A stretch of 44,220 nucleotides of DNA from Candidatus Hydrogenedentota bacterium (GTDB taxonomy: Bacteria > Hydrogenedentota > Hydrogenedentia > Hydrogenedentales > SLHB01). Position numbers and translations under genes: made by a program. Below, in pieces: positions 1-44,220 of this stretch. The notes under the pieces were generated by a model. It did not search any database. It saw nothing but the letters and a program-made list of their open reading frames with translations, and was not told the origin of the DNA. The stretch lies in the NCBI GenBank assembly GCA_016215105.1, contig JACRLJ010000053.1, positions 1 to 44,220 on the forward strand, in the 5' to 3' direction. Position 1 is the stretch's first letter. The number at the start of each line of letters is the position of its first letter.

Positions 1-807
1 GCCGTACTCGGTGTAGCTCTCGTATAACTGGGCTTCGTTGTCGGCCTTCTGGCCGGTGTGGATCACCGCCGCGAGGTGGGGTTCGATGGAGATTCCGCCG
101 TCGTAGCCCCCGCCCAAGAGGTCCTTCAGTATCTCGCGCACGTATCCATCGCCGTCGCCGCAGAAGCAGTAGACGTCTTTTCCGTCGACCTTTCGCGCGT
201 CTTTGATGTGGACATAGACGATATCTTTGCGCACTTTCTGGTAGTACTCCCAGGCGTCCTGGCCGTAGGTGACGGGGTTGCCGGTGTCGAAGACGACTTT
301 GAGCGCGGGGCTGTTGACCTCGCCAAGAAGGATATTGCTGTTGTCGGCGGAGAGGCCTCCCCATCCGCTGCAATTCTCGTGGGCCAACGTGATTCCGCCG
401 TCTTCGGCCAACTTCGCGAGGACCTTCATGCGCCGAATCGCTTCCTTGCGCCACTCGGGCTCGGCAATCGGGGCGTTGGGATCGTTGGGATAGCTCATCA
501 CGCGAATGAAGGCCGTGCCGAAGCGTTTCATGCGCGGGATCGCCGCTTTGAGATCGGCAATATCGATGTTCGCGTCGCACGTGATTGGCCTTGCCCAATT
601 GGCGATGGCGCTGCCGAAACAGGAAACGGTCATGCCGGCGCCGGTGACTTTCTCGTGTACCGTATCGAACAGCGCATCGGGGATGGCGGTGGCGTTCTGG
701 CCGTCGACGAGCCGCAACTCGAGATGTTTCCAACCGAGTTCCTTGTGCGCGCGAATCTGGGTGTCAATGGCCTGGCCGGCTTCGTCAGATATGCCTGAAA
801 AGTACAT
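1..807 (-). CDS. Sugar phosphate isomerase/epimerase, TIM-barrel (partial, 3' end outside window)
   Basis: Reads without a stop from ATG at 807 down to base 1, so 269 codons are visible and the C-terminus is missing. The product begins MYFSGISDEAGQAIDTQIRA and has the pattern of xylose-isomerase-like (AP endonuclease family 2) TIM barrels: a metal-ligand region LAHENCSGWGG, then VVFDTGNPV, then VYVHIKDAR and a Glu in GGISIEPHL. Members isomerise or epimerise sugars, inositols or sugar phosphates with a divalent metal; the substrate cannot be told here. An AGGGAG Shine-Dalgarno lies just upstream of the ATG. The DJ-1 gene lies upstream on the same strand, separated by a palindromic repeat. Family call is firm, exact function open. 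Confidence 0.85.
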   Translation of the reverse strand, partial: MYFSGISDEAGQAIDTQIRAHKELGWKHLELRLVDGQNATAIPDALFDTVHEKVTGAGMTVSCFGSAIANWARPITCDANIDIADLKAAIPRMKRFGTAFIRVMSYPNDPNAPIAEPEWRKEAIRRMKVLAKLAEDGGITLAHENCSGWGGLSADNSNILLGEVNSPALKVVFDTGNPVTYGQDAWEYYQKVRKDIVYVHIKDARKVDGKDVYCFCGDGDGYVREILKDLLGGGYDGGISIEPHLAAVIHTGQKADNEAQLYESYTEYG

Positions 808-829
808 GAAACACTCCCTAACTGTGGAC

Positions 830-927
830 GTAGCGCCGGCATCTTGCCGGCATCTTCGCAACCTATAGCGCCGGCATCTTGCCGGCTGTTTCGTGACTAG
901 ACTTTGCCGGCTGGAAGCCGGCGCTAC
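830..927. repeat. Cluster of three REP-like palindromic units
   Basis: Two direct copies of (g)TAGCGCCGGCATCTTGCCGGC lie at 830-851 and 866-886. An inverted, slightly diverged copy lies at 906-927 (GCCGGCTGGAAGCCGGCGCTA, minus its last base). Each unit is itself a GCCGGC palindrome, and the first and last units can pair over the whole block. It fills the gap between two minus-strand genes, so it could affect mRNA 3'-end stability or termination. No transposase is nearby. Confidence 0.8.
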
Positions 928-981
928 GACGACGGCGATTTCCCCGGAGACTTGTTAGATTCTCTCTTCTTGTGTTGTTGG

Positions 982-1533
982 CTACGTGCGGACCAAACCG
1001 CTCTCGACTTTCTTGCGCGTTTCGGCGCCGCACAGCGATTCTACCAGTTCCAGCGCGAAATCCATCGCCGTACCGGGTCCGCGCGAGGTGATTACCTTGC
1101 CGTCTTTCACCACGGCCTGGTTAGCGAATGTTACGCCGGGCAAGGCCATCTTGTCGAGAAAACCGGGATAGCTCGTAGCCTTCTTGCCCTTGAGCAGGCC
1201 GGCTTTGGCTAGTACCACCGGCGCCGCGCAGATGGCCGCGGTGAATTTCCCGCCAGCGGCCATTTTCTTCAGCAGATCGTGAATGCGGGTGTCGTTATTG
1301 AGATTGTCGGCGCCCGGAAGTCCTCCCGGAAGCGCGACCATGTCGTAGTTCTGTTTGAGCGCCTCGTCGAGCGTCATGTCGGGAATGATAGTAACTCCGC
1401 GGCTGGCTTTCACGGGGGTCTTGTCCAGACCCGCCGTTACGACATCAACGCCGGCGCGCCGCAGAATATCCACGATGGTAACGGCTTCCAATTCCTCGCA
1501 ACCTTGGGCGAGGGGTACGAGCACGGTAGGCAT
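982..1533 (-). CDS. DJ-1/PfpI family protein (YajL/PARK7-like)
   Basis: A 183-residue protein beginning MPTVLVPLAQGCEELEAVTI. The start at 1533 is chosen because an AGGAGG ribosome site (1543-1548) sits 9 nt upstream and the N-terminus matches the family; an in-frame ATG further upstream would add 23 unrelated residues. Human DJ-1 landmarks are present: Glu16 (equivalent of E18), the nucleophile-elbow Cys102 in AAICAAP (equivalent of C106), LPGG and TSRGPGTAMDFALELVE near the end. The His that follows in DJ-1 (THP) is Tyr here (TSYPGF). Family roles include deglycase/glyoxalase-like activity and oxidative-stress protection; which applies is unknown. Likely cotranscribed with the isomerase gene downstream. 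Confidence 0.9.
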   Translation of the reverse strand: MPTVLVPLAQGCEELEAVTIVDILRRAGVDVVTAGLDKTPVKASRGVTIIPDMTLDEALKQNYDMVALPGGLPGADNLNNDTRIHDLLKKMAAGGKFTAAICAAPVVLAKAGLLKGKKATSYPGFLDKMALPGVTFANQAVVKDGKVITSRGPGTAMDFALELVESLCGAETRKKVESGLVRT

Positions 1534-1693
1534 GATCGCAGTCCTCCTGTGGGTTTGGGTTCCCGGAACCAGCCACTCGCTCCGCGCAGATTGCGCTCGC
1601 AACGGAATAGCCGGTGCTCATTCTCGACTATCGTGGCGCCATCAAATCACGACGGAATGGGTTTGCGGCCCTGAATGGGCCGAACTACGTCAG

Positions 1694-1887
1694 CCCAGGG
1701 CATCGCCCTGGGAGCACATAATCATCCCAATGTCAGCCCTGATAGGGCGCGCTATGCCTTCGTCAGCGATTTCGACGCTGTGAGACGGAACCGTCCCAAT
1801 AGTACGCCCTTTCAGGGCTCACATAGCTTTAATGTTCTATTCCCAGGGCGTTACCCTGGGCTGGAATAGAACAGCCCTTTCAGGGCT
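1694..1887. repeat. Palindromic repeat cluster in the 1534-1974 gap
   Basis: The 441-base gap holds no credible gene. It holds five short palindromes: CCCAGGGCATCGCCCTGGG at 1694-1712, GCCCT-gat-AGGGC at 1736-1748, GCCCTTTCAGGGC near 1806-1818, CCCAGGGCGTTACCCTGGG at 1842-1860, and GCCCTTTCAGGGC near 1874-1886. The fourth is embedded in a longer inverted repeat with GTTCTATTCC and GGAATAGAAC arms (1834-1872). Two motifs therefore alternate, as in composite REP/BIME-like arrays. No transposase is nearby. Confidence 0.8.
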
Positions 1888-1974
1888 GGCGAATACGATC
1901 GTCGCACTTGTTCTCACCACTATGGCAATTTGACTTGCCCAGAATGTCTGAGATTCATCACCTGCTATCTGCGA

Positions 1975-3399
1975 CTATGGGGTGAGGAAGTAGCCCACAA
2001 TCGGCGCGGCGGTGTTCGAAGCCCACTCTCGACCGGGCGCCAATTCGCTGCTGGCTTCGAGTGAGAAGGACACGTTGATGACTTTCCCAAGCGCCATGAT
2101 TGGGTTGCCGTCTGGGTCTTTCATGAATCCCCGGAATGGGGCTTTCATCTCCGCTTCATGCCCATCCGGCGAAACGGCAACCGTGACAATTCCCTGGTAG
2201 ACCGGGCCCTTATCCAGGACGAACACGATACTGTCGTCGTCAAACATCACCCATTGCGTGTAATAGTCGTAGCTGCCGGGGAGTATTCGGACGATTCCCT
2301 GCATCTGATCGAGAAACGCCGCTTCCAGTTCGGCCTGGTTAGTCGCCCCGTGATTGATGTAGTGACCGGTGTTGAAGGCGTTGTCGTACCATTCGATTTC
2401 CATGTTCATGTCGTACCCGTTGCCGGTGGGATAGTAACCGCCCTCGTGCAGCCAGTAGCCGGTCTCGGATTTGTTGTCGACGTCGATCGTCACGATGGCG
2501 TAGTAGCGCCCTGCCGTGCCAACCGCGCTCGATTGGGTGTTGCTGATGCGTCCCTTGGCGCGGAAATACGCGTAAAGATTGCTGGAGTCGTGCGTGAACT
2601 TATACTCGAGCAGGTCCGCGTCGGGATGATCGACATGCGCGGGGATGTCCAGGATGCTGTTGTGGTCGGTATCGTGGGTGTTCCCCTCGGGGTCAGAGTA
2701 CGACTGCACGTTTGCCCAATCGTCAAAGGCGCCGTCGATCGTGATGGCGCGTTGGGGAGTGACGGATTGTCTTGTGGAAATGTAATTGGTCTTGGTCTTG
2801 GTCTTCGTTTCCGTCGCCGTGGTGACCGTCATTGACACCGTATAAGAGCCCAGTTGCGTGTAGGTATGGCGGGGATTCTGTTCCGTACTCGTTGCGCCAT
2901 CGCCGAAGCTCCAGGCCCACGCGGTAACCGGCGCTGCGTTCGGGTCTAACAGGGTCCCGTCGGTGAATGTAACTTCCTGGCCGACGTACGGAATTGTGGT
3001 ATCTGCCCGGAAATCCGGTCCGATCGGCCGCAGCGCGTTGATCGCCACTGTAGCCGACTGTACCCCAAGCGCGGAAACAGTGATCGTGGATGAGCCCGCG
3101 CCAAAGAGCAGTTGGGCCCGGTCGATCGTCACGGTGATGGTAACGGGATTGGACGGCCCCGTGCTCCGCCCGGTACTCGGTGTGACCAGAATCCACGGCG
3201 CGTTGGACGTGACGGTGAACTCTGGCAATTCCCGTCTAGTCCAGACGTTAGAGACAGCGAACGTAAGGACGTCCACGCCCGGCTGGAAGTCCAGCGATGC
3301 GGGCTTAACAACAAGGTCGGGCGGATAGTCCGGCGCGGGGCACCCCAACAGCCCGAGACTCACGGCCAAGGCAACTGCCCCAAGAGATATTGTACGCAT
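1975..3399 (-). CDS. Lipoprotein with BACON-like, PKD and C-terminal CBM9-like domains
   Basis: 474 residues from the ATG at 3399, which follows a GGGAG site; an ORF start 12 codons upstream is less likely because the signal peptide begins at MRTISLGAVALAVS. The lipobox LLGC puts the lipidated Cys at residue 20, so it is probably anchored to the outer or inner membrane. Residues ~30-125 look like a BACON domain (LDFQPG..., SNAPWILVTPSTG...). Residues ~130-205 are a PKD domain with the typical AWSFGDGATSTEQNPRHTY motif. The rest (from about residue 220, FDDWANVQSYSDPEGN) resembles CBM9/DOMON-like sugar-binding modules. No catalytic motif seen. Probably a surface carbohydrate-binding or adhesive protein. 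Isolated gene on the minus strand. Confidence 0.75.
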   Translation of the reverse strand: MRTISLGAVALAVSLGLLGCPAPDYPPDLVVKPASLDFQPGVDVLTFAVSNVWTRRELPEFTVTSNAPWILVTPSTGRSTGPSNPVTITVTIDRAQLLFGAGSSTITVSALGVQSATVAINALRPIGPDFRADTTIPYVGQEVTFTDGTLLDPNAAPVTAWAWSFGDGATSTEQNPRHTYTQLGSYTVSMTVTTATETKTKTKTNYISTRQSVTPQRAITIDGAFDDWANVQSYSDPEGNTHDTDHNSILDIPAHVDHPDADLLEYKFTHDSSNLYAYFRAKGRISNTQSSAVGTAGRYYAIVTIDVDNKSETGYWLHEGGYYPTGNGYDMNMEIEWYDNAFNTGHYINHGATNQAELEAAFLDQMQGIVRILPGSYDYYTQWVMFDDDSIVFVLDKGPVYQGIVTVAVSPDGHEAEMKAPFRGFMKDPDGNPIMALGKVINVSFSLEASSELAPGREWASNTAAPIVGYFLTP

Positions 3400-3716
3400 T
3401 TCCGAGCTCCCTTTCCCTGTACCCGACGGACCCAACTCTGTACGTCAACCCACACCACTATACCCCCAGGGGATGATCATGTCAGCCTTGAGGCGCAGTG
3501 TCAAGAGTTAATTGCAGCGCTTCGCCGCGGCTTCGGACCGCGGGGAAGAAGAATAGGAAGTCATTCTGGGAGGTAAATTTCTGGGTTTTGTCGCTTCCGG
3601 CGCGGCCAGAAAGCCTCCGCACAGCAAAACTCCGCACGAGCCAGCGATGGTATTGAACAACTTACAGATGCTTTCTGGCCGTGCTGCGTCAAAAAGCCGA
3701 CTTTCTGGCCGGATTC
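3400..3716. other. Gap with a small inverted/direct repeat
   Basis: No gene seen in these 317 bases. CGGCCAGAAAGC (3603-3614) is the exact reverse complement of GCTTTCTGGCCG (3670-3681), and CTTTCTGGCCG recurs directly at 3701-3711, close to the 3' end of the TPR gene. The region upstream of 3399 should hold the promoter of the lipoprotein gene, but no convincing -35/-10 pair was found. Confidence 0.5.
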
Positions 3717-5555
3717 CTAGGGTTCCGCGTGCAAGGTCCTAAGGAATTCCCTGGCCTTGATGAAGCTGGGGTCAAGACGGTTGGCCTCTCGGGCATGTTC
3801 GATTGCCGCTTCGGTGTCGCCGCGAATGTCCAGCGCCACGGCCAGATCCAGATGATACCCGGCTTGCCTCGGGGCAAAGGCAATGGCCTTGGAGAGGTAC
3901 GCGACGGCCTCGACTGGTTTGCGCTGCGCCAGAAGCGCCATGCCCATGTTATCGAGCGCTTCGGCGTACTCGGGGTCGAGTTTCAACGCTTCCTGGTAAT
4001 GCATGACGGCGTCGTCCAGGCGCCTCATCTCGAATAAGGCTCTGCCCCAATGGTTCTGTGCGTCGGCGCAGGATGGGTCCAATTCCAATGCGCGGCGGAA
4101 CTTGGCGATTGCTTCGTCGTGTTTTCCAAGTTTGGTCAGGGTGACTCCGTAATTATCTAGCGTCACGATGAGGTCCGGACGGATGCGCAATGACTCGCCA
4201 AAATGGAAGTTGGCCGCGGTAACGTCGCCTCGGGCGAGCGCGGACAGTCCGAGCGCATCGTGCGCAACAACGTTGTCTCCGGTAACTTCCAGCACTCTCG
4301 CGAACAAGATGTCGTTGGTGCGCCAGTAACTGACCTGCTGGCGCGTTGCCAAGGCCGCCACGAGCAGAAGTGCCAGGCCGGCCCCCGACAGGGGAGCGCG
4401 CCACGCCGGCTTCCAGTCCGCCAGGTCCGCCGCGCCCCACGAAATCACGACGAATAGTCCGATCAGCGGGACGTAGGTGTACCGATCCGCAAGGGCTTGG
4501 CTGCCCACTTGGACGAGGCCAATCACGGGAACCAAGGTTCCCAAATACCAGAGCCAGCCGGTGATGAGGTAGGGGCGGCGCTTAGCGGTCAGGACCGCGA
4601 CACACGTGATTACTCCGAGCGCGGCGGCGGCGACCACGGCCAGCGCCAGCGGCGTCTCTTTCACTGCGTGAGGATAGTGTACGGCGAGACCGGCAGGATA
4701 GAACATCTTTCCGATGTAGAGCAGGTAGGATAGCGCCGCGTTCGCGAGGCGGTACGAGATCGGAAGTTGATGCAGGTTCGGCATTGCGCCGTTCTGAGCG
4801 TATACCGTGGCAAAGCACGACGCCGCGGCAAGGGCGAACAGCGGCAGTTTCTCCCGCGCCAACTCATGGAGCCGTGAGAAAAAGGAGCTCTGGGCGGACG
4901 CAAAGCGGTTCAGCGGCCAGTAGTCCAGCAGCAGTAGTACGCACGGCAGCGTGACCAGCATGGGCTTGGCAAGGAGGCCCAGCGACAGCGCGAGAAAGAC
5001 GGCGCTATAGCGGAAAACGGACGGACGCCGCACGTACCACGCGTAAGCCAGCAGCGTGAGCATCCAGAACAGCGTGCTCAGAACGTCTTTTCGCTCCGCA
5101 ATCCACGCCACGGACTCCACGTGGAGGGGGTGCAAGGCAAAAAGCGCAGCCACAAACGCGCTGCGCCCGCGGGCGCCGGTCATGAAAAGCGCGGCCAGGT
5201 AAAGGAGGATCGAGTTCGCGATGTGCAGGACAAGGTTGGTGAGATGGTGCCCGAAAGGGTTTGGCCCCCGCTCAAGCGCGTCAGGATTGTAGACCGACGT
5301 GTCGGCCATAAGGGACAACCAAGTCAGCGGGTGCCAATTCGACGACTTCAGGGTTGTGAACGCCCAAACCACGCCATCGCGCGAAAGTCCCGCCTGAACG
5401 TGGGGGTTTTTCGTTACGTAGTCGCTGTCGTCGTATTCGATGAAGCCGCTGCGCACAACGCCCCCAAAGGCAGCGGCGATTGCGCAAGCCAAGGCCAATC
5501 CTATGAGAATGTCGTTGCGGCCCAGCCGCAGTGCGTGTTTGTCACTATCTGACAT
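3717..5555 (-). CDS. Multi-pass membrane protein with C-terminal TPR repeats (TMTC/DUF1736-like)
   Basis: 612 residues. The first ~420 are hydrophobic with about ten membrane segments and carry a conserved loop pattern (EYDDSDYVTKNPHVQ, WHPLTWLSLMAD, ALHPLHVESVAWIAERKDV) seen in a widespread family of bacterial GT-C-fold-like proteins related to TMTC O-mannosyltransferases. Residues ~430-612 are about five TPR repeats ending in ...LDPS/LDPE. The N-terminal acidic DD pair could be the GT-C catalytic acid. By family it may glycosylate exported proteins, but this is not proven for the bacterial branch. ATG at 5555; single gene flanked by gaps. Confidence 0.75.
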   Translation of the reverse strand: MSDSDKHALRLGRNDILIGLALACAIAAAFGGVVRSGFIEYDDSDYVTKNPHVQAGLSRDGVVWAFTTLKSSNWHPLTWLSLMADTSVYNPDALERGPNPFGHHLTNLVLHIANSILLYLAALFMTGARGRSAFVAALFALHPLHVESVAWIAERKDVLSTLFWMLTLLAYAWYVRRPSVFRYSAVFLALSLGLLAKPMLVTLPCVLLLLDYWPLNRFASAQSSFFSRLHELAREKLPLFALAAASCFATVYAQNGAMPNLHQLPISYRLANAALSYLLYIGKMFYPAGLAVHYPHAVKETPLALAVVAAAALGVITCVAVLTAKRRPYLITGWLWYLGTLVPVIGLVQVGSQALADRYTYVPLIGLFVVISWGAADLADWKPAWRAPLSGAGLALLLVAALATRQQVSYWRTNDILFARVLEVTGDNVVAHDALGLSALARGDVTAANFHFGESLRIRPDLIVTLDNYGVTLTKLGKHDEAIAKFRRALELDPSCADAQNHWGRALFEMRRLDDAVMHYQEALKLDPEYAEALDNMGMALLAQRKPVEAVAYLSKAIAFAPRQAGYHLDLAVALDIRGDTEAAIEHAREANRLDPSFIKAREFLRTLHAEP

Positions 5556-5819
5556 GGCGTTCGACTATTCCGATGAATCTTCCGACTTGCCCCCTCAAGC
5601 GCTGAGGCGTTAGATCATACCGGTATCACGTGACGTCATGCGGCACAGTATAGTGTCCCCCGGAGCGCAATGCCAAATGGGATTGGTGGCTAGTATCGCG
5701 GGGCCTGTCTTCTGCAACGGGAGGCGGTCGAGTGCTAGCATATCGTAGTCAGCAATGCTCTCTCCCTCGCAAAGAACCCGGGTAAACAACTGCACGACGT
5801 ATTGCGACCTCAATAGAGG

Positions 5820-6542
5820 TCATAGATCGTTGGGGATCGTCCCACGCACCTGCGAGCACATTCTCGCGTAGGATGGCAATGCATGCGACAGGTCCTTCGG
5901 AATATCCTTGCCGGTCGTCAGGCGCGAGAATGCCTCGTCCGTGCCTGAAAGTGCATACGCGGCGAGCACACAATGGCGCCATAGCTCAATGGTCTTCTCC
6001 GAGTCCAGTTCGAGCGAAGGTACTTGATGTTGGGGTTCCCGTTTAAGCCAATACTCTCTTGTCACGAGTTTGTCCAGAAGTTTGATACCTTCGGGTTGTG
6101 CAGTCGTTCCCAAACCCACAATGAGGGAATCTATAACCCACCTTTCTTCGTTGCTAAGCACCGCTGGGAGTTTAAGCGCCTCGAACTTTTTGATGATCCC
6201 GGACACTGCGTCAGTGGACTTATAGCCTCCAACCCAGAAAGCAAGCGAGGTTATCTGAGTTGCGGAAAGATCGTCTCTTTGGAGAATAGTGAGGATGCGT
6301 GGTAGGGCTGCTTCGCCATAAGTAGCGGCGTACTTCGAGCCGTCGTCGTTTCCCGTGCAATCTGAGGCCAACAGCAGAATCTGATAGTCAGACAAGCTGG
6401 CGAAGTCAGCCTTCGCGGTATCTTTGAGTTCCCGTGGCACTTGTGGCGCTTGTTTTGGCCTGACGGTTCTCGCGTTGGCGCTGCCGCAATGGATCACTAG
6501 CAGCGCAATGGATACTGTGCCGATGATTTTTGCCGCTCGCAT
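5820..6542 (-). CDS. Exported protein of unknown function
   Basis: 240 residues starting MRAAKIIGTVSIALLVIHCG. The N-terminus is a clear signal sequence; either cleavage after SANA or, less likely, lipidation at the Cys in VIHCG (His at -1 is atypical). The mature part is helical, with ALPRILTILQRDD and ITSLAFWVGGY segments that suggest HEAT-like helical pairs, but no family is recognised. Cys occurs in SDCTGND, LWRHCVL and ARMCSQV. Its ATG (6542) follows a GGGAGG-type site. It is alone between two gaps, with no functional hint from neighbours. Confidence 0.6.
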   Translation of the reverse strand: MRAAKIIGTVSIALLVIHCGSANARTVRPKQAPQVPRELKDTAKADFASLSDYQILLLASDCTGNDDGSKYAATYGEAALPRILTILQRDDLSATQITSLAFWVGGYKSTDAVSGIIKKFEALKLPAVLSNEERWVIDSLIVGLGTTAQPEGIKLLDKLVTREYWLKREPQHQVPSLELDSEKTIELWRHCVLAAYALSGTDEAFSRLTTGKDIPKDLSHALPSYARMCSQVRGTIPNDL

Positions 6543-6994
6543 TGCCTATCCTCCCTCAAGAAGTGTACTCACCCAAAGACGGACGTACAGACAACTCCGA
6601 TCCGAAAATACCGAGAACAGCGGCCTGAACATGCAGCCATGGACCCTCTTTTCGGAGCGCAAGACTCAAGGTCGCAACTACTTAAGTTCGACCCGCGAAG
6701 GGCGCCACGCTCACCACGCTCGTATAATATGAGCCAAGATGCCTGCATTCAAGAAGACACTGAGGCATATTGCGAAATGTGACCAGAAAGTCCGAATTGA
6801 CCCGGCTGTCGAATGATTTGAATCTATGAGGTACTCTCACCCAAAAGACGACGCAGCGCCTCCGGCCGACTGATGATTGGCGGTCTCAGGAAGATGCTTA
6901 TGGTCAATTCGCGCGTGTATAATTGCCGTTTTCCAAGCGAAACACTTCGTGGCGCCGATTTGATGAGCGCCGTCAACGTCAAGAGGTCGAAGTA
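6543..6994. other. Intergenic region before the glycosyltransferase operon
   Basis: About 450 bases between divergent genes with no supported gene. It holds two perfect TATAAT boxes on the plus strand, at 6723-6728 and 6918-6923. The first is followed at once by a 16-codon ATG frame without a ribosome site, which I do not call. The second is the likely promoter of the operon that starts at 6998. Confidence 0.5.
6895..6923 (+). promoter_or_regulatory. Probable sigma70-type promoter of the GT2/LAB_N/ArnT operon
   Basis: TGCTTA (6895-6900), a 17-base spacer and a perfect TATAAT (6918-6923). This predicts a transcript start near 6930 and a leader of about 68 bases before the GTG at 6998. It also rules out the earlier in-frame TTG at 6923, which overlaps the -10 box. 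Confidence 0.5.
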
Positions 6995-6997
6995 TCC

Positions 6998-7717
6998 GTG
7001 AAAACGCTGGTATCGGTGGTTGTGCCGTTTTATAACGAGGAAGAGAACGTTCCCTTGCTGGCGGAGCGGGTCGACGCGGTGTTTGCTCAATTGCCGGACT
7101 ATGATTATGAGTGCCTGTTCGTAAATGACGGGAGCAAGGACGGGACGCGGGCACAACTCGATGCGCTGCAGGCGAAGAATCCGCGTGTGCGGCCCGTTCA
7201 TCTGGTAAAGAACTCGGGCCAATCGGCGGCATTGGTAGCGGGTATGCGCCGCGCCAAGGGGGACTACATCCTCACCCTCGACGGGGATTTGCAGAATGAC
7301 CCGTGCGATTTTCCGAAATTCCTCGCGCTGCTCAAGGACTACGATTGCATCTGCGGGTACAGGGCGAAGCGCCAGGACACGTGGGTGCGCAAGATGTCGA
7401 GCAAGATCGCGAACGGGGTACGGAGGAAGATACTAGATGACGGTATCCGCGACGCGGGCTGCGGGTCGAAGGGGTTCCGCCGCTGCTGCGTGAAGCACAT
7501 CATTCCATTCAATGGTGTCCATCGCTTCTTCGCAGTGATGGTGCGTAACGGAGGACTCACGCTGACGGAATGCGAAGTGACGCATCATCCGCGCCAGCAC
7601 GGCGTGTCCAAGTACGGTATCTCGAACCGGCTGTGGCGGGGGATTTACGATCTCATTGGCGTGGGCTGGCTCGCGAAGCGGTACGTGAACTTCCAGGTCG
7701 AGGGGGAGGACGACTAG
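6998..7717 (+). CDS. GT2 family glycosyltransferase, polyprenyl-phosphate sugar transferase type (ArnC/DPM1-like)
   Basis: 239 residues from GTG at 6998, chosen because AGAGG lies about 10 nt upstream and the protein begins VKTLVSVVVPFYNEEENVPL as in the family. A GT-A Rossmann core is seen: VVPFYNEEENV, CLFVNDGSKDGT, NSGQSAALVAGM and the metal-binding LTLDGDLQNDP, then DAGCGSKGFRR. Unlike GtrB or ArnC it has no C-terminal membrane helices, so it resembles soluble DPM1-type enzymes. Expected reaction: NDP-sugar plus undecaprenyl phosphate to polyprenyl-P-sugar on the cytoplasmic face. The next gene starts 2 bases after its stop, and an ArnT-like transferase follows, which fits a lipid-linked sugar donor pathway. 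Confidence 0.88.
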   Translation: MKTLVSVVVPFYNEEENVPLLAERVDAVFAQLPDYDYECLFVNDGSKDGTRAQLDALQAKNPRVRPVHLVKNSGQSAALVAGMRRAKGDYILTLDGDLQNDPCDFPKFLALLKDYDCICGYRAKRQDTWVRKMSSKIANGVRRKILDDGIRDAGCGSKGFRRCCVKHIIPFNGVHRFFAVMVRNGGLTLTECEVTHHPRQHGVSKYGISNRLWRGIYDLIGVGWLAKRYVNFQVEGEDD

Positions 7718-7718
7718 G

Positions 7719-8423
7719 GTGGACACGCTACGCGAGGAGCTCGCCCGGGAAGGGTGGGCGTGGTTTCTTTTCGGCTTGGCCGGCCAACTCACTTTTCAAG
7801 GCCGGTTCTATCTGCAATGGATCGCTTCCGAACGGAAAAAGAAGAGCGTGATTCCGGTGGCGTTCTGGTATCTGAGCTGTGTCGGGACGCTGATGCTGCT
7901 GGTGTTCGCCGTGTACACGCAGTCCCCCGTCGGCGCGCTCAGCAACGGCTTGAACATCGTAATCTACGCGCGCAACCTGGTCCACATTTGGCGCAACGCG
8001 GGGAAATTGACAAAGCAAATGCACACCGCAATACACGGGATAGTGGCGGTGATCGCGCTGGTCGCAGTGTACTTTGTCGCGCGCGTGTGGCTGCTCGAGT
8101 ACGACATCACAAAGCACGCATCCGCCGGCGAGGCCCAGAAGACCTGGTTCTGGATCGCGGTGGGCGCCACCGGAACGCTCTTGTTTGGATGCCGCTTCAT
8201 TATTCAATGGATCGCGACTGAACGCGCGCGCGCGAGTGTAATCCCGACCGCGTTCTGGTACTTCAGCGTCGTTGCGACGGTTCTGCAATTCATCGGCTAT
8301 ATTCCGCGTAAGGAATGGGTTTTTGCGCTTGGATCGGTGATGGGGATCGTGATTTACGCGCGCAACCTGTGGTTCATACATAAGCCCGGCGCCGAGGTCG
8401 ACGATCCGGAGGCAATGTCATGA
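7719..8423 (+). CDS. Tandem LAB_N-domain membrane protein, 3-1-3 helix topology
   Basis: 234 residues from GTG at 7719 with a GGAGGA site 8 nt upstream inside the previous gene. Two copies of the lipid-A-disaccharide synthase N-terminal domain (LAB_N, PF07578) are obvious: residues 27-91 (GRFYLQWIASE, SVIPVAFWYLS, NIVIYARNLVHIW) and 157-220 (CRFIIQWIATE, SVIPTAFWYFS, GIVIYARNLWFIH). Each has three membrane helices, and an extra helix (about 106-127) joins them, giving seven helices in a 3-1-3 order. No LpxB catalytic domain is present. It lies between a polyprenyl-P-sugar synthase and an ArnT-like transferase, the slot of a lipid-sugar translocase. Family call is firm; the flippase role is inference. 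Confidence 0.88.
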   Translation: MDTLREELAREGWAWFLFGLAGQLTFQGRFYLQWIASERKKKSVIPVAFWYLSCVGTLMLLVFAVYTQSPVGALSNGLNIVIYARNLVHIWRNAGKLTKQMHTAIHGIVAVIALVAVYFVARVWLLEYDITKHASAGEAQKTWFWIAVGATGTLLFGCRFIIQWIATERARASVIPTAFWYFSVVATVLQFIGYIPRKEWVFALGSVMGIVIYARNLWFIHKPGAEVDDPEAMS

Positions 8424-10294
8424 CGAGACCGATGGGACGCCCCCTTCTGGGCCTCATCGGCTTGGCGCTGCTGCTGTTTTTTGTCAACATCTGGGGCTAT
8501 GACCTGTGGCCCCCGGACGAACCCCGCTTTGGCCAAGTGGCGCGTGAGATGCTCCAATCCGGGAACTTCCTGGCTCCTCATATCAACGGCGAGCCGTACA
8601 AAGAAAAGCCCCCGCTCCTGTTTTGGGCCATCTGCTTATTCTCTCTGCCCTTTGGCGACGTGACGGAGTTCTCCGCGCGGGCGCCGTCCGCGCTGGGCGC
8701 GCTAATCACGGTTCTGTGTACGTACTTGCTGGCGCGGCGTCTGGCCAACGAACGCGTCGCCTTTTGGTCCGGCGTGATTCTATGTACCACCCTGCAATTC
8801 TGGTGGGAGGCGCGGACCGTACACACCGACATGCTGATGACGGCGGCGCTGAGCGTGTCTATGCTGGCGTTGTGGGAGTGGCGGGAGCGGCGCCACGCCG
8901 GCTGGCTGATCCTGTTCTACGGCGCAATTACCGCAGCGTTGTACGCGAAAGGTCCGCCCGCGCTGGCGTTTCCGATGCTCGCGATTGTCACGTTCTACTG
9001 GAAGCAGAAGGAAAAGCGGCGCAAGCTTCACTGGCTGTCGGGGCTGGCCGCGGCCGTTGCGCTTGTGCTGGCTTGGTACATACCGGCGCGAATGTCTCTC
9101 CCGGCGGCGGGAGGCGAAGTTGCAGGCGGTACGGGAAGCGAACTGTACCGCCAGATTATCGGTCGAGCGGTCTTGGGGAGCAGTAAGGCCCAGCCGCCGT
9201 GGTACTACGTGGAAAACCTGCCCATGTCGCTGTTCCCTTGGGTGATCTTTCTTCCGTGGACCGCGATATGGACATGGAAACGCCGGAATGAATCGCCCGA
9301 ATTGCACTACCTCTTGAGCTGGTGCGTTCCGGCGTTCATCTTCTTTTCGATTGTGATCGGGAAACGTCCGTATTACCTGCTACCCATCTATCCGGCCCTG
9401 GCCATCATTTTTGCGCGCGCAATTCTAGACTTGATGGACGAAAAACGGACAGCTTGGATTAAGTGGACGGCGGGCGTATGGGCGGCGATCCTGGCGCTAT
9501 GCGCGTTGGCGCCGTTGGCGCTCAAGTACACGGAGTATCGCGATATCGAGTTTACGCCGCTCTTGATCCTGGGCGTGATGCTCGCAGGGTTCGCAGTGAA
9601 CACCGTCCTGCGCGCGTTCCGGACGAGCGACGCGCCGGTGCCATTACACGCGCTAATCTCGGGCCATTTTACCGCATTGCTGGCGCTGACGGCCCTGATC
9701 GGGTTTCCCATGCTCAACGCGCATAAGTCGGCCCGAGCCATTTGCGAACCCTTGCGAACCTTGTCGCTGGCGAAGCAGGATTACAAGTTGTACTCCGTGG
9801 GCCTATCCCGCGAAGAATACATTTTCTACGCGCGGCACTTTCACGAGGCGGTGCTGACCGAATCGCTCGACTTACCCGCAGGACTGACGGCGAAGGAACG
9901 AAGACGAGCGGAGGAACTGCAGTACAAGACCCGCCGCGCGATCATGAAAGCCGTGGACCAGGTTCCCATTCATTCGTTTGAATCGGTCACACCCGAAGAG
10001 ATTCAGGCTTTGGACGCCAAGTTGGATGCGGCGGTAAAACTGGTTCAGGTTGATCCGAAACTTGCGGCTGATTTTGAAACCGCATTGAAAAGGGAAGTCA
10101 ACGGGTTTACCGCGAGTTTTGAGGGGCATATTCCGGCGTTTATGTTTGTACAGGAACAGGACTGGCGTTGGCTCCTTCCGCTCCACCCAGAAATGCGCGC
10201 CTACCCCGTGATCGGCAACCAATCCGTTGGCAGCCGCGAAATGCTGCTCATCGCGAATCAGGCGGGAGCGAAACTGATCACGTCAAAGAAATGA
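8420..10294 (+). CDS. ArnT-like glycosyltransferase (GT83/PMT_2, dolichyl/undecaprenyl-P-sugar dependent)
   Basis: 624 residues; its ATG overlaps the LAB_N stop by 4 bases (ATGA). The N-terminus is a membrane helix followed by LWPPDEPRFGQVAREM and EPYKEKPPLLFW, the periplasmic loop signature of ArnT/PMT enzymes, with the catalytic-type Asp-Glu in PPDEPRF. About 11-12 membrane segments run to residue ~430, and a soluble C-terminal part of roughly 190 residues follows. ArnT moves a sugar from undecaprenyl phosphate to lipid A in the periplasm; here the acceptor could be lipid A, another glycan or protein. Third gene of the operon with the GT2 and LAB_N proteins; no gene follows it closely. Confidence 0.85.
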   Translation: MTRPMGRPLLGLIGLALLLFFVNIWGYDLWPPDEPRFGQVAREMLQSGNFLAPHINGEPYKEKPPLLFWAICLFSLPFGDVTEFSARAPSALGALITVLCTYLLARRLANERVAFWSGVILCTTLQFWWEARTVHTDMLMTAALSVSMLALWEWRERRHAGWLILFYGAITAALYAKGPPALAFPMLAIVTFYWKQKEKRRKLHWLSGLAAAVALVLAWYIPARMSLPAAGGEVAGGTGSELYRQIIGRAVLGSSKAQPPWYYVENLPMSLFPWVIFLPWTAIWTWKRRNESPELHYLLSWCVPAFIFFSIVIGKRPYYLLPIYPALAIIFARAILDLMDEKRTAWIKWTAGVWAAILALCALAPLALKYTEYRDIEFTPLLILGVMLAGFAVNTVLRAFRTSDAPVPLHALISGHFTALLALTALIGFPMLNAHKSARAICEPLRTLSLAKQDYKLYSVGLSREEYIFYARHFHEAVLTESLDLPAGLTAKERRRAEELQYKTRRAIMKAVDQVPIHSFESVTPEEIQALDAKLDAAVKLVQVDPKLAADFETALKREVNGFTASFEGHIPAFMFVQEQDWRWLLPLHPEMRAYPVIGNQSVGSREMLLIANQAGAKLITSKK

Positions 10295-10332
10295 AGGGCC
10301 AAGCTGCCGTCTAAGCGCACTGACCCCTGTAG

Positions 10333-10380
10333 CGATCTGCTGGGATAAGATCGGTTAGAATACGGTCTAATGAGTAGACC
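10333..10380 (+). promoter_or_regulatory. Promoter and two inverted repeats at the HEPN/MNT operon start
   Basis: CGATCT (10333-10338) and AGATCG (10348-10353) form a perfect inverted repeat with a 9-base spacer, directly followed by a -10-like TAGAAT (10356-10361). A second perfect inverted repeat, GGTCTA (10364-10369) and TAGACC (10375-10380), brackets the five bases ATGAG that contain the start codon. No Shine-Dalgarno is visible, so translation may be near-leaderless. Either repeat could be an autoregulatory operator; the second could also fold in RNA. Confidence 0.4.
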
Positions 10381-10750
10381 TCACGAGGAATGGCTAAAGC
10401 AGTCGGCGTACGACTTGGACACTGCGGAGTTTATGTGGCGTGGTGGCAGGCATTTCTACGCCATGTTCATGTGCCATCTTTCTGTCGAAAAGGCGCTGAA
10501 GGCACTTTGGCAAGTAAGACTGGGAGAGACGCCGCCAAAGACCCACAATCTCCTATTCCTAGTCGGACGATGTGGTCTGGAGATTCCGCACGTTGTCCAT
10601 CGAATTCTGGCAGTGCTAAACGAGGCCCAAGTGACTACTAGGTATCCGCCTGACCTCGATCAGGTTAGCGCCAGCTATAACAAGAGCGCCGCACGGGATA
10701 TCTTGGATCAGGCAAAGGACGCATTGGAATGGATAAGGCAGCAGTTCTAG
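10370..10750 (+). CDS. HEPN domain protein of a HEPN/MNT toxin-antitoxin pair
   Basis: 126 residues, all-helical, with the HI0074/HEPN pattern: AMFMCHLSVEKALKALW, TPPKTHNLLFLV and TRYPPDL near residue 91. HEPN partners of minimal nucleotidyltransferases act as RNase toxins or as tRNA/RNA-binding partners. The usual R-X4-6-H catalytic motif of HepT toxins is not evident (the nearest is R24-x3-H28), so RNase activity is doubtful. The start ATG lies at the centre of an inverted repeat. The nucleotidyltransferase gene begins 22 bases before this stop, giving tight coupling. Confidence 0.85.
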   Translation: MSRPHEEWLKQSAYDLDTAEFMWRGGRHFYAMFMCHLSVEKALKALWQVRLGETPPKTHNLLFLVGRCGLEIPHVVHRILAVLNEAQVTTRYPPDLDQVSASYNKSAARDILDQAKDALEWIRQQF

Positions 10751-11049
10751 ATATAATCGAACGCTTTAGAACCGCCCTCGAGGCTCACGGCGTGCATGGC
10801 CCGAAGATAATCCTGTTTGGTTCGCACGCAACGGGCACCGCGCACGACTCCAGCGACATTGACTTGGCCGTGGTGTCCGAGGACTTTGTTGGAAAGAATC
10901 TTTGGGAACGGATTAACCTCTTGGCCGACGCGATCTGCGATGTCTTCGAGCCGATTGAGGCCATTCCTTTTTCGCCAGAAGAATGGGAAGCGGGTGACAC
11001 GATCATGGCGCAGATTGCGCGCAAAGGCGAAGTGGTGGCCGCACGATAG
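10729..11049 (+). CDS. Minimal nucleotidyltransferase (MNT) of a HEPN/MNT toxin-antitoxin pair
   Basis: 106 residues with the pol-beta nucleotidyltransferase motif G-S-X10-D-X-D: GSHATGTAHDSSDIDLAVVS, with G31, S32, D43 and D45 in place. In known type VII systems the MNT antitoxin inactivates the HEPN toxin by adding AMP to a Tyr. The third acidic residue may lie in DVFEPIEAIPF. It overlaps the HEPN gene by 22 bases in another frame. Overall size is typical for MNT antitoxins. Confidence 0.88.
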   Translation: MDKAAVLDIIERFRTALEAHGVHGPKIILFGSHATGTAHDSSDIDLAVVSEDFVGKNLWERINLLADAICDVFEPIEAIPFSPEEWEAGDTIMAQIARKGEVVAAR

Positions 11050-11123
11050 TTGCCCTTCCACGCATTCATTCAAACTGAGATTCGGCGCGCGGCGCCAAGA
11101 GGATACTGAGGAGATAGGCGTAG

Positions 11124-13016
11124 GTGTGCGGGATTTGTGGCGTCGCGAGAACTGGTGATCGGGGCCTGGTCTCGCTTGATCTGTTGGGCCGAATGGCGGC
11201 CACCATCGCGCATCGGGGACCCGACGACGAGGGCTTCTTCACCGACCGCTACGTGGGATTCGGGTTCCGGCGCCTTTCTATCATTGATCTTTCTCTGGGC
11301 CATCAGCCCATGTCCGACGCCGAGGAAAATGTCTGGATCGTCTTCAACGGCGAAATCTACAACTACCCGGAGTTACGCAAGGAACTGGAAGGACACGGCC
11401 ACGCCTTCCGCACCAACAGCGATACGGAAGTCATTCTTCACGGGTACAAGCAGTGGGGCAAAGGCGTCCTGACCCGTCTCAACGGCATGTTTGGATTCGC
11501 GATCTGGGACAAGCGAACCGAGCAGCTCCTAATCGCCCGCGACCGCATGGGCATCAAACTCATTTACTACGCGCAGGACAACGGAACTCTCATTTTTGGT
11601 TCCGAGATCCGGCCCATATTGGCCGCGCTGCCGTCACCGCCAGAGATGGACCCTGTAGCGCTCAACTTGTTCCTGCGCTATCGCTACACCCCGTCACCAT
11701 TGACCGTTTTCAAAGGTATCCGCAAACTCGCCCCGGGCACGTGCCTAATAGTGCGGAACGGCCGCATCGAGGTCGAGCGTTACGACACCTTCGCGCCCGA
11801 ACCGTTTAGTCCCATGCCTTCCATGGAAGACGCGGAGGAACAGCTTCTCGCGCTATACCGGCAGGCGGTAAAGCGGCAATTAATGAGTGACGTGCCGTTG
11901 GGACTGCTGCTAAGCGGCGGACTCGATTCGGGGCTGCTTCTTGGATTGATGAAGGAGTGTGGCGCTTCCTGGAACACGTATACCGTCGGATTCGGAACCA
12001 GCTTCAAGGACGACGAACTTGACGACGCAGCCGAGACGGCTCGTGTGTTAGGATCACCGAATTACGCCGTACGGCTGGATCGCGAGACGTTTGAAGCAAG
12101 CCTCTCTAAGATTGTCGCATACCTGGAAGAGCCGGTGGCGTCGCCCTCGATTGTGCCTATGTACCACGTGTGTCAACGGGCCCGCCAGGACGTGAAGGTG
12201 GCCCTGTGCGGTCAAGGCCCCGACGAACTGTTTGCGGGCTACCGTCGGCATTTGGGCGTGCGCTACGGCGCGTACTGGCGCAGTCTGCCGGAATGGGTTA
12301 GGACGCCGGCGCGCGGGGCGCTGGGGATGTTGCCGCGAAACGACGCCATACGCCGGGCCTTGTATTCGCTGGACGTGCCGGATCGCCTCCAGCGCTATCA
12401 GCAGGTCTTCTCGATCATGCGCGGCGATGTAATTGACGGTCTATTTCAGAAGGACGCGCTACCCGCGGGCGCCGGAGACGAGATTCTCGATTGCTGGGCG
12501 GACTATGCGCCGTTGATGCGGCACACGGATGAACTGGGCGGATTCAACTTCCTCGAAGTCCGCTCGTCGCTGCCGGACGAGTTGCTGATGTACGCGGATA
12601 AGTTGTCCATGGCGCACAGCCTGGAAACGCGCGTGCCGTACCTCGATCAGGACGTGGTGGAATATGCGGAGCGGCTTGATGCGTCGTTCAAGATACGCGG
12701 CTTGTCGCGCAAGTACCTTCATCGCCGGGTGTGCCGTAAGTACTTGCCCGAGGCGATTGTAAATCGCAAGAAGAAAGGTTTTGCAGTGAACGTAGTGGAC
12801 GATTGGTTTCGCGGATCGATTTCAGGCAAGCTGGAAGAGACGTTGCTGGACCCGCAGTCGCGCATGTACGCGTACATGGAACCCGGCGCCATCCGCGGGC
12901 TGGTGCGCCAGCATCTAGACGGCCAAAAGGATAACCACAAGATTCTGTTCAGTCTGGTAATGCTCGAAGAGTGGATGCGCAACTTCGCATCAAAGCCGCA
13001 GGCTGTGCAGGTATAG
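11124..13016 (+). CDS. asnB: Glutamine-hydrolysing asparagine synthase family amidotransferase
   Basis: 630 residues starting with GTG at 11124, chosen because Cys must be residue 2 (MCGICGVA) to act as the class II glutaminase nucleophile; a GAGGAG site lies 8 nt upstream. Glutaminase domain residues ~2-200 contain HRGPDDEGF, FNGEIYNY and ARDRMGIK. The synthase domain has the PP-loop LLSGGLDSGLLLG and a later GQGPDELFAGYRRH. In polysaccharide clusters this family often amidates uronic acids or other carboxylates rather than making Asn; the neighbours here (methyltransferase, glycosyltransferases) favour that. First gene of a long plus-strand glycan operon. Similar also to exosortase-associated amidotransferases, but no exosortase is in the window. 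Confidence 0.88.
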   Translation: MCGICGVARTGDRGLVSLDLLGRMAATIAHRGPDDEGFFTDRYVGFGFRRLSIIDLSLGHQPMSDAEENVWIVFNGEIYNYPELRKELEGHGHAFRTNSDTEVILHGYKQWGKGVLTRLNGMFGFAIWDKRTEQLLIARDRMGIKLIYYAQDNGTLIFGSEIRPILAALPSPPEMDPVALNLFLRYRYTPSPLTVFKGIRKLAPGTCLIVRNGRIEVERYDTFAPEPFSPMPSMEDAEEQLLALYRQAVKRQLMSDVPLGLLLSGGLDSGLLLGLMKECGASWNTYTVGFGTSFKDDELDDAAETARVLGSPNYAVRLDRETFEASLSKIVAYLEEPVASPSIVPMYHVCQRARQDVKVALCGQGPDELFAGYRRHLGVRYGAYWRSLPEWVRTPARGALGMLPRNDAIRRALYSLDVPDRLQRYQQVFSIMRGDVIDGLFQKDALPAGAGDEILDCWADYAPLMRHTDELGGFNFLEVRSSLPDELLMYADKLSMAHSLETRVPYLDQDVVEYAERLDASFKIRGLSRKYLHRRVCRKYLPEAIVNRKKKGFAVNVVDDWFRGSISGKLEETLLDPQSRMYAYMEPGAIRGLVRQHLDGQKDNHKILFSLVMLEEWMRNFASKPQAVQV

Positions 13017-13024
13017 GAAGACCC

Positions 13025-13945
13025 ATGACGGAAAACATTGGCGAGGTCCGGGAGTTTTGGGACAGCCATCCCTGCCAAAGTGATCTATCGGACGCAAACG
13101 ATCGCCGGATCTATTTCGACGAAATTGAGCGAAAGCGCTATGCCCATGAGCCGCACATCCCGGTCATCGCGCAGTTTGAAAACTACCACGGAAAAGACGT
13201 GTTGGAGATTGGTTGCGGCATTTCGACCGATGGCCTGCAATTTGCGCGAGGCGGCGCATGCTATACCGGCTATGACCTCACCCCGGCGGCCATAGCGACC
13301 GCGAAGGAGCGATTTGCCTTGTACGGCGCAGCAGGACGCTTTGAAAACGTTAATTGCGAACACATGCCTGCTCCGGACGAGAGCTTCGACCACATCTATA
13401 GCTTTGGCGTCATTCACCACTCGCCCAATACAGAAGCCATCGTCGCAGAAATGTACCGCGTGCTTCGGCCCGGGGGAACATTCTGTGTGATGATCTACAA
13501 TCGGTCGTCGATCAATTACTATGTCGAGATCATGTTCCTCCGGAGACTGTTCCGGTACATGTTGCTGCCTTCGTTCATGCCCAAATTGCTTAGCCGCATC
13601 ACGGGCTTTCCCGAATGGAAGCTGCAAGGTCACCGCGACGTGATGCTGAGCCAGGGCGCACTCACGAAAGAACAATGGATCAGCATCAATACCGACGGGC
13701 CCGACTGCCCCTTGGCCAAGGTCTATAATCGGCGCGAGGCCGGGGAACTCTTTCACGCCTTCCAGGACGTGCGTATGGAGGCGCACTTCTTTGACCGTAC
13801 CCATTGGCCGGTGATCGGAAAGCGGTTGCCGGATGGCTTTTGCCAATGGCTCGGTCGCCGCTGGGGATGGCACCGCGTCGTCTACGGAACCAAGCCTTTG
13901 ACGGGCGCCGCGTCCATCGGGCGTAGTAGCGCAGGCCGCTCGTGA
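13025..13945 (+). CDS. Class I SAM-dependent methyltransferase
   Basis: 306 residues from ATG at 13025, preceded by AGGAAG; an upstream ATG in frame would overlap asnB and add 18 unrelated residues. SAM-binding motif I is DVLEIGCGISTDGLQFA, motif II GYDLTPAAI, and the post-motif HMPAPDESFDHIYSFGVIHH and VLRPGGTFCVMIYN are typical. The C-terminal part (after about residue 160) has a hydrophobic stretch, FLRRLFRYMLLPSFM, found in methyltransferases of glycan clusters. Substrate unknown, probably a sugar or glycan intermediate. Its stop overlaps the next gene's GTG by 4 bases. Confidence 0.85.
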   Translation: MTENIGEVREFWDSHPCQSDLSDANDRRIYFDEIERKRYAHEPHIPVIAQFENYHGKDVLEIGCGISTDGLQFARGGACYTGYDLTPAAIATAKERFALYGAAGRFENVNCEHMPAPDESFDHIYSFGVIHHSPNTEAIVAEMYRVLRPGGTFCVMIYNRSSINYYVEIMFLRRLFRYMLLPSFMPKLLSRITGFPEWKLQGHRDVMLSQGALTKEQWISINTDGPDCPLAKVYNRREAGELFHAFQDVRMEAHFFDRTHWPVIGKRLPDGFCQWLGRRWGWHRVVYGTKPLTGAASIGRSSAGRS

Positions 13946-15159
13946 TACGGACTTCAAGGCCGATTCGCAGTTGCATGGTAGTCTTTTCGTACTACCCCGC
14001 CGATCCGCGGCCACGGCGGGAAGCGGAAGCCTTGGTGGACGCCGGCATGGCGGTAGACCTAATTTGTCTGCGTAACGAGGGGGAACTGTCGCACGAAGTC
14101 GTAAACGGTGTAGGCGTGTACCGTTTGCCCATACAGCGCAAGCGCGCGGGTAAAGTGCGCTATCTGTGGGAATACGCGCTCTTCATTCTGCTTGCATTTT
14201 TCAAATTGTCCGCTCTGCATCTGCGCCGTCGTTACGACGTTGCACACGTTCACAACATGCCGGACGTGTTGGTGTTCAGCGCGCTGCTGCCGCGTCTCAC
14301 GGGCGCGAAAGTCATTCTCGACCTTCATGATCCGATGCCGGAAGTCTACATGACGAAGTACGATATCGGCGCGGACCATCCCGTTATTCGGACGCTGCGG
14401 CTATTCGAGAAGTGGAGTATCGCCTTCTCGCACCTCGTGCTGACGCCGAATATCGCGTTTTGCGATTTGTTTGCGGCGCGCAGTTGCGAGTCCTCCAAGG
14501 TGCATGTGATCATGAATTCTCCCGACCTGCGCATCTTCGGCGGAAGATCGCATGCGCCGTCGAGCGCCGCCGCGGGCGCGCAGTTCGTCGTCATGTTTCA
14601 CGGTACGATTGTGGAGCGTCACGGGCTGGACACCGCGCTCGAGGCCGCGGCAAAACTGCGCAACGCGATACCCGAATTGCGCTTTGAAGTATACGGCGAA
14701 GGGGACTTCGTCGAGCGATTTCAGGAAATCGTACGTGAATTGAAACTCGAAGACATCGTTCATTACCACGGACGCGTGTCTTTGGAAAAGATCGCTTCGG
14801 CGATTCCGTCCATCAATGTCGGACTGGTGCCGAACAAACGGAGCGTTTTCACGGACATCAATTTGCCGACCCGCCTGTTCGAGTACTTGTGTATGGGAAA
14901 GCCTGTAATCGCTCCCAAGACCAAAGGTATCCTGGACTATTTCACTGAAGACGCTCTCCCCTATTTCGACGCCGGAGATGTGGATAGTTTGGCGGCGGTA
15001 ATTCAGGACTTACACGATCACCCGGATCGCGTCAAGAGCTACCTCGAACGTGGTACCGCCATCTATGAAGCTCACCGGTGGGATGTGCAGCGGGAAGAAC
15101 TAATCGCGCTGGTGGCTGCACTGGCGGTGGGTCCGAAGATGTCCTCGGGACCGCAGTGA
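13942..15159 (+). CDS. GT4 family glycosyltransferase
   Basis: 405 residues from GTG at 13942 (GTGA overlap with the methyltransferase stop). A GT-B fold: N-terminal VVFSYYPADPRPRREAEAL and DVAHVHNMPDVLVFSALL, a membrane-associating helix around residues 70-90, and C-terminal domain beginning VVMFHGTIVERHGLDTALEA. The donor-binding region has NLPTRLFEYLCMGKPVIAP, in which the second Glu of the classic E-X7-E pattern is weak. GT4 enzymes are retaining transferases that use NDP-sugars; acceptor is probably the growing lipid-linked glycan on the cytoplasmic face. Translationally coupled in the operon. Confidence 0.87.
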   Translation: MIRTSRPIRSCMVVFSYYPADPRPRREAEALVDAGMAVDLICLRNEGELSHEVVNGVGVYRLPIQRKRAGKVRYLWEYALFILLAFFKLSALHLRRRYDVAHVHNMPDVLVFSALLPRLTGAKVILDLHDPMPEVYMTKYDIGADHPVIRTLRLFEKWSIAFSHLVLTPNIAFCDLFAARSCESSKVHVIMNSPDLRIFGGRSHAPSSAAAGAQFVVMFHGTIVERHGLDTALEAAAKLRNAIPELRFEVYGEGDFVERFQEIVRELKLEDIVHYHGRVSLEKIASAIPSINVGLVPNKRSVFTDINLPTRLFEYLCMGKPVIAPKTKGILDYFTEDALPYFDAGDVDSLAAVIQDLHDHPDRVKSYLERGTAIYEAHRWDVQREELIALVAALAVGPKMSSGPQ

Positions 15160-15163
15160 CGTC

Positions 15164-16069
15164 ATGTCCAATCTCACGTACGTAGTAATAACGCCGGCCC
15201 GAAATGAAGCGGACAGCATCGAGCGCACGCTTCAATCCATGACCGCGCAAACGGTCGCGCCGCTACGGTGGGTGGTGGTGAGCGACGCTTCCACGGACGG
15301 CACGGACGACTTGGTCCGTGGCTACGCAGAACGTTTCGATTGGATCAGGCTGCTGCGCTTGGAAGGTGAGGCAAACCGCAATTTCGGGGCCAAGGTCCGC
15401 GCGTTCAAGGCGGGCTATGATTTGGTGAAGGATCTCGCGTTCGATGTTATCGCGAACGTCGACGCCGACGTTTCGTTTGAACCCGACCTGTTTGCGTTTC
15501 TTCTCGATCGGTTCGCGGAAGCGTCCGATCTGGGCGTGGCGGGCGTGCCTATGGTGGAACGCGGCCACGACGCCGTGAATGACGGCCTGTTCAATCCCGA
15601 GGACGTGTTTGGCGCGTGCCAGCTTTTCCGGCGTCAGTGCTATCTTGACACAGGGGGGTATCAGGCGATTCCGTGCGGCGGGATCGACTTTGTCGCGGTG
15701 CGAACGGCGCGGATGCGAGGCTGGCGAACCCAATCGTTTCTTGAAAAGCGCTTCCACCACCACCACGTCATGGGCGCCGCCGGAACGAGCGTGTTGGGCG
15801 CGCGGTACAAGTACGGGCTACGCGACTACTATTTTGGCAACGATCCATTGTGGCAAGTGTTTCGCACCGCCTATCAGTTTACGCGCAAACCCGTGGGTCT
15901 CGGCGGCCTGTGGCTCTTGGCGGGATACCTGTCCGGCGTCGTGAAACGTCTCGAAAGGCCGGTGTCAGCAGAGTTCATCGCCTTTCACCGGCAGGACCAG
16001 CGGAGACGATTATGGCGCGTCTTGCGAAAACTCGCAGGTATTCGTGAATCGGAGGGGAAGAAGGCATGA
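15164..16069 (+). CDS. GT2 family glycosyltransferase
   Basis: 301 residues with a GT-A core: YVVITPARNEADSIERTLQS, VVVSDASTDGTDDL, a long NFGAKVRAFKAGYD segment, and the metal-binding DVIANVDADVSF. Further down, FGACQLFRRQCYLDTGGY and IDFVAVRTARMRGWRT resemble the acceptor/active-site region, and HHHHVMGAAG is a His-rich loop. The C-terminal LGGLWLLAGYLSGVV may be a membrane helix. Start ATG at 15164, 4 bases after the previous stop, lacks a strong ribosome site and probably depends on coupling. An inverting sugar transferase of the glycan cluster; specificity unknown. Confidence 0.87.
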   Translation: MSNLTYVVITPARNEADSIERTLQSMTAQTVAPLRWVVVSDASTDGTDDLVRGYAERFDWIRLLRLEGEANRNFGAKVRAFKAGYDLVKDLAFDVIANVDADVSFEPDLFAFLLDRFAEASDLGVAGVPMVERGHDAVNDGLFNPEDVFGACQLFRRQCYLDTGGYQAIPCGGIDFVAVRTARMRGWRTQSFLEKRFHHHHVMGAAGTSVLGARYKYGLRDYYFGNDPLWQVFRTAYQFTRKPVGLGGLWLLAGYLSGVVKRLERPVSAEFIAFHRQDQRRRLWRVLRKLAGIRESEGKKA

Positions 16070-17277
16070 CCGAGCAGCGGACGGCACAGGTGAGGACAGC
16101 GGTGGACCGCTTTGTTCATTGGCTGGACGCCTTTGGCGAAACGTCGCAGGATCAGCAGGACTTCCTCGCCTGTCCTTACGGGCGCTGGGCGAAGGAGCTT
16201 TATTACCAGCGTCCAGTGGTGGGCAAATTCTTTGTGGCGCCGTTGATATTCTGCGAAGCGTTCGCGCCGTCTACGCGCGGCCTATTTCTCTCTCGCAGCC
16301 GCCTGCCCATCGCGGACGCGCACTTTGCGATGGGGTACGCTTTCTTGCACCGCGTGACCGGTGACTCGGCGCATTTCGACCGAATGGCCCATTTCCTGGA
16401 GGTATTGCGGCAAACGCGTTGCCCGGGGTTCGAGCATTATTGCTGGGGATATCCGTTCGATTGGCAGACGGTGTGGGGGACCTTTCCGAAGGGTACGCCG
16501 ATGATTACGACCACCCCATACTGCTACGACGCGTTTGCCGACGCGTACGAGATCGACCCGCGTCCGGAATGGCGCGCCGTTATGCGTTCCATCGCCGAAC
16601 ATGCTCTGCGCGATCTCAACGATGTGGAATTGGCGCCGGGAGTATATGCGGCGTCATATACGCCGTTAGACAAGCGCCGCGTCGTAAACGCCAACGGTTA
16701 TCGCGCGCGGACGCTGGCCGCCGCGGCGCGTGATTTCAACGAAAAGGAGTATTGGCGCGTGGCCGAGCGCAACGTGAACTTCGTGCTGCAATCGCAACAG
16801 GCGGACGGATCGTGGCTCTACGCCATGGACGGTGAAGGCAAGTTTATCGACAATTTCCACACCTGCTTTGTGCTCAAGCACCTCGCACGTGTCGAGGAAC
16901 TGACCGGCCACGCGGGATGCCACGAAGCCATCGAACGCGGCGCCCGGTACTATCTCGACCACCTGCTGGACTCGGACGGATTACCCATACCCTTTGCCAA
17001 GGCGCCGCGCTTGGTGATGTACAGGCGCGACCTGTACGATTATGCGGAATGCGTCAACCTTGCGCTCCTGTTGCGCGAGCGGATGCCGGAGTGGAACCGC
17101 GTGCTCGATACCGTGCTGGCGGATTTGTTCGCGCGCTGGCAAAAGCCCGACGGATCGTTCCGTTCACGGCAATTGCGATTCGGATGGGACAACTGTCCCA
17201 TGCACCGCTGGGCGCAGTCCCAGTTGTTCCGAAGCTTGACCCGGCTGCTTTGGCTTGCCGCGGACGACGGCTCTTGA
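16066..17277 (+). CDS. Alpha/alpha-barrel-like protein of a polysaccharide cluster, function unknown
   Basis: 403 residues; ATGA overlap with the previous gene and a strong GGAGGGGAAGAAGG site. No signal peptide or membrane helix. The repeating helical pattern with W, Y and G-rich turns (ADAHFAMGYAFLHRVTG, HYCWGYPFDWQTVWG, ANGYRARTLAAAARDF, QQADGSWLYAMDGEG, KPDGSFRSRQLRFGWDN) fits an (alpha/alpha)6 toroid such as six-hairpin glycosidases, epimerases or terpenoid-cyclase-like folds. The two DGS(W/F) turns recall QADGSW-type toroid repeats. No catalytic pair can be assigned. The soluble cytoplasmic prediction and position between sugar transferases suggest it acts on a glycan or sugar intermediate. 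Confidence 0.7.
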   Translation: MTEQRTAQVRTAVDRFVHWLDAFGETSQDQQDFLACPYGRWAKELYYQRPVVGKFFVAPLIFCEAFAPSTRGLFLSRSRLPIADAHFAMGYAFLHRVTGDSAHFDRMAHFLEVLRQTRCPGFEHYCWGYPFDWQTVWGTFPKGTPMITTTPYCYDAFADAYEIDPRPEWRAVMRSIAEHALRDLNDVELAPGVYAASYTPLDKRRVVNANGYRARTLAAAARDFNEKEYWRVAERNVNFVLQSQQADGSWLYAMDGEGKFIDNFHTCFVLKHLARVEELTGHAGCHEAIERGARYYLDHLLDSDGLPIPFAKAPRLVMYRRDLYDYAECVNLALLLRERMPEWNRVLDTVLADLFARWQKPDGSFRSRQLRFGWDNCPMHRWAQSQLFRSLTRLLWLAADDGS

Positions 17278-17324
17278 ATCGCTGAGCCTATGGCGCGAAA
17301 TGACCATTTCTAGACAAGGACGCT

Positions 17325-18509
17325 ATGACCAAGGGCAATGTTGAGATTAGACAGATCGCGGTCAAGGACATCTACCGCTTTGCCTGTGAAGCGTTTCGCT
17401 GCGAACTCGGCGCCGGTGAAGTGAATCCTATCCCCAAGAGTCGGGCATCGGCGTGGTCTCAGAACCCCAATGCCGATCCGGACGATCCGGCAATGCTTGC
17501 GGCGTACATCAACGGAGTCTGTGTAGGCTATATAGGTCTTATGCCGGTAATACTGTCGCACGCGGCGGAAAGGGAGAAAGTGTTCTGCCTTTCAACGTGG
17601 TTTGTATCCCCCGCATCGCGGGGCTCCGGCGCCGGCGCGCTTCTGCTGACGCGCGCGATGAGCCTTCACGAAAACCTCTTCTCTATCGCCCCTACGCCAG
17701 AAGCCGAGGAATTGTACCGGGCGATTCGTTTCAAGGAGTTGGGTCCTATGCGCCACTTCATGCTCTACTTAGGCGCGCTGAATGTGCTTGGGTTGCCATT
17801 TGATATTCTCAAGCGCGTTCTGGCGCGGCGCGGACTCTCAGTACGCAGCGTCGAGATAGCTAGCAGAATCTTCCGGCGGATTCTTTATCCAGCGTTCCGC
17901 TTGGCAGCCTATCGGATGATCCGGGCGCCGTTTGCAAAGTTCCTTTGTGATACGACTTACTCTGAAGTCGACCGTATTGATGAGACCCTGTTCAACGCGG
18001 ACGATTCCGCGGCGCCGGGCTCCGCTCGATTCTTTCGCGGATCCGATGCCATAAACTGGATGCTTCGCGCCCCGTGGATTCTTGAAGACACTACCCAGGC
18101 AACGCCCGGCTATGAGTTTAGCGATGTTCGCCCGCGGTTCAGATATATTGCGCTTAAGATTACTCCCGATGGCGGAAACGAAAGGCCAGGATTCCTTGTC
18201 TTGTCGGTCTCTACGCGCACGGACGGTGAAACTACGCTGAAGGTTCTTGATTATTCTCTAAATTGCGATTACCGCCACGAACGCTTGGCCGCGGTCGCGC
18301 TGGAATACGCTGTCCGTTTTCGTGCAGACCGCGTTCTGGCGCCGCGACCCATTGGTGATACACTGCGGATTTCCGGAGTGGCGCGAAGGATATTGCTGAA
18401 ACGTGAGCACCGGTACTTCGCGTATTGCGGAAAACGGAAGAGTTTCTTCGCAGATCATCTGGGCGCAATCGAGACGGGGCTCTGCGACGGAGACGCGCCA
18501 TTTATCTAG
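17325..18509 (+). CDS. GNAT family N-acetyltransferase domain protein
   Basis: 394 residues, ATG at 17325 after AAGGA. The N-terminal ~150 residues resemble a GNAT fold: CVGYIGLMPVILS, CLSTWFVSPASRGSGAGALL (the acetyl-CoA V-x-P-x-x-R-G-x-G-x-G/A loop) and APTPEAEELYRAIRFKELG. The remaining 240 residues hold a helical linker and a second alpha/beta region (FRYIALKITPDG, RPGFLVLSVST), possibly a second GNAT-like half as in FemX-type double-GNAT proteins. Expected to transfer an acyl group to an amine on a sugar or peptide. Forms part of the glycan operon, followed closely by a polysaccharide deacetylase. Confidence 0.75.
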   Translation: MTKGNVEIRQIAVKDIYRFACEAFRCELGAGEVNPIPKSRASAWSQNPNADPDDPAMLAAYINGVCVGYIGLMPVILSHAAEREKVFCLSTWFVSPASRGSGAGALLLTRAMSLHENLFSIAPTPEAEELYRAIRFKELGPMRHFMLYLGALNVLGLPFDILKRVLARRGLSVRSVEIASRIFRRILYPAFRLAAYRMIRAPFAKFLCDTTYSEVDRIDETLFNADDSAAPGSARFFRGSDAINWMLRAPWILEDTTQATPGYEFSDVRPRFRYIALKITPDGGNERPGFLVLSVSTRTDGETTLKVLDYSLNCDYRHERLAAVALEYAVRFRADRVLAPRPIGDTLRISGVARRILLKREHRYFAYCGKRKSFFADHLGAIETGLCDGDAPFI

Positions 18510-18543
18510 GGCAAACGAGATCGGCCAAACCGGGACGAAGGAT

Positions 18544-19584
18544 ATGCCGTTGAGAGAAATCGCACGGGACGCGATTCTATCGTGGACGCCGCTGGCGCCG
18601 TTGCAAGCGATGGTGAAACGCGATGTTGTCGGCGTCAATTATCATCTGGTGAGCGCCGAGCCAAGTCCTCTTGTCAGTCCACTATTCTCGTTTAAGACTC
18701 CCGCACAATTCGAATCCGATCTGCATTTTCTGAAGAGCCACTACTCCATGGTCGGTTACGCCGATACTGCGGCGCAGATCCTCGGCGGACGATCCATCCT
18801 TCCTTCGCGCGCAGCCCTCTTGACCTTCGACGATGGATTTGCCGAATGTCACACAACCGTTCGGCCCTTGCTGCTCAAGCATAAGATCCCGGCGGTGTTC
18901 TTTGTCATTACGGACGCCCTGAATAACCGTTTTCTGCCCTATCGCAACCGCGTAGCGCTGTGCTTGGATCGGTTACGGCGCGCGACGGACGATGAATTTG
19001 GCGGCTTCGCCTCTGAGTTGAAGGCGCTTGCGCCACAAGCCCGTTCTTCACGCGAAGCTGCGGAGAAATGGGTCCGTTCGTTGACGAACCGGGACACTGC
19101 CGTCTTGGACGCGATCTTCCGTTTGCTCAATATTGACCCACAGGCATTTCTGACTGTGCGAAAACCGTTCTTGAGCACGGATCAAATTCTAGAGTTGGTC
19201 CGAGACGGTTTCACCATTGGAGCACACAGCGTTACGCACACGGATTTCTCGCTCCTGGACGAGCCGGCGATTGAGCGTGAAATCGTCGAGTCATGCGCGG
19301 TTGTATGCGCGTTGACCGGTGCGAGTCACGCGCCGTTTGCGTTTCCCTTTAATGGCAACAGCCTAAAGCGTCTCTTTTTGGCCGATGTTCGGAAGAGAAA
19401 TCCGCACGTCGGGTTGTACTTCGACAACTGCGGGTTCCCGCTGGATCACGAATGGGTTGTCGGACGCATGACATGCGACTTGCCCGGCGGCTGCAGTGCG
19501 GGGCATTCGAATCTCGGCCGATGGTTGAAACGCGCTTACGCGCGCGGGTTGGTGAGTCAGATCACGCGGAAACAACGTCCATGA
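18544..19584 (+). CDS. Polysaccharide deacetylase (NodB/CE4 family)
   Basis: About 346 residues. The NodB motifs are intact: LTFDDGF (Asp96, Asp97) and the metal-binding HSVTH (His228, His232). No signal peptide is visible, so it may act in the cytoplasm on a lipid-linked intermediate. The start is uncertain: ATG at 18544 has AAGG only 2 nt upstream, and TTG at 18550 would give better spacing; longer in-frame starts overlap the GNAT gene in another frame and are less likely. The insert between the motifs (residues ~125-210) is longer than in the minimal domain. Removes N-acetyl from amino sugars, which would expose an amine for later acylation. Confidence 0.85.
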   Translation: MPLREIARDAILSWTPLAPLQAMVKRDVVGVNYHLVSAEPSPLVSPLFSFKTPAQFESDLHFLKSHYSMVGYADTAAQILGGRSILPSRAALLTFDDGFAECHTTVRPLLLKHKIPAVFFVITDALNNRFLPYRNRVALCLDRLRRATDDEFGGFASELKALAPQARSSREAAEKWVRSLTNRDTAVLDAIFRLLNIDPQAFLTVRKPFLSTDQILELVRDGFTIGAHSVTHTDFSLLDEPAIEREIVESCAVVCALTGASHAPFAFPFNGNSLKRLFLADVRKRNPHVGLYFDNCGFPLDHEWVVGRMTCDLPGGCSAGHSNLGRWLKRAYARGLVSQITRKQRP

Positions 19585-19611
19585 TGGACGACAGGGAGCA
19601 CACGACCAACT

Positions 19612-20379
19612 ATGGCGGATGAATCGTTGAAATGCCGTCGCTTTGAGGGCAAAGTCGCGCTCGTGACGGGCGCCTCATCAGGTATCGGTGAAGCGACAGC
19701 GCGCCGATTGGCGGGCGAGGGCGCCGTCGTCGTCCTAGTGGCGCGTCGGCGCACGCTGCTTGAGGCGGTCTCTAATGACGTTACCGCCGCCGGGGGAACT
19801 GCGCTGCCGATCGACGCCGATGTGACTGACTCCGAACAGATGTCAGCCGCTGTGCAGGCCACACTTGAAGAATTCGGCCATTTGGATGTGTTGACCAATT
19901 GTGCTGGAAAAGAACTGTTCAAGCCTTTGCCCATGATCAAGCCCGAACAATTGCGAGAGCTTCTTGAAGTTAATGTGGAAGGAGTGGTCAACACGTGCCG
20001 GGCCGCATATCGGAAGATGAGCGACGGGGGCGCGATCGTCACCGTGGCTTCCGCGAGCGCCTTTGTGGGAAGCGCTGCGTCTGCGGCGTACGCGCTGACG
20101 AAAGGCGGACTGATTTCGTTTTCAAGATCCCTGGCTGCGGAGCTGGCGCCCCGCCGCATTCGCGTCAATTCGGTGTCGCCGGGCATGGTCAAGACCGACC
20201 TGTCTGACCGGATGTTCGCCAAGATGACGCCGGAGCAGGTGGAAAAACTTCGCGCGAATCACCTGTTGGACTTTGGGCGTCCGGCGGACGTTGCGGCTGC
20301 AATCGCATTCCTGGCTTCGGACGACGCGGGCTGGATCACGGGCACAGACTTGGTGGTGGACGGAGGTCTCTCGTGCTAA
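19612..20379 (+). CDS. Short-chain dehydrogenase/reductase, FabG-like
   Basis: 255 residues with a classical SDR layout: the NAD(P) motif LVTGASSGIGEATA (19-31), a NCAG box (TNCAG, 95-99), catalytic Ser near 147-149 (VASASAF), Tyr160 and Lys164 in YALTKGG, and a terminal GTDLVVDGG. An Arg pair (VARRR) after beta2 suggests NADPH. Closest by pattern to 3-oxoacyl-ACP reductases, but sugar reductases look alike. It begins a block with an acyltransferase, KAS III and ACP, so reduction of a 3-ketoacyl-ACP is a good hypothesis. ATG at 19612; the AGGGAG site is rather far upstream. Confidence 0.88.
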   Translation: MADESLKCRRFEGKVALVTGASSGIGEATARRLAGEGAVVVLVARRRTLLEAVSNDVTAAGGTALPIDADVTDSEQMSAAVQATLEEFGHLDVLTNCAGKELFKPLPMIKPEQLRELLEVNVEGVVNTCRAAYRKMSDGGAIVTVASASAFVGSAASAAYALTKGGLISFSRSLAAELAPRRIRVNSVSPGMVKTDLSDRMFAKMTPEQVEKLRANHLLDFGRPADVAAAIAFLASDDAGWITGTDLVVDGGLSC

Positions 20380-20435
20380 TATCGTAAATCGACAGCATCT
20401 TGGCTGATGGCAGGAAAGAGACGGACGGCAAAGCT

Positions 20436-21101
20436 ATGGCGAAACGCCTGGTAATTTATGGTGGAGGGGACATTGCGCGTGTCGCGTCAGTCTATTTTCG
20501 TAAGGACAGCCCTTACGAGGTCGCGGCGTTTACCGTCCCCGGGAAAGACGTGCGCCTCGCTTCCATGTTGGGCATTCCGATAGTACCATTTGAAGAAATC
20601 GAAGATCGCTATCCCGCGTCAGATTACACGATGTTCGTGGCGACGGGATTCGCGCGCGTCAACGCGGAACGCGCGGAAATCTATGAAACATGCAAGTCCA
20701 AAGGGTATGAATTGGCCACCTACGTAAGCTCCAAAGCGATTCACTTTGATGAGTTCGAGATTGGTGACAATTGTCTGGTCGCGGAGGGCAATGTGATTCA
20801 GCCCTTCGCGAAAATTGGCAACAACGTCATTCTGTGGAGCGGCAACTTCATCGGTCACAATTCTCAGATCGGCGACCATTGTTTTGTTACGTCCCATGCG
20901 GTACTATCCGGCGGCGTTCAGCTTGGACCGTATTGTTTTGTGGGCGTGAACGCCTGTTTTCGCGACTATGTGCGCATTGCCCCCAAGTGCGTGATCGGAG
21001 CCGGCACGGTCATTCTGCGCAATACCAAACCCGGCGGCGTGTACGCAGTGCGGAGTTCTCCGCCCTTGCCGTTGGACAGCGAGGACTTGCGAATGAAGTG
21101 A
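20436..21101 (+). CDS. NeuD/PglD-like sugar acyltransferase, left-handed beta-helix
   Basis: 221 residues from ATG at 20436, chosen because families of this type begin with KRLVIYGGGDIARV; an upstream TTG at 20400 would add 12 residues. No strong ribosome site for either. The N-terminal Rossmann-like part (GGG) binds the UDP-amino-sugar in PglD. The C-terminal hexapeptide repeats are clear: AEGNVIQPFAKIGNNVILW, NSQIGDHCFVTSHAVLSGG, LGPYCFVGVNACF and CVIGAGTVIL. His in TSHAVLSGG sits where the catalytic base of PglD/NeuD is found. Family members acetylate sugar amines or hydroxyls from acetyl-CoA; the adjoining ACP suggests an acyl-ACP donor here. Confidence 0.85.
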   Translation: MAKRLVIYGGGDIARVASVYFRKDSPYEVAAFTVPGKDVRLASMLGIPIVPFEEIEDRYPASDYTMFVATGFARVNAERAEIYETCKSKGYELATYVSSKAIHFDEFEIGDNCLVAEGNVIQPFAKIGNNVILWSGNFIGHNSQIGDHCFVTSHAVLSGGVQLGPYCFVGVNACFRDYVRIAPKCVIGAGTVILRNTKPGGVYAVRSSPPLPLDSEDLRMK

Positions 21102-21155
21102 GGCACGGAACTGCGTTCGCTGCCCGCGTGATTGCTAAAGAGAGGTGTCAGGCGT

Positions 21156-22184
21156 ATGCCACAACCCAAAGCGGTAGTCAAAGGAATCGCCACCCATTTG
21201 CCGGAGCGGCGGCTGACCAACGAGCAGCTTGCAACGGAGTACGGCGATTGGACTGCGGAAAAAATCGAGCAGAAGACCGGCATTGTCGTGCGCGCGGTTG
21301 CCGGGCCCGAGGAGTGTGCGTCCGATCTCGGCTATGCGGCGGCTCAGAGACTATTTGAATCCGGTGTTTGCGCTCCGGCGGACGTTGACTTTCTCTTGTT
21401 CTGTACGCAGAGCCCGGACTACTTCCTTCCGACTACGGCGTGTTTGCTCCAAGACCGGTTGGGGTTGCCCCGCGGCGCCGGCGCCCTCGACTTCAACTTG
21501 GGATGCTCCGGCTTCGTATACGGTCTGTCCATGGCGAAAGGGCTCATCGAAAGCGGCCAAGCCAAGAACGTGCTGCTGATTACCTCGGAAACCTATTCGA
21601 AGTACATTCACCCGAAAGATCGCAGTGCGCGGACGATCTTCAGCGACGGCGCCGCCGCGACATGGATCACCGGTTGCGATTCGAACGAGGAATTGCTCGG
21701 ACCGTTTGTGTACGGCACGGATGGCCGCGGCGGCTGCAATCTGATTGTGCCCGCCGGCGCCCTGCGTACGCCCCATAGCCCCGCCACCGCGCGCGAGGAA
21801 ACCGACGAATCAGGCAATGTCCGGGCCAAGGACAACTTGTATATGAATGGCCCGGAGATATTTAACTTCACGCTCGAGGCGGTACACTTGGCAGTGCGCG
21901 AATTGGTAGCCAAGTGCGGGCGTACGATAGCCGACGTGGACTACGTGGTGCCTCACCAGGCGAACCGGTTCATGCTGGATCATCTTCGCAGAAAGAGCAA
22001 AATTCCCGCGGAGAAATTCTGCGTCAACGTCGAACACTTCGGGAATACGGTTTCGAGCACTATCCCGATGGCGCTGGAACGGGCGATGCAGGATGGCGCC
22101 GTAGGCAAAGGCGCCAACGTGATGATTATCGGGTTTGGCGTCGGGTATTCGTGGTCGGCGGGCATGATGCGCCTCGCGTTTTGA
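21156..22184 (+). CDS. 3-oxoacyl-ACP synthase III family protein (KAS III, FabH-like)
   Basis: 342 residues from ATG at 21156, preceded by AGAGAGGTG; an earlier ATG adds 8 unrelated residues. The catalytic triad of KAS III is intact: Cys117 in FNLGCSGFVYG, His267 in VVPHQANRFM, and Asn297 in HFGNTVSSTIP. Ends in the usual GFGVGYSWSAGMM. KAS III condenses acetyl-CoA with malonyl-ACP to give acetoacetyl-ACP; some relatives are acyltransferases. It is in a glycan cluster, not a fatty-acid operon, next to a dedicated ACP and FabG-like reductase. Confidence 0.9.
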   Translation: MPQPKAVVKGIATHLPERRLTNEQLATEYGDWTAEKIEQKTGIVVRAVAGPEECASDLGYAAAQRLFESGVCAPADVDFLLFCTQSPDYFLPTTACLLQDRLGLPRGAGALDFNLGCSGFVYGLSMAKGLIESGQAKNVLLITSETYSKYIHPKDRSARTIFSDGAAATWITGCDSNEELLGPFVYGTDGRGGCNLIVPAGALRTPHSPATAREETDESGNVRAKDNLYMNGPEIFNFTLEAVHLAVRELVAKCGRTIADVDYVVPHQANRFMLDHLRRKSKIPAEKFCVNVEHFGNTVSSTIPMALERAMQDGAVGKGANVMIIGFGVGYSWSAGMMRLAF

Positions 22185-22272
22185 CCGCATCCCGATGTGT
22201 CCGAGTTTGGTCCGGTGACGCGTTTTACGTATCATATGCTGTCGTCGGCTTGAAGTGGTCAAGGAGTGTGAA

Positions 22273-22515
22273 ATGAGCAATCAGGCGTTCTTGGACGAGT
22301 TAGCGGAAGCGTTGGATTATGGCGGAGCGATCACAGCGGATTCACCGCTTGGCGAAGACATCTGGAATTCGATGGCAATCGTTTCCGTCATTGGCCTGAT
22401 TGACGAGCACTTCGATGTAACCGTCCCCGGGGAAGCGCTCCAAAAGTGCGCAACGGTCGGAGCGCTCATTGCGCTGATAGAGCAACAACGGAAGCTTGAC
22501 GGCGAGCCGAGTTGA
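22273..22515 (+). CDS. Acyl carrier protein
   Basis: 80 residues from ATG at 22273, with AAGGAG 6 nt upstream. The helical pattern of ACPs is seen, with GEDIWNSMAIVSVIGLIDEHF around the phosphopantetheine site. Ser33 is the expected attachment residue. The usual preceding Asp of D-S-L is Asn here (W-N-S-M), which may change recognition by the phosphopantetheinyl transferase. It resembles the W-D-S-L type of small carrier proteins found in specialised clusters rather than housekeeping AcpP. Last plus-strand gene of the acyl block; a convergent glycosyltransferase follows. Confidence 0.88.
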   Translation: MSNQAFLDELAEALDYGGAITADSPLGEDIWNSMAIVSVIGLIDEHFDVTVPGEALQKCATVGALIALIEQQRKLDGEPS

Positions 22516-22713
22516 CCGGCCCAGCGGGCAGCGTGCGTGTTCGGCGAAGGACGCCGTAATTCGCCGTCGCCACCGCATTAATCGCGCACTTGCTCGAACT
22601 CGACGCTACGGCTCGAGGCGCGGCAAGCGAGACGGCGCACTTTCATTCCGCGTGAGGAACAGACATCGCATTTCGCACAAGGTTTCCGCGCGAACTACAG
22701 TGTATCTTCCGGG

Positions 22714-22734
22714 CAACTGCCGAAATCAGGGTCA
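22714..22734 (-). repeat. Copy of the dispersed CGGCAGTTG repeat
   Basis: On the minus strand this reads TGACCCTGATTTCGGCAGTT plus G. It matches copies at 35789-35809, 35941-35961 and 44187-44208. It overlaps the stop codon of the convergent glycosyltransferase (TGA 22732-22734). Confidence 0.6.
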
Positions 22735-23901
22735 ACTGTGTCCTACCTGCAGAGGCTCGAACACAAATTCCTGCAGTTCCGAGGCATACTTGTTGAACGT
22801 AAACTCCCGCGTAACCCGCTCGTAGCCCTGCCTGCCCAGTCGAGCGCATAGTTCGGGGTCGGCCAGCAGCTTCTTGAGCGCCGAAGTCACGGAGTCCACG
22901 CTGTTCGGCTCCACGAGAAGTCCGGAAACACCGTCCTGGACGGCGTCCGGGATGCCGCCCACGTTGGAGCCAACGACGGCTTTGCCGCAAGCGCTGGCTT
23001 CGATGTACACAATGCCGAAGCTTTCTCCGAGGCTTGGCATGATGAAGAGATCGCACGCGTAATAGAAGGCAACAATGTCGCGATTGCCGGGAAAGTAGAC
23101 GTGATCGGACACGCCGCAGCGTTTCACCTCGTCTTGCAGCAATTGCTGATCGGGACCGGTTCCTGCAATCACATAGACTACGTCCGGATGTTCCCTCAGC
23201 ACCTCGGGCAGCGCGCGGATCACCAGGTGTTGCCCTTTGCGCATATCAAGCCGAGCGACGGTCAAGATGATCCGCTTACCCGCCAAGTCTTCCTTTCCTT
23301 TGAACGCTTCGATATCCCCTGGACATTGGAACTGACTCAAGTCTACCTTGGGGCGAATCACGGCAGTTTTGGTGGAGTCAATGCCCATGCCAGTCAACGT
23401 TTTCCTGGTCCATTGGCTGGTGGCGATTACTCGAAACGCCCAGCGTAGAGTGGCGCGGCGCATGATGTCGGCAAGCGCTCGCCTCGGTCTGAGCAATTCG
23501 GTGCCATGGGTGTGAAGGACGTACGGAACGCCAAGCAGTCGAATCAACGGTCCGGATACCGCATACGGAAACGGCTGCGCAAAATACACGAGCGTGGGCC
23601 GTTCCCGCGCCAGAAGCCACAAGATAATCACACTGAATCGGATAACCGACAGGAATGTCCATAGCGGAGTTTTCTGACTATAGGGCGCTCGATGAATTCG
23701 AAACCGCTGTTGGGCGTCAAACTCCCGGGCAGGGCGGCGGCTTTCTAAGTCATAGCCGGGCAAGAAAGTATAATTGCAGCCCCACGGCGCCAGAACGACA
23801 ACGTCCTCCGGTGGCAATGCGCGGCATATATCGTAGAGGACGCGGCTCAAGCCGCCGGTCAGGGGCGGGAAGTCGGTGACCACAACCAACACCTTGGGCA
23901 T
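22732..23901 (-). CDS. GT4 family glycosyltransferase
   Basis: 389 residues. Start placed at the ATG at 23901 with AAAGG about 10 nt upstream; an in-frame GTG at 23919 adds six residues that overlap that site. GT-B fold: N-terminal KVLVVVTDFPPLTGGLSRVL (glycine-rich acceptor loop), VLHTHGTELLRP, then the donor domain ILTVARLDMRKGQHLVIRA, VIAGTGPDQQLL and the E-X7-E region LGESFGIVYIEASACGKAVV. It is transcribed against the rest of the cluster, convergent with the ACP gene and divergent from the ligase gene. Its stop codon lies inside a dispersed repeat copy. Confidence 0.88.
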   Translation of the reverse strand: MPKVLVVVTDFPPLTGGLSRVLYDICRALPPEDVVVLAPWGCNYTFLPGYDLESRRPAREFDAQQRFRIHRAPYSQKTPLWTFLSVIRFSVIILWLLARERPTLVYFAQPFPYAVSGPLIRLLGVPYVLHTHGTELLRPRRALADIMRRATLRWAFRVIATSQWTRKTLTGMGIDSTKTAVIRPKVDLSQFQCPGDIEAFKGKEDLAGKRIILTVARLDMRKGQHLVIRALPEVLREHPDVVYVIAGTGPDQQLLQDEVKRCGVSDHVYFPGNRDIVAFYYACDLFIMPSLGESFGIVYIEASACGKAVVGSNVGGIPDAVQDGVSGLLVEPNSVDSVTSALKKLLADPELCARLGRQGYERVTREFTFNKYASELQEFVFEPLQVGHS

Positions 23902-24319
23902 CTGTTTCAGACCTTTCACAGATCGTTCGCGCGCCGAAGGCTTCCATCTTATCCGTTGCCGGTCGAAACGCGCTACGCGCCGCGCATCTCGCCAAGACCC
24001 CCATCCTCCGCGTTTGCTTACGACCGCGACGGTACCCTACCATACGCCAACAAAGCTGTTCAATTGGTCTGGAGTGCGCGGGAATAGCGCAGGCCCATCC
24101 ACTTCGGTCTGTCCTAACGGTAATGCGCAATCAAGGTTGTGACGCGCAGGCGCTACTGTCACGCCAACAGAGTTCGAACTTCAGTATGGCTGACATCGGC
24201 CGGGTACAAAACGCCGGCGGGCCAATACGGAACGCGTGCGGCGTGATGGTTTGGCGCAAGACATCAACCCCACGGGTGGCGGTTCGACGGTCGTGTCGCA
24301 TAGGAAAGCAAATTACGCA
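23902..24319. other. Divergent intergenic region
   Basis: About 418 bases between the minus-strand GT4 and the plus-strand ligase gene. No gene supported. It must hold the promoters for both directions; I see no confident -35/-10 pair. GTGACG and GTCACG occur about 20 bases apart near 24139-24163 as a loose inverted repeat. Confidence 0.35.
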
Positions 24320-25600
24320 ATGACGGTAGATGAGGCGCATGGGCCGCGGAACACCACGGCAGTTTTCAGGAAAGGCTTCTTCCTGATTGTTATCGCGGCC
24401 CTGCCGGTCCTGTTGACTTCGCGCGAACCCTTACTTATCGCCGCATTGGGGGGTATGGCGGCGGTACTGCTTGCGCCGTTCGCGTCCACCGCATTCCTCC
24501 TGTTCCTGAGCCTGTCGCTGGGATTGGTCACGCTGTTGAGCGAGTTTGTCCTCCCGGGCCCCGGTTTTCGGTTGTACGGCTCGGATTTGGTCCTCTATTT
24601 CCTGATCCTTAGCGGATTCACATTATTCCTGCGACGCGCGCGGGTGGGCCGGCCCGTTCTCGAAAAACGCTTGTTGCTTCTGGTTGGCCTAATGACAGCG
24701 TTCGGCGTAGTCGAATTGGGCAGAGGGCTGCTCGTCCAACATTTCGAAATGAACGATGCCGCCGGGGACTTCCGGCGCCTGTTTATCTACCCGCTTGCTA
24801 TGGTCGTTCCGCTACTCCTGCCGATGGGGAAACGTCACAGCGGCATGGTCAAGTTCGCCATTATGGGCGGCGCCCTTTTGGTTATAGCCACGGGCGCATA
24901 CCGGCTGGCGACAGGGCAGTCGTTCCATGCGGACTATTTCACCGAGACCGAGTACGATCCGCGGCTCCTTTCCTCTACCGAGACAGTGACCTTGGAGATG
25001 GCCTTAGCCTACCTGACAGCGATGACCGTGGCCGGGGCGGGGTGGATGAGGCGAATGTCCGCCCTGGTTCTTGGCGTAGTCTGCGCGGCATTCATGGTGG
25101 TCAGCGGCTGGCGTTTGGCGGCGGGGTTTGTCGTAATCAGTCCAGTGATGGCGGTGATTCTGATGGGGCGAATGCGAAAGCGCCGCCTCGTGGGCCTGGT
25201 AACACTCGCCTTGAGCGTGGTGCTTGTGAGTGTCGGCGGGGTCGTTGTGCTGGCCATGGCGGCGCCGGAGACATTTGCCCGGGCCTTCCACCAATATCAA
25301 GGACGTCTGAACACCTTTGATATTGGACACGACGCGCGCCTCTGGGCCTGGAAACAAGCCGTGGAACTTTGGGCTGACCAGCCCATACTCGGGATTGCAC
25401 GGAACAATCGTCTGGCATTTCTTTTCGCGCATGCGCACATTGCTTCCAGAGTACCGCGCCGCCGCCGTTGGCCTGTTCGCCGGCTATGTGAGCAGTGTCA
25501 CTACGCATTCGTTGGAGCCGTTCGAGAACGCCGGCATTGTCTCGCTCTATGCCATGATTGGATTTCTACTTGTTCTATTGCGCGATACAGAGAACCATGA
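24320..25600 (+). CDS. O-antigen ligase/polymerase-like membrane protein, frame-disrupted
   Basis: Start at ATG 24320 (AGGAAAG 11 nt upstream). The first ~355 residues have about ten membrane helices and end in RLWAWKQAVELWADQPILGI, the W-x-x-A-x-x-x-x-x-x-x-P-x-x-G-x-G motif of Wzy_C/WaaL proteins. After PILGI the frame turns into a basic, Cys/Arg-rich tail unlike this family. The natural C-terminus is found in another frame (see 25389-25682). The conserved His/Asn loop between the two parts is missing, so this looks like a deletion with frameshift. Expected role of the intact protein: polymerising or ligating the lipid-linked glycan in the periplasm. The product is probably inactive, unless the break is an assembly error. 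Confidence 0.7.
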   Translation: MTVDEAHGPRNTTAVFRKGFFLIVIAALPVLLTSREPLLIAALGGMAAVLLAPFASTAFLLFLSLSLGLVTLLSEFVLPGPGFRLYGSDLVLYFLILSGFTLFLRRARVGRPVLEKRLLLLVGLMTAFGVVELGRGLLVQHFEMNDAAGDFRRLFIYPLAMVVPLLLPMGKRHSGMVKFAIMGGALLVIATGAYRLATGQSFHADYFTETEYDPRLLSSTETVTLEMALAYLTAMTVAGAGWMRRMSALVLGVVCAAFMVVSGWRLAAGFVVISPVMAVILMGRMRKRRLVGLVTLALSVVLVSVGGVVVLAMAAPETFARAFHQYQGRLNTFDIGHDARLWAWKQAVELWADQPILGIARNNRLAFLFAHAHIASRVPRRRRWPVRRLCEQCHYAFVGAVRERRHCLALCHDWISTCSIARYREP

Positions 25601-25682
25601 CAAGGCATGTGAGTTGACCCCGTTACCTGAATCCAGCGGCCCTACGGAAGACGCTACAGGCGGCGCCGTATGGGACAGATAA
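25389..25682 (+). pseudogene. Displaced C-terminal part of the O-antigen ligase-like gene
   Basis: From the bases TCGGGATTG at 25389-25397 the plus-strand frame ending at 25682 reads SGLHGTIVWHFFSRMRTLLP, then EYRAAAVGLFAGYVSS and AGIVSLYAMIGFLLVLL. This is membrane-protein sequence typical of the end of Wzy/WaaL proteins (GLxG motif followed by two helices). It has no start codon of its own. Its stop overlaps the first 13 bases of the flippase gene, the tight spacing expected of the native operon, which supports this as the original end of the gene. Confidence 0.6.
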
Positions 25683-27139
25683 GGCGAACCCTGGGCCACA
25701 CTTTGGTCTACGCCCTGGGCCTTGTCGTAAACCGGGGCGCGGCCTACGCCTTAATTCCCATGTACACCCGCACCCTGCCGCAGGCCGAGATAGGTGTTTG
25801 GGAATTGGCCACAGCGACCACCCTTTTTCTCCTGCCGTTTCTTGATCTGGGTATGTCATCCGCGGTCCTGCGCTATTTTCACGTCTACGAGACGGACGAC
25901 GAGCGCCGAGTCGCATTCAACTCCAGCCTGTGTTCATTGACGGTCTTCCTCGTGATTGCGGTCGCGGCGGTCTTCTTCCTGGCGAAACCGCTGGCCGAGT
26001 TGGCCTTCGGCGGTCAGGAATACGCGCGACTGATGAAACTGACCGCGCTTCTCGCGGCGATCACGGCGCTAAGCAATCAGCCGCTGGCGTGGCTGCGCAC
26101 CCAGGAGCGCAGCCTAGCGTTCGCCGGGCTCAACCTGGTACGGGGTCTTGTCGGCCCGGCGGCGATTTGCATCCTCGTCCTCAAATTCGACATGGGCGTC
26201 GAAGGCGTCCTGTGGGGTGATCTGGCGGGCCTGACCATGATGACCGTCATCGCGCTTGTGCTATGCCGCCGCTGGCTACGGCTCGAAATCGCTCTCGATA
26301 CCCTCAAGCCCATGCTCGCCTTCGCGTTGCCGATGTTGCCTCTGGGCATCGCATCGCCCATCCTCACAATTTCCGACCGGTACTTCGTTGAGAATTGGTC
26401 CGGCAAGGAAGCCTTGGCCATCCTGGCTATCGGCACAAAGGTCGGCGTCCTCATGCAATTCTTTACCCAAGCCTTCCAGACCGCGTATCCGCCGGCGGCG
26501 TTTCAGATCGACAAGCGCGGGGATGCTCCAGAAATCTTCAGTATGCTTTTGCGTCTGCTAACCGTTGGTCTGGCGTGTGTGGCGGTCGCACTTTCGGCCC
26601 TCGGTCCCGAACTCGTCCAAATTCTGGCGCCGAAGGGCAGCTACGGTTCCGCCTATCAAATCGTTCCCTTCATAGCCTTTACCTACGTATTGTACGGTGT
26701 GATGCTGTACGTGATGACCGGACTTGCGATCGTCAAGCGGATGCTCATATCGTCAGCGATCATTTGCAGCGCCGCGGTAGTGAAGGTCATCCTCAATGTT
26801 ATCTTGATTGGGCCCTACGGAAATCTCGGGGCCGCTGCGGGAACACTCGGTTGCCACGTGTTCGGCTGCGTCTTGGCCTTTGTCGTCACGCAACGTGTCT
26901 ATCCAGTGCCCTACGATATCGGGAAACTGCTCTTGCTCTCCGCCCTTGCCGCGGCCACCACCGTCGTCATTTGTTTCGCAGCGCCTCTTGCCCCGATGAT
27001 TGGGTTGCCTATCCGCTTGCTTCTATTGGCGTTGTTTACAGGGGTATCATGCTTTGCCTTTGTTACGTCGCGGGAGCGCCGCGAAGGAAGAGACATTATC
27101 GCAGCCCGGGTAAAACGTATTGCCGCGTTTATTCATTAG
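25670..27139 (+). CDS. Polysaccharide flippase, Wzx/MOP superfamily
   Basis: 489 residues with 12-14 predicted membrane helices. The N-terminus TLGHTLVYALGLVVNRGAAY and ALIPMYTRTLPQAEIGVWEL is the standard start of oligosaccharide flippases; ISDRYFVENWSGKEAL and YSIGTK-like AILAIGTKVGVLMQ in the second half are typical. It would move the lipid-linked repeat unit across the inner membrane. Its start lies 13 bases before the stop of the displaced ligase end. Its partner polymerase is broken in this sequence. Confidence 0.88.
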   Translation: MGQIRRTLGHTLVYALGLVVNRGAAYALIPMYTRTLPQAEIGVWELATATTLFLLPFLDLGMSSAVLRYFHVYETDDERRVAFNSSLCSLTVFLVIAVAAVFFLAKPLAELAFGGQEYARLMKLTALLAAITALSNQPLAWLRTQERSLAFAGLNLVRGLVGPAAICILVLKFDMGVEGVLWGDLAGLTMMTVIALVLCRRWLRLEIALDTLKPMLAFALPMLPLGIASPILTISDRYFVENWSGKEALAILAIGTKVGVLMQFFTQAFQTAYPPAAFQIDKRGDAPEIFSMLLRLLTVGLACVAVALSALGPELVQILAPKGSYGSAYQIVPFIAFTYVLYGVMLYVMTGLAIVKRMLISSAIICSAAVVKVILNVILIGPYGNLGAAAGTLGCHVFGCVLAFVVTQRVYPVPYDIGKLLLLSALAAATTVVICFAAPLAPMIGLPIRLLLLALFTGVSCFAFVTSRERREGRDIIAARVKRIAAFIH

Positions 27140-27219
27140 ATTGTCAGCGGGAACCGGGCGCGGAAGCCACTGATCAAGGAGTTTGATCAACGGATTCAGG
27201 TCCACAGCTCCGAGGTGAT

Positions 27220-28641
27220 ATGCAGAACAAATATCCATACTACCTGGCGAACAGACCGGCTGCTTCGAACGATAACCTTGCCGTGACCGACAAGTACAGT
27301 GGCGAGGTGGTGGCCCGCGTAGCTGTGGCCGATGCGAAAGCGATTGACGCGGGGATTGCGGCGGCGGTTCGGGCCGCCGAGCCGATGCGGAAACTGGCGG
27401 CCTACGAGCGCCAGGCGATCTTGAACCACTGTGTGAAGCGCTTTACCGAGCGGGCCGAGGAATTGGCGCTGGCGCTGTGCGTCGAAGCGGGAAAACCAAT
27501 ACGGGACAGCCGGGGCGAAGTCGGGCGCTTGATCGACACGTTCCGGATCGCCGCCGAGGAATCGGTGCGGATGACCGGCGAGGTGTTGCCGCTCGACATC
27601 AGCCCGCGGGCGCGGGGATATGCGGGCATGTGGAAGCGTGTGCCGATTGGCCCGTGTTCATTTATCTCGCCCTTCAACTTCCCGTTGAACCTGGCGGCGC
27701 ACAAGATTGCGCCGGCATTGGCGGTGGGGTGTCCGTTTGTGCTCAAGCCCGCGAGCCGCACGCCGATAGGCGCGTTGCTGATCGGAGAAGTGTTGGCGGA
27801 GACGGATCTGCCCGAAGGAGCGTTCTCGATTTTGCCGTGCAGCAGGGACGGTGCGGATCTGTTCACGACCGACGAGCGGCTCAAGCTATTGAGTTTCACG
27901 GGCTCGCCGGACGTCGGCTGGGCGCTGAAGGCGAAAGCCGGGAAGAAGAAAGTCGTGCTGGAGTTGGGCGGGAACGCCGCGTGTATCGTGGACGCGGACG
28001 CCGACCTCGACCACGCGGTGCAACGGATCGTGTTTGGCGCGTTCTACCAGTCCGGCCAGAGCTGCATCAGCGTGCAACGCATCCTCGCGCACGAGGACGT
28101 GTATGACACGTTCTGGGACAAACTCGTGGCGGCCACGAAGGCGCTCAAGATGGGTGATCCGAAGAGCGAGGACACTTTCATCGGCCCGTTGATCGACGAA
28201 AGCGAGGCCGTACGGGTCGAACAGTGGATTCACAGGGCTGTTGCGGCCGGGGCCGGCGTCTTGTGCGGCGGAACTCGCAAGGGGGTAATGATGGAAGCCA
28301 CGCTGCTGGAGAATGTCCCGGAAGGAGAGCCAGTTCGCGACCGCGAAGTATTCGGGCCCGTCGCGGTGTTGTCGCGGTTTACGTCATTCGACGAAGCCTT
28401 GGCCGAGGTGAACCGGAGCGCGTACGGATTGCAGGCGGGAATCTTCACGCGGGACATCTATAAGGTCCACAAGGCCTGGGACGAACTCGAGGTCGGCGGC
28501 GTGATCGTGGGCGATGTGCCATCCTGGCGCGTGGACCACATGCCGTACGGTGGTGTGAAAGACAGCGGACTCGGCCGCGAGGGTATTCGCTTCTCCATGG
28601 AGGACATGACCGAGATTCGGTTATTGGTGTTGCGGTCGTAA
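27220..28641 (+). CDS. Aldehyde dehydrogenase family protein
   Basis: 473 residues from ATG at 27220 with GAGGTGAT just upstream. Catalytic landmarks of the ALDH superfamily are present: Asn in ISPFNFPLN (about 152), FTGSPDVGW, Glu248 in LELGGNAA and the nucleophile Cys282 in GQSCISVQR, then EVFGPVAVL. The short N-terminus and the pattern around PFNFPLN resemble the GapN-like, NAD(P)-dependent, non-acylating group acting on small aldehydes such as glyceraldehyde-3-phosphate, lactaldehyde or phosphonoacetaldehyde. Substrate is not decidable. It follows the flippase by 80 bases and may be a separate unit. Confidence 0.9.
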   Translation: MQNKYPYYLANRPAASNDNLAVTDKYSGEVVARVAVADAKAIDAGIAAAVRAAEPMRKLAAYERQAILNHCVKRFTERAEELALALCVEAGKPIRDSRGEVGRLIDTFRIAAEESVRMTGEVLPLDISPRARGYAGMWKRVPIGPCSFISPFNFPLNLAAHKIAPALAVGCPFVLKPASRTPIGALLIGEVLAETDLPEGAFSILPCSRDGADLFTTDERLKLLSFTGSPDVGWALKAKAGKKKVVLELGGNAACIVDADADLDHAVQRIVFGAFYQSGQSCISVQRILAHEDVYDTFWDKLVAATKALKMGDPKSEDTFIGPLIDESEAVRVEQWIHRAVAAGAGVLCGGTRKGVMMEATLLENVPEGEPVRDREVFGPVAVLSRFTSFDEALAEVNRSAYGLQAGIFTRDIYKVHKAWDELEVGGVIVGDVPSWRVDHMPYGGVKDSGLGREGIRFSMEDMTEIRLLVLRS

Positions 28642-28683
28642 GGGCGGCGAACCACCCCCACGACCACAACGAAGCGGAAAACG

Positions 28684-29613
28684 CTACTTCTTTGGCGCCG
28701 CAGGGGCTGCCGGCGGGGGCGGCGTCGGCACGTGCGTTTCAATCTTGACCACGTCAGCCGCAGGCACGACCTTGTCGAAATTGGGCGCCGCGTCAGCCGG
28801 CCCTTTACCCATGGCCCAATTCGCGGCGTCCACAACCGCCCTCTGCATTACCGGGTTTTCCCAAACATCCTCGCGATGACCAAGCGCGTTGAAATAGACA
28901 CGGCCCTTGCCAACCTGGCTGCACCAGATGATCGGGAAATTGGGCATGTCGTATCGGCCGTTCTGATCCGGATTCTTGCGCTCCTCGCCGGAATCCCACA
29001 TGGCCAGGACGTGCATGCTTTTCCTATTGTAGTTCTTGAAGGTGTAGATTTCGTCGTATATCTGGAAATCCTGAGGGATATGGACCATGGCGGGGTGCTT
29101 GGTGTCTACCACTCTAAGCGTTCCCTTGAACTGTTTGCCGTGTCCGCGAAACTCGCCGCCGACCATTTCGAGATATGGGGAGTTCGGCTGCGCATCGGAG
29201 GTGTGAAAGGTGTCTGAAGCGCAATGGAATCCCAGGTAGCCGCCACCATTCTTCACCCATGCAATCAGATCGGCCACACCGTTTGGCCCCATTATCTTTC
29301 CCTTGTCTTTGTCACCCATGTTGCAGATATTGCCCTGTGTGTAGAAGACGACCAGCTTGTACTTCTTGAGGTTCTCCGCGTTGATCAGATCGGCGTCCTT
29401 GGTGCAAAGCACCTTCCCGCCCTGCTCCGCAAACAGGCCGGTCAGGATCTTGTCCACATGACTGGGCTTACCGTCCTTTTGTTCAATACAACTGTGCTGG
29501 AATCCCTCCGACTTGCTCAAAAAGAGCGAATTCCATTCGACGCCAGGGCGCGTAGCGCACCCGCACACCGATGCGGCGGCGACGACCGCGCTATAAATCC
29601 ATACTCGCTTCAT
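28684..29613 (-). CDS. ThuA-domain lipoprotein
   Basis: 309 residues; GGAGG precedes the ATG at 29613. The N-terminus has a lipobox-like SVCGC, so Cys19 is the likely lipidation site. The rest is a ThuA (trehalose-utilisation-like) domain related to class I glutamine amidotransferase folds: KLVVFYTQGN, KNGGGYLGFHCASDTFH, VGGEFRGHGKQFKGTLRV, DEIYTFKNYNR and WCSQVGKGRVYFNALGHRED. The C-terminus is Pro/Ala rich. The family is common in Planctomycetes and relatives and is linked to sugar breakdown; no enzymatic role is established. Convergent with the aldehyde dehydrogenase gene. Confidence 0.85.
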   Translation of the reverse strand: MKRVWIYSAVVAAASVCGCATRPGVEWNSLFLSKSEGFQHSCIEQKDGKPSHVDKILTGLFAEQGGKVLCTKDADLINAENLKKYKLVVFYTQGNICNMGDKDKGKIMGPNGVADLIAWVKNGGGYLGFHCASDTFHTSDAQPNSPYLEMVGGEFRGHGKQFKGTLRVVDTKHPAMVHIPQDFQIYDEIYTFKNYNRKSMHVLAMWDSGEERKNPDQNGRYDMPNFPIIWCSQVGKGRVYFNALGHREDVWENPVMQRAVVDAANWAMGKGPADAAPNFDKVVPAADVVKIETHVPTPPPPAAPAAPKK

Positions 29614-29779
29614 TTCTAGTCCTCCAGGGTTGGTTAGGAAATCGGACGGTGTTCAGCCCGTTAGCCTAGAGCTTGACGCTGTGACTGTCAAGTTCGGGAC
29701 GGACCGCCGTGAAAAAGGCCCGCGCCACGCGGCATCGGCGCCGACACCGGCTTCCCGATCCGCAGGGCGAGCGGGAAGC

Positions 29780-29966
29780 GCCCAGAGTAGACGCGCCGTC
29801 CCGCCGCGTCAGCCTGAGCACTGACACCTCATCCAATCGCGACCGTCAATCGGGTCGCAAATGCTTTCGATCCCCGTTTCAGTCGATGCGCCAGGGAGAG
29901 GTGTTTACACGTGGCACGCCATTGGTGCCCTGGCTGACGCGGCGGGACGGCGCGTCCACTTTGGGC
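29780..29966. repeat. Long inverted repeat in the 29614-30086 gap
   Basis: The 473-base gap has no supported gene. It holds two 41-base arms at 29780-29820 and 29926-29966 that are reverse complements with only four mismatches; the shared core is GACGCGCCGTCCCGCCGCGT plus CAGCC. The 105-base spacer carries smaller inverted repeats: GCGACC..GGTCGC near 29840-29860 and GGCAC..GTGCC near 29913-29929. Possible MITE-like remnant or structured RNA. It ends about 120 bases before the YihY gene. Confidence 0.75.
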
Positions 29967-30086
29967 AAATTGGGTTTCGTCTTTGGCAACTACCGCCGCA
30001 ACTCTACCAGTCTTCTCAGCAGTTCAGGCGCGTTCGCCATTTGCGCCGGTTTGCCCCCGCGCGCAGGCGCCGTGTAGCATAGCGCC

Positions 30087-31538
30087 ATGAGGGATCTGTT
30101 TCAGCGCACCATCGAGGCATTGCAGCGCGGCAAGCGTTTTGTCACGCGTGACGTGTGGCGCATTGGACGGCCGGGCGAGGAGGTCCCGCACGGTTTCGTG
30201 ATCAAGCACATCCGGGTGGCCATCCTGTTGCTCAAAGGCGTTGTCCAGGACGATTTGCTGTTGCGCGCCTCGGCGTTGACCTTTGCGACGACTCTCGCGC
30301 TGGTTCCCTTTCTCGCGATCATGTTCTTGGTGATCCAGACCTTTCACCTGGACGAAAACCTGTATCTCTACTTAACGGACCATCTGCTTTCCATTACTGG
30401 CCGCACCGGTGCGTCGGCCGCGGTCGACCACAAGGATCTCCTCCAGCAGATTCTTCAGTTGGTTATGCAGAACGTCGCCCAGAGCCCGCAGACATCCGAC
30501 GGAAAGCTGCTCGAGAATCCCGTCAAGATGATGGTGACCTACGCCAAGGAAGGCGCCAATCCGAGCGCATTGGGATGGGCCGGTGTGCTGTTCGTGGTCG
30601 CAACCGTGTTTGGGTTGATGATGAATATCGAGTCGTCCTTCAACCAAATTTGGGGAGTCAAGCGTTTTCGTTCGTGGTACCGCTTGCTCAGCGATTACCT
30701 GACCATTCTGTTTCTGCTGCCATTCTTACTGGTGGGCGCGCTGAGCTTGACCTTCGCGATCCGTCTTATTGAAGATCAGGGTTCCCTTGCCTTCGCATTG
30801 CGCGGCGTACAGTACGCGGTGATATGGCTGGTGTTTACGGGGATCTATATGCTGATGCCCAACACCAAAGTGAAATTCCGCTATGCGTTTCTGGGAGGTG
30901 TGGTGGCGGGCACGCTGTGGAGTTTGGCGGCGTGGGGGTATGTGCAATTCCAATTCGGATTGCCGCGCTATAGCTTGTTGTATTCGGCGTTCGCGCAATT
31001 TCCGGTGCTGCTGTTGTGGCTCTACGTGAGTTGGCTGATCCTGTTGTTGGGCGCCGAATTGGCGTTTGCGTATCAGAACGAAAAAACCTTCGCCATGGAA
31101 CGCCTCGCGGAAGGCGCCAGCCACGCGTATCGGGAAGCGGTCGGCCTGCGGGTGATGCTCGAGCTGTCGCGCCGCTTCGATCAAGGATTGCCGGCCCTGA
31201 CGCCAGTCGAGTCCGCCGAGGCCTGGAACGTGCCCCTCCGCCTGGTCAACGAAACGCTGGAGATACTAGAGACCACCGGGCTCGTCGTGCGCGCGGCCGG
31301 CGAGCCGCAGCGCTATCAGCCGGCGCGTTCGACGGAGCGGATCAGCGTGGGCGACGTGGTGACCGCGGTTCGCGAATCGGGAAACGAGCCGTCGCTCTTG
31401 CGTCAGGACGAAGAACTACTGCCGCTGTTCCGCGATCTGAACGAAAGCCACGGCCTGCACTTGTCTCGTAGCATGGCGGAAATGGCGAGACGGCTCCGCG
31501 GGGACAGCGAGTCCGAGCCGCGGCCTACGCGCCCTTGA
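30087..31538 (+). CDS. YihY/BrkB family membrane protein with C-terminal winged-helix-like domain
   Basis: 483 residues, about six membrane helices. Family hallmarks: LLRASALTFATTLALVPFLAI near residue 60, NIESSFNQIWGVKRFRSW, YMLMPNTKVKFRYAFLGGVVAGTLW and GLPRYSLLYSAFAQFPVLLLWLYVSWLILLLGAELA. The family was once called ribonuclease BN but is an inner-membrane protein of unclear, possibly transport, function. The last ~130 residues form a soluble domain (LTPVESAEAWNVPLRLVNETL, EILETTGLVVRA) that looks like a winged helix. No clear ribosome site before ATG 30087. Its 3' end overlaps the convergent DUF3999 gene by 14 bases. Confidence 0.85.
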   Translation: MRDLFQRTIEALQRGKRFVTRDVWRIGRPGEEVPHGFVIKHIRVAILLLKGVVQDDLLLRASALTFATTLALVPFLAIMFLVIQTFHLDENLYLYLTDHLLSITGRTGASAAVDHKDLLQQILQLVMQNVAQSPQTSDGKLLENPVKMMVTYAKEGANPSALGWAGVLFVVATVFGLMMNIESSFNQIWGVKRFRSWYRLLSDYLTILFLLPFLLVGALSLTFAIRLIEDQGSLAFALRGVQYAVIWLVFTGIYMLMPNTKVKFRYAFLGGVVAGTLWSLAAWGYVQFQFGLPRYSLLYSAFAQFPVLLLWLYVSWLILLLGAELAFAYQNEKTFAMERLAEGASHAYREAVGLRVMLELSRRFDQGLPALTPVESAEAWNVPLRLVNETLEILETTGLVVRAAGEPQRYQPARSTERISVGDVVTAVRESGNEPSLLRQDEELLPLFRDLNESHGLHLSRSMAEMARRLRGDSESEPRPTRP

Positions 31539-33147
31539 GTTTACCGAGGTTCTTGAGGATGAGCGCGAGCACCGTCCCCACGGCGAGTATGAGCGCGGCC
31601 CACAGCAGCACGGCGTAGCGCTCGCTCCAGGGTCCGGGCGTGGCCGCCTTTTCCAGGAATCTTGGCTCGCCGGCCGTGGCGGCAGGCAAATCCGGCCTGT
31701 CGAGGCCGCGTTGCGCGATAGCCAGATCGAATGAAGGCGCCGCCGCCGCTGCGTTGCCGCCGATGAGACTATACGACTCGCCAGGCGTGTACTCGAACAC
31801 GACACCCACATCCCACCGTTTGACTGCAATGGACGGAATCACGAGCGGCGGGTTGTCTTGTTCGAAGACGCGTAATCGCAGGTAACGATAGGCCGCGCGG
31901 ACTCCAACGATCGTGTTCGACTCGGCGGTCTTGTCCTCGTGTTGGACGCGGTAGAGAACACCGCGGGCGATTGATGTCCACGGCGCCTCGCGCTCTTCGG
32001 TTTCCCACTTGGTTTCCGTTCTGCGCTGCGTCTGAATCTTCTCCGCGTTTCGGCCTTCGAGTTCGTACGCGCGGTGGTAGAAACGGTCCGATACAGTGAC
32101 TTCGAGTGTCGCTACCGGCACATTCCTGTAGCCGAGATCCAAGTCGTATACGTTCTGATGCGTCTTTTCGTCGAACTGCGGCGAGGACGCTTTCACGGCG
32201 ACGGGAATCAGCGGAGTCTCCGGCGTCTCCGTCCAGCGCGCGGTTTGCACGGACGTGATCTCGATGCGGCGCGGGTCGTCGGGCATGTTGAAGACAGTGA
32301 TTCGCAGGTGGCGGAAGTTGCTCGTAGGGAAGGACAGCTCGTCCACTCTGCACGCCTTGTCCGGCAGCGGGACATCAAACAGCCAGCCGTTCTCCAGGAG
32401 GATGTCCCATGAAGCGCCGTCGCTGCTTCCTTCGACCGTCACCCTCCGCCGGAAATTTGCGCCGTCGGTTACGATCTTAATCCGATTCCTCGGAACGGCA
32501 TCGCCCAAGTCCACTGTTACCCGCGAATACTGCTGTGGCTGGAATACGGGATTCAGCAGCCCCGTGCTTTTCCACTCGACACGCGAGATAGCGTGCCCTC
32601 CGGCCCAGCGGACGACATAGGGAACCAAGTCTTCGCGTTGGTCGAGGACGCGCAGGTCGGCCAGCGACGGTTGGCTGGTGTCCAGGACGTCCAGCGGGAG
32701 CGGCAGGCGCACGAATTGCGATTGAGCCACGGCCGCGGAGATCGGCCGGGTCCAGGTCCAATCCTTGGTGTCGAACGCGGCGCTCGCGGATAGACATACG
32801 GAAAAGACAGCAATCGCCAAAATCTCAGCGCGGCGTAGCCGCAACCCAAAATGCGTACGCTGACAAATGGTGGCGGTGCGCGCGCCCCTATGTGGCTCAC
32901 AAATGGTGGCGGTGCGTGCGCCCCGGGAGGGTCGGCGTCCCCGCCGACCTTCACCGCCCATGCGCCCAGTGTTCTGCAAGAACCTTGCCGCGCGATTAAC
33001 CGCCCCATCCCTTTGCGTGCTACCGGCGCCAAGGCCGGTCGGCGAGGACGCCGACCCTCCAGCGCGAACTTCTGCAAAAGAGCAAATAGGAGTGGCGGGT
33101 AGTCGCGCAAAATGAACCAGTGCGGCGTGGTGTGTTCGTATCTTCAT
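31525..33147 (-). CDS. DUF3999 family membrane-anchored protein
   Basis: 540 residues in the open frame. The ATG at 33147 overlaps the upstream DUF2339 stop (ATGA), which supports it as the coupled start. Residues ~110-125 (ILAIAVFSVCLSASAAFD) look like the hydrophobic core and cleavage site of a signal peptide, which is normally at the very N-terminus. The intervening ~80 codons are Arg/Gly/Thr-rich and coincide with a repeat element (32863-33060), so this gene seems to have received an in-frame insertion. The mature part (DWTWTRPISAAVAQSQFVRL...) is DUF3999-like and ends in a membrane helix (RYAVLLWAALILAVGTVLAL). Pairs with DUF2339 as in other bacteria. Confidence 0.8.
   Translation of the reverse strand: MKIRTHHAALVHFARLPATPICSFAEVRAGGSASSPTGLGAGSTQRDGAVNRAARFLQNTGRMGGEGRRGRRPSRGARTATICEPHRGARTATICQRTHFGLRLRRAEILAIAVFSVCLSASAAFDTKDWTWTRPISAAVAQSQFVRLPLPLDVLDTSQPSLADLRVLDQREDLVPYVVRWAGGHAISRVEWKSTGLLNPVFQPQQYSRVTVDLGDAVPRNRIKIVTDGANFRRRVTVEGSSDGASWDILLENGWLFDVPLPDKACRVDELSFPTSNFRHLRITVFNMPDDPRRIEITSVQTARWTETPETPLIPVAVKASSPQFDEKTHQNVYDLDLGYRNVPVATLEVTVSDRFYHRAYELEGRNAEKIQTQRRTETKWETEEREAPWTSIARGVLYRVQHEDKTAESNTIVGVRAAYRYLRLRVFEQDNPPLVIPSIAVKRWDVGVVFEYTPGESYSLIGGNAAAAAPSFDLAIAQRGLDRPDLPAATAGEPRFLEKAATPGPWSERYAVLLWAALILAVGTVLALILKNLGKLKGA
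32863..33060. repeat. Repeat element inside the 5' part of the DUF3999 gene
   Basis: Two 26-base direct copies starting ACAAATGGTGGCGGTGCG lie at 32863-32888 and 32899-32924 with one difference. They are followed by GGAGGGTCGGCGTCCCCGCC plus GACC (32926-32949) and its inverted partner at 33037-33060, with one mismatch over 24 bases and an 87-base spacer. The whole block stays open in the DUF3999 frame. Confidence 0.8.
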
Positions 33148-35024
33148 GGCTGATCCTCTGGCGGCGTTTGCGCTTGTTCGGCGGGTTGCGGGCCCAGGAG
33201 CGCGGCGCTGTAACGGTGGTATATCCAGGTCGCCAATAGAAGCAGCAAACCCGTGGCCATGAAGGACACGATACGGTAGATCTGCTCGAGTTCATTCGTG
33301 TCGTAGAGCAGAACTTTGCCACAAGTTAGCCCGAACAGCAAAAAGCCTAGAACGCGCAACGGCTTCTTCCGCATCATCAAGCCCACCCAGATGAGCGAGA
33401 ACGCCTGGACGGCCCACGCCGCCGAAATCAACGCCAGCCCCATCCGGCGGCTGATGAGATCGGTGTGGTGGCTCCAACGATCGAACTCGAATGCGAGCAG
33501 GACCGTGAGCAGTACGTTCCCGGCGACCTCGAAGGCCAACGCGGTCTCACGTTCGAATTCCGGAAGACCAATCTTGGGAACGGTCCATGCGGCCCACCAC
33601 AAGACGCTGATGAAGACAACTTTGCTCAGGAACGTGGCGTTGAGGGCCAGGACCGCCGTGGGATGGTTGTACTGGCCCAATCCAAGCAGAAACACCAACC
33701 CGCCAAGTCCAAAACAGACATAGGCCAGGGGGGCGGCTTTGGCCAGCCGCTTGGCGCCGATAGTCCAGAGCGTCGCCATCGGGATGATTGACCACAGCAC
33801 GGCCAGCGAATCGAACTGGTAATTGGCGTAATTCTCCATGCGCCGCGTCGTCCAGAACAACGCGCACTCCATGGTGAGCAATGCCGCCGCCAGAATAAAC
33901 GCCAACAGAAAGGCCAGAATCGCAAGCAATCCGTCTGGCGCCTGCCACTGAATGGCCTCGTTGAGTTCGAATGTCTTTTCGCCCCGCGTGTGGAATAGGT
34001 AGGCGGCGCCGGTTGCGGCCGCGATCACCAGCGCCCACGAGCCGAAAGGCAGATTGAAGATCGGCGTAAATGGCAAACTGTGCAGAGGCAAGCGGTGGAC
34101 CAATCCACCGGCCGCGAGCAGCAGGGCCGCGGCCCCGCCGATTCGTACGATCGACTCCCGAAATCGGAATCCCAGCCAGACAAATACCACGCCTTCCACA
34201 GCCCACGCAATGGGTACGCCGTAGAGCTTTAGCTGGATCGGAATGGCCAGCGTGACCAGGGCCAACGCAATGATGAGAAGACTCTGCGCGGTGCGGCTGT
34301 CGCGGCTGACGCGTACCGTCCATACGTTGTAGAGACCGAACACGAGCAGCGCTTGTGCTAGTACGACAAAACCCAATGCGTAGCGGTAGTCCCGGTAGAG
34401 GACGTTGTAGTACACGAAAAGCGAGAAGAGCGAATCGACCGCAATCAGCGTAAGGCTTTCGACGCCCTCCGGAAGGCGTCGCGTCAGACTATACAGGGTG
34501 GGGATGGCCAGGAAGAGGATGTAGAAGATCGAGACAAACAGCAGCGCCGGGAGCATTTGGTCTTCCGGCCGGTAGTACTTGACGTACCAGCTCTGGTACA
34601 GCGCTACGGTGCCCATGAAGCACAGCAGGTCCAGCGCGCGCCAGCGCCGGAAGTACGCAGCGCCCAACGCGACCAAATCGATGAGTATGACGTAGGAGAA
34701 TAATCCGTAGGGATGATTTCCTCCTGCGGAAAAAATCACGGGACTCAAGAAGCCGCCGATCACGCCCAATATGGCAATCGGCAACGCATCGTGGGCCACA
34801 GCCATCACCACGGCCAGCAGCGTCACCACTGCGGCCAAGCCGAACGATACGGATTGGCCTGTGAGGTTGTAGATGTGGAAGGAGAAGAAGATGCACAGAT
34901 AGAACACCGCGATGCCGATTCCGGTAAGCGTCTGGAATAAAGGAAGCCATTCCTTGCGCCGGAAGTGTGCCACCAATCGCGCCAATTGCCAGTCGGCCTT
35001 CCGGCGGAATGAGTTGCCTGTCAT
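33144..35024 (-). CDS. DUF2339 membrane protein, main C-terminal part (frame-disrupted gene)
   Basis: This frame holds most of a DUF2339 protein: WLPLFQTLTGIGIAVFYLCI, a run of about 20 membrane helices with IAILGVIGGFLSPVIFSAGG and a short hydrophilic tail. Intact DUF2339 proteins are about 800-900 residues and begin with a helix and coiled coil; here those lie in another frame (35526 downwards). The first ~20 residues of this open frame, MTGNSFRRKADWQLAR, overlap the N-terminal part and are not family-like. Function unknown; the family is an inner-membrane protein often coupled to DUF3999, as here (4-base overlap). Confidence 0.75.
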   Translation of the reverse strand: MTGNSFRRKADWQLARLVAHFRRKEWLPLFQTLTGIGIAVFYLCIFFSFHIYNLTGQSVSFGLAAVVTLLAVVMAVAHDALPIAILGVIGGFLSPVIFSAGGNHPYGLFSYVILIDLVALGAAYFRRWRALDLLCFMGTVALYQSWYVKYYRPEDQMLPALLFVSIFYILFLAIPTLYSLTRRLPEGVESLTLIAVDSLFSLFVYYNVLYRDYRYALGFVVLAQALLVFGLYNVWTVRVSRDSRTAQSLLIIALALVTLAIPIQLKLYGVPIAWAVEGVVFVWLGFRFRESIVRIGGAAALLLAAGGLVHRLPLHSLPFTPIFNLPFGSWALVIAAATGAAYLFHTRGEKTFELNEAIQWQAPDGLLAILAFLLAFILAAALLTMECALFWTTRRMENYANYQFDSLAVLWSIIPMATLWTIGAKRLAKAAPLAYVCFGLGGLVFLLGLGQYNHPTAVLALNATFLSKVVFISVLWWAAWTVPKIGLPEFERETALAFEVAGNVLLTVLLAFEFDRWSHHTDLISRRMGLALISAAWAVQAFSLIWVGLMMRKKPLRVLGFLLFGLTCGKVLLYDTNELEQIYRIVSFMATGLLLLLATWIYHRYSAALLGPQPAEQAQTPPEDQP

Positions 35025-35526
35025 AGGCCCATTTCAGAAAGAAACCGGCGCCGATAAGCAACAGGAGGGCGCCTATCCAGCCCAGCCACTTGGTGCCGAG
35101 CATGACCTCGAACGAATTCTCCCCAGCCGCCGAAGTCGCCGCTGGCGCCAAAGGTGGCGGAGGAACATGCGCGGCTCTTGCCGCCACAGGAATGGGCGGT
35201 GGCGCGGCCGGCATTGGTTCGTCCGGAGGCATGGCAGACTGCGATGGTTCGGACGGAACTCGGGCCTCTTCAGGTGGATGCGGCTCTGCCGGGGGCACAG
35301 GTTGAGGCGGGGGGGCGCCAATTGGCTTCGCCATAGGGGCTGGCGGAGCGGATGCCCGAGTCAGCTCGCGAAGCCGCCGCTCCAGTTCGCCTAAACGCGC
35401 CGTTTGTCCCGCCATATCACTGCGGATCGCGGAAAGGCGCGTAAGCGCGACAATTCCGGCGACAGCGCCCCCGAAGAGGAGACAAATGAGAAAAAGTCCG
35501 AGCAGTATCAGCGGCCCTTCGTGCAT
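34489..35526 (-). CDS. DUF2339 N-terminal part (frame-disrupted gene)
   Basis: ATG at 35526 is preceded by AGGAGG. Only about the first 190 codons (to about 34960) are family-like: an N-terminal helix (GPLILLGLFLICLLFGGAVA), a coiled coil (RLGELERRLRELTRA), a Pro/Ala/Glu-rich linker of about 80 residues, then GTKWLGWIGALLLLIGAGFF, LKWAYDRQLIPPEGRLAIGA. Beyond that the frame reads His/Arg-rich sequence to its stop and is a shadow of the other frame. Together with the 33144-35024 frame it reconstitutes one DUF2339 gene of about 800 codons, with a few residues lost at the junction. Confidence 0.6.
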   Translation of the reverse strand: MHEGPLILLGLFLICLLFGGAVAGIVALTRLSAIRSDMAGQTARLGELERRLRELTRASAPPAPMAKPIGAPPPQPVPPAEPHPPEEARVPSEPSQSAMPPDEPMPAAPPPIPVAARAAHVPPPPLAPAATSAAGENSFEVMLGTKWLGWIGALLLLIGAGFFLKWAYDRQLIPPEGRLAIGAIGGTLPAQGMASFIPDAYRNRHRGVLSVHLLLLPHLQPHRPIRIVRLGRSGDAAGRGDGCGPRCVADCHIGRDRRLLESRDFFRRRKSSLRIILLRHTHRFGRVGRCVLPALARAGPAVLHGHRSAVPELVRQVLPAGRPNAPGAAVCLDLLHPLPGHPHPV

Positions 35527-35788
35527 AACCCCTCCTGTCTGCGTTGCCCGTCTGGCTCGTTGAATTCGCCGGAGACAGCAGGCCCTCTCCTGGCCGGGCG
35601 CCCGCTTCTATGGTTCATACCCCTCGCGGCGCCCACTCGAGCAGCGCCGCGTATCGCACTACCCCAGTCGCCGTGGCCAGCGCCGGACACTACCGCTCCA
35701 TTTGTGAGCATAGCTCAAACCGGTCTCTTCCGCAAGGGAATACTCGTGACCCCAAAACGCCTGAACCGCAACGACATAGTCCACGGTG

Positions 35789-35961
35789 TGACCCCGAATT
35801 CGGCAGTTGACTGGGACTGACCCCGGCATTCGCACGGTAGTTTTGTGCGAAACTCGGAGTCTGTCCCGCACCTCGACGGTGAGTATGGCATTTAACCCAG
35901 TCGCTTGATCTGGAAGAAGTTCAATCGTCCTGCAACGTGCCAACTGCCGAACTCAGGGTGA
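35789..35961. repeat. MITE-like element with inverted termini
   Basis: The left end (35789-35809) reads GACCCCGAATTCGGCAGTTG after a T; the right end (35941-35961) is its inverse with three mismatches. The interior has no gene. A second partial GGGACTGACCCCG follows the left end at about 35813-35824. Single copies of the same motif are at 22714-22734 and 44187-44208. No transposase is in the window. Confidence 0.6.
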
Positions 35962-36143
35962 CAGCTTTTTCAGCCGCCTCTACGCAAATGTTGCAGGTAG
36001 TTGCCGCCGGCCTTCTGACCGAACTCCGAGCGCCGGGAAAGCCTCCGTCCAAGCAGCGCTCGTTCCTGGGAATGGTGGAGCCGTTTCCGGTCTGTGGCAG
36101 ATTCCGAAAAAAGTCCTTGACAAGATAAGACGGAGGTAGTACC

Positions 36144-36197
36144 ATGTCATTACAATTGAATCAAGTGATTACAGCGTCGTGGCCGATCTGGCGATAA
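36144..36197 (+). CDS. Possible 17-residue leader-type peptide
   Basis: ATG at 36144 with a GGAGG site 7 nt upstream (36132-36136), encoding MSLQLNQVITASWPIWR and then TAA. The ribosome site is better than that of many real genes in the window, but the frame is so short that chance is possible. It starts inside one copy of ATGTCATTACA; the second copy at 36289 also opens a frame beginning MSLQ that stops after seven codons. Could be a remnant of a duplicated gene start. Confidence 0.25.
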   Translation: MSLQLNQVITASWPIWR

Positions 36198-36299
36198 TAC
36201 CGAAAAGTCGTCGCCAGGCAGGCTAATTCTTGGGTTCATACGCGCTCCCAAGCACTTCAGGCCGAGACAATATGTCTTTACGGCTTACATGTCATTACA
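36144..36299 (+). promoter_or_regulatory. Candidate operator motif ATGTCATTACA, repeated
   Basis: ATGTCATTACA at 36144-36154 and 36289-36299, with an imperfect ATGTCTTTACG at 36272-36282, 17 bases before the last copy. The core TGTCATTACA is a loose palindrome (TGT..ACA) like operators of GntR/AraR-type repressors. The GntR/LacI hybrid regulator starts 120 bases downstream, so autoregulation is plausible. Confidence 0.35.
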
Positions 36300-36418
36300 G
36301 AACATTGCATAGGGTGGTTTGCCACCCTTCTTGCTCGGATACGATTCTACATGCTGCAAACCGCTACGCATAGAGCACTCGCGTCGCGACCGGTTGCAGG
36401 TTTGGAAGGATGTGGTGA

Positions 36419-37585
36419 ATGGAAGTACCTCCGGATATTCCGATGTACGCGTTCATAAAGCGCGAGTTGAAGAACCAAATCGAGAGTGGCGAGTTGGCGG
36501 AGGGCGTGCGCGTGCCCTCGGAGTTCGAGTTGGCCCGCGCCTACGGGGTCAGCCGCAACCCGACCCGGCAGGCGCTTCGCGACCTCGAGATCGAGGGCTA
36601 CATCGTGCGCACTCAGGGCCGCGGCTCGTTCGTCGCCCCCAAGGCCCAGCGGCAGAAGTTGTTCACGCTCGGGTCCTGGCGAACCGTCGCGCTGGCCTGT
36701 CCCCACGTCGAGTGCCATTACACGCGATCGGTGATTCAGGGGTTCATCCAGCGGGCCGCGGAACAGAACTTCCACACAATGGTGTATTTCCTGCGCTTCA
36801 GCAACGACACGGAGTTCGAGTTCCTGGCGGATGTTCGCAACAGCGGGATCGAGGGGATGGCAATTTGGCTGCAGCACGGCTCCGAGCGGACCCTTCAGCT
36901 CCTCCAGAAGTTTGGCCGTGCGGCGTTTCCGTTCGTCTTAATCGATCGCTATGTGCGCGGTCTGGAAACGGACTTCGTGGTGACTAACAACGAAGACGCG
37001 GCGTTCCAGCTAACACGCGCGTTGATCAACCGGGGCCATCGCGACGTGGGATTCATCACCAGTGAACTCGACATTACCTCCACGGAGGCCCGCTTCGCCG
37101 GGTATCGGCGGGCCTTGACCGAAGAGGACATTCCATTCACGAAGGACTTGATGGGCGTATTCGCGTCCGAGGGCGAGACACCGCATTCCGTGGTGACCCG
37201 CATCATGGCGCACCGCCGGCGTCCAACGGCGTTCTTCTGCGTCAACGACGGCATCGCCGGCAAGTTGCTCGACGAATTGAGCGTACTCGGCTACTCCGTT
37301 CCGGACGAAGTCGAGTTGGCGGCGGTAGACGACACACGCTTTGCGGAGGCGCTCGGGATTCCTATGATCGCCGCGGTTCAACAGGGGTACGAGATGGGCC
37401 GCGAAAGCGCGGACATCCTGTTGTCCCGCGTCGCAAACCCCAAGGCGCCCTACCAGCAGCGTTTCTTGAAAGCGGACTTTGACACAAGCATCGGGGAGTC
37501 CCGGGCTGACGCGCCGGCGCGTTCGGCCAGCCCGGCTCCGAAGAAAGGAGGCGCTGCGGCGATTACGGAACCAGCACAGAATTAG
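36419..37585 (+). CDS. GntR-type HTH / LacI-type sensor hybrid transcription regulator
   Basis: 388 residues; GGAAGGA sits 8 nt before the ATG. Residues ~5-77 are a GntR winged helix (MYAFIKRELKNQIESGEL, RVPSEFELARAYGVSRNPTR, QALRDLEIEGYIVRTQGRGS). Residues ~85-355 are a periplasmic-binding-protein-like sensor as in LacI/AraR: DRYVRGLETDFVVTNNEDAA, LINRGHRDVGFITSE, FCVNDGIAGKLLDELSVLGY and VPDEVELAAVDD. This is the AraR layout: a sugar probably releases it from DNA. The Pro/Ala-rich tail is unstructured. It lies directly upstream of the pseudopilin gene and may control it and itself. Confidence 0.88.
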   Translation: MEVPPDIPMYAFIKRELKNQIESGELAEGVRVPSEFELARAYGVSRNPTRQALRDLEIEGYIVRTQGRGSFVAPKAQRQKLFTLGSWRTVALACPHVECHYTRSVIQGFIQRAAEQNFHTMVYFLRFSNDTEFEFLADVRNSGIEGMAIWLQHGSERTLQLLQKFGRAAFPFVLIDRYVRGLETDFVVTNNEDAAFQLTRALINRGHRDVGFITSELDITSTEARFAGYRRALTEEDIPFTKDLMGVFASEGETPHSVVTRIMAHRRRPTAFFCVNDGIAGKLLDELSVLGYSVPDEVELAAVDDTRFAEALGIPMIAAVQQGYEMGRESADILLSRVANPKAPYQQRFLKADFDTSIGESRADAPARSASPAPKKGGAAAITEPAQN

Positions 37586-37633
37586 GCACAGCTACACAAG
37601 CATTTATCGCTATAGTTAGCAAACAGTTCTTGT

Positions 37634-37680
37634 CTTTCCCTCGGGGGAAAGCGAACCGGGGTCGAAGACCCACCGGGTCA
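37634..37680 (+). promoter_or_regulatory. Structured leader of the pseudopilin gene, possibly GEMM-like
   Basis: Two adjacent RNA hairpins: CTTTCCC/GGGAAAG closing a 4-base loop (37634-37651), and GGGTC-GAA-GACCC (37659-37671) nested in ACC..GGT (37655-37678). The order GCAAAC (37619-37624), hairpin, GGAAAGC, then ACCGGGGTC...ACCGGGT resembles the class I cyclic-di-GMP (GEMM) riboswitch layout, but the CGCAAAG core is not exact. The ribosome site AAGGAG follows at 37687. Confidence 0.35.
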
Positions 37681-37702
37681 GACTCCAAGGAGAATGGAAA
37701 CC

Positions 37703-38833
37703 ATGCGTTCAAGTAAGAAAGGCTTTACGCTCATTGAACTGCTGGTGGTAATCGCCATCATCGGTATCCTGGCGGCGATACTCCTCCCAGCGCTGGCCCG
37801 CGCACGCGAAGCGGCTCGCCGCGCATCGTGTCAAAACAATCTCAAGCAGTGGGGCATCATCATGAAGATGTTCTCCGGCGAGAATAAGGACAAGTTCCCC
37901 GGACCAAACGTATTCATGTCGGCGACGGCGGGTATTGACGGCCTGGCCGTCTATCCCGAGTACTTGACGGATCCCGCTATCGAGCTGTGCCCTTCCGACA
38001 GTCTGGCGAACTTCCGCGGAGATCTCTCCGTGGGCGCTGGGCGGTTTGCTGGAACAACCGACTATCTCCAAATGATTAAGCAGGCCGCTCAATCCACGTC
38101 CGAGGCCCCAAATCCCGGTCCGCTCCCGACCGTCTTTGGCACACCCGGCACGCAGGACAACGCCGCGCGCGCCTGCCTGGCGTCGCTGACAGGTATGCTC
38201 CCGTCTTACGGATATCTTCCCTATGTCACGAGCACGTACGCTGAGGTAAAAGACGTGCTGCAGGCCATGTACATCACCCGCGCTGGCGCTGTCGCCGCGA
38301 CACCTGGAGCCCAGGGAATTGTACAGACGTGGTCCGAGAACAATAGCGGAACGAATCCGGCCCAGATGCGCTATAACAGTTGCGGATTTGCCACCGACCT
38401 GAGTAACCCGCTTCCAGATCCGCTCGACGCCGCGACACCCCGAGCCGGCGGTGTCTTTGCGCTCCTCGATTCTCCGGCGACCACGCCGGTGAACGACGAC
38501 GGTACTGCGCTTCCCGCCTCGTACTACAAGTTGAAAGAGGGTGTCGAGAGGTTCAAGATCACGGATATTAATAACTCCGCAGGGTCCGCCAAAGCACAGA
38601 GCTCAATTCCGATCATGCTCGACGCATATGGTCAGGCGCAGACCGTTCTCCTTATTACCACCGGCGGCATCACCGTCACGAACCACATTCCTGGCGGCAG
38701 CAACGTCCTGTATATGGACGGCCACGTTAGTTGGATAAAGTACAAGGACGGTACTCCCGTCGGCACCGGTCCGGCCGGCACCTTTGGAGTGAATCTGCCC
38801 CTGTGGACAGGGTCGACGATGGGCAAGGGTTAA
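37703..38833 (+). CDS. Prepilin-type N-terminal cleavage/methylation domain protein (type II pseudopilin-like)
   Basis: 376 residues from ATG at 37703, with AAGGAG 10 nt upstream; an ATG at 37694 is too close to that site. The prepilin peptidase motif is ideal: [20 protein letters not shown] with Glu5 after the cut, then a long helix ([20 protein letters not shown]). The C-terminus carries [20 protein letters not shown], the H-X9/10-DG signature of large pseudopilin families expanded in Planctomycetes, Lentisphaerae and similar phyla; here the spacing is ten. Probably exported and anchored by the N-terminal helix. Followed by a strong hairpin and a small lipoprotein. Confidence 0.92.
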
Positions 38834-38869
38834 GACGTTTGCCAGATTGATTGCGACTGAAGCAGAATA

Positions 38870-38906
38870 CCTCCAGCCCCGCGCGCGATTGGGACGGGGC
38901 TGGAGG
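38870..38906 (+). terminator. Hairpin after the pseudopilin gene
   Basis: CCTCCAGCCCC (38870-38880) and GGGGCTGGAGG (38896-38906) form a perfect 11-bp stem with a 15-base loop, 37 bases after the stop. No T-run follows, so it may be a processing or stability element or a Rho-linked end rather than a classical terminator. Confidence 0.6.
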
Positions 38907-38985
38907 CAACCTATCGAAGCAGCACGGCGCCGAGCCAAGGTGTAACAACGGTGGCTATCCGGCTGAGTTGGGAGTTTCAGGAACT

Positions 38986-39342
38986 ATGCGTTTGAAAACG
39001 GTTGGTCTTGTGATTTGCAGTATCGCCCTCGGACTCACGGGCTGCAGCGGATCGTCAGAGATTAAGGACGACTCCCTCGGTTTGCCCGTCATCAACGCTC
39101 CCGCAACGCCTGGGAACGCTGCCGCCTTGGTAGGCGCTACGTGGACCGGCGGCGGAGCCGAGTACACGTTCAAGGAAGAAAATCAGGTCGTGGTGAAGGC
39201 CGGCGCCGCCAATCCAATGCCCGCAGAATACACGGTTGACGAAAAAGGGCTAATCTCCTTCCGCGTCGGACCCATGCTCAAGGTTGGCACGTGGGACGGA
39301 ACAGCGCTAACCGTTGGAAACGTCCCGCTGACGAAAAAGTAG
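38986..39342 (+). CDS. Small lipoprotein, unknown function
   Basis: 118 residues from ATG at 38986 with a CAGGA site; an in-frame ATG at 38851 would run through the hairpin and is rejected. Signal peptide MRLKTVGLVICSIALGLTGC with lipidated Cys20. The mature part has a short linker and a small beta-rich domain (ATWTGGGAEYTFKEENQVVV, AEYTVDEKGLISFRVG, VGTWDGTALTVGNVPL) reminiscent of small beta-barrel lipoproteins that accompany H-X-DG pseudopilins. No named family recognised. Confidence 0.75.
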   Translation: MRLKTVGLVICSIALGLTGCSGSSEIKDDSLGLPVINAPATPGNAAALVGATWTGGGAEYTFKEENQVVVKAGAANPMPAEYTVDEKGLISFRVGPMLKVGTWDGTALTVGNVPLTKK

Positions 39343-39471
39343 CGCGCTCGGGCGGACCTCGGTGCGCAAGGTATCCACAGCACGGCGGCCTGCGTCCATT
39401 TCCGTGACCATTGAGCTGAACTAGGGGCGCGGCCGAGAGATTAGTACCGGCCGGGATTTGCGGCAGCTTTG

Positions 39472-39524
39472 GACCCCATCTCCTTTCGGAACGTTCCTCG
39501 TCGTATCCGAAGTGGGATGGGGTC
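39472..39524. repeat. Imperfect 19-bp inverted repeat
   Basis: GACCCCATCTCCTTTCGGA (39472-39490) pairs with TCCGAAGTGGGATGGGGTC (39506-39524) with three mismatches and a 15-base loop. It lies 130 bases after the small lipoprotein gene; could be a terminator-like or REP-like element. Confidence 0.6.
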
Positions 39525-39674
39525 TATGACATTTGAGGAGCATGCCCCCTTGCCGCAGTCGCTCAACGGCGGCGCATCCTCGGGTTTCGAACAAGACCTT
39601 TCGGCATCGTGCGCGACTGAATCTCGGGCTAATCCCGCGCTGGCGGCAGGCGGGTTTTTGCTCGCCATACTTAG

Positions 39675-39705
39675 TATAATTGGGCCGCCGCGCAGCCGGC
39701 TGCGC
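39675..39705 (+). promoter_or_regulatory. -10 box and adjacent palindrome upstream of the PhyH gene
   Basis: A perfect TATAAT (39675-39680) with no good -35, followed at 39690-39705 by the perfect palindrome GCGCAGCCGGCTGCGC. The palindrome covers the expected transcript start, as an operator or 5' hairpin would. Confidence 0.35.
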
Positions 39706-39748
39706 GCCAGACCGAAATGGAACCCTGGAAAAGGAGCGCTTGATTACC

Positions 39749-40603
39749 ATGTCCGTGCTAACGCCACAGTTTGCCTTGGAGAAACGAGAACAACTCATCC
39801 GCGACGGGTTTTGCGTCATTCCCGGGATCTTGCAGGGGAGCCTGCTCGAGCGGTGGCGGGCATTCAGCGACGAGTGGTTGGATCGCACTCCGGTGGACCA
39901 GAAGTACCGGTATCAGGGCAGCGACTTTCACATCAGCTCCGAACGGCGATTCCGCTCAAAGCGCATGACCCATCCTGAGACTGATCCATGGAGCCCGTTG
40001 GTGGACGAGCTGGTGGACTTGCCGGCGGCAGCGGAAGTCTGCGAGTTGATGGGCTTCGAAGGGCGCGAGGCGGACGACACGGTACTGATCCTAAGCAAGC
40101 CCGCGCACGGTCCGGCTCTGTATTGGCATCAGGACTTCATGGAGTGGAACCACCCAAAGGCGTGTACGCCCTGGCCCACCCGGATCTTCCTGTCGTACTA
40201 CACGGTGGACACGACCAGAGAGAACGGATGCCTGCGCGCCATACCGGGGTCGCATCTCAAACGGCTGCCGCTGCACGACCTGCTGCCGGCGGCGCACGGT
40301 CCGGAAATCCAGGCGGCCACCGACGATCATCCCGCGTTCCTGGATCACCCGGATGCGGTGGACTTGCCGGTGAAGGCGGGTGACTTGGTGATCAACGACG
40401 CCCGCCTGCTGCACGCGGCGTATCCAAATTCGACCGATACGCGGCGCACGCTGCTTCTCCAGTGGCACAGTCTTTTTCCGTACCCGAACGTCCCGTCGTG
40501 GTGGAAGGGCCCCGTACCTGAAGCGTACTACGACTACGATCCGAAGGCGGTGTACGAACCCAGCCGCATTCCTGGGAAATATCTGGCGGATTTCAACTCT
40601 TAG
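39749..40603 (+). CDS. Phytanoyl-CoA dioxygenase (PhyH) family protein
   Basis: 284 residues from ATG at 39749 with AAGGAG 12 nt upstream. A double-stranded beta-helix Fe(II)/2-oxoglutarate enzyme: the metal ligands are His127 and Asp129 in LYWHQDFMEW and His222 in RLLHAAYPN; Arg232 or Arg233 in DTRRTLLLQW is the likely 2-oxoglutarate contact. NGCLRAIPGSHLK is the typical family loop. N-terminal FALEKREQLIRDGFCVIPGI fits the start. Substrate unknown; these proteins are abundant in marine and Planctomycetes-like genomes. Confidence 0.88.
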   Translation: MSVLTPQFALEKREQLIRDGFCVIPGILQGSLLERWRAFSDEWLDRTPVDQKYRYQGSDFHISSERRFRSKRMTHPETDPWSPLVDELVDLPAAAEVCELMGFEGREADDTVLILSKPAHGPALYWHQDFMEWNHPKACTPWPTRIFLSYYTVDTTRENGCLRAIPGSHLKRLPLHDLLPAAHGPEIQAATDDHPAFLDHPDAVDLPVKAGDLVINDARLLHAAYPNSTDTRRTLLLQWHSLFPYPNVPSWWKGPVPEAYYDYDPKAVYEPSRIPGKYLADFNS

Positions 40604-40638
40604 CTGTGCAGGCGGGTATTGGAATACTTGTCCTGTGG

Positions 40639-40644
40639 TATAAT
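40639..40644 (+). promoter_or_regulatory. Extended -10 element of the hicAB operon
   Basis: TGGTATAAT (40636-40644) is a perfect extended -10. The hicA ATG is only 8 bases further on, so transcription would begin at or next to the start codon (near-leaderless mRNA). Confidence 0.5.
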
Positions 40645-40652
40645 CCAGGCGC

Positions 40653-40841
40653 ATGAAGGTTCGTGAAATAATCCGGGTGCTGGAGGACGATGGCTGGTAT
40701 CACGTTGTTACGACGGGTAGCCATCGCCAGTTCAAACATCCCTCCAAACCGGGACGGGTGACCGTGGCAGGAAAGTATTCGAGCGACGTACCGCCAGGCA
40801 CGCTGCTCAGTATTCTCAAGCAAGCAGGGCTGAAGAAATGA
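40653..40841 (+). CDS. hicA: HicA-type mRNA interferase toxin
   Basis: 62 residues, the usual HicA size, with a dsRBD-like fold: MKVREIIRVLEDDGWYHVVT and the catalytic His24 in GSHRQFKHP. PPGTLLSILKQAGL at the end matches the family (V/P-x-x-x-L-x-x-I-L-K-Q-A-G-L). Cleaves mRNA when not held by HicB. Its stop overlaps the hicB start by 4 bases. Confidence 0.93.
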   Translation: MKVREIIRVLEDDGWYHVVTTGSHRQFKHPSKPGRVTVAGKYSSDVPPGTLLSILKQAGLKK

Positions 40842-41050
40842 AATATGCGGTGATTATTGAGAAAGGCGCCTCGAGCTACGGCGCCTATGTGCCGGACCTT
40901 CCCGGCTGCGTGGCTGTCGGGGATACCCAAGACGAGGTCCAGGACCTAATTCAGTCCGCCATCCAACTGCACCTTGAAGGATTGCGAGATGACGGTTTGG
41001 CGATCCCGCAACCGTCAACCGTTTGCACCTACATGGATGTCGCCGTATAG
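40838..41050 (+). CDS. hicB: HicB-type antitoxin
   Basis: 70 residues: MKYAVIIEKGASSYGAYVPD then LPGCVAVGDTQDEVQDLIQS, AIQLHLEGLRDDGLAIPQPS, the HicB partial RNase-H-like core. It lacks the C-terminal HTH or ribbon-helix-helix present in longer HicB forms, so DNA binding may depend on another element. Translationally coupled to hicA (ATGA). Confidence 0.92.
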   Translation: MKYAVIIEKGASSYGAYVPDLPGCVAVGDTQDEVQDLIQSAIQLHLEGLRDDGLAIPQPSTVCTYMDVAV

Positions 41051-41070
41051 ATGCTGGGCGAACCGCTTTG

Positions 41071-41937
41071 ATGTTGATCCGGCATTCCTTTCACGACGAC
41101 TTGCCCTGGCTCCGGGGCAATCTGCACACGCATACGACGAACAGCGACGGGTGGCGCGCTCCCCAGGAAGTTGTCGACGAATACGCTGCACGGGGTTACG
41201 ACTTCCTGATGATCAGCGATCACGATTTCCTGACGGAGCCGGGGTCCATTGACGCGCGGGGAATGACGTTGATTCGCGGTAACGAAGTGACGGCAAACGG
41301 TCCTCATGTCTTGCATGTGGACGCTCCGTCGGCGGTCGCGCCCGATGCGGACAGGCAGAAGGTGATCGCGGCCATCAACGCCGCGGGTGGATTCGCAATA
41401 GTGGCGCATCCCAACTGGGAGAAGTCATTTGCGCACTGCCCGCGCAAAGACCTCGAAACGTGGACCGGTTACGCGGGTATCGAGGTGTACAACGGCGTCA
41501 TCCGCCGCCTCGAGGGAAGCCCGCTGGCGACGGATCGGTGGGACCGTTTGCTGGGGCTTGGCCGAAGAGTATGGGGCTTCGCGCACGATGACAGTCACCG
41601 CCCAGGCGACGATGGAATCGGCTGGAACATGGTCCAAACTGCGGATCGCAGCGCCGCCGCAATCGTGTCGGCCTTGCGGCAAGGACATTTCTACGCGAGC
41701 ACGGGCGTCGCCATCGAGCGTATACGGGTGTGTGGCCGGTGCATCAGTGTCGAGACGCGCGACGCGGAACGCATCGTGGCGCATTCGGACTATGGCCATC
41801 GCGAGGCCGTTGTCGATGGTCCGTGCATGGCGCTGACGGTCCCGGAGGATGCGACGTATACGTACGTGCGGTTCGAGTGCTGGGGACGGGGCGAGCGCAT
41901 GGCGTGGACACAGCCGTTCTTTGTCGAGCAGGGCTAA
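41071..41937 (+). CDS. PHP-domain phosphoesterase-like protein
   Basis: 288 residues from ATG at 41071; an earlier in-frame ATG overlaps hicB and adds unrelated sequence. PHP metal motifs: His19 and His21 in GNLHTHTTNSDGW, Asp50-His51-Asp52 in MISDHDF, Glu in RGNEVT, His in IVAHPNW, and HDDSH near residue 175. The C-terminal third (residues ~195-288) is beta-rich and may be a separate module. PHP proteins hydrolyse phosphoesters with two or three metals; substrate unknown. The gene follows hicB by 20 bases; RBS weak. Confidence 0.87.
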   Translation: MLIRHSFHDDLPWLRGNLHTHTTNSDGWRAPQEVVDEYAARGYDFLMISDHDFLTEPGSIDARGMTLIRGNEVTANGPHVLHVDAPSAVAPDADRQKVIAAINAAGGFAIVAHPNWEKSFAHCPRKDLETWTGYAGIEVYNGVIRRLEGSPLATDRWDRLLGLGRRVWGFAHDDSHRPGDDGIGWNMVQTADRSAAAIVSALRQGHFYASTGVAIERIRVCGRCISVETRDAERIVAHSDYGHREAVVDGPCMALTVPEDATYTYVRFECWGRGERMAWTQPFFVEQG

Positions 41938-41985
41938 GGGATGCGGCCCCTTTCCGCTCGGGCAGCGCGACGCTTGGGCGAGCGC

Positions 41986-42711
41986 CTATTTTGGCGCGTT
42001 CTTTACGACGATACCGAGCGGATTTGATGCGACGGCCAGCGGCACGCATTTTGTAATATCCACCTGCGCGCAGAAGGAGATATCGTTTCCCAGGCCGATA
42101 GGGATGAGCTTTGCGGCGTGCGGGGACGAGGCAAAAAGAGAACCGATGCCTTCGGACGCAATGCGGGCGCGCCAGAGGTCGTAGCGATCCGCCCCGGAAG
42201 CGATGGGCAACTTGGACTTGAGCGCGATGGCTACGGCGGCGGCCCAGTCTTCCTGCGCGTTGAAAGCGGGATCACTTGCCAGCCCGGCGGGAATGATGAC
42301 AATATCGCGGCCATGACTGACGGCCGCAGCCAGGACGGCGGTGGCGTTGATGGTCGTTCCCATGTACACGGCTTCGGCGCCCCACGACGCGATCAGGCGC
42401 TGCGCGCCCGTCGTGGTCGTGAAGATGACGCGGCGTCCCTTCGCCGTGGCAAGATTCTGCGGGCTGTTACCACCGTCGAATCCTTCTGGCGGCAGGCCTC
42501 CGCGTTCACCGAACAAGAGCGCATCGGGCCACAGGTTCTTGGCCTCAAACGCATCGGCAATTTCGCGCACAACCAGCAATTCCGTCGCGCCGGCCTGCAG
42601 TAGCATGGCGGCAGTCGCGCTCGCGCGCAACGCGTCTACAACTACGGCCACGCAGTTATGCTGGACCGCGAACGCGCAGCCCTCAGCCCCTTCAATCAGA
42701 TGTATGCGCAT
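41986..42711 (-). CDS. comB: 2-phosphosulfolactate phosphatase (ComB) family protein
   Basis: 241 residues from ATG at 42711 with AGGA upstream; a longer frame adds 20 unrelated residues. ComB signatures are clear: VVVDALRASATAAMLLQAGA, LLFGERGGLPPEGFDGGNSP and IFTTTTGAQRL. ComB hydrolyses 2-phosphosulfolactate to sulfolactate, in coenzyme M synthesis of archaea; bacterial members may serve sulfonate metabolism or another acid phosphatase role. No comA or comC-like gene is in the window. Divergent from the sulfatase-like gene, convergent with PHP. Confidence 0.87.
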   Translation of the reverse strand: MRIHLIEGAEGCAFAVQHNCVAVVVDALRASATAAMLLQAGATELLVVREIADAFEAKNLWPDALLFGERGGLPPEGFDGGNSPQNLATAKGRRVIFTTTTGAQRLIASWGAEAVYMGTTINATAVLAAAVSHGRDIVIIPAGLASDPAFNAQEDWAAAVAIALKSKLPIASGADRYDLWRARIASEGIGSLFASSPHAAKLIPIGLGNDISFCAQVDITKCVPLAVASNPLGIVVKNAPK

Positions 42712-42828
42712 TTCATGTCCTGCGTTGATCGCTTCGCTCCCGCGCCGCGGCAAGGCGCCAAGGTTGATCACCCTCTACCCGTCATGCTACACCAATGCGC
42801 TACGGACCGGCAAAAACATGAGGAATCT

Positions 42829-44130
42829 GTGAACGTCATTCTAATCGTTGTGGACACTCTGCGGGCAGACCATCTTGGCTGCTATGGGTACCATCGCAAT
42901 ACATCACCGAATATCGATGCGTTTGCGTCTCAGGGCGCCTTGTTCGAGCGCCATATCGCCACCGCCATTCCCACCCATCCCGCGTTCACAACCATTAATA
43001 CGGGCCAGTATTCCATCACCCACTCGATTGTGGCCCACGGAGCGCCCGGCGAAGTGCCGCGCAAATCGCCGTGGCTGCCGCGTCTGATGCAAGGCGCCGG
43101 GTATACGACGTGCGCGGTCGATAACCTCGCGGATTGGAAGAACGGGTTCGGGCGCGGCTACGAGTTCTACATCGACCCCACGCAGCGTAAGACGCTGCAC
43201 ATCAACATGGACAATCGCGAGATCAACCGGCGCGCGATCCCCTGGCTCGAACAGCACGCCCGCGAAAAGTTCTATATGTTTATTCACTACTGGGACCCGC
43301 ACACCCCATACTTGCCCCCGCGCGCGTACCGGAACCTCTTCTACAAAGGCGACCCCTGCGATCCGGACAACCACAGCCTGGATGCGATGATGGCGCACCC
43401 GCTGGGACAAGCCTGGCGGGAAACATGGTTCAACAAGCTTGGCGGTAATATTACGGACGCGGCCTATATCGAGGCGCTCTATGACAGCGAGATCCGCTAC
43501 TGCGACGAGGGTATAGGGCATCTGCTCAGGACCCTGGAGAAGCTCGGCATCGCGGATGACACGCTAGTGGTGTTGACGGGCGATCACGGCGAACTTATGT
43601 TTCGGCACGGCATTTTCTTTGATCACCACGGGCTGTACGACGGAAATCTGCGAGTGCCGTTCATCGTGCGAGGTCCCGGAGTGAAGCCCGGGCGAATTCC
43701 GCAAATGACCGCGCATGTTGACGTGGCGCCAACCATCCTGGAACTGGCCGGCGCCGCAATACCCGGCGCTATGGAAGGGACCAGCCTCGCGCCGATCACG
43801 AAAGGCGGTAACGGCGCCGCGCCGCGCGACTTCGTGATCAGCCAAGAGTGTACGTGGCAAATGAAGTGGTGTGTGCGCACGGACCACTACAAGTTCATCC
43901 TCGCCCGCGAAGACGACTTCTATCACACTCCCATGCGCGAACTGTACGACCTGGTGGCTGACCCCAACGAGCTGCGCAACATCGCCAAGGAGGAGCCCGA
44001 TACCGTTCGCACTCTGGAAGTCCACCTCGAATCCTGGATCGCGGACATGATGGCCAAGAATGGTCTCACCAAAGACCCGCTCGTAGCGCACGGAATCACG
44101 CTCGGAGAAGCGTGGAAGAAACTACTGTAG
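42829..44130 (+). CDS. Sulfatase/alkaline phosphatase superfamily hydrolase with Thr at the nucleophile position
   Basis: 433 residues from GTG at 42829, chosen for GAGGAA upstream and the family-like start VNVILIVVDTLRADHLGCYG. The superfamily layout is intact: metal ligands Asp9 and Asp10-region (VVDTLRAD), VVLTGDHGELMF, FDHHGLYDGNLRVPFIVRGP, and ELYDLVADPNELRN at the end. The sulfatase C/S-x-P-x-R motif reads T49-H-P-A-F53 (PTHPAFTTINTG), so neither a formylglycine precursor nor the motif Arg is present. This suggests a Thr-nucleophile phosphodiesterase or phosphoethanolamine-transferase-like chemistry rather than true sulfatase activity. No signal peptide seen. Confidence 0.87.
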   Translation: MNVILIVVDTLRADHLGCYGYHRNTSPNIDAFASQGALFERHIATAIPTHPAFTTINTGQYSITHSIVAHGAPGEVPRKSPWLPRLMQGAGYTTCAVDNLADWKNGFGRGYEFYIDPTQRKTLHINMDNREINRRAIPWLEQHAREKFYMFIHYWDPHTPYLPPRAYRNLFYKGDPCDPDNHSLDAMMAHPLGQAWRETWFNKLGGNITDAAYIEALYDSEIRYCDEGIGHLLRTLEKLGIADDTLVVLTGDHGELMFRHGIFFDHHGLYDGNLRVPFIVRGPGVKPGRIPQMTAHVDVAPTILELAGAAIPGAMEGTSLAPITKGGNGAAPRDFVISQECTWQMKWCVRTDHYKFILAREDDFYHTPMRELYDLVADPNELRNIAKEEPDTVRTLEVHLESWIADMMAKNGLTKDPLVAHGITLGEAWKKLL

Positions 44131-44186
44131 TGATTCAGAATTGAAGCAACTTAACGGAACACCACAATCGAGCGAAAACCGGGGAC

Positions 44187-44208
44187 TGACTCGCTTTTCG
44201 GCAGTTTG
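44187..44208 (+). repeat. Copy of the dispersed CGGCAGTTG repeat
   Basis: TGACTCGCTTTTCGGCAGTT plus TG, preceded by GGGGAC, 57 bases after the sulfatase-like gene. Matches the 35789-35809 copy at most positions. The window ends 12 bases later. Confidence 0.55.
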
Positions 44209-44220
44209 AAAAGCGTGTCA

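Follow-up and report, generated by a model that had tools for sequence, protein, structure and literature searches.

The window analysed here, the whole 44,220-nucleotide stretch of DNA from a Candidatus Hydrogenedentota bacterium, encodes a small membrane protein built of two LAB_N domains, set between one enzyme expected to attach a sugar to a lipid carrier and another expected to use this sugar on the outer side of the membrane. On balance, we incline slightly to the view that this protein flips the polyprenyl-phosphate sugar in an extracytoplasmic glycosylation system of three components, the other two being its neighbours of the GT2 and GT83 glycosyltransferase families. According to the list of open reading frames of the window, the three genes lie on the forward strand, those for GT2 and LAB_N 1 base apart and those for LAB_N and GT83 overlapping by 4 bases:

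6998 to 7717, forward strand: GT2, ArnC/GtrB/DPMS-type polyprenyl-phosphate sugar synthase, 239 aa (PF00535, 120.6 bits)
7719 to 8423, forward strand: tandem LAB_N membrane protein, 234 aa, candidate polyprenyl-phosphate-sugar flippase (two PF07578 copies)
7773 to 7982, forward strand: LAB_N copy 1, transmembrane (TM) helices 1-3 (PF07578, 90.6 bits)
8013 to 8114, forward strand: linking TM helix 4, residues 99-132 (AlphaFold2 helix; strongest hydrophobic segment at residues 108-126)
8160 to 8372, forward strand: LAB_N copy 2, TM helices 5-7 (PF07578, 80.3 bits)
8420 to 10294, forward strand: GT83/GT39 ArnT-like membrane glycosyltransferase, 624 aa (PF13231/PF02366)

The middle protein matches the Pfam LAB_N family (PF07578) at 159.1 bits against a curated cut-off of 26.7, in two copies offset by about 130 residues. 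LAB_N is the only domain that Pfam finds in it; the LpxB catalytic domain (PF02684) and GtrA (PF04138) gave no match, and neither Pfam nor NCBIfam searches detected similarity to ArnE, SMR or EamA proteins. A preliminary description of this DNA had already recognised the operon and the spacing of the two copies, as well as a 3-1-3 topology with one linking helix, and the open reading frames, the Pfam matches and the AlphaFold2 model (seven helices in 3-1-3 order, pLDDT 92.4, pTM 0.87) agree with it on all of these points. Because the number of helices is odd, the two halves are predicted to be parallel, and the loop between TM1 and TM2 carries positive charge (mean 2.6 K/R vs 1.0). Copy 1 contains the motif R29, Q33, W34, E38, P46, F49, W50, S53, R85 and N86, which recurs in copy 2 as R159, Q163, W164, E168, P176, F179, W180, S183, R215 and N216; these R, Q-W, E, P, F-W, S and R-N positions are 98-100% conserved, both in the two halves and in single LAB_N proteins.

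The closest PDB entry to the GT2 is ArnC (9hwj, E 4.6e-34, residues 5-220 aligned). The GT2 itself has no TM helix beyond residue 200 and lacks the C-terminal tail of the ArnC type, a feature that the preliminary description did not weigh. LAB_N could thus instead, or also, be the membrane partner of the GT2. For the GT83, the sole PDB match is ArnT (5ezm, E 5.7e-20, over residues 12-495), and it scores 151 bits with the NCBIfam ArnT model, under the equivalog cut-off of 567; judged by sequence, its expected donor is a polyprenyl-phosphate sugar. In the scheme that we propose, the GT2 would use a nucleotide sugar to glycosylate polyprenyl phosphate at the cytoplasmic face, LAB_N would bring the resulting lipid-linked sugar across to the periplasmic side, and the ArnT-like GT83 would pass it to an acceptor in the envelope. 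LAB_N would act as one 3-1-3 chain here, and single LAB_N proteins of three TM helices would presumably pair up as dimers. It would stand in for ArnE/F or GtrA, and it may additionally tether the GT2, which has no TM helices of its own. The analysis establishes the order of the genes, their domains, the predicted topology, the motif in both halves and the lack of a conserved alternative flippase at the locus; the flipping itself, the nature of sugar and acceptor and the dimerisation of single chains are inferred.

The linkage reaches far beyond the window, as a survey of the GT2/LAB_N/GT83 order, suggested in the preliminary description, makes clear. Among 81 LAB_N genes of a named collection, picked by LAB_N similarity alone, 64 have an ArnC-type GT2 directly upstream, and 33 have both this GT2 and a GT83 directly downstream, so that the link of LAB_N with GT2 is closer than that with GT83; as a background, ArnC-type GT2s account for 65 of the 1346 open reading frames of at least 200 aa in the same loci. 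Synthase, small membrane protein and GT-C transferase are therefore encoded together in the window and at 33 of the 81 loci. Single LAB_N genes directly behind a GT2, often with GT83 next, are found in Proteobacteria, Planctomycetes, Nitrospirae and other groups, and Fusobacteria also show LAB_N beside GT2. Annotated records give the order GT2-LAB_N-GT39 in Ilyobacter and Azospirillum, LAB_N-GT39-GT2 in Paracoccus and GT2-LAB_N-epimerase-UDP-glucose dehydrogenase-GT39 in Cetobacterium. In a Gram-positive Paenibacillus, a UDP-glucose dehydrogenase, an epimerase and a GT2 precede LAB_N, without GT83, which indicates that the role of LAB_N is not specific to lipid A. Since LAB_N lies between sugar-loading and sugar-using enzymes in many phyla, it probably supplies the transporter, or the membrane partner, that these systems otherwise lack.

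Dyella (L145) has two adjacent single LAB_N genes. Two neighbouring LAB_N genes in Hymenobacter sp. HDW8 were not counted as a split pair, because a close relative has the gene uninterrupted, which identifies them as a single tandem gene broken by an in-frame stop. AU tests (p 0.26 and 0.41) do not separate a single origin of the tandem from independent origins in Hydrogenedentota and Bacteroidota. Phage records contained no LAB_N match; one viral contig ends in a partial LAB_N.

The window's LAB_N protein is the only one in its 6.7 Mb genome, and the tandem gene is present in 62 of 68 Hydrogenedentota genomes, a conservation which shows that its open reading frame is not a chance reading frame. 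Where LAB_N is unlinked in this phylum, GT2 and GT83 often stand together at another site, and a comparison of the neighbours of the unlinked genes yielded no common partner; some genomes (e.g. G024, G065) have LAB_N without a detected GT2 or GT83, in assemblies that are incomplete. ArnE (NF011625) is above cut-off in none of the 68 genomes. GtrA (PF04138) occurs in 22 of the 68 (13 of the 38 good ones), mostly as open reading frames of 345-440 aa that sit elsewhere than the LAB_N locus, at which no conserved alternative flippase was seen. An ArnE/F- or GtrA-type flippase that always accompanies the trio, which the preliminary description had named as evidence against its proposal, is thus not what these genomes contain, as far as genome-wide searches with the ArnE and GtrA models show.

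By Pfam and Foldseek ranking, the nearest relatives of LAB_N are the SWEETs, and the relation is remote. PF03083 (SWEET) ranks second in frequency among the families matched, with 21 of 73 LAB_N members, and a tandem LAB_N protein of Phocaeicola (Bacteroidota) passes its cut-off (30.0 vs 23.7 bits); the window's protein has no PF03083 match up to an E-value of 10. SWEETs and semiSWEETs head the Foldseek lists, the six best matches of a LAB_N half being semiSWEETs, but superposition on SWEETs is poor (TM-score 0.24 for the whole protein, about 0.5 for a half). When the PDB was searched with a sequence profile, no relative emerged, and the hhalign link to semiSWEETs is only suggestive, with an E-value of 0.0015 and a narrow margin to shuffled controls at 0.0036. 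The earlier idea of a fused semi-SWEET-like flippase is partly supported, by the 3-1-3 topology, the remote SWEET kinship, the wide GT2/LAB_N/GT83 linkage and the lack of a constant ArnE- or GtrA-type companion; flipping and a central path are predicted features. There are precedents: one study assigns GtrA to the TOG superfamily, together with the SWEETs (PMC7176098), and the yeast PQ-loop protein Any1 scrambles phospholipids in vitro (PMC11893163). Rather more tentatively than for the window itself, we suggest that LAB_N proteins are widespread, unrecognised SWEET-related polyprenyl-phosphate-sugar flippases, mostly 3-TM dimers, duplicated to 3-1-3 in Hydrogenedentota and Bacteroidota, and that 'lipid A biosynthesis N-terminal domain' names a side branch.

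It is unlikely, if by no means far-fetched, that LAB_N is instead a membrane anchor or activator, supplying the absent TM part of the GT2 (like Dpm2/Dpm3 and the membrane domains of DPM synthases) and holding soluble glycosyltransferases (GT2; LpxB in Chlamydiaceae) without any transport. This would fit the partner GT2s, 87 of 92 of which are free of TM helices beyond residue 200 and which stop a median of 11 residues past the catalytic domain (solved ArnC has 322 aa), as well as the greater constancy with which GT2 precedes LAB_N than GT83 adjoins it, and the fusion of LAB_N to LpxB in Chlamydiaceae (PMC3937554). The reading is weakened by three loci, in Massilia (L112, L117) and Noviherbaspirillum (L148), which pair LAB_N with a long ArnC-like GT2 whose own tail comprises, at one and the same threshold, two hydrophobic segments in L117 and L148 and a single one in L112. 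Moreover, anchoring gives no reason why both halves should keep R, Q, E and R-N at approximately 100%, and the system would be left without a linked flippase. Both roles could be united in an obligate complex, in which LAB_N binds the GT2, takes over the lipid-linked sugar straight from it and either moves it or offers it to GT83, so that flipping would be measurable only with the partners; the evidence for flippase and anchor combines here, and the Pfam GtrA family, GtrA_DPMS_TM, itself covers flippase candidates and membrane domains of synthases, yet no GT2-LAB_N fusion is confirmed (that in L174 is probably a frameshift) and we rate such a complex as rather improbable.

We give little credence to export by an unlinked Wzx-like, SMR-like or EamA transporter, with LAB_N left to another task such as carrier recycling. 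A Wzx-like protein is encoded about 15 kb downstream of the trio (25670-27139), weak ArnE/SMR-like matches occur in 9 of the 68 genomes, three of them in the window's genome, and an analogous pentofuranose system has a MATE-family flippase (PMC11127046), but no such candidate is linked to the trio or conserved along with it. That LAB_N works in lipid A disaccharide synthesis, its neighbours being incidental, is scarcely credible: the reading follows the Pfam and RefSeq names, the position of LAB_N fused to or near lpxB in Chlamydiales (PMC3937554) and the extent of PRK01021, which covers the tandem, whereas the gene context speaks strongly against it, as this genome encodes its LpxB, which lacks LAB_N, on another contig (C124), a Gram-positive Paenibacillus pairs LAB_N with GT2, and the GT2 neighbourhood is kept across phyla. 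A role outside LpxB, as the preliminary description proposed, gains from the GT2/GT83 context, although a separate LAB_N protein as such was already known (PMC3937554; RefSeq names).

A literature search on LAB_N found no flippase proposal; RgtF, tried as a lead, is a GalA transferase and was discarded. The way in which single lipid-linked sugars cross the membrane is poorly settled; according to a 2024 paper, no direct evidence backs a flippase activity of the exporters proposed for the known systems (PMC11127046). If LAB_N is a flippase, the SWEET group would obtain a bacterial lipid-flipping branch, matching the yeast PQ-loop scramblase (PMC11893163) and the GtrA-SWEET kinship (PMC7176098). 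A misnamed domain of several phyla, a Gram-positive bacterium included, would then gain a function, and many genes called 'lipid-A-disaccharide synthase N-terminal domain-containing protein' would have to be re-annotated; should it be an anchor instead, its role would still be new.

The Arn pathway consists of ArnC, ArnE/ArnF and ArnT and adds L-Ara4N to lipid A. Among solved structures, its ArnC and ArnT come closest to the two proteins that flank LAB_N, and other LAB_N operons carry two-component regulators, UDP-glucose dehydrogenase and epimerases. Unlike that pathway, the system described here has no ArnE above cut-off and no arnA, arnB or arnD seen at the locus, and its GT2 is without the ArnC membrane tail. 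The GtrA/GtrB/Gtr system of O-antigen glucosylation (PF04138; TCDB LST 2.A.129) shares the three-part plan, in which a small membrane protein accompanies a GT2, and GtrA is likewise tied to SWEETs (PMC7176098), but the LAB_N protein has no PF04138 match. SWEETs and semiSWEETs show the same 3-TM single and 3-1-3 tandem forms; LAB_N differs in its R/E/R-N motif, in QW for PQ, in its poor superposition and in its expected substrate, a lipid-linked sugar rather than the free sugar of SWEETs. The tandem LAB_N matches positions 1-216 of the chlamydial LpxB model (PRK01021), and in other Chlamydiales a stand-alone LAB_N is a separate gene, as here (PMC3937554), whereas the LAB_N of the window is neither fused nor linked to lpxB. 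Finally, the pentofuranose systems, although their exporter (a MATE-family flippase) and transferase (GT136) come from other families, likewise join a lipid-linked donor, a dedicated exporter and a GT-C transferase (PMC11127046).

The two LAB_N (PF07578) copies that the preliminary description had placed between a GT2 and a GT83 gene are borne out by the ORF list and by Pfam. The three genes are closely packed, with 1 base between GT2 and LAB_N and an overlap of 4 bases between LAB_N and GT83:

6998-7717, + strand: GT2 ORF (Pfam Glycos_transf_2)
7719-8423, + strand: tandem LAB_N ORF (two Pfam LAB_N matches)
7773-7982, + strand: LAB_N copy 1 (Pfam LAB_N match)
8160-8372, + strand: LAB_N copy 2 (Pfam LAB_N match)
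8420-10294, + strand: GT83 ORF (Pfam PMT/PMT_2)

No second LAB_N protein was detected across the 6.7 Mb genome, whose LpxB lies on a different contig and is without LAB_N. A tandem LAB_N ahead of LpxB is already known, since the entire tandem aligns to positions 1-216 of the LpxB model PRK01021 (NCBIfam), and stand-alone LAB_N has been described as well (PMC3937554). The literature searched, which leaves most subscription journals outside its coverage, yielded no proposal that LAB_N is a flippase; a LAB_N transporter family would be new, if the activity were proved. Immediately after the GT83 gene lies a pair of a HEPN protein and an MNT-type nucleotidyltransferase (10370-11049), resembling a type VII toxin-antitoxin pair, followed at 11124-27139 by a polysaccharide cluster with several glycosyltransferases, a deacetylase, a KAS III-like protein, a Wzx-like flippase and a relative of the XrtA/PEP-CTERM-type amidotransferase (497 bits, below its cut-off).

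The close relatives that turned up in the named collection carry the label Hydrogenedentota. Of the 68 genomes of this phylum, 62 encode the LAB_N protein (36 of the 38 good ones). GT83 was found in 56 and the GT2 orthologue in 53, that is, in the 57 genomes matched at E 1e-40 less four with weaker paralogues only. GT2 is immediately upstream in 31, and GT83 immediately downstream in 20, of the 68 LAB_N genes of the phylum, some loci being cut by contig ends; where LAB_N is unlinked, its neighbours are of mixed kinds, and GT2 and GT83 are often paired elsewhere (e.g. contigs C41 of genome G013, C40 of G014 and C41 of G034). Of the six genomes in which LAB_N is missing, three (G018, G061, G062) have neither the GT2 orthologue nor GT83. 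Co-occurrence is therefore strong, but not strict, because a few genomes (G012, G024, G065) carry LAB_N without the others. Trees split the halves found in the phylum into an N-half group and a C-half group, so a single old duplication has been retained throughout it.

The gene order recurs beyond the phylum. Searching the named collection by LAB_N similarity gave 80 loci with 81 LAB_N genes, mostly encoding single chains of about 90-125 residues; a GT2 of the trio type is immediately upstream in 64, and GT83 immediately downstream in 33, all of which have GT2 too. Further cases, those from plasmid records by their annotation, include:

Ilyobacter plasmid record: GT2-LAB_N-GT39-GT39, with a two-component system adjoining
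Paracoccus plasmid record: LAB_N-GT39-GT2
Azospirillum plasmid record: GT2-LAB_N-GT39
Cetobacterium plasmid record: GT2-LAB_N-epimerase-UDP-glucose dehydrogenase-GT39
Paenibacillus cellulosilyticus: UDP-glucose dehydrogenase, epimerase, GT2, LAB_N (no GT83 detected within the 10 kb stretch)
Phocaeicola: GT83, GT2, tandem LAB_N, epimerase

These loci, the one in the Gram-positive Paenibacillus among them, make a role confined to lipid A unlikely. Where a dehydrogenase and an epimerase recur, the donor may be a uronic acid or a pentose, which is no firm guide to the sugar in the window. Neither GT2 nor GT83 immediately adjoins LAB_N in loci L147, L171 and L180 (all WWE3) and L114 and L152, a set drawn from candidate division WWE3 and some marine MAGs. 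Dyella nitratireducens has two neighbouring single LAB_N genes in different frames (L145:7983-8551), with no trio-type GT2 detected in the fetched neighbourhood. For the Hymenobacter loci L217:4608-5276 and L223:3608-4276, an in-frame stop separates the two halves in Hymenobacter sp. HDW8, listed as two genes in RefSeq, and the gene is uninterrupted in H. radiodurans.

The SWEET likeness claimed for the tandem stands in part: remote kinship is likely, but a SWEET-like fold is not established. PF03083, the SWEET/semiSWEET family, is hit by 21 of 73 LAB_N members (best E 2.9e-4), more than any other family but one, and the Phocaeicola tandem exceeds its cut-off (30.0 versus 23.7 bits). Compared with 29 semiSWEETs, the LAB_N profile gave E 0.0015, block-shuffled controls reaching down to 0.0036. 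An alphaproteobacterial PF03083 match (L212, E 9.7e-4) is itself a LAB_N protein. AlphaFold2 models the whole tandem with seven main helices (pLDDT 92.4, pTM 0.87) and a half with three (91.2). AtSWEET13 is the top PDB match of the whole (E 0.098, probability 0.80), with a TM-score of 0.24 and rmsd 16.8 A; the top six matches of the half are semiSWEETs (probability 0.85-0.96, E about 0.4-0.7), with TM-scores near 0.5 and rmsd 6.5-8.7 A. Residues R29, Q33, W34, E38, P46, F49, W50, S53, R85 and N86 (98-100%) and Y83 (97-100%) are conserved in single proteins and in either half of the tandem. Their retention in both halves fits a functional centre shared by two equivalent units. Most of the positive charge lies in the TM1-TM2 loop, pointing to a cytoplasmic position for this loop and for the C-terminus.

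In the best-supported of the proposed mechanisms, GT2 would make a polyprenyl-phosphate sugar that LAB_N would convey to GT83, replacing ArnE/F or GtrA. A lipid-moving SWEET-like protein is plausible, since GtrA has been grouped with SWEETs (PMC7176098, where LAB_N is not mentioned) and Any1, a PQ-loop protein, acts as a phospholipid scramblase in vitro (PMC11893163). The preliminary description had named an ever-present ArnE/F or GtrA partner as evidence against its flippase, and none emerged: the ArnE model gave no match above cut-off in the 68 phylum genomes (weak matches in 9), and GtrA-type domains occur in 22 of them, mostly within ORFs of 345-440 residues. The Wzx-like protein of the window (25670-27139) belongs to the separate polysaccharide cluster.

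The main rival explanation is that LAB_N serves as the membrane partner of a GT2 that has no transmembrane segments of its own. The GT2 has 239 residues versus 322 in the solved ArnC chain, a point previously missed, and 87 of 92 orthologues have no strongly hydrophobic helix beyond residue 200; this missing tail speaks for a partner, as do the tighter bond of LAB_N to GT2 than to GT83 and its fusion to LpxB in Chlamydiaceae (PMC3937554). However, long ArnC-like GT2s with hydrophobic tail segments stand beside LAB_N in two Massilia loci (L112, L117) and in Noviherbaspirillum (L148), and no other exporter is linked. LAB_N may also combine transport with the membrane-partner role.

For the flanking enzymes the comparison with the aminoarabinose pathway is sound, because their nearest solved relatives are ArnC for GT2 (9hwj, E 4.6e-34), followed by the cyanobacterial GtrB-type enzyme sll0501 and dolichol-phosphate mannose synthase, and ArnT, the only one, for GT83 (5ezm, E 5.7e-20). 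Two-component regulators flank LAB_N in L216, L217, L218 and L220 (Fusobacteriota, Paracoccus, Hymenobacter), an arrangement reminiscent of a regulated arn-type operon.

Follow-up and report, generated by a model that had tools for sequence, protein, structure and literature searches.

The locus raises the question of what product a KAS III, an SDR-family reductase and an acyl carrier protein (ACP) may make inside a glycan gene cluster, and on which acceptor this product would be placed. The window, i.e. the whole stretch of 44,220 nucleotides that was analysed, is the entire contig C26 with its end at 44220 and, therefore, linked genes past it are out of view. It carries a run of eleven co-directional genes (11124-22515) with intergenic gaps from -46 to 88 nt, in which the SDR, a left-handed beta-helix (LbH) acyltransferase, the KAS III and the ACP are the last four, the ACP being the final one:

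11124 to 17277, plus strand: asparagine-synthase-like amidotransferase, methyltransferase, GT4, GT2 and a 403-aa protein, the upstream part of the run
17325 to 18509, plus strand: acyltransferase of the GNAT family, probably paired with the deacetylase (PF00583, 27.9 bits)
18544 to 19584, plus strand: polysaccharide deacetylase of NodB type (PF01522, 54.8 bits; TFDDG and HxxxH-type motifs)
19612 to 20379, plus strand: SDR-family reductase, proposed 3-oxoacyl-ACP reductase with a VioR/WfpF-like role (PF13561, 209 bits)
20436 to 21101, plus strand: LbH N-acyltransferase of the NeuD/PglD family (TIGR03570 match)
21156 to 22184, plus strand: KAS III of a glycan-associated subfamily (PF08545/PF08541; Cys117-His267-Asn297)
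22273 to 22515, plus strand: dedicated ACP with the 4'-phosphopantetheine site Ser33, codon at 22369 (PF00550, a modest pass at 25.6 bits, cut-off 20.8)

The last four genes are open frames of the plus strand in the order given by an earlier note on this DNA, with starts later than stated there, the better ones being ATG 20436 for the LbH protein, 21156 for the KAS III and 22273 for the ACP. The gaps before the SDR, LbH, KAS III and ACP genes are 27, 56, 54 and 88 nt, and no frameshift was seen inside the four. Their glycan-cluster setting, also claimed before, holds, and the contig has GT4, GT2, flippase-like and O-antigen-ligase-like genes; 3' of the ACP, a convergent GT4 gene on the other strand is followed by the O-antigen-ligase-like ORF and the flippase-like gene. 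In the upstream part of the run, the nearest NCBIfam model of the amidotransferase is that of the XrtA/PEP-CTERM amidotransferase, with a score under its cut-off, and the 403-aa protein is without a Pfam match. The 6.68-Mb genome contains just five PF00550 matches and three KAS III matches at E<=1e-40, one of each being adjacent here; because the genomic copies are so few and the neighbourhood recurs in many phyla, the adjacency of KAS III and ACP is not a matter of chance.

The four genes are best explained, with a rough probability of 0.58, as a module of the surface-glycan cluster dedicated to acyl-donor supply and N-acylation, which makes and transfers a 3-hydroxybutyryl group. The explanation is based on the gene content, the intact catalytic residues, the separation from the housekeeping set and the recurrence with amino-sugar genes. 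The KAS III would condense acetyl-CoA, its presumed primer, with the malonyl group borne by the dedicated ACP, giving acetoacetyl-ACP, and the SDR would reduce this to 3-hydroxybutyryl-ACP; the LbH enzyme would then take the acyl group from the ACP, its putative donor, and place it on the amine of an amino sugar in nucleotide-linked form, and the glycosyltransferases of the cluster would build the acylated sugar into the glycan. The KAS III would presumably carry out one extension only; by a rule drawn from two cases, the presence of a single KAS in the window suggests a C4 chain. Both the chain length and the (R) configuration of the product are putative. Judged from the sequences, the module is probably functional for 3-hydroxyacyl formation. 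It is likely, as the earlier note had proposed, that an amino sugar receives a short 3-hydroxyacyl group in amide linkage, but this is not new because the same four functions have been published in P. syringae and F. psychrophilum. This part of the proposal agrees with a gene content equal to the 3-hydroxybutyryl-viosamine set of P. syringae and with the KAS III of the same subfamily that adjoins vioA in B. glumae, while the added origin of the amine from the deacetylase next door is weak.

The catalytic Cys-His-Asn of the KAS III was correctly reported as intact, with Cys117, His267 and Asn297 all present. Its family assignment holds for the broad KAS III model NF006829 (275.4 bits, over the cut-off of 249) but not for the fabH model TIGR00747 (240.4 bits, under the cut-off of 292.1), and among solved structures it matches PDB 3gwa with 409 bits. 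The reductase, described before as FabG-like, is an SDR with the full catalytic set Asn121-Ser147-Tyr160-Lys164, but its 192.4 bits stay under the TIGR01830 FabG cut-off of 297.75 and it exceeds the cut-off of a broad SDR subfamily model only; its score marks it as a generic SDR, and the 'FabG' label rests, therefore, on context. The phosphopantetheine serine of the ACP is invariant in all 15 aligned ACPs, and one PPTase over cut-off is encoded in the genome. In a KAS III tree of 106 rows (the window and 105 rows left from 153 candidates after near-copy removal and a length filter; a short search with SH-aLRT support only), the window groups with the glycan subfamily, which is split (support 100) from the 29 rows of the housekeeping clade. 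The related KAS III loci, taken as the best 80 of 352 confirmed, come from 13 phyla and are 50-61% identical to the window's enzyme. A KAS III at E<=1e-40 occurs in 30 of 60 genomes (the own one and 59 relatives), and among the matches listed outside the own genome none is more than 38% identical to that of the window. Such a scattered distribution of the subfamily suggests horizontal spread.

The NeuD/PglD-like beta-helix acyltransferase is well founded, since TIGR03570 is passed, His141 is present and the fold model agrees. The score against TIGR03570 NeuD_NnaD is 172.4 bits, over the cut-off of 160.8, which no other protein of the genome exceeds; His141 is invariant in 16/16 aligned LbH proteins; and the AF2 model (pLDDT 80.1, pTM 0.77) is composed of an N-terminal Rossmann-like domain and a left-handed beta-helix. 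The best solved structural matches of the model are PerB, PglB, WeeI, PglD and VioB. The top 14 VIA-align rows are all of NeuD/PglD/VioB type (Z 12.7-10.6, the next row 7.3; rmsd ~10 over 170-197 residues in the top rows), these rows being a re-scoring of Foldseek's list, so that families outside that list may still match, and in Foldseek alone no E value fell below 0.019. The best PDB sequence match of the window protein has 56 bits; two VioB/PglD-type LbH proteins from KAS modules match VioB or PerB best, with 87 and 115 bits.

A tree built for 26 LbH proteins puts the window's into a clade of 14, apart from the VioB/PglD-type proteins of most KAS modules (98/95), and a grouping with the VioB/PglD-type clade, tested in the same tree, was not obtained. 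By this phylogeny, the window pairs its KAS III module with an LbH protein of another clade than most such modules do. Its sister, 53% identical, is the LbH protein of a genome of the same family (G018), where a methyltransferase and a GH32-like gene surround it, with no KAS III, ACP or SDR on a stretch of 16.9 kb. Among plasmid relatives, for which 12 records matched and eight loci (L160-L167) were covered, with H30, H35, H38 and H39 left out, the KAS III, ACP and SDR are absent from the surrounding stretch in 8/8. Amino-sugar genes lie near six of these eight, with a DegT-type transaminase in L160, L163, L164, L165 and L167 and an FdtA/QdtA cupin with rfbA/rfbB in L162; none are listed in L161 and L166. 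Because the sister and all eight plasmid relatives are without the KAS III set, the LbH protein of the window may use acetyl-CoA. It would then be an ordinary N-acetyltransferase, and the KAS III/SDR/ACP product would go to another acceptor or transferase, for example, the upstream GNAT, which is available in the same run. This reading is unlikely: the LbH gene sits between those of the SDR and the KAS III, and KAS III, ACP and LbH occur together also in four Sporomusa and Selenomonadaceae loci (L041, L058, L110, L111), where the LbH proteins of L041, L058 and L111 are of the same clade but on a branch separate from the window; as for the GNAT, its pairing with a deacetylase stands alone in G018. 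On the LbH tree, the label of pairing with KAS III changes three times at least, gain and loss being indistinguishable. The KAS III-ACP(-SDR) set may be an acyl-donor cassette that can be transferred among glycan clusters and was joined, on separate occasions, to sugar acyltransferases of different kinds (LbH of VioB/PglD type; the second LbH clade in the window and Sporomusa; perhaps AAC(3)-type in Acidobacteriota), switching N-acetyl to N-hydroxyacyl decoration, an idea to which we give somewhat less than an even chance.

The company of the subfamily was counted in the best 80 of 352 KAS III loci, with profiles partly built from matches in the same 80 loci and with short contigs retained: an ACP and an SDR are near the KAS III in 55/80, both together with an LbH acyltransferase in 43/80, a second KAS in 39/80 and a DegT aminotransferase within 4 kb in 33/80, while 16/80 have no ACP, SDR, LbH or second KAS nearby. 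In six Acidobacteriota loci, a cluster of AAC(3)-type proteins lies 3' of the KAS III (Pfam checked for L052 and L039). The loci are non-independent because Flavobacterium makes up a large share of the 33 from Bacteroidota, and they are silent on modules with other KAS types because they were collected through KAS III. Another acyl chain than 3-hydroxybutyryl, arising if the KAS III takes a different acyl-CoA primer or acts twice to give 3,5-dihydroxyhexanoyl, is improbable, although the primer choice of KAS III enzymes does vary. The 3,5-dihydroxyhexanoyl of F. psychrophilum is, in the available part of the source, attributed to such genes (PMC6519341); however, two KAS are found in that locus, as in the 39 loci counted above, and one in the window, and P. 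syringae with one KAS makes a C4 chain by the available part of its description (PMC3927599). If the preferred 3-hydroxybutyryl reading is right, the presence of this KAS III subfamily predicts, from sequence, hydroxyacyl-decorated glycans in phyla with few glycans studied, and the comparison of the window LbH protein with its KAS-free sister becomes a direct test of the change of an N-acetyltransferase donor from CoA to ACP.

Quite doubtful is the version of the earlier note, in which the deacetylase next door would free the accepting amine on a sugar that is lipid-linked or part of a polymer. The deacetylase, for which no signal peptide was obvious by eye, ends 27 nt upstream of the SDR, and in at least two of the best 80 of 352 loci (L057 and L073, Acidobacteriota) such a gene is the immediate downstream neighbour of the KAS III, a lower bound because L073 was one of the three sequences behind the profile; but L057 and L073 have no LbH within 4 kb, and in the other 78 no such deacetylase was found next to the KAS III by this profile. 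In addition, a GNAT homologue (38%) adjoins the deacetylase in G018, a genome without a KAS III of the window's subfamily, and because the pair recurs there without the module, the GNAT is the simplest partner of the deacetylase. A parallel to this pair is HfsK/HfsH of the Caulobacter holdfast, likened by the published description alone, in the part of it available, where the chemistry itself is unproven (PMC5362036). Finally, the solved enzymes of the NeuD/PglD fold (PerB, PglD, VioB) use nucleotide-linked amino sugars and not a deacetylated polymer. The proximity of the two genes stands, but the link of the deacetylase to the acyl module is weak. A displaced part of the housekeeping fatty-acid pathway, in view of fabH, fabG and acpP being often neighbours in bacteria, is most improbable and the assignment to such a set was rejected, as the KAS III is outside the FabH clade, the genome has its own acpP-fabF-rnc on contig C116 and fabH on C149, the ACP, rightly called dedicated, is 19% identical to that acpP, and the genes stand with an LbH acyltransferase in a glycan context.

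For the preferred reading, the acceptor is taken with moderate confidence to be a nucleotide-linked amino-deoxysugar made by genes on other contigs. No match to a DegT aminotransferase or a Polysacc_synt_2 dehydratase was found on contig C26, and elsewhere in the genome there are 20 DegT matches. The pseudaminic acid genes PseB, PseG and PseI on C137, or a Gfo/Idh oxidoreductase with a DegT on C61, could supply amino sugars; one RmlB over cut-off is present. Viosamine as the sugar is unsupported: the best genome match to VioA of B. glumae has 35% identity, and no VioA-like gene exceeds this value along the greater part of its length. For the aminotransferase that accompanies a Geobacteraceae module (L036), the best genome match is at C74, with 42%.

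Modules of this kind are already known from a few bacteria, with precedents in the open-licence literature. In the available part of its description, the viosamine island of P. syringae contains vioS (KAS III), vioB, vioR (SDR) and acp for dTDP-N-(3-hydroxybutyryl)-2-O-methylviosamine; the modified viosamine is missing from mutants in vioA, vioB, vioT and vioR, and the vioS and acp steps were assigned by homology (PMC3927599). This set and orfB-orfE of P. aeruginosa PAK resemble the window in that one each of KAS III, SDR, ACP and sugar acyltransferase occurs within a glycan cluster (PMC3927599, available part). The window does contain the gene set of the island in one run, with the Cys-His-Asn of the KAS III, the Ser-Tyr-Lys of the SDR, the ACP serine and the acyltransferase, but its contig is without vioA, a viosamine transferase and flagellin genes. 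Since no linked vioA was found (C26, ending at 44220, has no DegT match), the module is kept apart from the viosamine island, although it probably works in the way of that set. The plasmid pBGF3 of B. glumae has the order flagellin, fliD, fliT, TPR protein, vioA, KAS III, ACP, second KAS in two pieces, SDR, acetyltransferase and Rieske; its KAS III is 53% identical to that of the window and likewise stands with an ACP, SDR and acyltransferase, whereas vioA, the Rieske gene and the divided second KAS are peculiar to the plasmid and its acyltransferase is only 25% identical. The window LbH protein is in another clade than this B. glumae equivalent, VioS and VioB of P. syringae being compared by description. 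In the O-polysaccharide locus of F. psychrophilum, as far as the available part of the source describes it, wfpC/wfpE (two KAS), wfpD (ACP), wfpF (reductase) and wfpG (PglD homologue) were proposed for the synthesis and transfer of the 3,5-dihydroxyhexanoyl group, which was found by NMR on Qui2NAc4N (PMC6519341). The likeness consists in the KAS, ACP, ketoreductase and PglD-homologous acyltransferase, while the window has one KAS and no UDP-Qui2NAc4N genes of pglE/pglF type on its contig (PMC6519341). The flagellin islands of Enterobacteriaceae and Aeromonas carry, in the available parts of the sources, other fatty-acid genes (PMC4875605, PMC7874193). Three loci of Sporomusa acidovorans (L041, L058, L110) and one of Selenomonadaceae (L111) share with the window the KAS III, ACP and LbH, the LbH proteins of L041, L058 and L111 being 44-49% identical and L110 standing outside the tree; unlike the window, they have no SDR within 3.5 kb, and in L041 methyltransferase, GH32-like and GNAT genes follow the LbH.

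An AAC(3)-type (Antibiotic_NAT) protein is encoded directly after the subfamily KAS III in six Acidobacteriota loci (L039, L042, L043, L049, L051 and L052), near whose KAS III neither an ACP nor an SDR was found, and this protein is possibly an alternative acyltransferase partner of KAS III there. The KAS III-ACP-LbH sets of Sporomusa acidovorans (L041, L058 and L110) and of a Selenomonadaceae member (L111), LbH being the beta-helix acyltransferase, lack an SDR within 3.5 kb; the group that they transfer might be acetoacetyl, or they might rely on an SDR located elsewhere. In the locus of the B. glumae plasmid pBGF3 (L157), a second KAS lies in two pieces in different frames inside a gap of the gene table (about 9080-10300).

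The pseudaminic acid genes of the source genome are located on another contig, C137 (L149):
5061-9884, PseB, PseG and PseI

Two genes of the window are split between frames:
24236-25682, + strand, O-antigen-ligase-like gene (ORFs 24236-25600 and 25317-25682)
33144-35526, - strand, membrane-protein gene (overlapping ORFs 33144-35024 and 34489-35526)
The former looks broken in the present assembly, by either a true frameshift or an assembly error.

Further genes of the window are as follows:
6923-10294, + strand, consecutive GT2, LAB_N (lipid A biosynthesis N-terminal domain) and PMT-type glycosyltransferase genes
10370-10750, + strand, single HEPN-domain protein (PF05168, 78.7 bits)
The HEPN-domain gene is flanked on both sides by glycan gene groups. 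The row of GT2, LAB_N and PMT-type genes resembles the lipid-carrier sugar modification systems.
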